Shown in pieces: positions 1 through 64,000 of a stretch of 64,000 nucleotides of DNA. The stretch covers positions 36,009,251-36,073,250 of the forward strand of contig OY855903.1 of the NCBI GenBank assembly GCA_963693305.1. Reading direction: 5' to 3'. Every line of letters starts with the position of its first letter. Position 1 is the first letter of the stretch. This DNA comes from Meandrina meandrites (lineage: Eukaryota; Cnidaria; Anthozoa; Scleractinia; Meandrinidae). Under the pieces are notes generated by a model. That model ran no database searches. It was not told the origin of the DNA and saw only the letters and a list, made by a program, of their open reading frames with translations. A program made the position numbers and the translations under genes.

Positions 1-1149
1 TGTGCCCAGGACTCCTCAGTGTCTTCCTCCGGCATTGATTCAGCCACCGAGTTTTACGCCATTACAGTCATCCTTTGAATACCCGCTGAGACCACAAGAG
101 ATGGAGGTGTTTGACACGACTCCGTCACCACTGCCGGAAAGCCAGCGACTATCTGAAAGAACAAATGTAACAGGTAAATCATTCGTAAACTTAAAGAATT
201 TTATTTACAACAATCTCATGCATTTGAATTATTTTTTGTATTTTATATTCAAAAGTCTTTCAAGTAAAGGTATTTGATTGCAAGAGGTCGCTCCGAAATC
301 TTAAAAAGATCACTCCAGGAAATTTAGACTGCGAGCCGTTTTCCTTGAAAGTCGTTGCCGGGGAGGAACGTGAAAATATTGTCTGTGGATTGCAGGGGGA
401 TTGTATTGAGGCAAGGATCTTCTACAGTGAAATTGTTGTTTTTCAAAGACTTACCTGTAATGTTTGTGTTCCTTACACTTTTAAGGAAATGACACAGTCC
501 TGCTTGGTGGAAATGGCAATGTGCGGATACACAGAAAAGATTTTAATTACGCTAAGGCCGCTCACAAACCAACAGCCATGACGCTTCGCCTTGTAGATGC
601 AATAGTCTCGAGGGAAACTTTACTGCGTTCCACAGTCCATGGAACAAAGGACTTTGCTCCCCTGGACCAGGAAATTATCACTGCAATTAAAGGTAAGTTA
701 AATGAAACGTACATATACAACAAAATTGAAATATCCTGTGAAATATCTTCTGAAACTCGAGCCCCAGATAGAACACACGATTGTTATGAACGCATTGTCT
801 TGAAATGAAAATGATTTTTCAGATTCTCTGGATTTAAAACACCCAAAATTGTAGGTTTTGTTCTGCTATTCCTTGCGCTTTCTTTTCACATACAGTCCAA
901 TGTAGTCAACGAAGCTATACCAGGCTGACTATCATCGGTTCCTCCTTACGGTGTTATATGACAATCATATTTTTCATATCTTTCATAAACTTATGCCTTG
1001 TCTTACCTTTATTATTTTCAGATGAAGTGTTAACAGCATTTTCATTTCAATGCCGGAGTGCAGAAGACCGCTTCAGAATGTGGGATCAATGTAAAATAAG
1101 TATCGGCAAAAGATGCCAAAATTTAAGAAAAGGAAATCGGGCGGATTAG
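1..1149 (+). CDS. BEN-domain protein, 3' part of gene (5' end outside window)
   Basis: Three exons are visible: about 1-173, 256-692 and 1022-1149, ending in TAG. The junctions 173/256 (GT..AG, phase 1) and 692/1022 (GTAAGT..TTTTCAG, phase 1) both keep frame. The end of exon 2 plus exon 3 reads like a BEN domain: DTVLLGGNG, then LRLVDAIVSRETLLRSTVHG, LDQEIITAIK, and a last exon with conserved Cys residues (CKISIGKRC). BEN domains bind DNA or chromatin in nuclear regulators. Oddity: upstream exon 2 (FQVKVFDCKRSL onward) is in frame 3, whereas the BEN core is in frame 2, and the switch falls near 480-490. The only splice that would explain it gives a 29-nt intron, which is too short, so a one-base indel (pseudogene or sequence error) is more likely. 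The BEN call rests on memory of the domain pattern. Confidence 0.6.
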
Positions 1150-2384
1150 AAATTGACTGTAAGATTTTGATTTGAGTTTTAACATTTTGCTGCTTGTTTT
1201 GATTTTTTTTGAAGTTAGTCTAGGCTATCTAAATCGCTCAATTGCAGAATGTAATGTTTTGCACACTTTTCGCTTCATAATTTTGTATAAATCTTGTAAT
1301 TTCACGATAAGAGAAGAAATGTTGTAGATAGGTTTTTTTAGCTTTAGAGCATGATAGTATTTGTAACACATGTAATAAATTCTAAAAGATGAATGTCTTT
1401 GTGTGAGTATTATAATGTTCCCTAGGCAGAATTGGATATCATGAATCCCTTGATTCGATTCTGGTTTCTTTATTTTACCCACTGTCAGCCCTTGGGGACT
1501 TGTCTAAATTCGAAAGTTGTAAGCGACCTCCTTATACGAGCACCGAGGGACTCGCCGTTCTTCTTATATCAAGCTAGCTCAAAACTTTGTTTTTCGTTCG
1601 TGCACACAGACTTTGGAGCAAAACAGAGACTGCACAACTTAATAATTGTGTTGCTTTTTTATGAATGCTTTCACCACCCGTAAAAATCAGCTTTTTCTCA
1701 GGCTGACTTTTGTAATAAACTGGGCACTTCTTTCCATATATGGAAAACTAATTTATGCAAGTTAAAAACAAAATGGCGGTATGTAAACGAAGTGAAGTTT
1801 GAAGAAAGCACTCTAAACGAACAAGAACATTTCCCGCGCGTTTCCCACCATTTTCAGTAAAAAACGAAAGTTAAGTCGATGTTGGAAAGCTGATTTTATA
1901 CCATGGACTCCCCACGGCTCAAATTTATGCGACAAACGCAGACATGCAAACTAAAATGCAAAGTGACTGGGATCTAGTAAACAACCCACATGTGATTTCA
2001 CGAGCGATCGTCATGGACGCGAAATCGTCTGTACATCAAAATGTTCATACTAGTAGAAAACCGTCAAATATTTTTATCGGATCATTGTTGTCGATTGGCA
2101 TTAGCTGCTGAAATACATCGAACTGCAACGAACAGAGCTTGTAGCGTTCGCAAAACGGTAAGTCTTGAATCTATCCTTTTCAAGTTCTATGTTCGGGCGA
2201 AGTCTGCGAAGTCAGCAAACGCGAACTTGCTTGTAAACTCTTCAACTCTTTTGTGCGTAATCTTATGTTGGCTGTGTTTTATCCACTCAAACTATGATTG
2301 ATAACTAGGCACCGTTAGCTTCAGCGCGCAGTTACGAAAGATCTACTAAAATATATTTCGTGCTAGTTACATGACCATTCCTTC
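1150..2384. other. intergenic, nothing recognised
   Basis: The stretch holds AT-rich spacer with a possible poly(A) signal AATAAA near 1374 for the upstream BEN gene. Short ORFs at 1432-1683 and 2041-2301 show no domain, compositional or splice support. I see no RNA gene or repeat here. Confidence 0.5.
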
Positions 2385-2640
2385 TTATAATTCGCGAGGA
2401 GAACGTTGCTCGAACGCTATCGAACTACCATCGAATATCTTGCGACATTTCGTATATTAGCTGGCGAAATATCACTTATCATCACGAATTATCGTTGAGG
2501 TAACGAAAATTCACGGAAATATCGCTCTTTGTTTCAGCGAATTATCGCGAAGTTCCGCTCGAACTTTCGCGCGACTTTTCGATGAAAGTTCGAGAGAACA
2601 AAAAACGAAATTCGCGCATTTCGCTTGCATTACTTTTGCA
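2385..2640. other. CpG-dense block of TTCG/CGAA motifs
   Basis: About 250 bp are unusually rich in CGAA, TTCG, TCGCGA and TTCGCGCGA-like words on both strands, while neighbouring DNA is CpG-poor. Many of the words are self-complementary, so the block resembles a degenerate array of short palindromes. No ORF crosses it. A short stretch downstream at about 2720-2826 follows a TTTTCAG acceptor and stays open to a stop, so it could be a small terminal exon, but no partner exon is evident. Confidence 0.35.
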
Positions 2641-3405
2641 CAGTACTGTATGTGTAACTATACTTACATTTTTGCATTGACTCTTAGTAAGCTGGATTTG
2701 TTTTTTATTTGTTTTCAGGTGTTATGGAAAAGAAATATCAAAGTAAGAACAGCGAGGTGAATAATTTCATCCATGGACAGCAAAGGAAACTGGGAGAGCA
2801 AGCAAAAATGCAGAACAGCAGCTAAGTCTGCTTTGTAACAGAACAGTCTTGACTTGTGACTTTCCTTTCTTTTCACACCAGACCAATTTTGTTCTTACCT
2901 AATTTCTATGTTACTTTAAGCAGAGATAGTTTTCAGTTACAAGTTGTCTTTCAAGAATTTATGAAGTTCTGGTTGAAAAAAATAAAGCAACAATGAGTAT
3001 AAATCCACAAATCCACATAATTTCCTATTATCATTTTTTTCATTATTGTGTGAACATGCAGTTTCAAGACCTTTTTTTCTCAGATTTAAAAATTTATACA
3101 AACATTTTTTCTATTTTGTGAATATTTCAATACACAAGACAAGCTTAAGGTATGTGTATTCATAAAAATTCATTTCCTCCTGTTTGGCAGGATGAATAAC
3201 AAATCCAAGAAGAATGTTGTTCTTGGCTTTTTAGAACAATGGATTTTTAGGAGTTTGATTGGTATTTCTCAATTAAAAAAAGTGTTGATTAAATTTGTAA
3301 ATGTACATAATCAGCATTCTGATGTTCAAAATATCGATAACTGAATAAACTTAAGTGATTTTACCCTAAGTTGTCTTCTGATCCAGTTGCAGTGTTTAGT
3401 GAGTC
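2641..3405. other. AT-rich intergenic
   Basis: AT-rich spacer with several AATAAA motifs (for example near 2980). Apart from the possible small exon near 2720-2826, nothing coding or structured is evident. Confidence 0.5.
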
Positions 3406-3566
3406 CAATAGCCCAATTTCGATATATTAAAATTCAGCCAAAAACAATAGACCTCAGTACGAGGCTCTGGGGAATAACTAGAGTTTATGGGGTTTATAAT
3501 TCCCCCTCCCCAAAAAATTGGCTATTGTTTTAGGCTGAATATTAAAATATCGAAATTGGGCTATTG
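3406..3566. repeat. foldback MITE with inverted ends
   Basis: The left end CAATAGCCCAATTTCGATAT and the inverted right end at about 3521-3566 pair over roughly 45 bp with few mismatches, around a short centre containing a CCCC-rich tract. The layout and 161-bp size are those of a nonautonomous foldback MITE. The same short border word, GTCCAATAGACC, recurs near 3937. The superfamily is not determined and no target duplication is clear. Confidence 0.7.
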
Positions 3567-5174
3567 ACCTTTTTTGGGTCATAATAAATAGGGTCTTTTT
3601 ATTTTCCTCAGTTATCCTAGAAATTCCTAACTAGTGGTACCTATCGGTAGAAGTGCCAACGAGTACAACAAGAGAGAAGGGTTGTGAGGATAATAAATTT
3701 ATTGTAAATGTTTGACTAAAAGTACACTTTATGATGTGGGTGTGATCAATGTACATTGCATGTATTCGTTGCGGAATGTTTATGGAATAAACTGATGCGA
3801 TTTGGTGAAGGCCTAATGAAGGAGTTCTAAAATGATACTAAAGTAGTGAGAAACCTTGTGAAATCCATGTAATTTGAGGGTTGCAAGCCATTGCAGTTCT
3901 ATGCCGCTATTTTGGAAAGGTGTCAGCTGTTTTTAAGTCCAATAGACCTTAAATCAAAGTGGCTGTGAGCCACTGAAACTCGGAAAATATATAGCCTTTG
4001 TTTACTTCATATATAGTAACACAAATAAAGGCTGCATTTTACCCAACCCCCTACACGCTTCACAAGACTAATTGATTACTAAATTTAATATTAAAGACTC
4101 TCTGTCGACTGCGAGTGTTTGTTATTGTTTTGATTCTGGCGCCGAAGAAAATCGTTCGAAAATCAAAAAGATTTAGGGCATTCGCGCCCTAAAATAAACT
4201 ATACCGGTAGAAACAGGTATAAAATGTTTACTTTCGAGGTCATCCAGCTAAGAAATACTTTATTTTGAAATTATGACCTCGCGTTGTGGGGGCGCAAGCT
4301 ACAATTACAATTACAAGCTCCTGTCGCCATACGCGTCATTGGTCGTCATTTGAAACAACTCCATAAAATAAATTTCCTTTTTATTTGCTTTTAGAAGCAC
4401 ATATACAGAGTATATATATACAGTACTTAGTGCTCTTAAAATACAAGATGTAGAACTAGAGCAATGAACATTTCGTGGCGATTTCCATACCGGGGTTTGG
4501 AATTCCTGCGGAGATTGTTTCGATAAGCGGTCACGTACAGATTCTAAATGCTTTCAGTTCGATCTTTTTCACTCCGAAAGATTGCCATTACTAGCGAGTA
4601 GGGGAAAAATGAAGCAAAGAACGCACTTTTCATCGAAATAAAAATGTCAAATAATCTCAATAAAGCTTACTTGGTACTGGAAGAATCTACTGGCAATGCG
4701 AAGGGAAATAATTCTGCAGCGATTCAGTGTCACTCAGCTCAATACTGCAACAAACGTGAGCAGTTTTCACTTTGCCTGTATCCGAGGTCATCTTCTTTGT
4801 TTCTCCATTGATTCTGGGCAGATTTTCTTGAATAAATCTTTTCGGAAGAGCCTCTCGTTGGCTAAAAGCAGATCGCGTACCGGCCGTTAAATGTTTAGGT
4901 TCTCACACATGTGAGTTTGCGGATCACGTATCGACGCCATGAATCATGCATCGTGCACGTGCTGAACAAATAAGTAGCGCGCTGATTGGCCAAAACTATG
5001 ACAAATTGTGCACGTGCTGAACAGTTTCTGCTCAACAGATTGGCTAAAAACATCAGACATTGTGTCGTCACGATCTACCTTACATTACATTACTTACATT
5101 TCTACATTTTGGAGCGTTTGTGAGATTTTTTCCGCACATACAAATCTTCTCACGGCTCTATAATCTGCCGCCTC
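3567..5174. other. intergenic, nothing recognised
   Basis: There are no convincing ORFs. The ORF at 4696-4890 lacks domain or splice support. Around 4900-5050 a GTGCACGTGCTGAACA word occurs twice about 70 bp apart (near 4956 and 5008), each next to a GATTGGC motif, giving a small diverged direct repeat with CCAAT-box-like sites. Confidence 0.45.
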
Positions 5175-5206
5175 GTCAGGCCTTCTGGTCTTCCAGAAGG
5201 CCTGAC
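5175..5206. repeat. perfect 14-bp hairpin
   Basis: The arms GTCAGGCCTTCTGG (5175-5188) and CCAGAAGGCCTGAC (5193-5206) are exact complements around a 4-base loop TCTT. No poly-T run follows, so a Pol III terminator is unlikely. It may be the tip of a foldback element. Confidence 0.7.
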
Positions 5207-5537
5207 TCGTTGGCAATTAGTCTTAAAAAATTCCTAATGATTCCCAGCATTTCAAGAAGGCATCGTTGTAATATTAACATGACTGAATTAAATTACTTTT
5301 ACTGTTAAAAGAAATTTCATGCATATTTTATCAAAAAAAGTTAAGGGAGCAGTTTTCTAACTATGCACTGAAGTGGAGCACTAAATGAGAGTGAGTGAGA
5401 GATGGGGATTCGTTCAGTTTCCTTAGCCTTCCTTCGCTTTGTGCAAGAATTTTTTTTCCAATTTTCAACTCAGTAGGATTAGATTTCTAATTGAATTAGA
5501 AAATCAGAGAACAAAGCACAACGCACCTTTCTTTGCA

Positions 5538-6337
5538 ATGAAGAGCTTTCTTATCGCTGCGTTTCTCCTGACCGTGCAAGATCTGACCTGTAGCAATGTG
5601 GAAATTTCATTCTGCAAAAATGTGCTACCATTGAAAGAAACTTACAAGATGCCCCTATCCAAAGCACACTAAGAAGAGATGTATCTGCAATACTTCAACC
5701 CTCTTGAAATATTAACTGCTCTTCATTCAGCCGTCTTTTTATTTGCGCCGCACATTTTCCGCTCTGCTCAAGCCATTGCGAACTACAACCACTTTTGCCT
5801 TGCCACCCTGTTTGCTTAGATGTATATTCACGTTGCTTTAAACACTTCAATCGTTATCAACTGGCCTGGCCAAAGCATTTAAACTGTTCCTTTTTTCTGA
5901 AAGAACCCGCTATTTGTATGAAACCGTCCACCATATCATCATTTACCACATCACCACCTGCCACGTCTCCATCCAGTACCACATTGCCATCCACCAAGAC
6001 TCCATCAGCCACTACTCTGCCACTTTCATCAAGATCGTTTCGAACCACACAGACCACGCCACAAGCCTCTACTTTTTATTTTACCACAACTCAAGCTACA
6101 GACACTGACTTTTCAAGTTTGATTTTGTTTATCGGCGACTTTGTACCAAGACTTATTTATTATTTGACATTTGCGTTTGCTTTGATTAGTTTTGCTGTTT
6201 TATTCTTGCCTTTTTTCGTGTTCGTATTTTACTTTGGCTGGCTCAGGATCAGGGGTCAGCCTAGCCAAGAGGAACGACGACAAGAAATACCACTGCGGGA
6301 AAGACTTGGAACATTAGCCCCTGTTCCTGAGCCTTGA
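5538..6337 (+). pseudogene. Frizzled-type cysteine-rich domain membrane protein, disrupted
   Basis: ATG at 5538 begins a signal peptide (MKSFLIAAFLLTVQDLTC) followed by Cys-rich sequence: SFCKNVLPL, then EEMYLQYFNPL, CSSFSRLFICAAHFPLCS, LPCHPVCLDVYSRC and WPKHLNC. The spacing matches a Frizzled CRD, the domain that binds Wnt ligands or lipids. A Ser/Thr/Pro-rich stalk (about 5930-6100), one hydrophobic membrane segment (about 6120-6230) and a short charged tail follow, so this would be a type I single-pass protein and not a seven-pass Frizzled. The frame is broken twice: an in-frame TAA at about 5671, and a one-base shift near 5705-5715 between the PL and CSSF segments. A poly(A) signal lies at 6525-6530. 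Either a recent pseudogene or local sequence errors would explain it. Confidence 0.65.
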
Positions 6338-6847
6338 AGGACATTTCTCCATTTTTTTCTGTATTTTCATATTTTCATGTTCACATCATATTTTGTTGTA
6401 AATTAAGCTATTTCGTTGTTACTGTTGCTAAGATCGTCTTTTGCTGTTAATTTTTTCCACTTTAAATATTGCTATTTGTTAAACTGCTTTTCTCTTCGCC
6501 GTATTTAAAATATGTTTTTAATGTAATAAATGTTAAGCTAGCCACACTCGCAGGCTATTATGTTTGTTCTTGAGTGAAGTGCTTACGCAAGTGCATGTGA
6601 GATAAGGATTCTCTGCAAATGTTGCCGGTTTGCACAAGAAATTCATGCCGGAACGCTGCCTCCCCACACTCTGACCCGCTTGCTGTGTTCGGAGGGGAGA
6701 GACGTCTGCGATTTACAAGCACAAATTCCCTACTGATGATGTAAATCTGTCCGGAATCTGGTCATGAGCGCTGATTGGTCCGCTATGGCATTTCACATAA
6801 TTAAAAGTATAATTATTCATACGGTGAAAATTCTCACCAAAATCAAT
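6338..6847. other. 3' region with poly(A) signal, then spacer
   Basis: AATAAA at 6525-6530 fits the end of the Frizzled-CRD transcript. The remainder up to 6847 has no recognisable feature, apart from an ATTGGTC motif near 6775 just before the helicase fragment. Confidence 0.5.
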
Positions 6848-7375
6848 ATGACGGCCTCTAGCAATGGGTTTGCTCAACCTTCTATGGAAGTTTTTCGACA
6901 GAGCGTTCAGTCTATTTGCCCTATGTTTCTCGTGCCATCATTGCATGAAAGCCAACTCCAGGCCCTGTACAGATTTATTTGCGGAGAAGACGTGTTTGTC
7001 AACTTACCAACAGGTTATGACAAATCGCTAATCTTTCAAATGGCGCCTCTTGTTCATGCGTGGATGCATGAAAATTTATCGACTTGCTGAAAGAAAGATC
7101 CCATAATCGTCGTCAAAAGTCTGTTATTAGCGTTGATGCAAGACCAGGACAAAAAATTGACTTCTCTCAACTTAAGAGCAGCCTTTGTGGATGCAGAACA
7201 AGAACCAGCAGTTCTTCAAGGCATCAAAGAAGGAAAATTCACCTTTGTTTTCATATCACCCAAATCAACGCTGGCATCAGAAAGGTGGCGAAAGGTCCTC
7301 GAGAGCGAGATTTAAACGGGATAGCAGCGGACAAGGTACACTGTGTAACAGAATGGGGCACGTCATCACACCATC
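6848..7375 (+). pseudogene. RecQ-like DEAD/DEAH helicase fragment
   Basis: ATG at 6848 opens a fragment with helicase motifs in order: the N-terminal LHESQLQALYRFICGEDVFV, motif I LPTGYDKSLIFQ, motif Ia-like IIVVKSLLLALMQDQ, FVFISPKSTLASERWRK, and after a frameshift a motif II relic, ADKVHCVTEWGTSS. RecQ-like ATPases of this kind are abundant in cnidarian genomes. Damage is clear: the Walker A glycine before Lys is Asp (GYDKS in place of GxGKS), there is an in-frame TGA at 7088-7090, a second stop with frameshift near 7315, and the DEAH motif has become DKVH. Similarity fades after about 7375. It cannot encode an active helicase. Confidence 0.75.
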
Positions 7376-8001
7376 GGTCTGCAGTTATTACTCTTGAAGT
7401 AATCAATGAAATGTTTGGATATATTCACATTGCTGATGAACTTTATGCACTTGTTTCTAAGAAGGAATATTTACACTTAGTAAGTAGATGAACTGCTTCT
7501 CTGCCTACTGGCATGCCCATTTATGACAGCTGTGAAGATTTGGGAATGGATGATATATGGCAAGACCATGCACAGTTGCAGCAGTGTATAATTATATCTA
7601 AAATCCTGGTGGCGTTATTTTTACCTTTTCATTGACTTGTTACTGTTCAACTGACAAACAGGTAGTCCTTACACTCTATGTATTTTGTGTTTTATTTTAA
7701 GGTGGCTGAACTCAGTTCCCAAGCCCTCCTGAATAAAATATAATCCAGATTTATGGATCCCTCCTAGAGACAAAATTTTGCTTACAAGTGTACAGGAGCG
7801 GAATCTCTTGTGTGAGAGACACAATTTAGGTTACAATGTATACAATATTACAAAGTTTATGTTGGTGCTGAAAAAAAAAATGGCAAACTTCCTGTATTTA
7901 CGCCGTTGTTTGTCAAACTGTATTAAAACTTGTCTGCAATTTTGTAGATGAATCAGAGAACACAAGACACCAGATTTGTATTTTGACAAAATGTAAATCT
8001 G

Positions 8002-8149
8002 ATGATTACCAATCCATCAACTACACCTACACTTCCTTTGACAACCACCGCCACTTTTACAAACACCACAGCCACTGCACACACAGACCTGTCAACAAAC
8101 ACTACAAACACGACAACAACCAAAGGTCCCATCACTAATGATGATGATC
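8002..8149 (+). other. Thr-rich exon-like segment
   Basis: A Thr/Asn-rich open segment (STTPTLPLTTTATFTNTT and onward) ends at a good donor, GATC|GTAAGT. It resembles the O-glycosylated stalk of the Frizzled-CRD gene 2 kb upstream and lies just 5' of a membrane-segment exon. However, the splice phase (1) does not match the next exon (phase 0), so the link is doubtful. Confidence 0.3.
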
Positions 8150-8220
8150 GTAAGTTATCATAGTAAATTAAAAGTGACTGGTGTATATGTGAGCGCGTCC
8201 TTTCTCATTTAATAAGTCAG

Positions 8221-8871
8221 TATAAAAGAATGGACAATGAAGCTATTATGAAACATGGACTGCAGGCTAAGGTCTATGTCAGCTCAACTAGTATAGAAAT
8301 TGTAATAGTTATTACTTTTTTCTTATACCTGTTTTTCTTATTTATCTTAACAGTTAAAAGGTTGTTAGATGTCATTGCCTTTGTCAGGCAGACAATAAAC
8401 ACACAAGAAAGGGAGGCAGACACAAGGTACTTGGAACCCAGAAATCGTACAAATTATATAATTTTTAAATTCCTAAGAAAGTGCATTGAAATTAAATAAA
8501 ATTAAAAGAAAAAAATCTGATTAAAGCTTGCTTTTTTCATTTACTATCCAGAGAGTAAAGGAACAGCAAAACAGGAACAATGAAGCTGATATGCTCCAAC
8601 AACAAATGGACAGGGGAGAGGTAACATTCTAGATTTATAATTAAAAATAGGAAACATTTGAAATACACAGGAGCATATATTTTGCAATGTAGTGCTGAAA
8701 ACATGAAATTAAAGAGCAAGTTTTGTATACGCAAATCCAAAACTCTGCATCTCATTAATTTCAGTCTAACAAGCACGACCCTGCAGTTAAATTCAAAAGC
8801 ATTCTTGAGAAAGTTAGGTGAAACCTTCTAAAAATGCTTAAAATGCATGCTAATATATTACTTTTTAGAGT
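8221..8871 (+). CDS. small single-pass membrane protein, 3' exons
   Basis: Four segments splice in frame: 8221-8426, 8554-8620, 8765-8817, and a last exon opening at 8869 that stops after two codons. The first exon holds one strong hydrophobic segment (IEIVIVITFFLYLFFLFILT) followed by a basic, then Gln/Asn-rich tail (EQQNRNNEADMLQQQMDRGE) ending SNKHDPAVKFKSILEKVR. Phases 2/2, 0/0 and 2/2 agree, although the 8554 acceptor is one of two adjacent AGs. The short tail suggests a cytoplasmic adaptor region. I do not recognise the family. A Thr-rich ectodomain exon may lie upstream but is out of phase. Confidence 0.35.
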
Positions 8872-9668
8872 ATAAAGGCAAGAGACAATAGTTTTAAAAG
8901 ATTCATTCTCACAATTGCGCATAACTTGCGTGTTGATCTACAACTTGAAGAATGAGCAGTTCACGATCCCTGTAGAAGATGACATCATCCAACCAGCTCT
9001 ATTAAGAGCACAACATGCCATGTGTCTACAGGAATAGTCAACATCCATGAAGCAATAGAGGCTGTGCAACTGGGGGGCTGAAAGTCCATAAACCATTGCA
9101 ACATAGAAGTTACAATGAAATGTGGGTCCATTCAACGACTAGAGGCGGCATCGACATCCAGCATCTTATTGGCTATGTCACAGTAAAAATGTCCACACAC
9201 TACAGCAGCAGTTTTCTTAACCAGCTAGATAATTCAAAGATGTTAAGTTGGCAAATGCTCAAACAATTTGGAATTAAGGTGGAAAACATGGATTTATGCT
9301 GCCACATTGGCCGTGTTTTCATGAGCGATTTTTTAGGTCGCTTAGTGAGTGACAACTGGAAATCTCGTGAAAACAGTTCTTTTTCCTACTCGCTAAAAGT
9401 TAAGCCAGTCAGCAAACTTCAATGCAATTCTCATTAAATTTAAGCCACCAAACCAGGTCGCTTAAGCGAGTCGGCTATTAATTTCCACCAATGGGAAGCA
9501 ACTTGCGGTCATTCATCTGACAAGGCCGTCAAATCGGAAATACAACAAGCGTGAAGGAAAAAAGTGAAGGAAGATGGATAATTCCAGAAACGTTCCTTTA
9601 AGTGATGCACGGTCAAGCCACCTTCCTTTAAACAGTGAGGATGCAAAGCATTTCCCTAACGTAACAAA
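8872..9668. other. spacer, nothing assigned
   Basis: The ORF at 9096-9437 has no domain, and its opposite strand is equally open. I see no RNA gene or repeat structure. Confidence 0.4.
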
Positions 9669-9897
9669 GGGCGCTTTCCATTTGGTCGAAAATTCTGGTC
9701 TGGGGGTAAATGGAAAACGTTTTTCGGTTCACCGGAGTGGAAAATTTCCGGAAAAAGTGGAACTGCTCAAAAGTTAGTCCCGTTTTCCCGGTTGGAACGT
9801 CCCGACTGGTTTCTCGCATTCCAATTGCATTTCCCGGTAATATTTACCAGTGCCAGGCCCACCGCAGCCAAGTTTTCACCGCCATTTTGTAACAAAA

Positions 9898-10816
9898 TGG
9901 CGTTGACCCCGTCAGAGGTCATGATGTACCAGTGTTCGTGTTGCTTGCTGGCAACGCACTCGATGGAACATTTACTAAAACACAACTGCACTTATTACAA
10001 TAGTGCTCATATTTAAATGAGGTGCCTACACTTCGATGCTTGTTTCACGTGCAAAATGGTTTCAAATTATTTGCTTTGTTTTCTTTAGAATCTTTAGATT
10101 CCAGTCGTTCTCCATCGCCATATCAGCCAGAAAGTGTGACAGCCAACAACAGCAACAAGCTGCAGACTTGGCAAGATCATGATGTTAGGAACTTAATAAC
10201 CTCATGGGCTGATCATAAACATATGTTTGGTGGTAAACAAACGAAAAAGCAGATTTTCGACAAAATCGCTACCAACTTCAATGCTAAGTCAAGTACAGTT
10301 GTCACAGGCCAGCAGTGCATGCGGAAATGGGGCAAGCTAGTTTCCAAGTACAAAGAGATTGAAGACCACAATAGCTAAACAGGGAATGATCAGAAAACCT
10401 GGAAGTTCCACGACGAACTTTCGCAGTGTCTTGCACAGGACGCCTCTGTGAAACCTGTTTGTACTATGGAAAGCTCCACCGAAGGACCTCATGAAGTAAG
10501 CGACTCCCGCAACAGCCGAAGAGCAGCGGACAGCAACGAAGGAGAGTCAAATATAGATGAATCTGAATCCAACGAGGGAGCTAGCAATGAATCAAGTTCA
10601 TCAGCTAAAAGGATCAAGCAAAAGAAAAGAACCCGAAAGAGAACAAAGAGTAAATCATCTGCTGCAGAAATGCTCGAGTTCTTGCATACATATACTGAGA
10701 AACGGCAAAAAGCTGAGGAGGAAAAAGTGAAACTCTTAAAAGAAATGAAGGAAGAAAAGCAGGCCTTTTTTGATCGACTCCTAGATTGTATGAAAAAAAA
10801 AGTAAGCTCAGACTAG
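9898..10816 (+). pseudogene. Myb/SANT-like protein of Harbinger element
   Basis: A possible first exon at 9898 (MALTPSEVMM, then a Cys/His pattern CSCCLLATHSMEHLLKH like half a zinc finger) precedes a TTTCTTTAG acceptor near 10088. The body holds a Myb/SANT-like trihelix: QTWQDHDVRNLITSW, KKQIFDKIATNFN, CMRKWGKLVSKYKEI, TWKFHDEL. An acidic Ser-rich linker, a basic patch (KRIKQKKRTRKRTKSK) and a C-terminal coiled coil to 10816 follow. An in-frame TAA at 10376-10378 interrupts the Myb domain between two segments that are otherwise in the same frame. In active elements this protein binds the element ends and helps the transposase enter the nucleus. The convergent transposase supports this identity. 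Confidence 0.75.
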
Positions 10817-11528
10817 ACTAAAATATTAACATGACTCTCATTTTTTACTCATATTTTCAGTGTAATTCAAGGGCAGAATGAAATAACATTGAGAGTAATT
10901 ATGACCCCTTTTGTTGTTGTTGTGTTACTGGATATGTCTATTGATACTTTTCTTGTTGTTTAGCAACTTAAAATGTCAGATCTTACAACTGTTGTGTACA
11001 ATCCAAAAGCAGTCATTCATTATTATTGTAAACCAAGTACTGGTACATGGACCATAAAGGTTACCTAGTCCAATTATTTGAATCATATTTCACAGATATC
11101 TTGGTTTTAAAACAGGATACATTTACAATTACTATATGAAGTTTTGTGTTTTATATTACTCTGTTAAAAACAACCCTTTTCATGCATGCTTTCAAAGTAC
11201 TGTGCCTCATGCGACATAGGCAAGAGTGTAAGACAAAGAAAATAAACTATCTCTTCATTTTGTTACAATAAGCTGTTATTTTGTTTTTATCTGATTTCTG
11301 TTGATTGAACTATTTATTGCATACAATTAGAGTTCTTTGTTGACTGATCTGAATGTGATTAAGCAGCCCACCTATTTATACTTGAATACAAAATATATAA
11401 GCTACTCAGCAATAAAGCCAGTATAACAAGCCTAAACACACATGTGTAACAGAGGTATTTAAGGTTGATATTGTTTTCATTTTAACACACAATGTTCATT
11501 AGTTGTACTCTTTTGGCTTCTGCTGCTG
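10817..11528. other. spacer between convergent Harbinger genes
   Basis: AT-rich DNA between the Myb-like ORF stop and the transposase stop. It contains AATAAA-type signals near 11241 and 11412. No other gene is visible. Confidence 0.6.
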
Positions 11529-12102
11529 CTAGTGCACCAGGGCCGCGGCAACATGCCTACCATCAATTCCATCATCGCCATCGTCATCATCATCATCACC
11601 GCCATCTAAAAAGTATCCATCATCAAAATCGTCGTTCAGGAGGCAGAAATTGTGTAAAACACATGCAGACATGATTAGATTAACCAGCAACTCCATATCC
11701 ATGTGCTCTAAGCACATAAGTTTTCTCCACCTTCCTTTCAGGAGTCTTATTGAACGTTCAACCACAGACCTGACAGAAGAGACTTTATAATGAAAGTGCC
11801 TATAACCCCAAAAAATTTTTTTCGCCTAATCAAATCTCTGTATGGAATTGGGAAAAATGTCGCCAAAATTTTTGAATTCGGTTAAAACCCGAATTTTTTA
11901 CGAATTTTTAAAGTTGGCGCTGTTAACAGCACGACCAAGCATTCGGGAGAATGGGACTAGTGACGTCATTCCAGGCCATTGCCAGCGTCACTCCAGTAAT
12001 TCTCATGTTGTTTTGTGTGTGGGATAGAGTACCAAGGGTTAGTTTTTCGTCAAAAGAACTTTTATGACTCAACAAAAGTTCGAATATTCAAACGCACTTA
12101 TA

Positions 12103-12216
12103 ATGTCGTCCAGCGATTCTAGCTATGACTCTAGCTCGGACTCTGAGGCCGCAGAGGTCGAGGTCGAGTACGACTTAGAAGTCGAGGGTTCATCAAACAA
12201 CAACAACACAACATGA
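12103..12216 (+). CDS. short acidic Ser-rich ORF in left arm of the long-inverted-repeat element
   Basis: ATG at 12103 begins MSSSDSSYDSSSDSEAAEVE and runs 37 codons to TGA. The Ser/Asp/Glu-rich start resembles N-terminal exons of transposon proteins, but no downstream exon is seen because the piggyBac insertion follows 500 bp later. It could be the remnant first exon of the element's own gene, or chance. Confidence 0.25.
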   Translation: MSSSDSSYDSSSDSEAAEVEVEYDLEVEGSSNNNNTT

Positions 12217-12709
12217 ATTCTTGACCTTCGCACAGCATGCACAGTTTAGTTAAATAAATAGAATTGCCTCAGAGTTTTAAAAAGGTATAAGATATAATTG
12301 ACTTATCAGTATTTACTGTAAATTCTACAACGAAAGTCTGTACTTACGTATGAATAATTTGCAGTCAACTACTCGTTTGCGGGAGCGGCCGGTACGCCGA
12401 CTTTATTCGCTATTCATCACATTCATACGATCGATAATCTTCTTAAATTTTCTGCTCGAGGTTAGGATTAAACTGAAAATATCTTGTCCTGCTTTTAAAC
12501 CCTTAAGCTTAACACTTGTGCTAACTAAAGTAAAGCCCGAAGACGCCGCATCTTTGCGGTAAGAATCAGTGAAGAACTTGTTTTCCTTCGCTGCTAGTAA
12601 TGTAAACAAAGTGTCGCGGAATGAGTCGATTGTTAATTTACATCGTGTGTACATGCAGGGGAGCGAATAAGTCTGAATAAAATCAGCAGCGCTCACTAGA
12701 ATCGCTTAA

Positions 12710-15700
12710 CCCTTTGGTGACGACCCCCGCAAATTTCGATATCCAGATATCGATGACATTTTTGTTGCTATAACAATGGCTTTTTTGCGTTACCCAACCA
12801 ATTTTGCCATAAAAATAGTCTGTGACTATAGCCAATCAGTTTAAACCCATTTTGCAATCCATGTACCTTATTGGCTAGTCAAAATTCACCTTGAGCGTAA
12901 GTTGCGTTACAACAAAGGCCATTTTCAAAATGGCGTCTTCGAGTAAGCGTCCACGCGTGTGTTTCATGGCTGAACAAGTCGCTGATATTTGTGCCCGAGG
13001 TGACAGCGATGTTGAAAGTGAAATCGACAGTGAGACTGGTGGAATTTCCAGTGGAGAAGAGTTCGATTTAAACCAAGAACTCGAAGGAAACAGCGATTCA
13101 GAGGAAGAGTTGAGGTAAGCGTTGTGTAAACAACATGATGAAATATGAGTGTGTTGGAATTTAGTCAATGTTTTGTCCCAATTTTTGCATTTTTTGTATC
13201 CCTTCGTAAAAAAAGAAATTATAGCACTTTTGTGAAATAGAAATACAGAAGCAGAACGATTTTTAGGCGGTTTTACGTGCATATTAGAACATTTTTGACC
13301 AGCATTGCATCAGATGATTTTTTCGCGCAATATGTAATGCGAGAACCAAACATGTGTTGGTGAGCAGAAACACAAAACGCAGGTTTCTCAGTTATTTGGT
13401 CATTATTTTTCCTCAAACTGCTCTCAGATAAGGTCTAAATTACATTTTCTTCCCTCTAGTATTTTTTTGTGAGTAAATTTTGCAGCAATCACGTTTCATT
13501 TACGACAAATGTACCTTTTACTCGTCTCATTTGCAGCAACACAACTATGACCTAAATCTGTTGCATAAATAGCGCGAAATTTTCTGCAGGAGTTATATAT
13601 TGTGTTCCAGTCATGTAGTTCACTGGAATTAGAATGCAAATAACTATTTTATTGGACACTAAATACTAAACATAACACGGTTTGTGAAAAAGGCAGCTTT
13701 TTATTAGATTTATTTATCATCAGTAAACATCTTACCTCTTCATGACCTTTGATCAGATAACATGGCAAGATCAGAAATGCAAGTGTTTTTGTTTAGTCTT
13801 TTATGATTGTGAATTGTTGGAGATCCAGCTCAACATAATAAACAGAATTTATTTCATGTTAGTGATGCATTTTTGCCTTAGCTGGTTGAAATATTTCCTC
13901 TAAATTCAGCTGATACCTCTTTCCTTTTCAGTAATATGGATTCAGTTGTTCATGCTCCACTTTCTGGGAGTGACTTAGCCGAACAGCCTGCAGGTGAGGT
14001 AAGTGACCCTGATACTCCTCCAGAGCAACCAGCAAGACCAAGAGGAAGAGGTAGGGGACAACGTCAACAAAGGCCAGCAAGAGGTAGGGGTAGGGGTAGG
14101 GGTAGGGGAAGGGGTGCTATTCCACCACATGCTCCAGGTGCAGCTGCACCTGCACCTGCACCCAGGGAGAGGACTTAGGATGATCCAGATACGCCAAATC
14201 AGATCCCACCTTTTACCCCAATACGGCAGCCTGGATTACATCTGAATTTGCCAGTGCTAAGAGGTGCAATGACGAGGGCTGTGGATTTTTTCAAGCTTTT
14301 CTTTACAGCAGAGCTTGTTAGAACCATTTGCACCCATACCAATAGCTATGCATGGGGAGTTATTGAGGAAAAACCCTACTATGGTGACAAAGATGGTGCC
14401 TGGAAAGAAACTTCTCCTGAGGAAATAGAAAAATTGATTGCCCTCATTTTGTACTGTGGCCTTGTACATGTTAGTTCATTTCATCGGTATTGGAGCACTA
14501 AGACTTTGTACCATGGGTTGTGGGCACGAAGTATTATGTCACAAGACCGATTCAAGGCACTGATGGCAATGCTCCATGTTGTTGACCCCTGTGATGAAGA
14601 TGAGGAAGACAAGTTGAGAAAGGTGAGTAGCTTCTTGGAGTTTTTCAAGGATAGGTGTAAGGCCCTCTACCAACCTTTTCAACGTGTTGCTGTTGATGAG
14701 AGGATGGTCAAATCAAAGCATCGGTCTGGAATTCGGCAATACATAAAAAATAAACCAACTAAATGGGGAATAAAGCTGTGGGTTTTGGCAGATAGTTTGA
14801 ATGGTTACACCTGTGATTTTGATGTTTACATTGGAAGACATGCAGGACATCAGGTAAGTGACAAAGGGTTAGGATATGATGTTGTAATGAAACTTGTCAC
14901 CCCTCTAATGAACCAGGGATATCATTTATACTTTGATAACTTTTATACTTCTGTAAGGCTTGTGAAAGATTTGTTTCAAGGTTTGATTCCAGCCACAGGT
15001 ACAGCTGCAGAAAACAGAAGGGGCTTCCCTGAGTCAATGAAAAAAGGCCAAGAATGGGCACGACGTAAAGACAGGGGCAGCATGAGGTGGGAGAGAGACA
15101 GAGTTTGTCTTGCTCAACAATGGAAGGACAACCGACCAGTTACTGTTCTGACTTCAATTGCAAGTGCAAATGATTTTGTAATGGTCTCTAGGAAAGAAAA
15201 AGTAGGCAATGTATGGCGAAACATCAATGTAAAACAGCCTAAAGCAATTGATCAGTACAACAACTACATGAATGCAGTTGATCGCTCTGATCAAATTATT
15301 GCAAAGAACTGTGCTCTTCGAAAGTGCATGAGGTGGTGGAAAACATTATTTTTCCACATGATTGACATAGCCATTGTCAACAGTTACATCTTATTTCAAC
15401 TTCATCGTGCAGAACACCCTGATGAAGAAGCACTCAAGCGACCTCAAAAGTTTGCAATTGCAGAGTATCGAGAGGAACTTGTGAGACAGCTTGCGGGCCT
15501 GGAAGAATATGGACAACCACCAGTGTTCAAGCCCCCAAAAAGGGAACCTGGAGAGTTTGAAACTGTTCATATGATTAAGTTTTCTGAAAAGGGAAAGAAC
15601 TGCAAAGTTTGCTATGCAGCTACAAAGAAGGAGCAAAAGGTCAAAACCTACTGTAATGCACCACAATGTCAAGTTAGTCTTCACTGCCTACCGGATAAAA

Positions 15701-16418
15701 ACTGCTTTGAAATATGGCACAGCAAGGACTACCCACACCCTAAATGACTTTTTGTAGACATTTTTAATTGTTTAAGATTGCTCTTTGTTAGGTTAAGGCA
15801 CCTTAAAACCCCAAAGGTAGCATCATAGCACAGGTTGGGGGTACACGGTGGTCACGGTGGTGGTTTTTTTGGGGTTTACGTGTCTGGCTGTGGTGCATGC
15901 AGGTTAATATTTTTGTTAACTGGATGTTAAAATATTCAAGTTATGTGTTTTTTAATAACTGATATTTAATTTTGTTTGACTTCCTTGGCCAACATGCACT
16001 TGCATTGGCCGTATATCAACATGTAAAGAAAAGGCAAAATAGTCCGTGTGAAGGCACCGGAAAGAGATAAGCATAACTTTTTCAATTTCCATTCAATTTC
16101 ATTCAAATTTTCACAAAAGATCCATTATATGATCAGAAAAAAGTTTTCTTTTAACAGTTTTTAATTCTATGTAAGCAGCAGAAGTTATAGACCATTTACT
16201 TCAAAAAATGTGTGTTGCGTGACATAATTAGTGGAATAAATTAGCATAAATTAATTCATTAAAAGAGAAAATTAAGAAAAAACACAATAGTCTTGAAGTC
16301 CATTTTATTAGCTTTAAAATGAGATATAGCATGGCAAAATTGGTTGAATATATCCGGAACTAGCCCTAGTTAATTAAAACGTCAAAAATGACCATTTTTT
16401 GGGGCAGGCACCAAAGGG
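12710..16418 (+). mobile_element. piggyBac transposon in a TTAA site
   Basis: TTAA copies flank the unit exactly (12706-12709 and 16419-16422). The ends are inverted: CCCTTTGGTGACGACCCC on the left, and GGGGCAGGCACCAAAGGG on the right. The element is 3709 bp long and contains one two-exon transposase gene on plus. It is inserted in the long-inverted-repeat element at 11793-16960. Ends and gene are well preserved, so this is the youngest of the three nested layers. Confidence 0.93.
12930..15747 (+). pseudogene. piggyBac transposase, one premature stop
   Basis: Exon 1 is 12930-13114 (MASSSKRPRVCFMAEQ, acidic, donor GAG|GTAAGC) and exon 2 is 13932-15747 (acceptor TTTTCAG). Phase 2 fits on both sides. 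Exon 2 has an Arg/Gly-rich stretch (about 14035-14120) and a Pro/Ala patch, then the DDE_Tnp_1_7 domain with the acidic motifs AVDERMVKSKHR, LYFDNFYTS and MNAVDRSDQ, and a Cys-rich C-terminus (CKVCYAA, CNAPQCQ, CLPDKNCFEIWH) that would bind zinc. The only break found is an in-frame TAG at 14176-14178 in the nonconserved linker before the catalytic domain. The 499-codon stretch from 14248 is fully open. A downstream start or readthrough could in principle still give a catalytic domain, but I treat it as inactive. Confidence 0.88.
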
Positions 16419-17869
16419 TTAATGCTTCAAATAAATAGTGGTAATATTTTGGATCGGGAATAGAAGATAATTACATGTACCTTGAATTCTACGAAAATTT
16501 GTGGAGTCCATACGCAGAAAATTGAAGTTTGTGTGCGAAGATCGAAAGTCTGATTTGCATTTTCGCTGCTAGCACTCGCCGATCAAACCAAGATAGGTGA
16601 CCAAGAAATCTTAAACTCTGATGTGCTTCGATTACATTGCCGAGAACTTGATGGTCTCCCGGTTTTTTTCGCATTTTGAAGCTCCGACCCGAGTCACGAC
16701 CTACATACAACGCAGATCGAGCGAGCGATATCACGTTCGACTGATGTACTGGGTTGACGTCACGAATTTTTTTGGACCCAGACCCTTTTGACCGGATCTT
16801 CGCCTCGGTCGTGTTTCTGATTATTGCGATTTTTTTCGACTTTGACAATTCACAGAAAATCCAGGTTTCAACCGAAATCAAAAATTTTTTCGGCATTCTG
16901 CTCAGAGAAATGTAAATATTTTTTTCCTTGAAAAACAATTTTTGGGGTTATAGGCACTTTAAATCTCCGCTGTCTTGCAGTGAGGTGTCCATTATCTCTA
17001 AAAGGAGTCATCAACCATCTAAAGAAAAATGAAGTTTAACTCATTAGCTCGTATTTCCATTCTTTGTTTTGTTTCACACTGCTAGATTTTTGGAACTGTA
17101 AAATACAGTAGCAACAGTCATGGTTTTTGGGGTAAATAAGAGACAAGGGTAAATATAATTGAGGACAGTAGCTATAAAGCATCTTTCTTTTTCCAAGCAA
17201 ATTCAAACCTTTTCAATGGGTATCCTCCATCCCCTAACAGATGTGTCTCCTGGAAACTTGTGTGCTGATGTGGCATGAAGAGACGAATTTCTCAGTACCC
17301 TGGAATCGTGTACTGACCCTGGCCAGCCCACGAGAATGTCCCTGAATACCATGTTGTCATCACATACTACCTAGGTCACAAGATCACAAAGAATGAACAT
17401 AAACACTTCTGTAAACCAACATAATTTATACTAAGAGTATACAGCTCTTAGGCTAATCAGTTCTGTAAAATATTAAGTGCTGGGCTCCATAATTTTTTTT
17501 ATATAATATGGACCTATGTACTGTACATTAGCCAAAGCACCATTTATGATTCATCAGTTTGTCACAGCTGAATGTGACACTTACCTGAGTAACCAGGGAA
17601 TGAAATTTCTTTCGGTTGATGTATGCATTTGGATTTACAGTTGGAGCTCGAATCCTTATATGGGTACTGTAAATCACACCTATAATCCTTGGCAAGCCTG
17701 GAAAATCGTGGGATTCGAAATTATCCATTATTTCCCGCATCTCATTCTCTGTGAAACATCATGAGAAGATATCTGTGAGTTACTCCTGGAGTAGCTATTT
17801 CACTATGACTGTAATGAAGTCAAGAGTCAAATATAATCAAAATCAATGGTAGAGCATCGCACCGGTATC

Positions 17870-17903
<34 letters not shown>

Positions 17904-18079
17904 TGATTTTTTTCAGGCTTCTCTATTCCAATTGCTTAAATTGGAAATTCACTGCGAAGATCACATATCACCCTCATATATATCCGCAGTTCACATATGA
18001 ATCATTTCATATACTACACGTCATTTCACTCCTTTCACAGGAAAATATGAACTCACAATTGACCTCACTCCCAATGTGT

Positions 18080-18151
18080 GGCTTCATAGCTTAGTTGGTA
18101 GAGCATCGCACCGGTATCGCGGAGGTCGCGGGTTCGAATCCCGTTGAAGCC
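18080..18151 (+). tRNA. tRNA-Thr-like (GGT), second array unit
   Basis: A 72-nt cloverleaf forms: a 7-bp acceptor stem GGCTTCA/TGAAGCC, D-arm GCTT/GAGC, anticodon loop CCGGTAT giving anticodon GGT (Thr), and T-arm GCGGG TTCGAAT CCCGT. Deviations from a working tRNA are C at position 33 where U is universal, and an A-C mismatch closing the anticodon stem. With the tandem context, this suggests a tRNA-derived repeat transcribed by Pol III more than a decoding tRNA. Confidence 0.45.
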
Positions 18152-18328
18152 CTGATTTTTTTCAGGCTTCTTTATTCCAATTGCCTAAATTGGAAATTCA
18201 CTGCGAAGATCACATATCACCTTCATATATATCCGCAGTTCAAATATGAATCATTTCATATACTACACGTCATTTCACTCCTTTCACGGGAAAATATGAA
18301 CTCGCAATTCACCTCGCTCCCAATGTGT

Positions 18329-18369
18329 GGCTTCATAGCTCAGTTGGTAGAGCACCGCACCAGTATCGT

Positions 18370-18400
<31 letters not shown>
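18329..18400 (+). tRNA. tRNA-Thr-like (AGT), third array unit
   Basis: Same 72-nt fold as the previous unit, with an intact D-stem GCTC/GAGC and perfect T-stem ACGGG/CCCGT. The loop CCAGTAT gives anticodon AGT (Thr). It also has C33 and the A-C mismatch. The different anticodon within one array argues against selection on decoding. Confidence 0.45.
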
Positions 18401-18401
<1 letters not shown>

Positions 18402-18521
18402 TGATTTTTTTTCAGGCTTCTTTATTCCAATTGCTTAAATTGGAAATTCACTGCGAAGATCACATATCACCTTCATATATATCCCCAGTTCACATATGAA
18501 TCATTTCATATACTACACGTC

Positions 18522-19116
18522 AAACTTGAAAATATTGCTCAAGTGATGTAAAGAAGATATAAGTCTTTTAAATATTGTTAAGAAAGTTACCAGTGCATTG
18601 CCTGTATTAGTTTGTCACTTAGTTTACTAAGATATGTATGACATAGTGGCTACATATTTGTGCAACCAGCTTAGTGACATAGTTTTAGATTAATCTGTTT
18701 ATGTTATGTGGAAGTTAGATGGAAGGAAAAGAATCCAGAAATTTTACATTGTGTTGCCTACTTACTAGCTTTTGCCTACATTCAAGTTTACATGGCATTG
18801 CAATTTGTAGCAGCTGTCTGTTTTGGGCAATGAGTGCCTTTTGGTTCCAGGCAGTTGACTTGAACATGAGCTGTCTTGCTGTTATTGTTACTGTTAAATC
18901 ATTGTAACCTAACCATAATGAAAAATAAATAAATGATGTTACACAAAAACTCAACATTGTTTGAAGGAAATCTTTTTAGGCCATGAACTGTTATTATTCT
19001 TGGTATTATTCTCCAAAACTCAATATCTGAAATACAAAAACCAAAAAAGGTATATTTCAGCACAAAAGTAGTATATTATTGATGACAATAGTAGTATATT
19101 GTTGATGGTTAATTGT
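18522..19116. other. spacer after tRNA-like array
   Basis: AT-rich. ORFs at 18715-18957 and 18719-18907 lie on opposite strands and have no recognisable domain. Nothing else is supported. Confidence 0.4.
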
Positions 19117-20212
19117 AATAAAACATTGATTAAAAACCTCATTGTGGTATTTCAGCAAAACACAATATTATTATTGCCTGTCAGATAGTTTTACGTTGAA
19201 TACCATTAATGAAACCAGGAACCATCAATGTTTTTATTAGAAGACACAAAGTGTAAAATGGTACAAACCCATAATGGTATTTCTAAAAAACACAATAATG
19301 ACTACCGGTACCACAAATGGTTTTCTTGTAAAAACCATCCCTAAAAAAAAAAACAATGTCATTGTGCAAAAAAATATTATGTGGAATACTTAAAACCCAC
19401 CATGCTTTTTTCATTAAACACATAAATTTTTAGGGGTAAAACCCACAATGGTATTTCTGCAAAACACAATAATGACTGTCTGATATATCACAAATGGTTT
19501 TCTTGTAAATACCATTCCTGTGAAATAACCCATTAATGTTATTGCGCAAAAAAACGTTATGTGGAACGCTTAAAACCCACCATGTGTTTTTAATGAAACA
19601 CATCAATGGTCAGTGGCGTAGCCAGGGGAGGGTTCCAGGGGTTCTGGAACCACCCCCCTTCGGGATATCGCAACAGCTAATTCAAGAGAAAAAATATTAG
19701 AACCAGCGAGCGAGAGTCAGTACTTGCTCTTATGAACATACATTACAACAGACAAATTGACATTAGTGCAACAGTGGACATTTTTGCACGGAAGCATCCA
19801 CGGCGCCCACTTCTGGCTGATATACTAGCTGACTAGTGAGTGACGGTACGCCGGGAGTGAATGGTACACTGGAAAAATTACCTGGTACGCAGGATTTTGA
19901 GCTTTGAGCTTGTGAAATACTAGCTTCAATTGACGCTAAAATTGCTAAAAATTTATGCTCAGAATCAAGGAGATGCCATTTCTGGGGACCGCAAATTAGA
20001 AAATTTCCCGGGGGTGCATGCCCCCGGAGCCCCCTAGAGGAGGAGCGCCTCCGGCGCTCGGTTTTACGTTCACAGTTACAATTCACATTTGGAACCCCCC
20101 TATACAAAAATCCTGGCTACGCCGCTGATGGTAAATTAGTACCATTAATGTTATTTTATATAAAATAACATTAATGGATATAGTTCTGCTTTCATGTTAA
20201 TGGTTTTTTGCA
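19117..20212. repeat. 174-bp tandem repeat, cut by a MITE
   Basis: Two full units (about 19266-19439 and 19440-19610) repeat with a 174-bp period: both contain AATGGTATTTCT, AAAACACAATAATGAC, CACAAATGGTTTTCTTGTAA and AAAACCCACCATG. A diverged partial unit precedes them (from about 19117). The array resumes after a MITE at 20128-20212 with ACCATTAATGTTATT words. The short word CATTAATGG and its complement recur throughout. Function unknown. Confidence 0.7.
19611..20127. mobile_element. hAT-like nonautonomous element (MITE)
   Basis: Inverted ends CAGTGGCGTAGCCAGG and CCTGGCTACGCCGCTG match at 15 of 16 bases. ATGGT occurs directly before (19606-19610) and after (20128-20132), a probable target duplication, shorter than the 8 bp usual for hAT. 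The CAGTGGCG start is typical of hAT-type ends. The 517-bp interior has no transposase; the ORF at 19763-20107 on minus shows no domain. Confidence 0.75.
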
Positions 20213-20533
20213 TGTGTTTTCACTATTTCCCATTCAAAAACAAATTTTCCTGTGTATCTGACTACTTTGCTGAATTCCAGTTGGTGCTCACTGGAGATTT
20301 CACCACTTGCAAATACAACAAAGAGCTAAATTTAGTGGTACAAAAATTAGAAGCACTGGGTTTTTTCAATTTTTACATGATTATGTAGGTTGAAGTAAGC
20401 AGTACTGCACATTATGTTATCAAGGCAAATCAAGTACAAATATATTAAAATAAGCTATTGAAGGTGACAATTTCAGTTACAAATAAATGTTATAAGAAAG
20501 TGGGAATTTTCCAGTCGCTTTTCTCTCTATTTA

Positions 20534-20561
20534 CTAGGTAGGTAGGTAGGTAGGTAGGTAG
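20534..20561. repeat. TAGG microsatellite
   Basis: About six to seven perfect TAGG units, followed by a GAAAAATATT border. Confidence 0.9.
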
Positions 20562-20848
20562 AAAAATATTAATCAAAGGGGTCTATGAGCCACTCGTGAA
20601 TGCGTTAGATATATTTGAATCGTTCCTTTGAACAGCATAGTATCGATGGGAAATATTCATTATAGGGATAGCGAGAAAACTTAGGAAACTGTGATATTAG
20701 AGAGAGGTACCTTTGTAAAGCTGTATTTTTATTCACAGTCGAGGGAAAAGACATTTAGAAAGCGCCCGTGAGCATACCTAATTTGCATAATGTTAACAAC
20801 ACATCGATTGAAGGATGGAAGGCTTAACTTCCCCACTATACTCGTTCA

Positions 20849-21028
20849 TTGCGCAAGCGCATTCACGAGTAAAAATGGTCTATAAAAAGTTGTTTTCTTA
20901 AAACTGTTGACTGAAGGTTTTTTCCTTACCTCAGGTGGCAGGCTGTTCCATGCTTGGCAAGTTAGAACTGCAAAGGTTCTTCCTCCTTCAGTTTTTATGG
21001 AGGGGGGAAAATGGAGAACCCGGAACAC
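20849..21028 (-). pseudogene. 3' tail of a non-LTR retrotransposon RT
   Basis: The minus-strand reading GGRTFAVLTCQAWNSLPPEV followed by RKKPSVNSFKKTTF is the characteristic C-terminal end of CR1/L2/Jockey-type reverse transcriptases (WNSLPxxVR, xSxxxFKxxL). Nothing upstream on minus (above 21028) continues the RT, so this is a 5'-truncated insertion of the usual LINE kind. Confidence 0.7.
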
Positions 21029-21360
21029 GGAATAATTTGAACTATGTATGTATTAATGCAAAATAATGTTTGGTTAAATTAAAGCAAGAGAAAAAAGACT
21101 TGTAAAATGTAGGTATTAAGAAATAGATTGAAAGAGTAACTAGGTTTGGCCAAATGAAATAACTTCGACAAACAAATCTGCAGGCAATGCAAAAGAATTG
21201 TTGCACGATATTGCGAGTAATTGGGTGTGATTGACTTTTCAGGTTTATTAATTGTTTTCCTTTTATCCATATGTATTTTAGTAAATCGTAAAGTAATAAA
21301 GCCGACCTCACACTGGAAAGAGTGATTATAAATAATTAATGATGTCTATGCATTTTACTA

Positions 21361-21546
21361 ATGTATTTTCATCTACAGTGCCTTCCTTCCACATGTGTAA
21401 TTGAAGGGTCCAGTGGAAAAGAGACATATTCAAATTTCACTAAATTGAACATTGTCAAAACAACTCCAAATTTGGCATCAGAAGGTTGTTTACACGTCTT
21501 AAACATTGCGCTGTATTTGAATCCGCTCGTCTCTGCTTCGCTCTGA
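21361..21546 (+). pseudogene. gene fragment also present inverted near 61.9 kb
   Basis: The fragment encodes EGSSGKETYSNF, then KLNIVKTTPNLASE. A diverged copy in opposite orientation at about 61830-61965 encodes EGSSGNETHLNF and, after a one-base shift, LNIVKTTPNLACE. Conservation at the peptide level with indels suggests two decayed copies of one coding exon. I do not recognise the family. Confidence 0.45.
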
Positions 21547-22342
21547 AGAAATATCGTAGCAAAAATGAGAATTAAGTATTTTGCAGCTTACATTCTCCTC
21601 AGTCAGCCAGTTGTATGAGTTTTTTGACATGTCAAATGCTAGTCTTTCCTTGTAGTGTTCTGTAAGTGGTTCAGTAGGCCAAAAGCATTTCAAATGTGCT
21701 CACACGAACGCCATGTTTTCAATAGAATTGCATTAGGCAGAGTAGGACTGGATACTGCATTGTGACGTGGAGGTCACGTGTGGTAAAAGGAAAACAAAGA
21801 TAGCAATTTGCTCGTGAAAATAAGAATTCCTCCTGGTCTTTTGAGCACTAGTGCAGCCGCTTTGTGGCTGAAGGACATCATTAAGTCCGGATGCCTGCAA
21901 ATCAAAGCATCTCTCAAAGAACAGAGGGGCATTCTGACTTTTGTTTTGCACTCTGACTTTTGTTAGGCGCTCGAGTGAACATTGTCTTACAAAAGGTAGA
22001 TCGATCCAAGCAGGAAGTCTAAAACAGTTTTCTTGTCAGGAACTTTGTCAGTGTGAGTTTTGCAGTATCCGCTTTGTTACTGCAGCAACAAAGTTGCCAA
22101 GAAGCAAGCTGGTTTTAGACTTATAAACTTATCCGCCACACATGTTTACTTGGCGTTTGTTAAATCAAGTCAACAGCGCACTTGTGACATAAGTTAAGTG
22201 TTGTACTGGCTAGTTATCGAGCAAACTAATTAAAAAAGAGCTAAACGCAAGCAGACCGGAGTGAAAGCTAACCGCAAGCAGACTGAAGTGAAAGCTAACT
22301 GCAAGCAAACCAGAAGGCAAACCGCTCGATTGGAGTTAGCAT
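21547..22342. other. unassigned spacer
   Basis: Short ORFs on both strands overlap without domain support. Near 22240-22320 a short GCTAACYGCAAGCARACC word repeats about three times. Confidence 0.4.
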
Positions 22343-22396
22343 CTAAATCCTAACCCTAAGCCATTCCCTAACCCTAACCCTAAATCCTAACCCTAA
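22343..22396. repeat. interstitial telomere-like repeat
   Basis: About six imperfect units of CCCTAA (CTAACCCTAAATCCTAACCC) stand in unique DNA. A related patch with both orientations occurs at about 61555-61680. TTAGGG is the animal telomere unit, so this is a degenerate interstitial copy, or a repeat-family component. Confidence 0.75.
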
Positions 22397-23560
22397 TTAC
22401 GTGCATGCACGGCCTACAGCGCCCCCCTCCCCTTCCGGAGTCCACCTTCAATAGATATATCGTCTGATTGGTCTGAAACTTGGTGTGAACAAGGGGTTTA
22501 GGCCTACACTTCATAATAAAAACTTTCAAAAAATGTGCTAAAAAGGTGTAGGAGATGTTTTAGTTCAAAGTCAAAAAAGGGGGCGAGGTTACCAAACGCG
22601 AGAAAGACCTTAAAAATCGATCAACTTAGCTTCGTTTCTGCATGCATTCCTTAGATTAGGCTCTAAGGGTCTCCACGGTGGAGCTTTTCACTAACCCGCC
22701 ATGTCGTACTAAGAGTTTTGAGTTTCCCAAAAAAATGGAGTGAGTGTTTATAGTTCACACAAGACATCAACCTCATTTCAGACCTCGGTCAGACCTGAGA
22801 TGACATACCTTCACTCAAATCACTATAAATTCCAAACTACTGAGGGTTTAGACATGAAACTTACTACAAATGTTAAGTAGTGATGTGGCAACATGTCTGT
22901 GGAGTTTCAACTTAATCGGTTAAAAAGAAAATTCTTTATGATTTTCTAAAGACAGAAAAATTTTTGGACAAAAAAAGGGGGGCGAATCCTGACCATAACT
23001 TTTCACTTTCTGCTTCGGGATTTCAATGTATTATACACCTTTATATACCATTAGACAAGTCTTGACAAGTAGATTTCAGATATATCATTACTTTTCCCTA
23101 ACCCTCAAAAGCCGATGAGATGTAAGCCGAAAACCGCTAAAAAGGGGGGCAAAGTAGCCAATTTTGACACATGTTTAAAAATTCATAAACAATTCATTTT
23201 ACGTCCTGGCATGGCCAAAACTCAAACATGTACATAATAAATTCTGCTCTTTTACATGAATGATACAAAAAATTCCGAAAAAATTATTTTCTTCATGGGG
23301 GGTGGGTAAATGAAGGTGTGTCATTAAAAATCGGCTAGATTGACAGCTGTCTATCACTGTCAAATCTAAATGTATTGTTAATAAAACACAGTGTATTTGA
23401 AAGAACAGTTCCTCTTTTTTATTTTACCGCAAACCCTGTGCAAATTTACCGCAATGTGAATTTTTTATGATTTTTTGAAAAGTCCACATTTTAAATCCTC
23501 GCAGAGTTATTAGCGTTTGAAATTTCGACACAAAATTACCCTAGGATTCCATACAGTCGT
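22397..23560. repeat. low-complexity repeat-family region
   Basis: No coding sequence. G-rich words such as AAAAGGGGGCGAGGTTACC (near 22573) and AAAAAGGGGGGCAAAGTAGCC (near 23139) match the GGGGGCGAGGTAGCC words at 61440-61555, so the two regions share a repeat family that also contains the telomere-like patches. Confidence 0.5.
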
Positions 23561-23561
23561 G

Positions 23562-24213
23562 GTTTTACGCGAAAACGAGGCTAAACTTTAACCGCTAATA
23601 TCTCCAAGGGGATTTAACCGTTTCACTTGAGATTTAGACGTGTAGTTCTTGCACCTAAGGCCTAACTTTCGGATAAACCTTATTGATAAAGGTTACATTC
23701 TCTGTGAGATAGCGTCAGTTAAAGTTTAGCCTTGTTTCCGGAACGGGCTAAACTTTAATCGCTCATATCTCCAAGGGGATTTAACCGTTTGAATTGAAAT
23801 TTGGCAGACAGATTCCCCATTACAAGTGCTACATTTGGCATACCAACTTGATCTCCAGCGATTGGTTGGCACGTGTCAACATGATTGACAGCTGTCAAAA
23901 ACATGAAAATTTTAAAAATACGCTGACTCATTAAAAAATTGTAAACTGTGAGATTGACAATGAATAGAGCTCGCAATTGTACACTATTCTGCCAAGTTTG
24001 ATGACTATTCTTCCAATCGTCCAAAAGTTATGGTTCTTTAAAACATGGTTTTACGCGAAAATGAGGCTAAACTTTAACCGCTAATATCTCCAAGGGGATT
24101 TAACCGTTTGACTTGAGATTTGGATCTGTAGTTCTTGCACTTAAGGCCTACCTTTCAGTTGAACCTTTTTTATAAAGGTTACATTCTCTGTGAGATAGTG
24201 TCAGTTAAAGTTT
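23562..24213. repeat. pair of direct repeats, 486-bp offset
   Basis: About 160 bp beginning GGTTTTACGCGAAAA occurs at about 23561-23722 and again at about 24047-24213 at roughly 90% identity (shared words include CGCTAATATCTCCAAGGGG and GATAAAGGTTACATTCTCTG-like stretches). A third, partial copy of the middle starts at about 23750. The second copy ends about 100 bp before the start codon of the Crypton-like gene. Confidence 0.8.
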
Positions 24214-24316
24214 TACCGTTGATGTTGATGATGATGTCTTTTTTTAGCCGACTGCAACTGTGACTTCTGACACATCTCGAAATCTCAACTACCTTCAATC
24301 TTTTATCTAAAAGAAA

Positions 24317-27300
24317 ATGAGTTTCCAAAAGAAATTTTCCCACCTCACCGGAGTGCTTCAAATGGCTGAGGATGGCGATAAAGACGCCCGAAGATACTTA
24401 AAGGTGGAGGTTGGCGACCTCGATCAATGGTCCGTGCCGACTCCTTCAATCGACAAGAAGAATTTTGAGAAGGAGAACATGCAAAACAAGATCAACCTGG
24501 TTACCTACTGGGTTGAGGCTGCGAAATGTCTAGAAATGGAGCACGTAATGAATATCTACAGAAAGGAGCTAGGGCTCTTGATCGAGCTGTATCAGGCCCT
24601 ACATGGTGAAATGCCGACAGAGGTATCCGGGATGAATACGAAAACCATCATCAAAATCATGCGCCTGCTTGCTCAAAAAAATGTGAGCGATGGCAGTAGT
24701 CTGGTCCTCAGGGAGGAAGCATGCAGAAGTGCCATGCAAGAAGACGATGCAGAGAGTGGTTCAAATTATCAACCAACGGAAGACTCCCACGAAGAGGATA
24801 GCTCCGAAGAAGAAGAATTATCGGCTGCTAAAGCCCCTCCTTCAGCAGCGAAACGGCCCTCTTCGCCAGCCAAGTGTACGCCTGCCAAGCGGCAAAAAAG
24901 AGCAAAGTCCCTGGACCCTTCAAAGCCCTCCGAAGTTCCAACCGAAGATGAGAAAGAAGAAGAATCTTCGTCAGCCACGTCTGCTTCTGCCCGGGACCCT
25001 TCCAAGCGATCGCACCACAAGCGCAAGGGTTGCCCCGTAGCGGGTTGCAAGTTCAACGGCAATGACTTGCGGTGGCACGTGAAAAAGGGGGACATTGAAG
25101 ACAACTCGGTGGAAAGGTTGCTTGCCATCGTCAAGGCCAGAGCTAGCCAACGAGCGATGCCACGAAAAAGAACGGGCAAGCCAACCTTAAGAGGAAGGTT
25201 TAAGAAGTGGTGCCCTGTCCCTGGGTGCGACAGACTTGTCATTGATGTTGGCCGGCACCTGTGCAACAGTACATATCATCAATTTAAGAAGGGGTCGAGG
25301 GAAGTCCAGGCGATACACCAGGTTGGTTGAGCTTGAGGACACCCTAATCCCACCCCCTCCCCCAATTGTCGAGGAAAGTGACGCACTCGAGGTGAGTTCA
25401 GTTCGTGATGAGAGTGAAAGTGAGAGCGATAAAAGTAGTGACGCACACGAAGAGGCCTCCGCTACTCCATCACAAGCTGGTGAGGAGTCACCACAAGAAG
25501 AAGAACAACATCAAGATGAAGAAGACCAACAGGATGAAGAAGACCAGGAACAGGATGAGGAAAAACAGAAAGAGGATGAGGGACAAGAAAATGAGGGAGA
25601 CAGCAACCAAGAGTTCAAAACCCAGCCACGGTTGAGTACTTCACTGAGCCCAGCCCCAAATCAAACAGGCACAAATGGCTCGTGAAGTTTTACCAGTTCC
25701 TTAGTCGGCCAACAGCAGGGGACAAAAAGACGACCATCCGTTTGCAGCATGTCCAGCAGATGCGGAAACTGCTGGAGGCAATCGACCCTGATGGGGACGA
25801 CATCTTGTGTCTTCTCAAAGACGATGGCGATTGTGTTTGGATGCGCTGGGTCAAGCCTAATCTTGAAAGCAAGAAGTATAAGGCTGGCACCATCATCTCG
25901 TATCTCACCTCGTTTGAAAAGTTCCTCACTTTCATCACTCACAAACGGTTCAACAAGACAGCTCCACCCTTACATGCGGACGACATTGCCTTCTTTGAGA
26001 CTGTCAAGGAAGATCTGCGGGGGTGGAGATCTACCATGGACGGCCAGTCACACACCGAGAAAAACCAAAGGTTCGTTGACAAAAGTGAGGGACTTCTCAC
26101 CCTCGAAGAGTTGGATAAAATTAAAGCCAGTAAGCACTACAGCGAGGCAAGGGCGTAGAGCCAACCTTAAAAGATTTCCTGCTGGCCCGGGACTTCTTAC
26201 TGACGCGTTTCTCGCTGGACACTGTACTCGCCATGGCCCGCTTAACAACGCCACTATCCAGGAGTATCAGAAGGGGAAGGTGAAGGATAACTGCAAGGTC
26301 ATGCTGGTGGCCAAGCACAAGCGTACCAAGGATGGACCGGCCATCTGTCCCATGCTGCCGGAACTGTACAAGTTTATGGATACCTACGTTCGCCGTCTCC
26401 GTCCCTACTTCGCCAAAGAAGATAAAAGCGCCCTCTTCATCACCAACGAGGGCGACGGTTTTTTAGAAGAGACCATTGGCCGCAGACTCACCCATTTCAT
26501 CGCCTAGTGTGGAGTGGAACTGGGACAGCAGAAGAGAAAGCGATCCTCCGCAGTGTGCTGGGACACAGAAAACATCTCGCGACTGGTACACGCGGCCAGA
26601 TCTCAGTGACCTCGGCATCAATGCTGCAATCATCATGCAGCGCCTGCTTAATGCTGACGACAAGGCCGAGCACCTCTCTGCAGCATCGAAGAAGAAAGAC
26701 CCGGCAGCATCATCATCACGAGCAAAAATCAAGGACGCAGCTGGACCATCTTCATCTGTTCGACCGCCGGCGACGCCAAGTAAATCTTCACCTTCCCCCT
26801 CTGAAACCTCTGAACAAGGACGTTCGTCGCCTGCTGCCTCCACTCGCTCATGTGTCTCAACAAATGCAACTTCTTCGAAAGCATCTACATTGGTGAGTGG
26901 ATGCGTCCCTCCCAGCCCAGCGTCAAAAGTTCTTTCTGACTACCAGAAGAAACAAATACAGTACGTGTTTCGAGCAGAACTTGCTGGGGATTTGCCGTTG
27001 ACATCTGAAGTCGCCCAACGGAAGATGGCGTAAAATACAGTGCTTGGGCCACTCTCCAATAATCGTTCCAGAGTGAAGCAGGTAGTGAACCACGTGAACT
27101 ACACAATTAAAAAACATGCCAGCACGGCAACACTGCCTACAGCCGAACCTCCATCTGATAAAGTAACCAACTGGCTAGATGTCTATGACGATCCTTCCTC
27201 GAGGAGTAGCCGCAGATCGGAGTGGGACGAGGAAGACACAAGGCGACTGGAGAGTGCGTTCAACACTTACAACGATCTTCCGTCAACGGCAACCATCCGC

Positions 27301-27408
27301 ACCATCCTCAGGGGAAACACGAAACTTTTGACCATCTTTGAGCGGGAGGGATGGACACGCGTCTACAACAAGCTAAAGAATATGTTTAAGAAGAAGTCTA
27401 AAAAGTAA
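24317..27408 (+). pseudogene. Crypton-like tyrosine recombinase with zinc fingers, frameshifted
   Basis: ATG at 24317 opens a 337-codon segment with an acidic linker and two C2H2-like fingers, CPVAGCKFNGNDLRWHV (about 25036-25080) and CPVPGCDRLVIDVGRHL (about 25212-25260). After shifts near 25280 and 25625 comes the core-binding domain (HKWLVKFYQFLSRP, LLEAIDPDGDDILC, GTIISYLTSFEKF). The catalytic domain follows: LKDFLLARDFLLTRFSLDT, then RHGPLNNATIQEYQKGKV with the first Arg, VAKHKRTKDGPAICP, and the C-terminal box AILRSVLGHRKH then TSRDWYTRP with the Tyr. Shifts at about 26150, 26220, 26510 and 26570 separate these. The tail (to 27408, stop at 27031-27033) has a SANT-like end, WDEEDTRRLESAFNTYN and IFEREGWTRVYNKLKN. 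It is a transposon protein, now inactive. Confidence 0.7.
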
Positions 27409-27459
27409 AAAAAAAAATTAACAAATTACTCTGGCTCGTCACTTGGTTCTGCTCTTCTA

Positions 27460-27543
27460 AAAGACTAAGATATTTCCTCAGGGATAAAACGTGAGCTGGG
27501 GTAGCCAACCCCTGGGGAGTGCCCCACAGATATTCTTAGTCTT
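27460..27543. repeat. stem-loop downstream of the recombinase
   Basis: AAGACTAAGATATT (27460-27474) pairs with AGATATTCTTAGTCTT (about 27527-27543), enclosing smaller GGGG/CCCC hairpins (GGGGTAGCCAACCCC, GGGGAGTGCCCC). This could be the right end or a 3' processing structure of the Crypton-like element. Confidence 0.5.
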
Positions 27544-27694
27544 GTCCTTAGTGAAGAATCAGACCTAAGCCAGTAAAACAAAAAACAAAAAAATATATAT
27601 GTCTTGTCTCATTGTTTGTATATGTATGTATTTGTCCCCCCGATCCGAGGGCGGTTCCTGAATGCCTATTAAGGCCAGGTGAATCGCTCGATGA

Positions 27695-27775
27695 CCGTGA
27701 AGGGTATACCTCGCACGTTTTATGACACCAAATTTAGCGTAGAAATTATGGTAGAGCTATACGGTTCTACTGTTT
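27695..27775. repeat. candidate left terminal repeat of a large element
   Basis: CGTTTTATGAC, then GCGTAGAA and GTAGAGCTATACGGTTCTAC, align with the inverted sequence at 60838-60900 (CGTTTTATGAC, GCGTAGAA, GTAGAGCTCTACGCCTCTAC) in the same order. CGTAGA/TCTAC words continue inward to about 27815 and again near 28050. Similarity is only about 70% over 65-110 bp, so this is tentative. Confidence 0.4.
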
Positions 27776-27815
27776 TCTACTTTTTGTACGTCGTAGCGTA
27801 GAGTATAGCTTTTTT

Positions 27816-29338
27816 TCATAAAGTAGATTTAAATAGCAATTATAGAGTCGTATTTTAGAGTATATCATTTTTGCGTTTAGTACAGCGATTATATTGCACA
27901 GTCAACTTTATCTTAGTAAATAGAGTTGCGCATAATTTTCATTATTTGAGTTTATTTGTTTTTTTTTATAACATAACTGTTAGCCTTTTTTTATTTTTTT
28001 AGTTTAATTCGGTTCATTCTTTTCGTCCATTGATATGATCATATACCAATCTACGCTTGTACTATACTACTAGCTCGTTTTCGTGTGTCTATATGTACGT
28101 ACAGTGGTACGTACGTACTATTAGGTCATCCACTGCCTATATCGTTGAGTATTACGATTTTACAACTATTTTTTCCTCATGTTTTTACATTTATACCCTC
28201 AATCTCTCATTTTTTTAAGCCAGCTGCTTTATAATTTCTAAGCACGGGTCAGCCTCCTTCATTACGCATTACATGTAACTTAAATTTTCCTTTTGTACGT
28301 AGGATATTGCGTTATCGCCATAAATCGGGTACATTGGATTCTCGGAGTTTTGCTGCATCGTACATTACCGGTGCGTGAACATTGGTAATTGCCGCTGATG
28401 CGATGTCCTTACTTTGGGCTCATCTACATGGAACGATGATACACAAGAATGTGGCCTACATAGGGGAATATTTCGTTCAGTAGTGAAACAACTGGTCCGA
28501 AATCTTGCACAATATTAAAATTGGAGCATTTATTGTTTCCAAGCATTTGTCTTTCAGTCCTACGGCTGATTATCGTAATTTAAATACAGCAGAGTTTTCG
28601 ATTTCAAGGGAACTGCCTCCTGATGTTGACATTACGCTATTTTTTGTGGTTTCTAATGGCAAAGATATTCATAAATTCTTACCGTTTGGAGATGGTGAGT
28701 TCGATTCATGTATAGTTAAAAATTCTGCTTGTACATTTTTCGATCACATTTTGTTTGCCGATAATCCCTGTTTCTAAATTTTTTTTTTTTGGTTTTCCTC
28801 TACTCCTTATAATTTTTGTATCAAAAACTGTTCGCAGAAAACGTTCATAAATACAAATAAAATTCTTTGTCTGCACTTCAATTGTACAGTTTGGTTTTTA
28901 ATACACAAGTCTATTGTGTTCTGTTTTCACATTTTTACATTTGTTAATTTGTCAATAAATATTTAGTTAAACATTTCATGCACCATCTATTTTCTTTTTA
29001 ATCCTTGCGTTCGCTTCTATGGTCAATGTACCACATACAAAATTTTGAGTCTGAGGTCCGCGATTTCTTGAGATGATCAGTTCAGTAATACTCTTCTGTT
29101 GTTATCGTTTCCTTCCGCCCTTTATTTACAAGATGTAGTCAACACAATTCAGTTAACTTTTTTATTGTTCTTTCTTAATCAGTAAAATTTCATTACAATA
29201 CAACATTTTTAGTTTATTCTCTTCAGATTTGCATATTATATTGCAATAACTAATTTTTCCATATAGCGTAACGTTATTTAATCTCTACTTCTCTAGTGCT
29301 TTTGTTCCTACTCTAATCCTTAAATTTCTTGTGCAAAA
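27816..29338. other. AT-rich region with one unassigned ORF
   Basis: An open stretch at 28505-28777 on plus (reading TADYRNLNTAEFSISRELPP after a TTTCAG acceptor at about 28559) ends in TAA and is followed by AATAAA near 28855. It could be a last exon, but no domain is recognised. A GTACGTACGTAC patch occurs near 28094-28120. A TTTATT at 29339-29344 is AATAAA on the minus strand, well placed as the poly(A) signal of the NTPase gene. Confidence 0.4.
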
Positions 29339-29548
29339 TTTATTTCAAGTTTTTCTCCATGTTAACTGTTCCTGTCAAACTTGCTCTCTTAAAACATATT
29401 TTGGATTTTTTCGTCCTCATCTCATTTTTTCTAATATGTGTCTGTAAACCTTTAATTTATAGTGCAGCATATCTTTCGACTATTGCTCTCGTTATCTCCA
29501 TCTTTGTACTTCAACGTGTAAATTTTGAGATACAATATTCTCTTTTCT

Positions 29549-32500
29549 TCACTTGCAATTTCCACATACAAATTTTACTTTTTTCAATTTGGCCTCGCTT
29601 AAAGTCATCCCTACACATTTTAAGTGTTGCCATTGTCTGCATTTTACGCACAAAATATGTCCTGTCAAACTTGCTCTCTTACAACATATGTTGCAAGTAT
29701 TTTTGTCTCCTTTTTTCTCATCCGTGGCTGTATGCGATCTTGTCCACTTCCTTTGTTCCTTGGCTCTTTTCTCCCTTGGTTCTTCATCTGCAGTGTTTAT
29801 TGTAAACGGCAAACCTTTTAAAGAATAGTGTATTCAAGCATAGAAATGTTATATTTAATAATTGCTTTATTTTTTTTTCTCTGTTTGAAAGTCTTTAGTT
29901 TATAGTATTGAGCAAATCACTATTTGCCTTTCCCTTAACACCCAAATTTTTAACTTTCTACATTAAATAAAATACTTCACTTATATTTGCACCATTTTCA
30001 GAATTATATCCCGACTTACTCTCATTTAGTCTGTTAATGCTGTTATACTTAATGTGTAAATTTCACACAACTTCATTACTTAGGTGAAATTGCTTCAGTG
30101 CACTTACAACTGCTTTCATCTGATTCTCTATCCGCCCCCTGGTTTCCTTCATCCTTTTCTTCTATTTTTCTAAGCTTTCGTTTGATTGTTTTGTACTCCT
30201 CTTCATACTTTCTCCTCTGCATTTTCTCTTCTTCCAGATCTTAGAACAAATATCAATAGTCAAATGGTTACCTTTTCATTATAGCTTGTTACCTAACTGC
30301 TTACGTATTATTTATCCAGCATTTTTCTACCTAATGTTTAGCAGATTTGTTAATTATGATAATGAACAGTCCATTAATGGTATATAATTGCATTTATATA
30401 AATACCTCTACCATTGATAAATGTATGTGGCGTATTTTACACATCTTTTCATTTGGCAATACCTTTTTTAGCTTCTTTAATTTCCTCCGACATTCTTTGT
30501 ATTGTCACTCTGTATTCACTGATTTCATCCTTGGTATTTCCTACGTAGCGCTCGGTTTCCTTTCTTGCAATTTTCTCTGCCTCCATATCTGTGTTAGCGA
30601 GCGGAGATATGGATTATTGCTAGTAATATTTCTGTTTACTTTGTTTTATAAATGTCATTGATATTGTACTCTTGTTTCAACTATATTACATGTCCTTTTT
30701 TGGTAAAATCAATTTGCACTCAAATACTTTCTCACTCTTCAGTTTCCAACATTGGAGTAAATACTTCACGGTCGCATCTTGTGCTTTTTCCAATTTGTTG
30801 TCTAAGTTGCTGTTCACGTCTTTTATAAACAATTTGAAGTACACCCATTCCATTCATAAGACAATTACCTTTCTTCAGTCTATCCAGCTCCTCTGCCTTT
30901 GTTCTTAATGTTTCTTTTGTTTCAGACAGCTCTTTCCTCAGTCCTACTTCACCCCCTCCTTCTTCATCGTTTTCGTTTCTATCACCTATGTTGCTACCTG
31001 TGCGCAAAAAAAAGGCCCTCGTTTAAGTTCGTTTTATAAATTACTTCCTTTTTTTTTTGTAATTTCAGGTTCAAACCTACCTCCAGCTTCTTCCACACTT
31101 TCTATATCTTCTTCCTCTTTACGGAATTCAACACCTGATGCTTGAAAAGTACTTAATGTCAGGTTTGTATATTTCACAACATAATTTTGATAAGCAACTT
31201 CCCTTATTTAGTTTGCCACTTCTTCATCATTTCATTTGTCCCCTCATACTGCCCCCCCCCCTTTCCTAAATAAGTGCATTTATTAATTTATTATAATTGT
31301 CTTTTACTATTCCATAAATTATTTCCATTCACTATTCACCAAAGCATAGTTTCAATTTTTTGTAATAACTTGGACATCACACTATAACACCCTTCTTTGC
31401 ACGAATCTTTTAATAATATTAAATTACTTTTATTAATTACATTTCTGTACTTCAGTTAATCTTTTTTTTTTATTATTTCCACAGGTATTATTGTTTCTTG
31501 TATGCACTGTTGCTGCCATCACCTTTTGCTTTACAAGGAACTAACCTTTATCCAACTTTGATAGCACGTCGGCTGGAAACAGAGACCTCTTGATCATAAT
31601 GCAACCCTTTGGCGTCACACGCTTCTTAGATGGAGAATAGAATTTGGCCTGTGCTGATGCCTTGCCTGAGAATAAACTTTGTTATTTTTCTCACTTGTTT
31701 CATTTTTTTACTACTATTCTACATTTTATTTTCCTGCTTTTACTTGTTGCCACGTGCTTCATGTAATTAGTCTTTACACTTTGCTTTGTATCAGTGCTCT
31801 AAATATTTCCTATTTCTTTTCCTCCAACTTTTTTTTTTTGTTAAGTAAACGTCTTGTTCATATAGATAAACAAATTGTAGTCTGTATTTTTTTATAAGTC
31901 TGCGTTTTCTTTTTAAATCAAATATTAATAATAAAATGCAACTCACCAATACCCAGATTGGCCACCGCTTTCCGTACTTCAGATTGTTCTAGCCTCTCGA
32001 TACCCTTCGTTCTACATCTTTTATTTAACTCTCCTACCCTTACCGACACCACTGGGATTAGGTCATCTTTTTCAAACGCGGTCTTCCTCTTTGTGTCCAA
32101 GAATTGCCCAACCTGTGAATACTTTCATGTTATTGTTTTATTATTGTCATATTATTGCCATTTCTTTCTGTGTTCATTTCTGTTTTGCATTATTTTCGTT
32201 TACTTTTCTTTTTTCCCTAATCGATCTAATATTTCGGCTTTCAATCAACATTCTACTGCGTCTCTTCGCAAATCTCTTCGTTCTATTTTCCTAGTTATTT
32301 TAATTTTTGCATTTCGCGTGCAAATTCTCTTCAAACCAACAATAGACTTCTCTTTTTTTATATTTAATAAAAAGTGTTTTGTTCAGCCTAGCTCACCTAG
32401 TTGTTTTGCTACATATGTGGAATCAAAATTTTGAATATTACAAACTTGTTTAGTTGTCAATCCGTCTACCGCTGCTTGCATTGTAGAGGCCACTTTTGTG

Positions 32501-33359
32501 ACAATTTGTTCGGGCGATGCATAGCCACAATTTATGGGCGACGGTATGTCTGTCTCCTCCACTATTTGAACTTTACGTACAAACGGCAAAATAACTTCTC
32601 TCATGTGCTCAACCAATTCGTCATCATCAACTGCGGAAGTGATTTCACCCATCTGTGGAGAATTTGTTCAAAATAACATTAAAAACCACTTTGCCAATGT
32701 TTGAAAAGACTGTCGCCTATTACTTACTTCGCCAATTGATCTAATCATATCTTACCTTTCTACATGAGAACAGCACACAAGCGGCGCTCTGTGCTATGCG
32801 ACTTATTTTAGATGACTTCCCCAACTCGTCCTGGATGATACTCAAGCATTCTCCGTAAAATTTCTGCCCATCTACAGTTTGCAGCCATTGCCCAATCCTG
32901 ACAACTTCTCCAACAGTGCACGACACCTTCCTTATGAGTACTGCGAATCTCTGTGCCCACTGCGTTAGATCTTTGCTTCTGCAATTGTCCTGTTGCCTTT
33001 CGTTTACCTTTATAACTATTACTCTTTCCATCAACCTGTTTATTACAATTCATTTATCGCATTATTTTTTCTATTACGAATAGCAATATTAATTATGGTA
33101 GGAGTAAGTATTATAAATTCGGCATTTTCAATCGTATTGGTATTAATACTGATAGTGATATTTAAAATTTCAATGATATGAATATCTCTCATCGTGGCAG
33201 CAATGTTATCTATAGTAGTCGTACCACTAATAACTCGTACAGTAATTACGATAATAATAACAATAATTATAATAATACTAATAATAACAGTAATACAATT
33301 TTTATAATATTAATAATGATGCTAATACAAATAATAATAATAATAATTATTATAATTTT

Positions 33360-33395
<36 letters not shown>

Positions 33396-36017
33396 CACAA
33401 CAACTGTAACAACCTTTGCCTGTCCGCGTGACCCAACCAGCGAATGACGTGCTCGTTTACTGTGGTGATAAATGTGCACTTGGGAGTTGTCTCTTGCCTG
33501 CAGGAAGCGCTTGTACCACCTGAGAAAAATCTTTTAGCTGCTTTACCGATTTCCGCTGGGTCTGTTGGATCGTCAGCTTGGAAACCTAGGCTCGTTTTCG
33601 ATGCTACCACGCCACTGTAGGAATCAGTAAACAGCTCGAAAAATAAATGCGGGTATCCTCCAACCGTGGCCAGAGCAATGTTGCCAGCTTTTGTCTTTCC
33701 ACTGTCTGGGCAACCCACTCCTACCACCAATGGACAAAATCCTATCGCCTGCTGCCACTGTTTAAAAGAGAAAAATTGTCTTGACTTACTTTTTATAAAT
33801 TTCTCTCGCGCAGTGACCTGCTTTATGATCTAACATATAATTTCCTAATTTTCTTCACGTCGGCTTTTATGAACTTTTACAATCATAAGGTTTCTTTCCG
33901 CTCATTCTAGTTGAGATTAAGAAGAATTAACTAGTAATATTTGACCAAAAAAAAAAAAATAGTCAGACTCGAAACATTTTTCAAGTTTTCATTATATCCC
34001 AAACAATCCTCTTATATCATAAGTTAATTAAGGTACTCGCCTCTTGGTAATTTGCCATTACCACACCCATGCTCGCCAGGTAGAACTGTGAAAGGAAGTT
34101 GTCTCGTTGCATTTCGCCTGTTGGTTTTTCTTCTGGCCCTTTGTCCACGCCATCAGCTGGGAAATCTATTTCCGGCGATTGGGGTTGTTGCAATTCATAA
34201 TCCTCCAATTGCGATGGGAAGCAAAGGCATTCGTCAGTGCCAAATAACTCGTTTACTACCACTTTAAGTTGGGTATCTTCTTCTATCTTTTTCTCCAACG
34301 AGCCTGCTAATAAGTGTGCCATCGCATCGAAATAAACTTTTGTTAGTTCTCCTTCCACTTTCGCTGCTACCGTCTCATCAGCTATTTCACCTCCGTTTCC
34401 AGACTCTGTTAGATGGCTCAGCCATTCTAGGCCATGGTGACTAGCTTCAACTTCAAAGCCATCCTTACCAATGCTCAGATTTTGATTTAGGCACCATACT
34501 GGTTCACCCGCGATTCCAGTGTTCTTTCCTACTAGAGACACTGCCCTCAGTACCTCGTCTTCCTGTTCTGGAATTGGTACTTCTTCCGTAAGTCTTGTTA
34601 GTAGTTTGTCCAAAGTTAAGGTGTTCACAGAAACGGAATACCTTCTTACAGCGGAAGCTCCAAAGTTTAGTTCTTTATCGAATGCTGTTGGGTTTCTGAA
34701 GCTGCTCAGCTGAACGTAAAATTCCCTGGAAAAGGAACGATTTCTTATTTCTTTACTTTTTTATTTCTTTCCTTATTTAGTTTGCTACCTCGTTTTCCCC
34801 TCCTATTTTAGTTGTGATCGATGTTAACAATATTACTCTTGTAGTTTTAATAAGTTCAATAAGTACTGTTATGCCTGTTAGTTGCCAGCTGCGATTGAGG
34901 GGGGAGACTCTTAACTACAGATCCAGAGCAGTTGCTAAGGGATTGCTGTAGACATTTTTTTGAAGCAAGCGATTCTGAAACTTTTTGCAACATTAAATGG
35001 CGAATTTTATTTGGGGGTACACCTCCTTTGAAAAATATATCATTGCGCGTGCGAAACTAGTGCCAGTCCCAAACCGCGCGTTAAAATTTAAAATCCCTAC
35101 AACTCCAAGGAAACAAGGTAAAGTTCCGATTCCTTTTACGAATCAGAGATAACGTCGCCGTCTTTATAATCTGGCGTATGCTTTTACCGTTTACACGAAA
35201 AAAGGAAACGCTACTTATGAAAGTCTGTATATACGAGTGTTTATTACGCACTAACTCTTATAATAATGCGAATTTCACAAAAACGATACGTCACGTTATG
35301 CATGTGGACGTTCTTTATCTATTGACGCTCATTTCAATTTTACAATCTATCCGCCGTTTGAGTTTTAGGGTTTTCTCTGTTCTGGTCACGTGACGCGTTA
35401 AATATGGCTGTGACTTGAAACTCTTGGAGGAATCTTCAATAGAACAAACTCGTGCAAAAAGCTTATCCGTATGAGGTCTTATTTCCAAAATATGGCAATT
35501 AGAAACCTGCCTTAGAAACGAATTGGTAGTTAAGAGTCACCCCCCTTAAGCGTTCCCAACATTAACCTTTACGATATTAAAATGAAAAATACATCGCCTA
35601 CTACATATGTTTTCTGTTGAAAAAAATAAGACCCCAATTACACGCTTATATTGCAATATTCAGACATCATGCTCTTAGCCAAGACAAATTTAATTCTTAG
35701 CCTTTTTTAAAATGTCCTATTCAATTTAACAATCTACGCCTTCCCTTTAACTGCGTTAAACTTCTTCGTCTATTTCAAACCCGTCCCATCTTCTCCCGTA
35801 TCATGAATAAAGCAATTTCTTACTTGGTAGACCCGTTCCTGTGAGTTGCCAATCCTTTATACCCTGTTTTGTCACCAGCTTTTACTGCTTTAAGTAATCT
35901 TAGGGTGCAGTTCGACAGTTCTTTCCTATCGTCTGGTCCTCCCTTTGTTGTGTACACGCCGTTTCTTGCCACTAAATCTATCGCCGCCATATCGAACTTG
36001 AACTCCGTTTTGGTCAT
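29549..36017 (-). CDS. P-loop NTPase with coiled coil and C-terminal PHD finger, KDZ-element partner
   Basis: Twelve minus-strand exons: 36017-35824, 34725-34041, 33757-33414, 33035-32756, 32652-32413 (or 32397), 32112-31947, 31665-31546, 31134-31081, 30997-30869, 30588-30463, 30239-30108, 29787-29549. Start MTKTEFKFDMAAIDLVARNG; stop TGA. The exon 3 product WQQAIGFCPLVVGVGCPDSG then KTKAG holds Walker A GCPDSGKT (about residues 308-315); CTFITTVNEHVIRW and MERVIVIKVNERQQ follow, as in AAA/helicase-like ATPase cores. Exons 8-11 are acidic/basic coiled coil (EEEDIESVEEAG, ELSETKETLRTKAEELDRLK). The last 80 residues have a PHD-like Cys/His pattern (CNICCKRAS, CVKCRQWQHLKC, CGNC). Intron 2 uses a GC donor (GAG|GCGAGT). 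At exon 5 the strong donor GTGAGC breaks phase; the weaker GTAGCA keeps it. About 900 aa; probably nuclear. A diverged copy of part of the PHD exon lies at about 29370-29440. Family not named; function inferred from context. Confidence 0.7.
33240..33405. repeat. AAT microsatellite in intron 3 of the NTPase gene
   Basis: A long run of imperfect then perfect AAT/ATA units ends just before the intron's donor at 33413. It produces spurious Ile/Asn-rich ORFs on both strands. Confidence 0.9.
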
Positions 36018-37700
36018 TCGCAATTGTCCCTTTTTATGCCATTTGTAATGCTATTTTTACCTACTAGCTTCACAGATAACGATGTTTTGCTATTGATTGA
36101 CATTTCTCTTATCGTACATGCCACTCCCTCTATTAAAACACATTAACTAAGATAACTCATCGCTTTCCCTTTTATATATAATTTTATAAAATTTATCTTT
36201 TTCTCGCCCCAATATTGACATTACATTGCTTACTGATCTTACCCTTTACAGCGTAGGGTACCATTTTCCATCATTCTTTCCATCCCTTTATAAGCGGTAA
36301 AGCTCTCTCCTCGTGTACTTAAAGCGGAACATTGGTTAAATATTTTCCGCCTTTCGAGTTCTAATTGCGTGTTTAAGTCTGTTATCTTTGATGTCGAAAA
36401 CGGAAATTCTGCTCGTTCTGCTCGAATTTTCTCAGCTTTTAATTGTTATTCCGTTTTCTAAAAGCGGGCAGTATTCTTTACTAATGAAGTCATGTCGTTG
36501 GATACTTTATTCCGCTTATTCAATTGATCTACGCCCTCGTTTTTTTTGGCACATGCAAGATGTAATGCATTTTGACAACGTTTTAAGTCATTGTCATTCC
36601 ATTTTTTAAACGTTAATTCAGATCTCCCTTCTCCAGTTTTTTCAATGTTTGGCCATAGACAATTTCATTTAAAAAAATAGGGCTAAGCACATAGCAAATT
36701 GTTTGGGTCAACTTGCTTTATTTTCTTATACCGGTTTCGTCTGATCATAGAGACTTCATCATGGAGTTTGAACATTATTCGTATTTTATTCCTGTGCTGA
36801 AGAGTACAGGTCACTTCCCAATAAAGGTGTGAACAGCAAAAAACACCTACAACTTTGCGCGCAGGATATGACTAAAAACCTGCGAATTTGCAATGTTTAA
36901 TTTTGGAGCTCACGGATTTGACGTTAAATCCTTCAGCCCACATTTTCCCTATGTATTCGATGATGTAAAAGCGGAAAATTCCGCAAGAAATTCCACTTTC
37001 CTCCCGGAAAATTTCCTAATCTGTTTATCCCCCTTACGTACGACTACAACGCGGAAAATTACTTTAAAGCGATGTTCCTCGTCTCCTATACTCCGCGTAG
37101 ATTACCTTCTTACAAATGTTATGGCCTACAAAATGTTTCTTTTTCTCCCCCTAGTGTTACGGTGTCCGACTGTCTACTGTAGTACAAGCATTGCCCTCTC
37201 CGAAGTTTCCATACCTTTTCTTTGCCTTTTTTAATTTTCCACTTACTGCACTTCAGCAATTAATTGTGAAAAAAAAAAAATTCCAAATCGATATTGTCTA
37301 CAGGGAAATATTTCCACACATGCAGTGGGCGTCCTTTCATCCTAGATTCCGCAATCTTGAACTCCGCTTCGCTATTCAATTCCTCATTTTTAAATTAAGG
37401 AAAATGACATCAATTCATTGCCTTCATTTTTTTTTTCCATATTAAGTCATCCGCCCACTATTTCAAATCCTTAGTTCCTGCCTCCTTTTGTAAAGCGGAA
37501 CATTCCATCCCTTTCCTTCATACGTATTCTTTTCGCGCGAAATACTTCTACTGCAATGCAATTTTCTAAAATAAGACTTTTCGACATGTTTGTATGCCTT
37601 GTTCCGGTTCCTTTATTTTTTCAGTACCCAATAAAAAGCCCGGTTAACTTGCTGTTTCTCTAAGTCCAGCAAGGGATAATACGCCAAGTGACATCTGAAA
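36018..37700. promoter_or_regulatory. shared spacer of divergent genes with GCGGAA motifs
   Basis: This 1.68-kb spacer separates the start codons of the divergent NTPase and KDZ genes. The word AAGCGGAA(A/C)ATT recurs: AAAGCGGAACATT at 36321, AAAAGCGGAAAATTCCGC at 36967-36984, GCGGAAAATT at 37051, TAAAGCGGAACATTCC at 37491; inverted forms are TTTTCCGCC at 36344 and TTATTCCGCTTATT at 36507. Repetition in both orientations fits a bidirectional promoter or transposase-binding region. No TATA box is obvious. Confidence 0.5.
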
Positions 37701-39501
37701 ATGGAAGCCAAACTGGAGAAGATGTTAGCAGCCTCTAAAGAACGGAAGCGCAAACGCGACGGTATCAGAGAAGCAATAGGCGTATTGCAATCTACCTCAC
37801 TGCAAGAGCTTAGTGACATCGAGTTTGAAAATTCTGACGAAATAATCTGTCTACTTACGGCAAAGTTCGGTTGGAAGACTGTGTTTTTGATCGGACGACT
37901 TCTTTCAAAATTGCCCTCCCTAATTGCCAGCCAGTTAGAACAGCACGTACTTTCTGGGTCCGTGGGCGAGTTGGCAAAATGTATCACAGTTGATGAAATT
38001 GCCGTCATAAAGAAACTGCTCTCAAGATGTACTGATTTTCTCGAGTTTTCTTTCGATAGCAGCTTGGCCGAAATTTCAAAGTCGTCGTGTTTCCCGTTAC
38101 AAAGAATTCTGTATCCCCCCACTACTTCTTGTTTTACTTGCGGTTGGACCTTGCAGTTACAGAATAGGCCTGCCCGGATATCGGTGTTCGAGAAAGAGGG
38201 ATCCCTACCGGGGATAAAATTTACCCTTAAGTGCCGTAACTGCAAAATTAATTATGGCTATTCTATGTATGGAAACTGTGAACAGGGATACCGATTCTAC
38301 GACAGCAGACAGCCTTACATCGAGTCCAGTAACGTTGTTTACCTTGTACGCGGATTGTGCGTGGAACAAATCTACTTGGCGTAAGTCTGGTTTATTCTCT
38401 AATTCATTTATTTACATTTCTACTAAAGCGTTAATAACTTTCCAGGGCTTCTGATGTAGTTCATCTCTCCTATTTAATTTAAACATTTCTTACATTCTAA
38501 ACTTCACTTTTTGTGCATTTCATTTTTACAGCAATCACGCCTGGGTATCCTTCCAGGGTTTCGCGGAGGCTTACAATGAATACGTCACGGAAAGCTCTCT
38601 CGGAGCTTCCTCCTATTCTTTTGATCAAAAAGGTTTGCTTAGTTTCTATAGTCTCATGCTACTGATCTACTGTTTCAAATGATCATTACATCCTCAGTCT
38701 TTAGCTCTCCTTCCATCTTCGCTATCCGTATTTACCCTTTTCATTTTTCATGCAGATGACTCTTTTCATCAACGCTTGACTGACAAGTTCACTTCTTCAG
38801 CATTTTTTTGGCACGAAGTAGAAGAGGAATTCAGGGAACGTGGTATGGTATGGTCTTTTCACGGTACGGACTATGATGCATTGGAAGACGCCCTTGGTAA
38901 GGTTAATGACATGCATCAAGGCGAACTCTACAGACACGACAAGGACAAGTGTTCTGCACTCTGCAAGCAGAAAGGTAAAAAATGAAATAGGTTAAATTGG
39001 TTGCTTATCAATGTTCATTAGAAACAAGTTTGTAATTGTTATCAACACTTATTAGCAATGGTATATTAAGTTTCGATTGGTTAACAGGGAATGGTATATC
39101 GTCAAATTCTGGTTATAAGCCCTGGGCTTATACAACTTCATAAGGGGTTTTGGGTGGGCTTATAAGCGGATGGGCTTATATCCGGTGGAGGGAGGGGGTG
39201 GCTTATAAGCGGAATAAAGAAAAAGTTGCGAAACGAGTCAAGGCAGTGTTGATCGAAATACCTTTTTGAGTTAAAAAGTCAAAATAAAGCAACATTGAGC
39301 CCCCATCAGTACTGTCATATCCATATCCAACGCGCGCTCGTACCGCTCCGGGAAGAATATTTACTTAGACAGCATCCTCGCATGTCAAAACATGTCACAG
39401 GATACGTTTTAATAATAATAAGAATAATAACAACAACAACAACAACAACAATAATAATAATATTAATAATAATAACAATAATAATTATAATAATAATCTT
39501 G

Positions 39502-39555
<54 letters not shown>

Positions 39556-41569
39556 TAATAAGAACAAGATTAAAAATAATAAGATTAATAAAGGTATTAC
39601 CTTGGCATCTTGTCTCCTACAGGATGCTCAAGCTTCTCTTCCATGGACGGAATATGGAAATTAAGGTGACTGTTATTTCTGCTCTAGTTGGTACTTTCCT
39701 TCACAGCATTTTCCCATTATTTTGCTGCTACTGCTACGATCCTGAATAATACACACAAACATTACTTAACATTGTTCTAAACGACCCCCCAATTCAAAAT
39801 AAATAATCATTTCTCCCTGTTGTAATCTCTTAAAGGTTTGCCCACTGCATGTTTCCTGTCAAAGCTGAAGTTTGTGGGATAGCTACCGTTAACTACCCGA
39901 ACGTCTGCACTGAACAGCCTTGCAATCCTCAATCGGCGCTTTGTGAAAGACACAGCAAGATTGCAAAAGCCAAGGGTATACCAACAGCGTTGAGAGAATT
40001 TATACACAACTATTGTGGTGTACCGCGTCGAGAGGAAGGTATAAAAAATAAACCGTATTTTAAAATTATATAACACAATTTTGCTATTTTTTTAATTGTG
40101 CACATTTGGAGTACGTTTAATATTTTGCTACTTGATTAACATTCCATACCCTCTGGACCATCCACAAAGCATACCCATGTACCCCCCCCCCCCCCCCCAT
40201 TAACAAACAAAAGTATTAAAATTTTTAATATTACCGTCATTAACGTTCTTTTTCCCTTCCTAATAGAGACCAGTAACAGCCCCATAACTTTAAGCGACGT
40301 GGCTTCTGTTGACAACGCCCTCAAGACATTAGCAGATAAGGAGTCGCGTTCCCTTACTCCATCGACTGTTGCTCGGAGTCAAGGTAGGCCATGTGACCCT
40401 TTTTTTTGGTAAATATTCGTGTGAAAAAAAGGAAGGGCATTTGTTCTGCAGTGATGCACAATTATGTTTTCTTTCTGCTATCTGAATTCGCGAGTAAAGT
40501 CCCCTATTCCCTTCTTTTCTTTTAAAATTTAATAAACATTACTATTTAACTTTTCATTCCTGTTATTCCTGCTTTAAAAAGTTTTTCAATGATTCCTTTG
40601 CTTTCGCTACACAAAAAGGCGTACCTTTATCAAGAGAGTCAATTGCCTTTTATCTTCACATCAACTGCTCTAAGAAAATGGATCACTTCTTAATGTTTGG
40701 GCAAACATCTGTTGAATTGCAGGTACTGAAAAGTTCCTAAATGAAAATTCGGCGCTTCTCGTGGCAGATCACAGATATGACGACGACGATCAACAGAATT
40801 GTAATAAGGACACGGGAGGTTCTCAGAAGTCGTTGCAGAAATGGTCCCGTGGATTGATGCATTTCGTTCGAGGATCAGGCTTTATAGATAGCTGGAGTCC
40901 TCTCTTCAAGTGAGTTTTATTCGGTGGAGGTCGTGGGGGTGAGGGGGGGGGGGGGGGGGGTTAGTTAATGATAACACATTCTACCTGCAATTAGCTAGAG
41001 CTATCTCCTGTAGAAAATTCCATTTATGATAAAATACATCACTATATTATTAAAGTATGTTTGAAATATGTTTATCTTATACTTTCAGGTCGGAATCGCC
41101 GAGTCAGGCCTTTATATTAGCTATCCATTATCTTTACCTTCGCCTAAAAGACCTTCCGTCGTCACAGTGGTGCGACTTCACATTAAGTTACGACAATATG
41201 TGCAACCTGGACAAGATGTTGGTGGCTCGGAAACGCTTGCCCCTGGAACAGCCGTATGACGAAATTTGGTTGAGCATTAATAAAGTAATAGATCGTTTGC
41301 ACTTGAGGAACCACAAGGATCCAAGATGCAAGGAGCTGTACAATCCGGATGCCCTTAAGGAAAAGTTTCCAAATCTAAACACACCTGTTGCAGAACAAAC
41401 GTTTGTATGGGCATCCAGATTTAAGAAAATTTTAGGAGCCATGCCCAAAAACCATTTCCTGTTTTATTACCATAGAATGGTAGTCCGACGTAATCGTTAT
41501 ACTGAAAAATGTTATGAGGCAAATATTACTCCCATTTTGCCCAAAGTACGCTCTGAAAACACTTCTTAA
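37701..41569 (+). CDS. KDZ-family DNA transposase (CxC5-CxC6-KDZ), 8 exons
   Basis: Exons 37701-38380, 38532-38632, 38756-38974, 39623-39665, 39836-40038, 40267-40383, 40723-40909 and 41089-41569 give 676 residues with no frame conflict at any GT-AG junction. The N-terminal third is helical and basic. A CxC5-like cluster has Cys 144, 147, 178 and 181 (SCFTCGW, LKCRNCKINY) and ends LCVEQIYLA. A CxC6-like cluster spans exons 3-5 (DKCSALCKQKG, CSSFSSMDGIWKL, HCMFPVKAEVCG, CTEQPCNPQSALCERH). The last exon carries the KDZ catalytic half: SYDNMCNLDK (Asp 552), VIDRLHLRNHKDPRC, NTPVAEQTF (Glu 619), WASRFKKILGAMPKNHFLFY and MVVRRNRYTEKCY. KDZ (Kyakuja-Dileera-Zisupton) proteins cut and paste large DNA elements. 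The upstream catalytic Asp is not certain (candidate VADHRYDDDD, exon 7). Poly(A) signal at 41636-41641. Head-to-head with the NTPase gene. Looks intact. Confidence 0.85.
39411..39558. repeat. AAT/ACA microsatellite in KDZ intron 3
   Basis: Runs of AAC and AAT units fill about 150 bp of the intron between exons 3 and 4. Confidence 0.9.
40181..40198. repeat. poly-C tract
   Basis: A run of about 17 C in KDZ intron 5. A poly-G run (near 40945-40962) lies in intron 7. Both are simple repeats within introns. Confidence 0.85.
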
Positions 41570-41641
41570 AGGTGATCTTCTTCTATATTAATTTCACATG
41601 TTGTTGTAACATTTGTAAGAAAACTCCTGCACTTTAATAAA

Positions 41642-43940
41642 GTGAAATAGTTACTTATTACCAGTGTCGCATTTGGTTTCTACTCGCCTATTATACATTA
41701 TACTTTATTTTCTTAGCCCTTTACGGTTCCCAGAAATCTAACCGATTTTGAAGAAGTCTGGGAGGGTGGGGAAGGGGGGTTTTGCCGCTCTCCGATATTA
41801 ATGGCGATCCAATGCAGGCCTTTCCGTTAAAGGAATTTCCCAGCAAACTTTGGGACAATGCAACGCAAAGCATAACAGCTACAGCCTACTTCGACTCTAT
41901 TTCCTTTCCCTCAGCTGGTTGTATTGTGCGTTAACAATGCAACTTTAGCTAAGTTTCATCGTCAAAATGTTCTGCTCTGAAACATTTATGGTTTAGCGGA
42001 TTAACAAAGTCTGGTATATGGATGAGAAATATCATTAGTTAAAATGTTTACGGGAAGAACACTGAGATACATTTCGATGCAATGTCCACTAGTTGCTACC
42101 TGATACTGGTAGTAAAGGTGCTGTTTTGCCATGACGATCGCCTTGCTATTACTTTAAGGGAGTGATCGTTGATTGAATAACGTTCTTGCAAGGTAAGGTT
42201 AGTAGCCACAACATTATTCTCCAACTGTTGCTTCTCTACAGTGTACTGTGAATTTTGGTGTGCTGCGAATTTCGGGTATCATCATAGTGAGACTACCTTT
42301 CCCGTTAAGGTGTTGATTTTTTTAAAAGCGATAATTGCTGCGTGTATTATTTTTCGCAAACTCTGCAGTCGTAAACTGGGGAAGGTAGATGTTGGTTAGG
42401 GTTAGTAAAGCTATAAGATCTCCAAGTTACGAGCTCTGGATTAATTAAAAAGGGCCAAACCGGACTGTATTGAAATTGTGCTACATATAACAGTTACTTT
42501 ATTGAAAGTTTCAGATAAATAAATCAACTCTCCAACAACTGGAATACCTATTAAGCCTCTGCTCACGAAATAATTTTGTTTCTAGAGCGCTTAAAGTTAA
42601 CATGCCTCGTGAAATGTCTCAAGGCTACATTGTTTAACACTGTTAGCGCGGGGTTTCAACTGCCACTGACGTTTGTACTGGAGCTCTCAAGCAAAGTGAT
42701 CTACGTGAACTATTATGTACTTGAATAATTCGTATCACGATCGCAGAAGAAAGTTACGGTCGCCGGTACCATTATCAAACTCCAAATGTGAAATAAAGGA
42801 GAACATAGTGTGTCAGGGTTTGGGGGGAGTGGGGCGGGGGGGTGGCCTTGTTTTAAAGGCTTCCCTCATAATTTTTTTTCTTTTTTTTTTTTTGAGGGGG
42901 GGGGGGGGGTGAACCCCTGCCACACTTCGTTGATTATAAATGAAATGTCTTTGAGCTAATTGGTAAATTCTTTCATTCATCAACTATCGAGATCATCCCC
43001 ATTACTCAATCAAGTATGGGATGGCTTTCAAAATAAATTCCAAGCCATATCTAATTTAAAGTGGAGCAATGAGGGAGAGTTCAACTTGACATAATGCGCG
43101 TTTTTTTTTTTTTTACTTGAAAAGGAATGTCCAAACTGCGAACAGCTTAAAACCGGATATTCATTCCAATTGTTATATTTGTATAACACTAAATAAAAGT
43201 GATTGATTTAATCCCGAATAAATGGCATACCCACCAGTATACCTCCACCCACAACAATAACTCCGGACAATGACATCAAAAAGGCATTGGTGTTCTAGTC
43301 TGAATAATTTCTTACATTCTCGAAAAATGTTATCTCAATAACAGTTGCAAAATGCATTACTATTTCATTTAGAAAATACAACACCGTGGCCATCTATATA
43401 TATACAACACAGACACAGGCAAGCTATGAGTTCGAATTGTAATATTACTGCAGCAACGATTTCAACAACATCAAAGATTTTGAAGCCATTAAAAAAATTC
43501 ACAGTTTCTTTAATAAAAAAAAAGAAATCAAGGAAACACTGCTGCTCACTTTTTAAAGGTGACATCAACAACGCCCAAGCATCTTTCTAATAACTACACT
43601 GCTATGTATAATCTGGGTGGCTGAGTGACTCCATGTGCCTCCACTTTGAGCGCCAACCAGTTAGCCGTTAGCAAAAGTAACACAATAAAGTAGCCCAGCC
43701 ATTCAGGTTAGGGAAATTTAGGGATGTATTGTAAGGGATGACGATTATTTCTGACTGTTTGCTTTTAACAGTATTTTCTTTTTAAACTAATCCTATAACA
43801 TGAAATTGTGAAACATGAAATCTTGCTAATTTCTTTGCTAATGTAAAGCATTTTGACATGGGTTTGTGCATTAAAATAAAGCAAGGATTAATGACTTGAG
43901 GTCAGATTTATCCCATTTTAGCCATCGTACTTTCAGAGAT
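41642..43940. other. noncoding spacer
   Basis: No supported gene. G-rich and T-rich low-complexity tracts occur near 41755-41785 and 42820-42912. The only open stretches are short and of low complexity. Confidence 0.5.
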
Positions 43941-44050
43941 AATATCCGTATCACACAAAATGAAAAAGCAGAGGCTGAGGGAATTTTACCTGACATCACT
44001 GTGAAATACTATAGAGCAATCATTTGTGACTGAAAAACATTACACTCATC
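43941..44050 (+). pseudogene. coding-like fragment, copy A
   Basis: Translates as KAEAEGILPDITVKYYRAI. A diverged copy near 48795 reads AAEGIIPELTVKHYRSI. The shared protein reading with conservative changes points to a decayed coding exon in two copies. Family unknown. Confidence 0.35.
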
Positions 44051-45535
44051 AAACGAGTACTGCATCTCTTCTTTCTCTCTTCATGTTAATTAGGACTCGT
44101 TGCCACGATCACAGAAGCAAAATTACACAAATCTTTGGCTGAAAAGCTGTATGTTAATGACGCTAACACTGTAAATGAAGTTTACCCTATGTGTATGCTA
44201 GTCCAATACCAAATATGAAACTGCTCCTTCCCTTTCAATGTATATAGTATCTCACTGTCTTTTTCCAATTACATATTTTTTAATGAAAGGTCTCCATTTC
44301 AAGGGTACACTCGAAATGAGGTGTCAATTAGGATTGTTTGGGTTGAAGCCCCCATCCTTGCCTGGATCCAATGAATGTTATTGTTCCAGAAAATGTAAGT
44401 ACAGAGTGTTATGTATCCACTATTTGCTAGTATAATGCTAAAAACAGTTGGTGCTTATACCCAGCAATGAATCGGGTGTAGAGAATGGTGAATATTCATA
44501 ACATATCGACAACCCTCCGACATAAGGGTATCCCTCCCCCTTCCACACCTGCAACCTCCACCCATCTATTAATTCCAGTTCAGCCCAACGAACACCCTCC
44601 ACCTTTTCCTAATTTAGCTTTTCTTAAATCCAAGTTCAACCACATTGTATATAGCCTCGACCATCTTCAAATTTTAATTGTAAAAATGGGTTTGGTATGT
44701 ATGTTTTCTATAATGGCACAGTCAGCTGTTATGCATAGCATATTAATTTGTCTAAGCTGAACGCAAACTCTTCAAGACCTGTAATTTTTAAAACTTTTGG
44801 GTAGCGTGAATGGTAGCGTGCTTTCAAATCATTTTGCCCTTGTTCTGCAAGGATGTGTGTTGAAAACAATGTTTGTTTAAATTATGAAATCTGCTTAAAT
44901 GCAAGAATCTTACTTTAGCAATGTTATGTCAATGCATTGATGCATTGCTGAATACAATTTAAAAATTGCTTGGAACAACAAACTATTTCCCTTTTTTAAG
45001 GTTTTTGAAACTTACACCGTGCATATCTTCATAAAGTGTAAGTACAGAGTGTTCTGTAAATTACTGTTTAGCGTACCCTCTACTCTATATTGCAAAGTCA
45101 GAGGGTTATGTGAGGGGTTAGTTGGTGGAGGGGGTTTTATCAAACCAGAAAAAGGAGAGTATGCATATGACCTGTAATTTAGAGATTGTTGGGGTAATTT
45201 AAACCAAAAAAACCCTTTTAAAAGAGCGCTTTGGGTAAAAATATTTTCTTGCAATACACAATCAGCTGAAATTTTTGTCATGTGAAAGCAAACTATTTCA
45301 GACATTAACCCATGAAATCGGCAATTACCTGGGAAGAGCATTGTCGAATGATTTTGTCCACAGTGTGGACTGCATACACTGGTGCATCCACAACCAATGA
45401 GTGTTACACAAGGAAATATTGTGATCTTAAAATAAAATCCATAACTTACAATTCGCATATCTTCAATCAGTGGCCTGATCTCACATTGGCTTGGCCACCT
45501 GTTTCACGTAAAAATGGACACTAAATTAGAATGTG
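44051..45535. other. noncoding, minor repeats
   Basis: A short direct repeat TGTAAGTACAGAGTGTTMTG occurs near 44393 and again near 45037. ORFs here lack support. Confidence 0.4.
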
Positions 45536-45990
45536 TGGTTCCAGAAGATATCCACACTCCCCCCACAGAAGGTATTTGAAGGGGGGGAACGCAAAGACCC
45601 AAAAAATTAAAGGAATGTATGAAGCCAAATTGGAATTATAGGCGGGGTGGGGGGGGGGGGGGGTCATAGGGGTAATGCCTCCCTTGGGGATGGTATGGAT
45701 ATCTACTGAAACCAAACAATTAGAAAAAGAACCATGCAATGCTGAAAGTTGAACATCTTATGAAAGCCCATCGAAGAAGGGATTTGAAGTAAAGAAAATG
45801 GTTTGTGATGGGAGACAAATTAATAAGTCATGGGTCCTAGTTGTGGTATGTTCATTACAGCTGCAATGGGTGCTTGCAAAAAAAAAATATCCATGCTCTC
45901 CCAACATAACGGATTGGATATAAATTGGCTAAATTGGAATTTCCAGAGGGGTATGGGGGTAATAGGACAAATCCCTTCCCTACTAATTAC
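45536..45990. repeat. diverged direct repeat with G-tract
   Basis: Two similar segments, about 45545-45700 and 45885-45990, share ATATCCACACTCCCC/ATATCCATGCTCTCCC, AAATTGGAATT and GGGGTAATRGG words in the same order. The first has a 17-base poly-G run at about 45646-45662. Confidence 0.45.
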
Positions 45991-48790
45991 AAGTGGGGTG
46001 GTCATAATTTTCTATTCTATATTGTCCAAGTTTAGTATCTCTACATTTTCAAAAATGACAGGGTTCTTTCAGATATTTTTTAAAAAGAAATGGATAGCCA
46101 CTTCTGCAGAGCAGCACGGTTCTCTATTTTATCAAGTGAAACAAATGAATGATTGTCCTAAGCTGTCAAATCTTCGTTTAAACATTGCATCTGAATGAAT
46201 ATGTTCAAATATGACTTGATGTAAACAGAGGACTTAGTTTCATTGTTTATTCAGAGCAGTTTTAATAAAAATAACAAAGATCGAGCTTTGTTGTTGAAAA
46301 TGAACTTGGCGCACTGAGTTTAATTCTTCGTTTTCCTAGTAAATTATAGTATTGGAGCGTAAATAACAGTTCGTTTCTATTTTATAGGTGGCCATTAATA
46401 CAAACTTAATGCGTGTCACAAAAATGACAATTAACGCGCAACAAAATACTCATAGCTTTTCATGCTATGTAGACAAAGTGTAGAGCAGAAAAGGGAAACA
46501 ACTTTAGATATCTAGTAATCGCTTCAATAAAGAAGTAATTGACAAACCAGGCAAACCCGAGCGACAGTCATGGCTAATGGCAATTTCCAATATGGCGAGT
46601 AAATGGTCGTGTTCAATTTGTCACAGTGTTTTCTAGAGGTTTTCTAAAGGCAAACATTGTCTCATATTGAGCAATAACAGTAGACATGCAAGCCAGAGCG
46701 ATAGAGATGCTAAGCAGGGAGCTTCAATAAATAAATAATGGTCAGATAAGGCTAACCAGAGCGAGAGATTCAGTTCATGGCAAAATTCAATATGGCGCTA
46801 AACCGTGAGCTTAAAATGGTCGCGTTGCATCTGTCACTTTCTTTGTAAGAGTATAAACGTTTGGAAGTCGTCCCGGTATTCTCCATGGCAATCATATGCA
46901 CCGTACATGAATTTTTGGGTAAAATAACAGCTCATTATAACAGAACCTGGGAGTCGACCGGCCGTGATGGAGAAACAGCAGGCTGAAAAGCACTTGAATT
47001 GCATATGGCGGTTAGTTTTGATTTTGGAACAACCCCACAACCTGCATTACCACAATGTATAATATACTCACAATAATCTCCAGAGTAACGTAATTACCTG
47101 TTGCAAGCTTTGGTGATAAAAACTCTCAGCATAAAACGATGCTCCTTGGGTCGAGCCTTCATTGACCGTGATCACTTTCACCTGACAAGAGGTATTCATA
47201 GTCCAGCAGTTCGCGTTTGGATTACACAATGCAACACACCGCGATACATTGCATCCCCTCATTCCTCACAAATAGGCATCAAGCGAGATCATGCCAAAGG
47301 AATTATAAAGGAACTGTTCCATTGTTCCATGAGTACAAGAACCAAGCGCAGATTCTTCGATTGCACGAGAATATGTGCGTGTTCACGAGAACGACAGTAA
47401 CATATCATTAGAAAGATGTCAAATTCCTTTCCGACCACACAAGCAAATGCCTCGTTTAATTTACGATACCAGAAATTTCCTTTTGTGCGCTTTAGATAAA
47501 GACTTAATCAAATGTATATTAGCAGCGAAATACAAAACATGAACTCCATTTCAAAGTACTACTCGATGGCAAATACACTGAATTAAATCGTCGTTTGAAC
47601 AATAGAATTTGTTGACTGACGAACCACGCCTCCGAGTTACTCTGATTTAAACGCAATAGTTCACGGTACAGTAAATGCGGAAAAAATCGCTGGAGATCAC
47701 CAATGAGAGCTATAGGTATTTTACTAGCCAAATTTGAGGCAACGTCAGGTTTATAAATCCTCCTTAAGTTATCCGAAATCTGCAAGAATTGAAAAGATTG
47801 CGGTATACCCCCCAACCCATGACGCTTTTGGTCAGCTGTGGTGTCATAACCTCGCTAATTGGGGCTAATGAACGCTGCAAATGATTATCTTTGCAAAAAC
47901 TTCAGATTTTAGGCTACGGAAAAGCAAAATAGTATATTTGCAGCTAAGTAATAAGGTTGGCCATTAATAAATTTGTGTTTACTTTGTTTTCACCCTTTTG
48001 ATAGTAATAAGGTAACAGTTGAGTTGCGCACATATCAAACGGGTTTTTAATAGCTACGAAACAACGACATTTTCAAACACCGATAAGAAATCATGTTTGC
48101 TGTCTCAATTTCCCACGAGATAGGGACCCAAAAAAGGTTGCCTCGAGTTGAAATCTCTAACTAGAGAATAATTGCCAGTTACTATATTTTAGTTGTAGCC
48201 CCTTTTGCTGTTAAAAATAGTTTATCTTAAGGTGTGGGAAAAGATTTTAATTTCGTTGGAAAGGTTTTAAAACTTTTAGATTGCACATTTGATTAAAAAA
48301 TGACTGATGCTGTCCATCTTTGAAACTTACAACTCTGTCAGTGAGAAAAATTCTTTGCGGGTTTTTATATCAAAGGGAGTGCTACAACATGTATGGAAGG
48401 TAAGCTTGTTTATGTATATGCTCCGCGTGTCCGACATGCAATATAACTGTAAATTGTGTGTCCTTTCGATTAGGGGTTTCAAGTTAAGTGTTTAAGAAAA
48501 AGTGACGCATTGATTATTTCATCCACAATGGGCGCTGGGACCACTTTGAGTGAAATTGCCGCATCCCATTATACCATTCCCGCGCTCGCAAACAAACGAT
48601 TGTAGATATTGATATGAGCTCCAAAAAACGTAGTATTAAAAGCAAAGCAAGTTTGAAAGAGAATGGAGATTGCCTTACATAACCTGAACATTTGACCATG
48701 TCGAGAAATTTTATTTTGAATTGTATTGCAATCTAGTCTGTACAAAAGCCACGCTGATTGTTAGCTTCGAAAGGTCACAGGATAATCGGT
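45991..48790. other. noncoding spacer with weak ORFs
   Basis: ORFs at 47068-47262 (minus, Cys-rich: GCNVSRCVALCNPNANC, ending at a GTAATT donor) and 47519-47815 (minus) are open, but no partner exons or domains are certain. The Cys-rich one could be an isolated PAN/apple-like exon. Two GAGCGA/AATATGGCG-type segments near 46555-46590 and 46755-46790 are a diverged direct repeat. Confidence 0.35.
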
Positions 48791-48895
48791 TGGTAAAAAG
48801 CGTAGAGTTTGCAGCGGCTGAGGGAATTATACCTGAACTAACTGTGAAACACTACAGATCAATCAAATGAAAGTGAAGAACAGTACTCTCTCATG
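48791..48895 (+). pseudogene. coding-like fragment, copy B
   Basis: Counterpart of the fragment at 43941-44050: the frame AAEGIIPELTVKHYRSI matches copy A in the same orientation, about 4.8 kb away. It ends at a stop shortly after. Confidence 0.35.
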
Positions 48896-49638
48896 AGGAA
48901 AAATGCGAAGCATAAGTATCAGACAAGCGGAATAGCAACTTTCTACTAGAATTATGTATTGTACATGTACAATGCATTTCTTAGACAGAGGTCAGCTGAA
49001 TTTAAGCGTGAAATCTAAACAGAAGGCTATCGCTCCCATAACTTGCATATTTTTGTCTAGAACTGTGTAAATTTCGTTCATCATCGTACAAAAAAATCTT
49101 ACCTGTAGGCCTATTTTGGGTAGTTATTGTGGGTTTTTTATTTCGAAATTGTTCTGTTTGAACGGTTAAGCCGAAAATAATATTTTATAGAAGTCGGGGT
49201 TTTCTGTAGGTATTAGCTAAATGTAACCGTATTTTCCAAGATTGAAATGGTGACCGCAAGGATTACCCAACCAAGCACAATGAATTTTAGTCAATGGCAT
49301 GAGAAAGGCATTGTTTTTTTCAACCGAGTAATTGCTTTTAAGCAAAAAGAAGGCGCTGCAACGTTGTAAGCTTAATGGGTGAAGTGAATGGTTCTTTAAT
49401 GCGCGCTAACAGAAAAAGTAAAGGGAGTAATGTTAGAAGGGTAATGTCCTAGTAAAACCTTTAACTTTAGACTTCATGAATTCTGTTTTTGGACTGAATC
49501 GCATCAACTGTCGAAGTCTTAAAAAAAATTTATTTCAGATTGTGAACTATTTCTTTTAATGTGCCAAAAAACAAATTTTCCTCTATTTGTCTTACATATT
49601 GTTAATTTATTCTAATTTCTAATTTATGAATTTTTGAG

Positions 49639-50070
49639 GTAGGGTAGTACCCCAGGAGGGGGGGGGGGGGGGGGCGGGGGGGAGGGTGATACTCGAACTA
49701 TGCATGATGGGGGAGTCCGACGTATTTTTTGGGGTGAAAATTTACACGCACGGTATTTTTTTGGGTCAAGAGATCTGTCACGCATTTGTTTGGGTCTCAT
49801 CACCGATCGAACTTTTGGTGTCGGGTTTTCGTTTGTATCAGTGGATCAGAAAAATATACATTCCAACTTTTTTCTGCTTCATTGAATAAATCAGATTTGC
49901 GTTATTTAAGTCTTGTATTTTTGGGGGTTGGAAATTTTGATGCCAGGTATTTTTTGGGGTATAAAATTTCAGGCTTGTGTAAAAGTTTGGGTTGGCAATA
50001 TGAAGATACGTCGGATCCCCCCGTCGTGTATACTTCGAGAACCCCCCCCCCCCCCTGGGGGTAGTACGTT
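49639..50070. mobile_element. G-rich MITE-like element
   Basis: The left border GGTAGTACCCCAGGAGGGGG and the inverted right border CCCCCTGGGGGTAGTAC delimit about 430 bp. The interior has repeated TTTTTTGGGGT words. There is no transposase. The CCCTAACCCTAACCC word just beyond (50073-50088) is telomere-like. Confidence 0.5.
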
Positions 50071-50149
50071 TCCTAACCCTAACCCTGGCTCATTTAACAT
50101 AAAAGTAATCCAGGCTACACAAAAACGAGCAGGTTGACCACCAATCTTA

Positions 50150-50725
50150 TTGCAAAATTGTTTAATGCTCGGAATAGTGTCATTAACTGGAACTAATCTC
50201 AAAAAATTTGGATTAATCCTTCTCTTTCAGAGTTCTGTTATTCGAGATTGCGCTCATGGCCGCGGCAATGAACAGAAACATGGTCACCATGGCAGTAGCT
50301 ACTGTCATGGTAGCAACAGCTATCATGCTGTCGAGGTATGGAAAAGTTTGTTTAAGAACAATAACGGAAAGTGGCTTTACAAACCCCTACTTTGTTTGAT
50401 TATTTTCCATAGTGTCCATATTAGTGATGATGATGAGGAGGATGCACAAAATGCTATGCATTATATTGGTGACGATGATGGCGATGAAGAAAAGGGTAAC
50501 GAAAATGATGTAGAAGTCGATAACGTGATTGACGAAGAGGATGTACAATTTGATGTACATTTTGCTGGTGACGATGATGACGATGAAGAAAACGGAAACG
50601 GAAATGGAAACGATGCATACGAAGAGGATGACGATTACGACAATGACGGATACGACGCGGACAATGAAGATGAAGATTTTTTTTTTATCATAACAGGCCA
50701 CGATAGTGGATATGAATCAAATTAA
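50150..50725 (+). CDS. hypothetical acidic ORF with His/Ser-rich start
   Basis: An open stretch of 191 codons. Residues about 30-65 are His/Gly-rich (HGRGNEQKHGHHGSSYCHGS), and the C-terminal half is almost all Asp/Glu/Asn/Gly with two similar acidic blocks (GDDDGDEEKGNENDVEVDN and GDDDDDEENGNGNGND). GTATGG after the His-rich part could be a donor. Simple-sequence expansion can make such ORFs by chance; expression is unproven. Confidence 0.25.
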   Translation: MQNCLMLGIVSLTGTNLKKFGLILLFQSSVIRDCAHGRGNEQKHGHHGSSYCHGSNSYHAVEVWKSLFKNNNGKWLYKPLLCLIIFHSVHISDDDEEDAQNAMHYIGDDDGDEEKGNENDVEVDNVIDEEDVQFDVHFAGDDDDDEENGNGNGNDAYEEDDDYDNDGYDADNEDEDFFFIITGHDSGYESN

Positions 50726-50749
50726 GTAAGAGATAAATACCGATAACGG

Positions 50750-50813
50750 AGGTATTACTCCATATACATCCCCTCGGGCCGCAGGCCCGAGGGATGTATA
50801 TGGATTAATACCT
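50750..50813. repeat. long hairpin, 30-bp arms
   Basis: The left arm (50750-50780) and right arm (50784-50813) are complementary over about 30 bp with one mismatch and one indel, around the 3-base loop GCA. The core is CCCTCGGGCC/GGCCCGAGGG. It ends in GGTATTA/TAATACC. It may be a foldback MITE or an extruded-cruciform site. Confidence 0.75.
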
Positions 50814-51309
50814 CAGTATTAATATATTATCACTTGTATATATTAAGCCCGTTTCCAAGAGGACAAAAGGCGTCTAATTAGTAGTACACAGTTCGGCGGA
50901 TAACCAGAACTGGGTATATGATTTCCTGTTATCTGATTGGCTCACACAAAACCTAAACATTGCCTAGACCGCGAAAGGACAAAGCTCTAGTGAAATGGCG
51001 TGTGTGAAAGTCGAGCGAAGTGAAGTCTTATATGACGCATGTAGGAGGAATCCCAATCTATCGATCTCTGGAGCCTCTCTAGGATTTGCTCCTGCTTTCT
51101 TCATTCCAATACTGAAATTTTGTCCTCGATTTCGTTTACCTGAAGATTGGACGTACCATACCTAAGTGTTCCGAGTGAAGTAGATAAACATTGGCAGCCA
51201 AGAGTTGTTCCACCTTTCCATAGCTTTATATATCAAACTGACTTTTTTATTTACTGTTATTTCCATGTCTTGAAAGACATCAATGGAAGACCCCATTTAC
51301 CTTATTGTA

Positions 51310-51594
51310 TTGATAATTTTTGCCACACAATGTAGTGTATTAAAATATGTTTCAAAATGTGTAATGGATTGGGGAGAATATTTCTGTGCTTATATAAAGT
51401 GTTTATATTTTGAGTACAAGCTGAACAGGCTGGAGGTTTCTATTGATAATTTTTGCCACACAAAAAATGGTAATGTATTAAAATATGTTTGAACATGTGT
51501 AATGGATTGGGGGGAATATTTCTTTGCTTCTATAAAGTGTTTATATTTTGTTTATATTTTGAGTACAAGGTGAACAGGCTGGAGGTTTCTATTG
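51310..51594. repeat. tandem duplication, about 133 bp
   Basis: Two copies start TTGATAATTTTTGCCACACAA at 51310 and 51443 and end CAGGCTGGAGGTTTCTATTG. The second has a 20-bp internal expansion TTTATATTTTG. This looks like a recent local duplication. Confidence 0.85.
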
Positions 51595-52292
51595 AAACGT
51601 CTAGTATTTATAGTAACTTAGTTAAAGGACATAGCATTCCTCATTCAGAAGTAATTTATTACGGTATTTGCAATCGATAATGTTAGAATTATTTGTCCTT
51701 GCTCCTCTGTTAATGCTTTCTTGACATTACCTACAGAAACACAAATAATTGTGAAGTTACTATTATCCTATGACACTCCATGGCCATTAAACAGTGAAAT
51801 TCAGTCAGAATTTATCCATGTATATCCATGTATATAGCGGTATTACAGTGGGCAGCTATAGATTGTGAAGGCCAGTGAAAAAAGGTTCATTGAAATGCCT
51901 AGGGGAAGATAGACTGATCTTGTAAAAACATTCGATATAACCACCCAACCAATTTGTCTACAGAGTAATCTGTTGTATGCCAAATTGATTTTCAGGTTAA
52001 ATTATTGTCCAAGCTAGGTTGGCAACAACCTGATGACAAAACTGACAAGAAATAATTTAAATTTATTTGGATTTCTTTTGAATGTATTCATATTGTTTAA
52101 TGACATTATAAATGTAGGTTGAAACATATATAACCTGAATTCCAATATGAGCTATAACATCCACACCTTTCTGGGAATATTTTTTTTCGGGAATTGAATT
52201 GTATCATGAAGAAAAATATTATCTTTACAGACAAATTATTATAACAGTCACATCACATTATTTAACAAGCAAGATATGTTCATAAGCAAATT

Positions 52293-53586
52293 CAGAAGTC
52301 CATAACTAGAAGTCTACATCTCTGGTAATAGGCTTTGAGATATGTCTTTCGCGTGTACCTCGCGCTCCTCGCGTGTAGGCTATTTTTAGAACAGCTTTGC
52401 CGCGAACAAGTAGCCAATCACATTGAAGTATTTTTTAATTAGCGCCTTTGATTGGTTGAACAAATTTTTGAAGAAAAGCAGAACTGCAGAGGACGAGTGA
52501 ACTCGAGCGAACGGCATTACGAAATTTCTGTTTGTTGGTCATCGTAATTTCCGTTTTGTGAGGATTAAATCGTCCGGACAAGAATCATCAGGCCATCTTT
52601 CATCGATGACGATAGCATCGAAGTTGTAAAAATTCGGAGCATCCAAATAAGCGAGAGGACCTCAGTGTTTTGGAGTCAGAATACGAAATGGCAGCGGGCA
52701 AGATAGACTAATTCCGAGTCAAATTCAAAAAAAATTATGCGAAGACACCAAAGATTAATGGTACTCTCAAGATGAAGACAGGCATTAAGAGAGCAAGTGC
52801 ATTTTGGCACAGGTTCGTTGCTATTTTGGAAAAACAAAACCGTGGTCCCTGAAGCGCTCAACATCGAGCGCGGAATGAACAGAATGAAGTTTGATTCGTT
52901 TGAGAACAACATTCAGAAAAAACGACAAGTTTGGCGAGTTTCGCATGTTTTTGGAATTATAAGGACGGAATGAAAACAAAAGACAGACTAAGGTAATGTA
53001 CTTGTTTTAATATGAATAGAAATACGAGTTTAATTCATCGAACAATGATGATTTCATTCAGATCCGTCAAAAGTTTAATTCAAGTTGTGCTTCTCGAGCA
53101 CTTCGCAGAGTGCAGCTATTGTGTTGTGTATGTTGTTCAGTATTTTAACACGAGGATACGCTGTACAAAATAAAGACACACTTAACTACGAAAAGTTTGG
53201 GGAACTTCTGTTCATAAATTCTCTCGTAAATTATAAAAAGTCGACCTGTTTGTTCTGTGAGTTTGTCTACGGAAACCCGGCGACGGGTTGCTTTTTCACT
53301 CGCCTTCAAATGCCACTGAACAGACGTTTGAAATCACTATCTACGATACTACTTCTGTCGAAATGTGAGAATTAAAGAGAATGGCCTGTCAAGTGTTTTG
53401 ATGTGATTTGATTTATTTCACCTGCCACTTTCCAAAATATTCGGCCGCAACTTAGAACTCCAATCATGTCGAAATAGTGGGTTACGTCATTTTCTCGCGA
53501 GACATCAGTTTCTAAAAATAGCCTACACGCGAAAGACATAGCACGCGCCCCAATACCAGATGTAGACTTCTAGTTATGGACTTCTG
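52293..53586. mobile_element. 1.3-kb element with inverted ends and 7-bp target duplication
   Basis: The left end CAGAAGTCCATAACTAGAAG is inverted at the right (53559-53586), and similarity extends about 85 bp inward (TAGAAGTCTACATC, TGTCTTTCGCGTGTA, GGCTATTTTTAGAA). GCAAATT is present on both flanks (52286-52292 and 53587-53593). No transposase is visible. An internal ORF on plus from about 53130 (ATG inside the 53085-53375 open stretch) lacks a recognised domain. It is a nonautonomous DNA transposon of undetermined superfamily; a 7-9-bp duplication suggests hAT- or Mutator-like integration. Confidence 0.75.
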
Positions 53587-53769
53587 GCAAATTAAAGAAG
53601 CATGATAATTGCATCTTTCAAAAATACTGAATAATATGGCTGACAAGGGATGTGTTTTTTTCAAAAGCAGAATCAATAATAAACCAGGATTATCAGTTGT
53701 TTGAGGGTGCATCTCTTAGATAAAGCGCCAAGAGGAAGGTGGGGGTGGGGAAAGGGAACAAGGCGGGGA

Positions 53770-54700
53770 GAGAGGGAGATTAATTATCCCTAAGGCCCTT
53801 CTTTGGGAGCCTGCTCGCAGGCTATGAAATGTGTGGTATCTTTGAGATACGCGTCTTGTATTTGCGCTATAGGCTGAAGTAGTACGCGTTCTGTTGGGCC
53901 ATTTCAAAGCCCGATATGATAGGACGGCCGACGAAAGTAGGCTTGTGAATTTTTGTAAGAGTGTGGAAAGCTGGAATCAACAAAAGTGGAAATTCGTTCT
54001 GTTGAGACACCGCTACCAGAAACTATAGGTCTGCCGACCGGAGTGGGTTTATTTATTTTGGTCAGCGTGTAAAACTCTGGTATTATTAGTGGATTATGGC
54101 CTGAGTTGAGCCATTTATAAGTCATTTTGTCAATGTGTCACTTGGAGAACAGTGTATTGACTATTGTTTTGACTTTAACGGCTGTTTGGGATACTAGAGG
54201 TTCTTTAAGAGGTTTATAAAATTTCTCGTTAGAGACTTGTTCATAACCTTCCTGAATTTTGTTAGTGGTATCCATAACAACTGTAGTTGTCCCGTTGTCG
54301 ACTTTCTTAAGGTTTATGTCGCTGTTAGCGTTAAGCGCTTTGAGCGTTTGTCTTTGTTTCGCTGTAAGGTTGTCTTTTGTATCGGAAAAGACTACACTGG
54401 CAATCTCTAGTTTAGTTCGTTCAAGGTAATTTTCTAGCGCCTTTGATTGTTATGGTGGCGGTTGCCAGCTAGATTTAACATGGAACGGATGCGGATTGCT
54501 TTTTGATTTAGCGAACATGTATTTTAAACGCATTGAGCGAGTAAAAGTATTAAAGTCTCTTAAGAGGCTTTTATGTGAAGCCGGTGGAGGAGTAGGGATA
54601 CATTTAAGGCCTTTTGCGAGAAAAGCTGTTTCTTGGTCGGTAAGGTCTTTGTTAGAAATGTTTTTAATGAACTGTCACAAGAGGAAAATACCCACCTGAG
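53770..54700 (-). pseudogene. Penelope-like element reverse transcriptase, fragment
   Basis: Minus-strand readings in order: FLAKGLKCIPTPPPASHKSL, MRLKYMFAKSKSNPHPFHVK, LKALNANSDINLKKVDNGTT then TVVMDTTNKIQEGYEQVSN, NPLIIPEFYTLTKINKP and GRPIVSGSGVSTERISTFVD. These are the conserved N-terminal and early RT segments of Penelope-like elements (KADKG..VVMD, PEFYxLPKIHKP, GRPIVS). In-frame stops near 54440 and 54160 and a second, partial repeat of the GRP..TERI..LQPIAQIQD region at 53800-53920 show decay. The catalytic YxDD part is absent, so the fragment is truncated at its 3' side. Confidence 0.8.
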
Positions 54701-57700
54701 TATAAATAAATTATTTGCTATTTCGTCTATGTTGAATTAAGATTTCCGATCGTTATTACATGTAATTTCCTTATCGTAAGTGCAGTTCCGCTCTTAGCTA
54801 AAAATTGCAAACTAAGCGTCATCTCTCAGGAAATGCAGAATGATTACAATATGCTCCGTGTTGTTTGAACAGCCGGCTCTCAGTTCGTTGATCTCTAACT
54901 GGAAGCAAGTCCTATTATATTGCATTTTGACTAAACTTAAACTATCATAAAGGAACGTCTCGAGCGTCTATAACGCGCTATTATTGTCAAACTGATATTT
55001 AACGTAAAAGGAATTTCTCTTCGAGTCTTACGGACAGTTGTCCGTTGTATTTCAGTTAATATCGGTAATTTCAGATTCATCTTGCTCGTTGTAAATGCGA
55101 CGTAAGCATATTTGAAAGTAACACAATTGTTGTTTACCTACATCTTGAGCAATATCCTGGAGTACATCCGGAATGGAAGATGCAAGTGTTAAGCAATTTC
55201 CTTTCTAAAAATCGATATTGATAAACTCGATGTAGTTGTTTATTTAGCTTTAAACTTCATTCAAACTTGTAGTTTCACCTGTCGTTAATTATCACACTCT
55301 AAGAATATATAAGTAGCCTTTGTGCTGTACAACATTTGAATTACCCTAAGCTGCCATCGAATTACCCTAAGCTGCCATCGAATTACCTGAAGCTACCACT
55401 GAGTTATCAGTTACTAGTTCTACGAGGTTTATTCAACAATAAAGAAGATAGAAGAGTTCCAGATCTGTGTTAGTCCTTGCTGTTACGCTGTTCGGCTGAC
55501 AAGAAACAACGACCCTGTACTTCTGGCATTTCAGTAACGTGTGCCGTGCAGCGAGCCTGTGCTCTGCCAAGCTTTTCCCCAACCAAGCCCGTTTATCCAT
55601 CCATTTCCAGCGCCCCAGCTGAGAGTTCATATTAATCACGTAAACGCGCAGTATCGCCGAAATCATTACGTTACAGAACTTTTCATTATGTGTCCTAAGT
55701 TTGTTTTTGTACTGATTTTTATTGGCTTTGCGTTTTCGGGATTGCTTTTGACTTATCGTCTGGGATCACGCGGGTTTGGCGCGGGAAGAGTCAGGAAAAC
55801 ACACATTTGGATAAATTGCAACTCTTTCTGTTATATTTTCACGTTTGGAAAAAGCAAGTACAAGAGTTGAAAGTTCACTGATCCTTTCTTTTCAAGTCAG
55901 AGATTTCGGCTGCTTGGTTCTGGTTGGTAACAGGCAGCTTTGGGTCTGCTGGCTCTGCGCTGGAAAAAATTGGTGGCTGAGCGGATCCTTTTCTCTGCTT
56001 GCTCACAATTGGAGGGCTCAGGGATCATGGTGGTTAGCTGTTTCTGCATGGCGTACATGGCCTGGTTATCTGCGAAATGATCGGGAATCGTAGGAAAATG
56101 GCGGAAAACGTCTTGATATACGAAAAAAACAACAATATTGGCTTTTCTTCCTGGATAAAATTCACTGTTTCAGTTAATTTTTTACTGTTAGTGTTAAAAT
56201 GCCTAAAATTTTACTGTTTCATGTTACAGAGCCTAAAAATTAAGTGCTTAGTGTTATCGAGGTACCACCATCAAAACACTCTAATAATAATAGTAACAGT
56301 AAGAATATAAGTATATGTACATAACAAGGTCTACCAATAACAATCTAAAATATATGATTATAAACTATGGCTCTGTGTAAGATCTGTTGTTAAAAGTCTG
56401 TAGCTATGTGTGAAAAGTAATATTAAAATTTATAAGTATGTGTAACTTAGATGATGCTATTCAACTGATTAAGAATTTGAAAGAAAGCGTTGAAGTATAA
56501 CTGTAACCTGCACTAGCCTTTTGTTTAACTGTTATCTACCTGCACTGTTCTGAAAGTGATTAATCTTTAAGCGAAATTCCCTTTAGCCAATTGTTCTTCA
56601 GGAAATGTATTAGATAATGCTTAAGTTAGACTATCTTATGACATTACCTAATGCAAGCGTTTCGCCAAGTTGTTCAAAAGTCATAGTAACTAAGTCAATA
56701 ATTGAATCTCTAAAAACCAAAGCATTTCCTGTTAATAATAGAGGTAAAAGCGCCGGTATCTGTGGGAAGAGTATTTGATCCTGAAAACATAGACGGAAGT
56801 TCCTATTGTTTTATCGCTAACTGTAGGCTGAGACTATGCCAACGTTCGGGGTGAAAGTTGGTGCTATTTAACGAAACGAAATCTATACTGTTCTATTTTT
56901 CTTTTTGGGCTTTGATCCTCTATACCCTGATTACACAGTTCAGTTACTTGCATCAACAACATCCTGCAGTTGTTGATGAAAAATTTTACTGTAAATGGTC
57001 TGTTGATATGCTTGTGAGGAATAGTTCGTTGCGAAAGGTACCAGGGATCGTTCACCGCGAAGTTCTCCAACCAGAAGTCAGTGTCGGCCAGGGGGGGCAG
57101 TTGTATACCAGTATACCCGAAAAAAAAATTACTCAAAATACCCCAAAATACCCAAAATTTCTCCCAGTATACCCAAAAGTTGATCAACACGTTATATACT
57201 GTACACCCAAAATTAGTAGTAGCCAAGCCAAGCACTTAATTGTGAAGGCTGAACTTTGTTAGCACTCAAACAGTGAGGAACAGACATGCATCATTTTTTA
57301 TCCATGTTATTGAAAGTTCGCAATCAGTAAATCCACAGTAGGGCCGGACTGTAATTAATTTCTCATGATAAAAGATCACACAGGTAACAATGAATGGTCA
57401 GATTTCAAATTGAAAAGAAAGACGTGATTAATGAGTTTTAATCCTCATAGTGGGATTCACAGGTATCTTTAGACCCGAACATTGAACGGCTGGACAATGT
57501 CAAGAAAGAGGTTGTTGTTGTTGTTCACAGTAAAAGTTTCGATCAATAATCTTTAGCTTCTCCCAAAGCGGATAAATGGCCTGTTCGTGGGCGTGCTTAT
57601 TCGGCAAAAGGTCTGCATGGGTACTGGAGAGTCGTATCTTTGATCATGAACAAACCTCTCTATTTAAACCGATGTCACCACGCCATCTTGTTCATCCAAA

Positions 57701-58342
57701 TCAATGCTTAGAAAATGTTTGTAGAAATATTATCATCCGTTGTTTTAGATGCACACAAGTTTTACTATTCTTTTATATAAAAACAGAGGCGCTCAAGCGC
57801 GATGTTGCCTTTAGTCTCTTAAACAGAAAGTCGTCTGCCGTTGCTGCCATTCTCCTGCATCTTTTGGGTCTGCTGTATTGCTTGTCAGTTTCGTACTCTC
57901 TCTCATTCATAAATGTAGCAACGCTAAGGAAATGTAATAATCACTTTCTTAAATCTAGATAGTGTAATCTGCAATCCACTTAACGTTTACTGTTCCCTTT
58001 ATGAAAACTTAGGAAACAATGTGTTCTTTCCTGGTGGCTGTAAACAGAAGGGGGTCGACAAGATCTTGACTGTACAAAAATGTTCCAATATAAAAAATAT
58101 GGTTATCATCTGCAACGTCTTTGAGACGCTTCACGATATAAAACGAGGTTAATTGCAAGGATTTTGGTCTACAGCTCTGCAGATACAACACATATGTCCC
58201 GTGAGGGTGAAGAATGTTTCTCTAATTGCGGTAGCCTTCCCTCTCCTTGGTTTGGTTGGTGCTTGCATCTTGCAGTAGCACGTTGAAGTCTACCGTCTTT
58301 TCCATTGGAGGCGAAAATTGGTAAAAGTTCAACGGTAGTGTT
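54701..58342. other. noncoding stretch with possible LTR-like features
   Basis: A TATA-like TATATAAGT near 55303, the 21-bp tandem repeat at 55338-55400, and AATAAAG near 55437 followed by a TGCTGTTCGGCTGACA border resemble the promoter/poly(A) layout of a retroviral-type LTR, but no left border or second LTR was found. From 57100 to 57180 there is an ACCCAAAATAC-rich simple repeat. ORFs here show no domains. The word ACAAGGTCTACCAA occurs at 56322 and at 58867. Confidence 0.35.
55338..55400. repeat. 21-bp tandem repeat, three units
   Basis: GAATTACCCTAAGCTGCCAT (first 20 of 21 bases) is repeated at 55338, 55359 and 55380; the third unit has four changes. Confidence 0.9.
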
Positions 58343-58730
58343 CTAGGCTTGTCCTTCTTTGAGAAATTTCTTGCCGTGTTTTGACGGACACTTTTTACAT
58401 GGACTAGCTGATCCCCACTGTCGAAGCTCAGCTAACTGCTTTGGTGCTAAGCAACCCTTTCCAGGTTTGGGCATTTTCACCAGTTCTGAAAACTGGATGA
58501 GAAAGTCTTTCATCGAGCGCTGCGGATAGTAGAAAGCCTTTGAATTAGTGAAGTAGTTGAATGAATTCTTAGATTCTCGTTTAAGAAAATCATTTGTGCA
58601 AATTGGAAAACGCTGGCAGAAATCTAACACTGTGGGCGTGACCGAATTACCACCCATCATACTCGAGAAAAAGTTCTCTAAAAAAGGTGTAAGTAAACTT
58701 CGAACTTCGATGGCCTTAAAGTTCTATCGA
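58343..58730 (-). CDS. hypothetical protein fragment
   Basis: The minus frame stays open for about 125 codons: VRSLLTPFLENFFSSMMGG, TPTVLDFCQRFPICTNDFL, a stretch ending SMKDFLIQFSELVKMPKPGK, and CLAPKQLAELRQW then SPCKKCPSKHGKKFL before the stop. Composition and the absence of low complexity suggest true coding origin. CxxCPSKHGKK may be a small metal-binding tail. No family recognised; no introns placed. Confidence 0.35.
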
Positions 58731-58739
58731 TTAAGGTGA

Positions 58740-60050
58740 ATTCCATCTTTTTGAGGTGGTCAAGACCCAAAAGGATCATTTCAAACTAGTTTAAAGGTTT
58801 CGATCTGTCCGCATGCCATGTGCTTAAATAAAAGCTATGACATCACGCCATGTGCAAAATTACTATACAAGGTCTACCAAAATAAGTTTTTGTGGGCCAT
58901 ACGATTAGCGCTAATCGTATGGCCCCAAAAATATAACAACAGGTAATAAGATATGTATTAAGGCGTTTTTTGTAACGTTCGTTTACAGCACATTTTAGTT
59001 ATTATTCACTTCCAGTTGTAGCTAGGTACGCGAATGTGCTATATTTGCTGTTCTTTGCTAGTTGAAGAAGTTTCAGTTAGAGACGAAACGAGCAGGAAAT
59101 AAACGACAAGCTTACAACTAAAAGAAGTCTTCCTTTGTGCTGCTCACTGGTATTGGTTAAAAAATTAAAAAAATGGTTTGTTAAACAGCGTTACTTAAGC
59201 AACTTTGCGGGATTAAAACGTAAAGAGCGAGTGAAGATAATATAATATAAAATTAAGAGAACGCCGTCAGAGGAGGGAGTGAAGGCGGGGGGGGGGGGGG
59301 GAGTCGGGGAATCTGGAGTACTTAAAGGAGAAAAATTGAACTTTGGTAAGTAAGTACAATATTTGGCAAAACAAAGAGTTTGTACGCGAGTGATTTACAC
59401 ACGTAACGACACACGTAACGACACACGCAAGAACATTTTCCGTTTTGCGATAAGTAAGTTGAATTTCGACCAAAAAGTACTCAACACTACTGAATGGCGA
59501 CGAAACAGAAGAATTAAACAAAATTTAACTTTGTCCAACCCAAAAAGTTCAAAACCAAGATTACGCGAGCTACTGTGCGATGTGAATTTAATCCCGATAT
59601 TGCAATTTTTATTACATGAATTTTTTCTCGTGGTTTTACAAAATGGTACTTAATGACGAATAAGTAACGAATAATAACGAATGTTCCAACGCTATGTACA
59701 TTGCGAATAATAGGGAGTTACACGTTTAAACCCTTATGGGTAAAAAAATAAAAGATGAAAAGAGTGGGAAACATTTAGATTTTAATAACATATTACTTAA
59801 TTAATTACATCATTTCTTAAAAAAGGTGAATTACAACAATAATAGAAAAGTGAAGCAATAAAGTATAAGATTAAAAAAATAAAAATGAAATCATGATTGG
59901 GTAATTATAGAACACAAATCCGGAAGCAAATTGAAGGTTTTACTTCGAAGACTTGGTTAAGAAAACTGAAAAAGAAAAAGAAAAATGCAATATATAAATA
60001 AAAAATAGTGCTTATTACATGTAATAAAACATTCAGGGTGAAATAGGAAA
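58740..60050. other. noncoding spacer with palindrome and poly-G tract
   Basis: It contains a perfect 32-bp palindrome (annotated separately) and a poly-G tract at about 59288-59301. The ORF 59363-59653 begins with a short ACGTAACGACAC tandem repeat and has no domain. Confidence 0.45.
58894..58925. repeat. perfect 32-bp palindrome
   Basis: GGGCCATACGATTAGC is followed immediately by its exact reverse complement, with no loop, and the flanks extend the symmetry as TTTTG/CAAAA with one extra base. Fourteen bases upstream is ACAAGGTCTACCAA, which recurs at 56322. Confidence 0.9.
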
Positions 60051-60055
60051 GGCAA

Positions 60056-60265
60056 CGTAGAAGCGTAGACACGTAGAAAGGAAAAGGTATGATTTATACC
60101 AAATGTAGATGGGCATAAAAAGGTTTCAAAAAATGTAGACCAGTAGAATCGTAGACCCGTAGAAAAGTAGAAAGGAACGGTATGGTTGGTTTATAAGAAT
60201 GTACAGTGAAGGTAATAGAGGTGAATAAGCGTAGACGCGTAGACACGTAGAAAGGAACGTAGAGG
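60056..60265. repeat. CGTAGA-motif cluster
   Basis: GCGTAGACACGTAGAAAGGA is present at about 60063 and 60238; a related TCGTAGACCCGTAGAAAAG lies between them (about 60149). About ten GTAGA words fall in 210 bp. The same words occur in the candidate terminal repeats at 27.7 and 60.85 kb, so this may be a subterminal transposase-binding array. Confidence 0.6.
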
Positions 60266-60837
60266 AAGTAGGAAGGTACACGGTAATAGTATGGATATAC
60301 AAATGAAAAATAAAATAAAAATATATAATGACAAATACTGTAAGTGATATAAGGGTAATCATTAATGATCCGAAAAGAAGAGGTTTTGGGAAGGGGGGGG
60401 GGGGGGGGGGTTATCATAGTACCTCTCTGTGTGGCAGGTAAATTGAAGTACGTTATATAAAGTTCCTGTGTTAGAAAATTGTATTTATTGGAATTTGGTG
60501 TTCAAAAAGGCAATGACCATGATCCGTTGTTATTAAATGGGAAACCATGACTTATTAATTTGAAAATTTTTATAATGTAAATTTAACACTTTCACAGTAG
60601 TTTAAAGGGCTGAAATATATCGTAAATATCGTAAATTAAAAAATCGAAAAGGAAGGGAGTTAACGGAGCAAGTTGATATAAGTATTTATGTTTTAAGACA
60701 AGGAGCCTGGAACAGTTTACTCATATAAAGAAACGGCGGAAGATACCATCTGCGTTTATTATTTAAGCAAAGGGGCCTGGAGTAATGTAAAGGCGTGTAT
60801 ACTTACAGGATACCCAGTTATGTACTAAAAATGGCAT

Positions 60838-60990
60838 AAGTAGAGGCGTAGAGCTCTACGAAAAATTCTACGCCTATGTAGAGGTCATAAAACGGGCAGC
60901 AGTTGGTGAAGGGCGTTGTGTTGTAATGTGTTTGTTAACTCCGCCATTGCCAGTCCCAAGCCCGGATGAGAAAGGAGGAGGGGCAAACAA
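60838..60990. repeat. candidate right terminal repeat of a large element
   Basis: Contains the palindrome CGTAGAGCTCTACG (60847-60860), then TTCTACGCC and GTCATAAAACG. Reverse-complemented, it aligns with 27695-27775. A possible outer edge is GGGGCAAACA near 60979, comparable to TTTGTCCCCCC at 27629 inverted. Confidence 0.4.
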
Positions 60991-61439
60991 TCAATAAAGG
61001 TGTTACATGTATTTTATTGGTCTTATATATGTCTCAAACATCATGAACCATCACTTTTTGGTACTTTAACACCATATTAAAGTGTCAAGAAAATTGAAAT
61101 TTTAACCAAATTTGTAAGGTCAACCCCTTGAAAAAAAATCCAATATGGCCGCCAAACATTTGGCAGGACGATAGCCAATGAAGTGCTCTACATTTCCATT
61201 TGACTATATTTTGTTGTGATTGATTGACACCTGTCAATTTGCTTCCGAGTTGTCCAAACCTGTAAATAAAGAACAATGCTGAAAAAATGCTGACTAAGCA
61301 TAAAATCGTACATTCTAACATAAACATATTATAAAGGACTGATAGATAAACCCTTCACGCAAGTTTGAAGAGGTTCGCCCACAAACTGGCAAATCTAAAG
61401 CCAAAAAAAACATATGCAAATTAGCTAAGGGGGCTAAGT

Positions 61440-61690
61440 GGACACTAAGGTGGCGAGGTGGATTTAGAGGGGGGGGAGGTAGCATCCAAAAGGGGGCGAG
61501 GTAGCCACGAAAGGGGGGGCAAGGTAGCCACGAGAGGGGGGCGAGGTAGCACGTGTATCTAACCCTAACCCTACAGTTAGGGTTAAAACAATAACCCTAA
61601 CATTAGGATTTGAGTTTAGGGTTAGGGTTGATGTTTAGCATTAGATTTAAAACTGTAACCCAAAGGGTTAGGATTAAAACAACAGCTGGT
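61440..61690. repeat. G-rich minisatellite next to telomere-like repeats
   Basis: Four to five units of GGGGGCGAGGTAGCCACGA-like sequence (61450-61552) are followed by TTAGGG/CCCTAA words in both orientations (61558-61680). The combination mirrors 22343-23160, in inverted order. Confidence 0.65.
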
Positions 61691-61829
61691 TAACCTTCAC
61701 TGGTTTCATTGTTTCGAGATACAAACGGTTTCCTTTATTTATCGTTTATCAAAGGAAATTCTCAAAGACTCCGCCAGCAAAATCCTTGTTTTTTAAATGC
61801 GTTATTTCAGGAGAACGACGTAAAGACCA

Positions 61830-61965
61830 GCAAAATGAAATACAGGACAACATTTAAGACATTTACTCGCATGCCAAATTTGGAGTTGTTTTGACAATGT
61901 TCAATTTAGAAAAAATTCAAATGTGTCTCGTTTCCACTGGACCCTTCAATTTGTCTTCAACTGGA
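61830..61965 (-). pseudogene. inverted copy of the 21.4-kb gene fragment
   Basis: On minus it reads EGSSGNETHLNF, then after an indel LNIVKTTPNLACE, matching 21395-21480 at roughly 80-85% DNA identity. Similarity continues to about 61810. Confidence 0.5.
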
Positions 61966-62029
61966 AACTTTATTGGAAATGATGTAGGTTATGGAGTCAC
62001 AAAGTGGCTTTTCCCTTGAAATGTGAGTC

Positions 62030-62459
62030 AATGGACACTGGATGGCAGAAAAAGCAGCAGTGCCTGTGTTCTTATTGCATTGTGCTTTGGGAGAATCCAT
62101 CAATCAGCAAAGCACTAAAAGAGGCTATCAGAATGGGTAACAGCATGTATGATTAGTTATACGACAGACAAGGAGTAAATGTCACCTTGGAGGATGCTTT
62201 GGATGCAGATGGGGCCATCTGTCAAATTCACGGTGTTGAGCAAGAGTTCAACATATTTGGATCAAGCTCTCTTGATCAGCTGGAAAATGTTCATTCAATT
62301 CTTCAGCAAAGTTCACCTTCATTTCATATATTAATTGTCAATGACGTGGCAATGCTTCTAATTGTTGTTCTTGTGGACTCTCACGTGCATGGTAGCATAA
62401 ATGGCTACCTGTCTTCCATACCAGGGCATTCAAGCCCGATGGTTTTCTCATTGTTTTGA
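62030..62459 (+). pseudogene. unassigned coding-like fragment
   Basis: The plus frame reads KALKEAIRMGNSMYD, a stop, then LYDRQGVNVTLEDALDADGA, QEFNIFGSSSLDQLENVHSI and VVLVDSHVHGSINGYLS. The order (GN.LYD, then a later VDSH) is faintly like papain-fold peptidase domains found in cnidarian transposon-associated proteins, but this is a guess. One in-frame stop near 62152. Confidence 0.3.
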
Positions 62460-64000
62460 TCACAATATGTTGACTCAAACATGGGGTGTTGGCCTTTCTG
62501 TGTGTTCACTTTTGACTATCTGTTACTTGTAAGTTTAGGAAAATTTTGTCATTGTTCTAATTAAGTAATGATTCTCACAAGAAGTAGGCAAAAATCAACA
62601 GGCCACATCCAGAAACCACCGTTGAGCTTCAGTGTTAATCTTTTAGTTAAATAAAAATCCTTAAGGCTGATTGGCTAATTACAATTTAAGCGCGAAATTT
62701 GAATTTCTATACGTGAATAAAACACAACAATGGCATTTTCGATCGTTTTAACACTTATCTATCATTTGGCAATGTTGAAAACTATTAGTAAGTCAAACGA
62801 CAAGGCCTTACAATATGGGGAAGACAATTTTTTCCATCTTTGTTCAACAACAATGACACTTGGAGTAATGCGACACTGCGCGATTTGACGCTCTGTTTGT
62901 TCTTCATCACTGATCTGTCAACAAGCGCGCGTGTATCAATAGTACGTAGTCAAACTGAAACAAAACTGAAACGTAAATATCTATAAATAAAAATAGTACC
63001 CAGTGGGTACATGAGTCTAATGCGTCATGGGTTGTTAGGGCGGTTGAAGTATGTTGAAGTAGTTTCGGTATTAAGGGCATAGAGCAAGAGGTGTAGTAGA
63101 GGTTTGGTAGTAAGAGTGGTTCAGAAGAAGTCGATAATATTTGTTCTCTCAAGTCAACCCTCCAAGTTAACTTTTTTCCTTAGTGGCCATTTGGCCACTG
63201 ACTGTTCAAGTTTGGTCGCCAGTGAAAAATTTTAGTCGCCAAAATATATGCATAAATTAATAATTAATTAATAATAAATAATAATTTTATTATTATCTAA
63301 AAACGTAGAGCTCTACGAAAAATTTAATTCTATGAAAATATGCAAACCATGGAACGCAAAAACTCAAAGCGAAAATACTTTCAATCACTAAGACAGATAT
63401 TTTTTATTGATGAAATCTTTGACAATTTGAAAATAAACCCAGGTTTGTTCACACAAGTGGAATTTATTTACAACTGCAAGCCGCTTTTCATCACGGTTTT
63501 TTATTTATAGAATCAATATGCACATGTTTTAATGATGGCTAGTGCTTTTTTTTTTCTTTTTTTTTCTTTATTTATTTATAACCACAGACATTACAATACA
63601 TTACAAGAAAAGAGATAAAAGTACAAGAAGAAATAAGTACAAGAAAGAAAATAAGATGGAGAACAGCTTCCCTTACCTAAAGTAATAGAGTTAATATCTA
63701 CAATGGTCGGTAATGTGGCTGCTTTTTTGGTTCTGTTGTTATATCCATTTTTGATATTCTATTTATTGTTAAGCGTTACAACTTTATCTGTTTCTTAGAT
63801 TTGTGCTTCTCTATTTGAAGTTTACTTGCAAGGATGGCCACGAAAACTTCCCAGTAGTACTCTTCTTCTTTTCTAGAGGCAGTGTAAATATAGTGTTTTG
63901 CAATAATCAAGCAAAGGTTTAAACCAAGTCGGCGAGAGAAGTCATTGGTAACACCATATATTATCATGTTTTCATCAAGAGTTATCGGCTCAGAGTTCTT
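62460..64000. other. noncoding right margin
   Basis: AT-rich. CGTAGAGCTCTACGAAAAAT at 63304-63323 is identical to the word at 60847. A T-rich/A-rich border near 63548-63650 could be the end of a retrotransposon. No gene is supported. Confidence 0.4.

Follow-up and report, generated by a model that had tools for sequence, protein, structure and literature searches.

The locus considered here raises the question of whether two long spliced genes that diverge from a common start region, one encoding a KDZ-like transposase and the other a P-loop ATPase with a PHD finger, are parts of one mobile element and partners in its transposition. Both lie in a 64,000-nucleotide stretch of the genome of the coral Meandrina meandrites, referred to here as the window. 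We consider it probable that they belong to one giant KDZ-type DNA transposon with two genes, in which the CxC5-KDZ protein would be the transposase and the ATPase-PHD protein its dedicated partner. What can be read from the DNA itself is an element with its ends, target duplications and empty site, and the co-residence of both genes within it.

The complete DNA transposon spans 33,201 bp (positions 27705..60905), as defined by homology boundaries, target-site duplications and an empty site. On the left, homology to the copies at C1:37.83 and C1:39.78 ends sharply at 27705, while on the right homology to the copies at C1:42.598 and C1:37.82 ends sharply at 60905. The element is flanked on both sides by the identical 8-bp sequence GTGAAGGG (27697..27704 and 60906..60913, plus strand), a single copy of which marks the paralogous empty site (L072) at C1:40.468 Mb. 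Imperfect terminal inverted repeats occupy 27713..27771 on the plus strand and 60839..60897 on the minus strand; 45 of the 59 positions of the left arm equal the right arm, giving a score of 71 against a maximum of 30 among 1,982 controls. The outer 8 bp of the two ends differ, the outermost 8 bp of the left end, TATACCTC, having no inverted counterpart at the right end, and the repeat runs from base 9 inward. Additionally, the locus C1:37.82 Mb (C1:37820412-37835230) holds a deletion derivative of 14.8 kb, with ends identical to those of the window element and an 8-bp target-site duplication of its own, GGACAAGT; the KDZ gene and the ATPase core are absent among the matches listed for this derivative, as expected if it was mobilised in trans. 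Together, the defined ends with their inverted repeats, the two target-site duplications of 8 bp and the empty site support the earlier note's proposal that the gene pair resides inside a large DNA transposon, with an extent far exceeding the interval 29549..41569, which covers the genes only.

The CxC5-KDZ transposase gene (37701..41569, plus strand) is assigned from its gene model, a CxC5 profile match, a KDZ core found by hhalign and its homologues. It encodes 676 residues in eight exons (37701-38380, 38532-38632, 38756-38974, 39623-39665, 39836-40038, 40267-40383, 40723-40909 and 41089-41569), which are joined by GT-AG introns throughout and read as a single open frame, confirming the eight in-phase exons reported previously. 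Of the two cysteine clusters also proposed at that time, CxC5 holds in Pfam with 51.3 bits against a cut-off of 26.9 (E 1.5e-13), and CxC6 is weakly supported, with no Pfam match in the window protein and 13.6 bits, below the cut-off of 27.5, in the homologue P0001. The Pfam KDZ model gives 14 bits for the window protein (E 0.04) and 13.4 bits for P0001, below a cut-off of 26.6 that is a library threshold and not a defining trait of KDZ transposons. When the window protein and five homologues (alignment A1) are compared by hhalign with two canonical KDZ open reading frames of the same genome that score above this cut-off, the KDZ core is recovered with a probability of 94.1 (E 1.3e-7), and the motifs around D342, D552 and E619 align in order, which bears out the catalytic motifs read earlier. 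Homologues occur in Acropora palmata, Paramuricea clavata and oysters. As far as its sequence goes, this is a case in which a CxC5 protein of about 680 residues can be the transposase itself.

The P-loop ATPase-coiled coil-PHD gene (29549..36017, minus strand) encodes 924 residues in 13 exons (36017-35824, 34725-34041, 33757-33414, 33035-32756, 32652-32446, 32112-31947, 31665-31546, 31140-31081, 30997-30869, 30801-30736, 30588-30463, 30239-30108 and 29814-29549). The junction of exons 5 and 6 was set by comparison with a second copy of the gene pair, copy B, which removed a possible frameshift there, and for exon 2 a GC donor (GAG|GCGAGT) is used, since homologues read on as MANY.E at this point. 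Two features named in the earlier note are confirmed: the Walker A motif GCPDSGKT lies at residue 308 (33692..33715, minus strand), with GDPGCGKT and GSPGCGKT in the homologues P0006 and P0007, and the C-terminal PHD finger begins at residue 877 within the last exon (29549..29814, minus strand; Pfam PHD 27.7 bits, cut-off 24, E 2.8e-6). The protein also contains the motifs GFQADDP, at residue 351, and TTVNEH. Searches of Pfam, NCBIfam, PHROGs and PDB sequences return nothing above cut-off for the ATPase family; the homologue P0007 has a weak match to a phage primase (E 0.22), and a distant relative in L068 has weak matches to a clamp loader (E 0.01) and to AAA_22 (12.5 bits, cut-off 27). By these comparisons the protein is placed in no known P-loop family, be it AAA+, SF3 helicase or DUF927-like. 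Its ATPase activity is predicted from motifs, because the structure prediction, made for the Actinostola homologue, is too poor for use (mean pLDDT 44.3). A protein search with the window ATPase by itself yields 0 matches and one with an alignment of four ATPase copies yields 17; no relative turned up in a scan of viral contigs.

The two genes start 1,684 bp apart, head-to-head, and run outward, so the diverging arrangement with starts about 1.7 kb apart is as first described; the intervening region (36018..37700) is presumed from the gene models to be a divergent promoter. Copy B, at C1:44.56 Mb, is a second head-to-head pair with a start spacing of about 1.73 kb. Two premature stops interrupt its KDZ gene; its ATPase model is free of stops but lacks a short piece of the PHD finger, and the coiled-coil part of that model is uncertain. 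Copy B has a motif resembling the left terminal inverted repeat at L040:6652 (blastn E 0.001; aligned to the window end). In both copies, the distance from the ATPase stop to a left-end motif beyond it is about 1.5 to 1.8 kb. A scan of copy B for inverted repeats with a 7-, 8- or 9-bp target-site duplication, at 12 or more of 16 terminal matches, gave none, and no right end was found within 5.6 kb beyond its KDZ gene. Copies B and C are 87 to 94% identical in DNA over at least 5.6 kb past the KDZ stop, and by this shared DNA some copies arose through segmental duplication. For Paramuricea clavata, an octocoral, the contigs listed as the sources of the KDZ homologue (P0003) and of the ATPase homologue (P0007) both measure 11,696 bp, and from these equal lengths the two genes are probably linked there.

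The view that the genes belong together thus draws on the second head-to-head copy with similar spacing and probably on P. clavata as well. Single-gene loci, which the earlier note itself had set down as evidence against pairing, count against it: the ATPase is present in copy D (C1:42.34 Mb) and in copy E (C1:29.51 Mb) with no KDZ detected in about 8 kb upstream (tblastn, E up to 0.1), and at the KDZ locus C6:18.82 Mb NTPase and PHD are absent among the matches listed. These loci could be fragments or diverged elements. The codon comparison of the window pair with copy B covered ATPase exons 1-7 (647 codons) and KDZ (642 codons), with the coiled-coil exons 8-12 set aside. Synonymous sites are saturated (proportions 0.77 and 0.81, respectively), whereas nonsynonymous proportions are 0.15 for the ATPase, 0.22 for KDZ and 0.03 for the Walker A exon. 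Amino-acid change is modest despite saturated synonymous sites, and at the level of codons both proteins have long been conserved.

Several repeats are nested within the element. A short insertion with 27-bp terminal inverted repeats, whose arms are 89% complementary, sits in ATPase intron 1 (34892..35552); a dispersed repeat with full and partial matches of 65 to 79% on other chromosomes lies between the left end and the ATPase gene (28314..29076); and another in the right part (57500..58888) has full-stretch matches of 83 to 87% on C13, C7 (two) and C4 and weaker ones elsewhere. Five of the 39 open reading frames of at least 75 residues overlapping 41600-60900 were scanned against Pfam and gave no match at E 0.01. 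The adjacent tyrosine-recombinase-like open reading frames have no match in the loci compared.

These nested repeats would also suit a reading in which two unrelated mobile elements lie adjacent or nested and their pairing is fortuitous. Such an accident is very unlikely, given that copy B has the same arrangement and that the left-end motif stands at a comparable distance past the ATPase stop in both copies. An ordinary or domesticated host gene pair, immobile and multiplied along C1 by segmental duplication, would account for the concentration of PHD-exon places (11 of 14 on C1, the window included) and ATPase-core loci (six of about seven), for the DNA that copies B and C share past the KDZ stop and for purifying selection on both genes. 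However, segmental duplication does not leave target-site duplications, inverted repeats, an empty site or, as here, a derivative shortened by deletion that keeps the same ends, the KDZ gene of copy B is disrupted by stops, and for the window copy the empty site contradicts this account, which we regard as very improbable.

A further reading accepts the KDZ transposon as real and takes the ATPase-PHD gene as a captured passenger, acting on the host, for example in silencing, or useless for transposition. Loci with only one gene of the pair are compatible with it, as are the unrelated accessory genes that KDZ elements are described to carry, such as TET/JBP in fungi (PMC12730594), and the genes, mostly of unknown function, in giant elements of Ectocarpus (PMC12477816). 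Yet the head-to-head layout and spacing are kept in a copy whose synonymous sites have reached saturation, the ATPase changes no faster than the transposase, and the octocoral probably has the same linkage, so that a passenger role appears rather unlikely. The preferred reading remains a KDZ-kind transposon with a dedicated ATPase partner.

In that two-gene system, the CxC5-KDZ transposase would recognise the imperfect terminal repeats, excise the element and place it at target cuts staggered by 8 bp. Its partner may oligomerise through the coiled coil and spend ATP on assembly or licensing of the transposase complex, while the PHD finger would read a histone tail and so determine which target chromatin is chosen or tolerated; a joint divergent promoter could serve both genes. 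The roles suggested in the earlier note for the NTPase, namely remodelling, target choice via histone marks and assembly, are likewise putative. Tn7 TnsC, Mu MuB and IS21 IstB are bacterial transposition ATPases paired with a transposase. They offer a works-like comparison only, a transposase and an ATPase in one element, and to our knowledge have no counterpart of the PHD finger or coiled coil. By this analogy it is possible, though we hold it tentatively, that the pair represents an ancient anthozoan two-protein system in which a KDZ transposase and a dedicated ATPase with a histone reader make target choice ATP-regulated and chromatin-guided, like TnsC/MuB.

With the KDZ (Kyakuja-Dileera-Zisupton) superfamily the coral element shares the D342/D552/E619 core motifs, CxC5, the presence of accessory genes and an 8-bp target-site duplication, a length described for Zisupton and for one family of Dileera (PMC12730594). 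Terminal inverted repeats are also a feature of the Zisupton type and are imperfect in the coral element. The coral transposase has 676 residues, while KDZ transposases are described that can exceed 1300 residues (PMC12477816), and its partner is an unclassified P-loop ATPase with a PHD finger, not TET/JBP. Giant KDZ elements in algae, like KDZ accessory genes in fungi (PMC12730594), are already known: the algal elements reach 30.3 kb in Ectocarpus and 31.7 kb in Chlamydomonas, where transposition was observed, contain nested insertions, include transposase-deficient copies thought to be moved in trans, and are enriched on one chromosome, for which local hopping was proposed (PMC12477816). The coral element is alike in size class, nested insertions, copies presumably moved in trans and single-chromosome enrichment, and the source passages make no mention of an ATPase-PHD partner (PMC12477816). 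The papers listed by literature searches likewise included no KDZ element with such a partner. Unlike the algae, the host of the coral element is an animal, whose life cycle is mainly diploid.

In the mushroom Pleurotus ostreatus, MSH4 contains a mobile 6.8-kb insert with a 739-residue open reading frame (660 in a relative) bearing CxC5/CxC6, close in length to the coral protein; the study that described it saw no KDZ at the distance expected and connected the insert with Copia elements (PMC7641404). The coral protein indicates that a KDZ core can be part of a CxC5 protein of this length. The Harbinger-type Nuwa is also a two-protein eukaryotic DNA transposon, with a transposase of another superfamily and a second protein that is a DNA-binding Myb/SANT protein, not an ATPase (PMC12730594).

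The finding would extend giant KDZ elements, reported from algae in the source passages, to an animal genome, and a CxC5 transposase of about 680 residues may explain fungal CxC5/CxC6 inserts thought to be without a transposase (PMC7641404). If the two-protein system is real, clustering on one chromosome would reflect ATPase-guided targeting or local hopping. For many eukaryotic cut-and-paste transposons the transposase alone is considered sufficient. A KDZ element that keeps an ATPase and a chromatin reader would make target choice by an animal transposon directly testable.

The head-to-head arrangement proposed in the earlier note, two spliced genes running outward from starts about 1.7 kb apart, is borne out, with start codons separated by 1,684 bp. 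The plus-strand gene (window 37701-41569) comprises a 676-aa open frame over 8 exons with GT-AG introns, and the minus-strand gene (window 29549-36017) encodes 924 aa from 13 exons. Two minus-gene junctions were set by comparison with relatives: exon 5 ends at 32446 (CAA/GTTTGT; CAA/GTATGT in the counterpart from copy B at 44.56 Mb of C1, the contig holding the window), and exon 2 ends at 34041, followed by a GC donor, which was assigned because homologues continue MANY.E through that point.

The plus-strand product had been described as a KDZ-like transposase, and this identification holds. CxC5 scores 51.3 bits (cut-off 26.9), and the KDZ core was recovered by hhalign. As the Pfam KDZ model reached only 14 bits (cut-off 26.6), the KDZ protein alignment A1 (6 sequences) was compared by hhalign with two same-genome ORFs from matches above the KDZ cut-off, giving E 1.3e-7 and probability 94.1 and aligning the DG, YDxxC and NT..EQ.F motifs at residues 342, 552 and 619, respectively. 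Homologues number five, from Acropora palmata (2), Paramuricea clavata (1) and oysters (2).

The P-loop/PHD gene predicted on the minus strand was likewise found, with Walker A at residue 308 and a PHD finger beginning at 877. Between them lie GFQADDP at 351, which we read as Walker-B-like, and TTVNEH at 391; a Lys/Glu-rich stretch is read as a coiled coil. No entry in Pfam, NCBIfam, PHROGs or PDB sequences matches the ATPase core above cut-off. The P. clavata homologue P0007 gives a weak lead to a phage primase (E 0.22), and a distant relative gives weak leads to a clamp loader (E 0.01) and, at a sub-threshold score, to AAA_22. The 17 homologues comprise two named (the anemone Actinostola and P. 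clavata) and 15 unnamed, of which all 11 inspected are ORFs of exon 2 only. Distant relatives with ~30% identity are also present at C1:36.386 Mb (locus L068:117-515, Walker A GEHRLGKT) and C8:16.74 Mb (L069/L061), and suggest that the family is larger and has one or more further branches.

That the pair forms part of a large DNA transposon is confirmed by the ends, target-site duplications (TSDs), inverted repeats and an empty site. In a DNA search with window 27300-31100, which located the left end, long matches at C1:37831975-37835230 (94%) and C1:39780007-39783223 (92%) both begin exactly at window 27705, and the sequence at this position is found again, inverted, at 60897. The left end reads GTGAAGGG/TATACCTCGCACG... 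and the right end ...CGGGCAGCAGTTG/GTGAAGGG, with GTGAAGGG forming a perfect 8-bp direct repeat that flanks the element (chance at a fixed offset, 1/65,536). From base 9 inward, the two terminal inverted repeats carry the same base at 45 of 59 positions, and their alignment score is 71 versus a maximum of 30 in control segments of the window (n = 1,982). A search with window 57500-63500 places a sharp boundary at the right end, 60905, in C1:42.598 Mb, and the C1:37.82 Mb match goes one base beyond it.

On C1, matches to the left flank run to 40468080 and matches to the right flank start from 40468073, an overlap of exactly 8 bases; 300 bases at C1:40.468 Mb align across the joined flanks and contain one GTGAAGGG copy. 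This locus is a paralogous empty site, another copy of the repeat hit by the element. The element (window 27705-60905; 33,201 bp today) therefore entered repeated sequence in one piece, and the transposon is demonstrated at the level of sequence. The landing sequence is gene-like and GC-rich (~0.5) with overlapping frames, spans window 24311-27408 with flanks to 27704, and resumes at 60906. Our reading is of a tyrosine-recombinase-like element that includes C2H2-like and SANT-like portions; four of its ORFs have no Pfam match, and it terminates in a 93-bp tandem unit. Elsewhere, window 14179-15747 holds an open piggyBac-type transposase ORF of 522 aa (DDE_Tnp_1_7, E 2.6e-84).

A 14.8-kb copy at C1:37820412-37835230 has both ends as in the window element and its own TSD, GGACAAGT. 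It retains the PHD exon and has no KDZ or ATPase-core match among the genome matches listed. This copy is a deletion derivative, and suggests that the end regions are sufficient in cis. The C1:39.78 Mb match breaks off exactly where this one does inside the element, at window 30967, so the two copies probably share an ancestor. Sequence matching the left end's first 188 bp at 76 to 78% is present at C14:4.14, 4.25, 4.35 and 4.45 Mb, spaced at roughly 100-kb steps, and at C9:4.07 Mb; these sites may be the ends of related elements that together make up a large tandem array.

The window lies at C1:36009251-36073250 in a genome of 551,114,374 bases and 56 contigs, and the nearest named homologues point to an anthozoan, probably a stony coral. 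Across this genome, match counts, which include the window itself and are all lower bounds, reach at least 49 at exon level for the KDZ protein, at least 23 in about seven loci for the ATPase core (6 on C1) and at least 14 for the PHD exon (11 on C1). Copy B shows the same head-to-head layout, with starts ~1.73 kb apart and the left-end motif 1.48 kb past the PHD stop, versus 1.84 kb in the window. Two premature stops interrupt its KDZ gene. Its ATPase model is free of stops; the PHD finger lacks a short stretch, and the coiled-coil portion of the model is uncertain. Synonymous differences between the window and copy B are saturated (0.77 over ATPase exons 1-7, 647 codons; 0.81 over KDZ, 642 codons), and nonsynonymous proportions are modest (ATPase 0.15, KDZ 0.22; Walker A exon 0.03, PHD exon 0.19), indicating long purifying selection on both genes.

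Pieces of both genes also lie close together at C1:43.43 Mb; at C1:36.37-36.39 Mb, 7.4 kb separate a KDZ copy from a distant relative of the ATPase, in a different layout; and at C3:13.03-13.06 Mb, a KDZ copy stands head-to-head with a weak PHD match (E 6e-4), with 17 kb between. The P. clavata homologues P0003 (KDZ) and P0007 (ATPase) probably share a contig, because each derives from one given as 11,696 bp. Counting against the pairing, the ATPase-bearing copies D (C1:42.34 Mb) and E (C1:29.51 Mb) have no KDZ match within roughly 8 kb upstream, and C6:18.82 Mb has KDZ with no ATPase or PHD match among the matches listed. Overall, the two-gene partnership is well supported.

Copies B and C are 87 to 94% identical in DNA over at least 5.6 kb past the KDZ stop, and segmental duplication has therefore also multiplied the family on C1; the clustering there could reflect segmental duplication, local hopping or targeting. 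An intron of the copy B KDZ gene (L039:3424-4595, C1:44.560 Mb) contains a 290-bp unit repeated in tandem ~3.2 times, along with inverted counterparts of 234 bp. KDZ exon-8-like ORFs at loci L014, L015, L016 and L018 (C1:63.9, C7:2.1, C11:28.2 and C12:23.6 Mb) are flanked by long 18-bp minisatellite arrays in opposite orientation on the two sides, L014 being ~92% identical to the other three across 3.4 kb; they look like a KDZ family of their own whose inverted ends are made of tandem repeats.

TSDs of 8 bp are described for Zisupton and a Dileera family, and TET/JBP genes are carried by KDZ elements of fungi (PMC12730594). Giant Ectocarpus KDZ elements reach 30.3 kb with nested insertions and additional genes, the sex chromosome is enriched in KDZ, and a 31.7-kb KDZ element was seen to move in Chlamydomonas (PMC12477816). 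CxC7 is described in fish Zisupton (PMC12062965), and the mushroom MSH4 gene has a CxC5/CxC6 insert that was not linked to a KDZ (PMC7641404). Among the titles and opening abstract lines of the best-ranked papers, none describes a KDZ element that carries an ATPase-PHD gene; a named family may exist in Repbase.

Judging from its KDZ core and from the TSDs, the transposase would recognise the terminal repeats, cut the element out and insert it at target sites staggered by 8 bp. The ATPase may assemble or license the transposase complex, and its PHD finger might steer that complex to chromatin.
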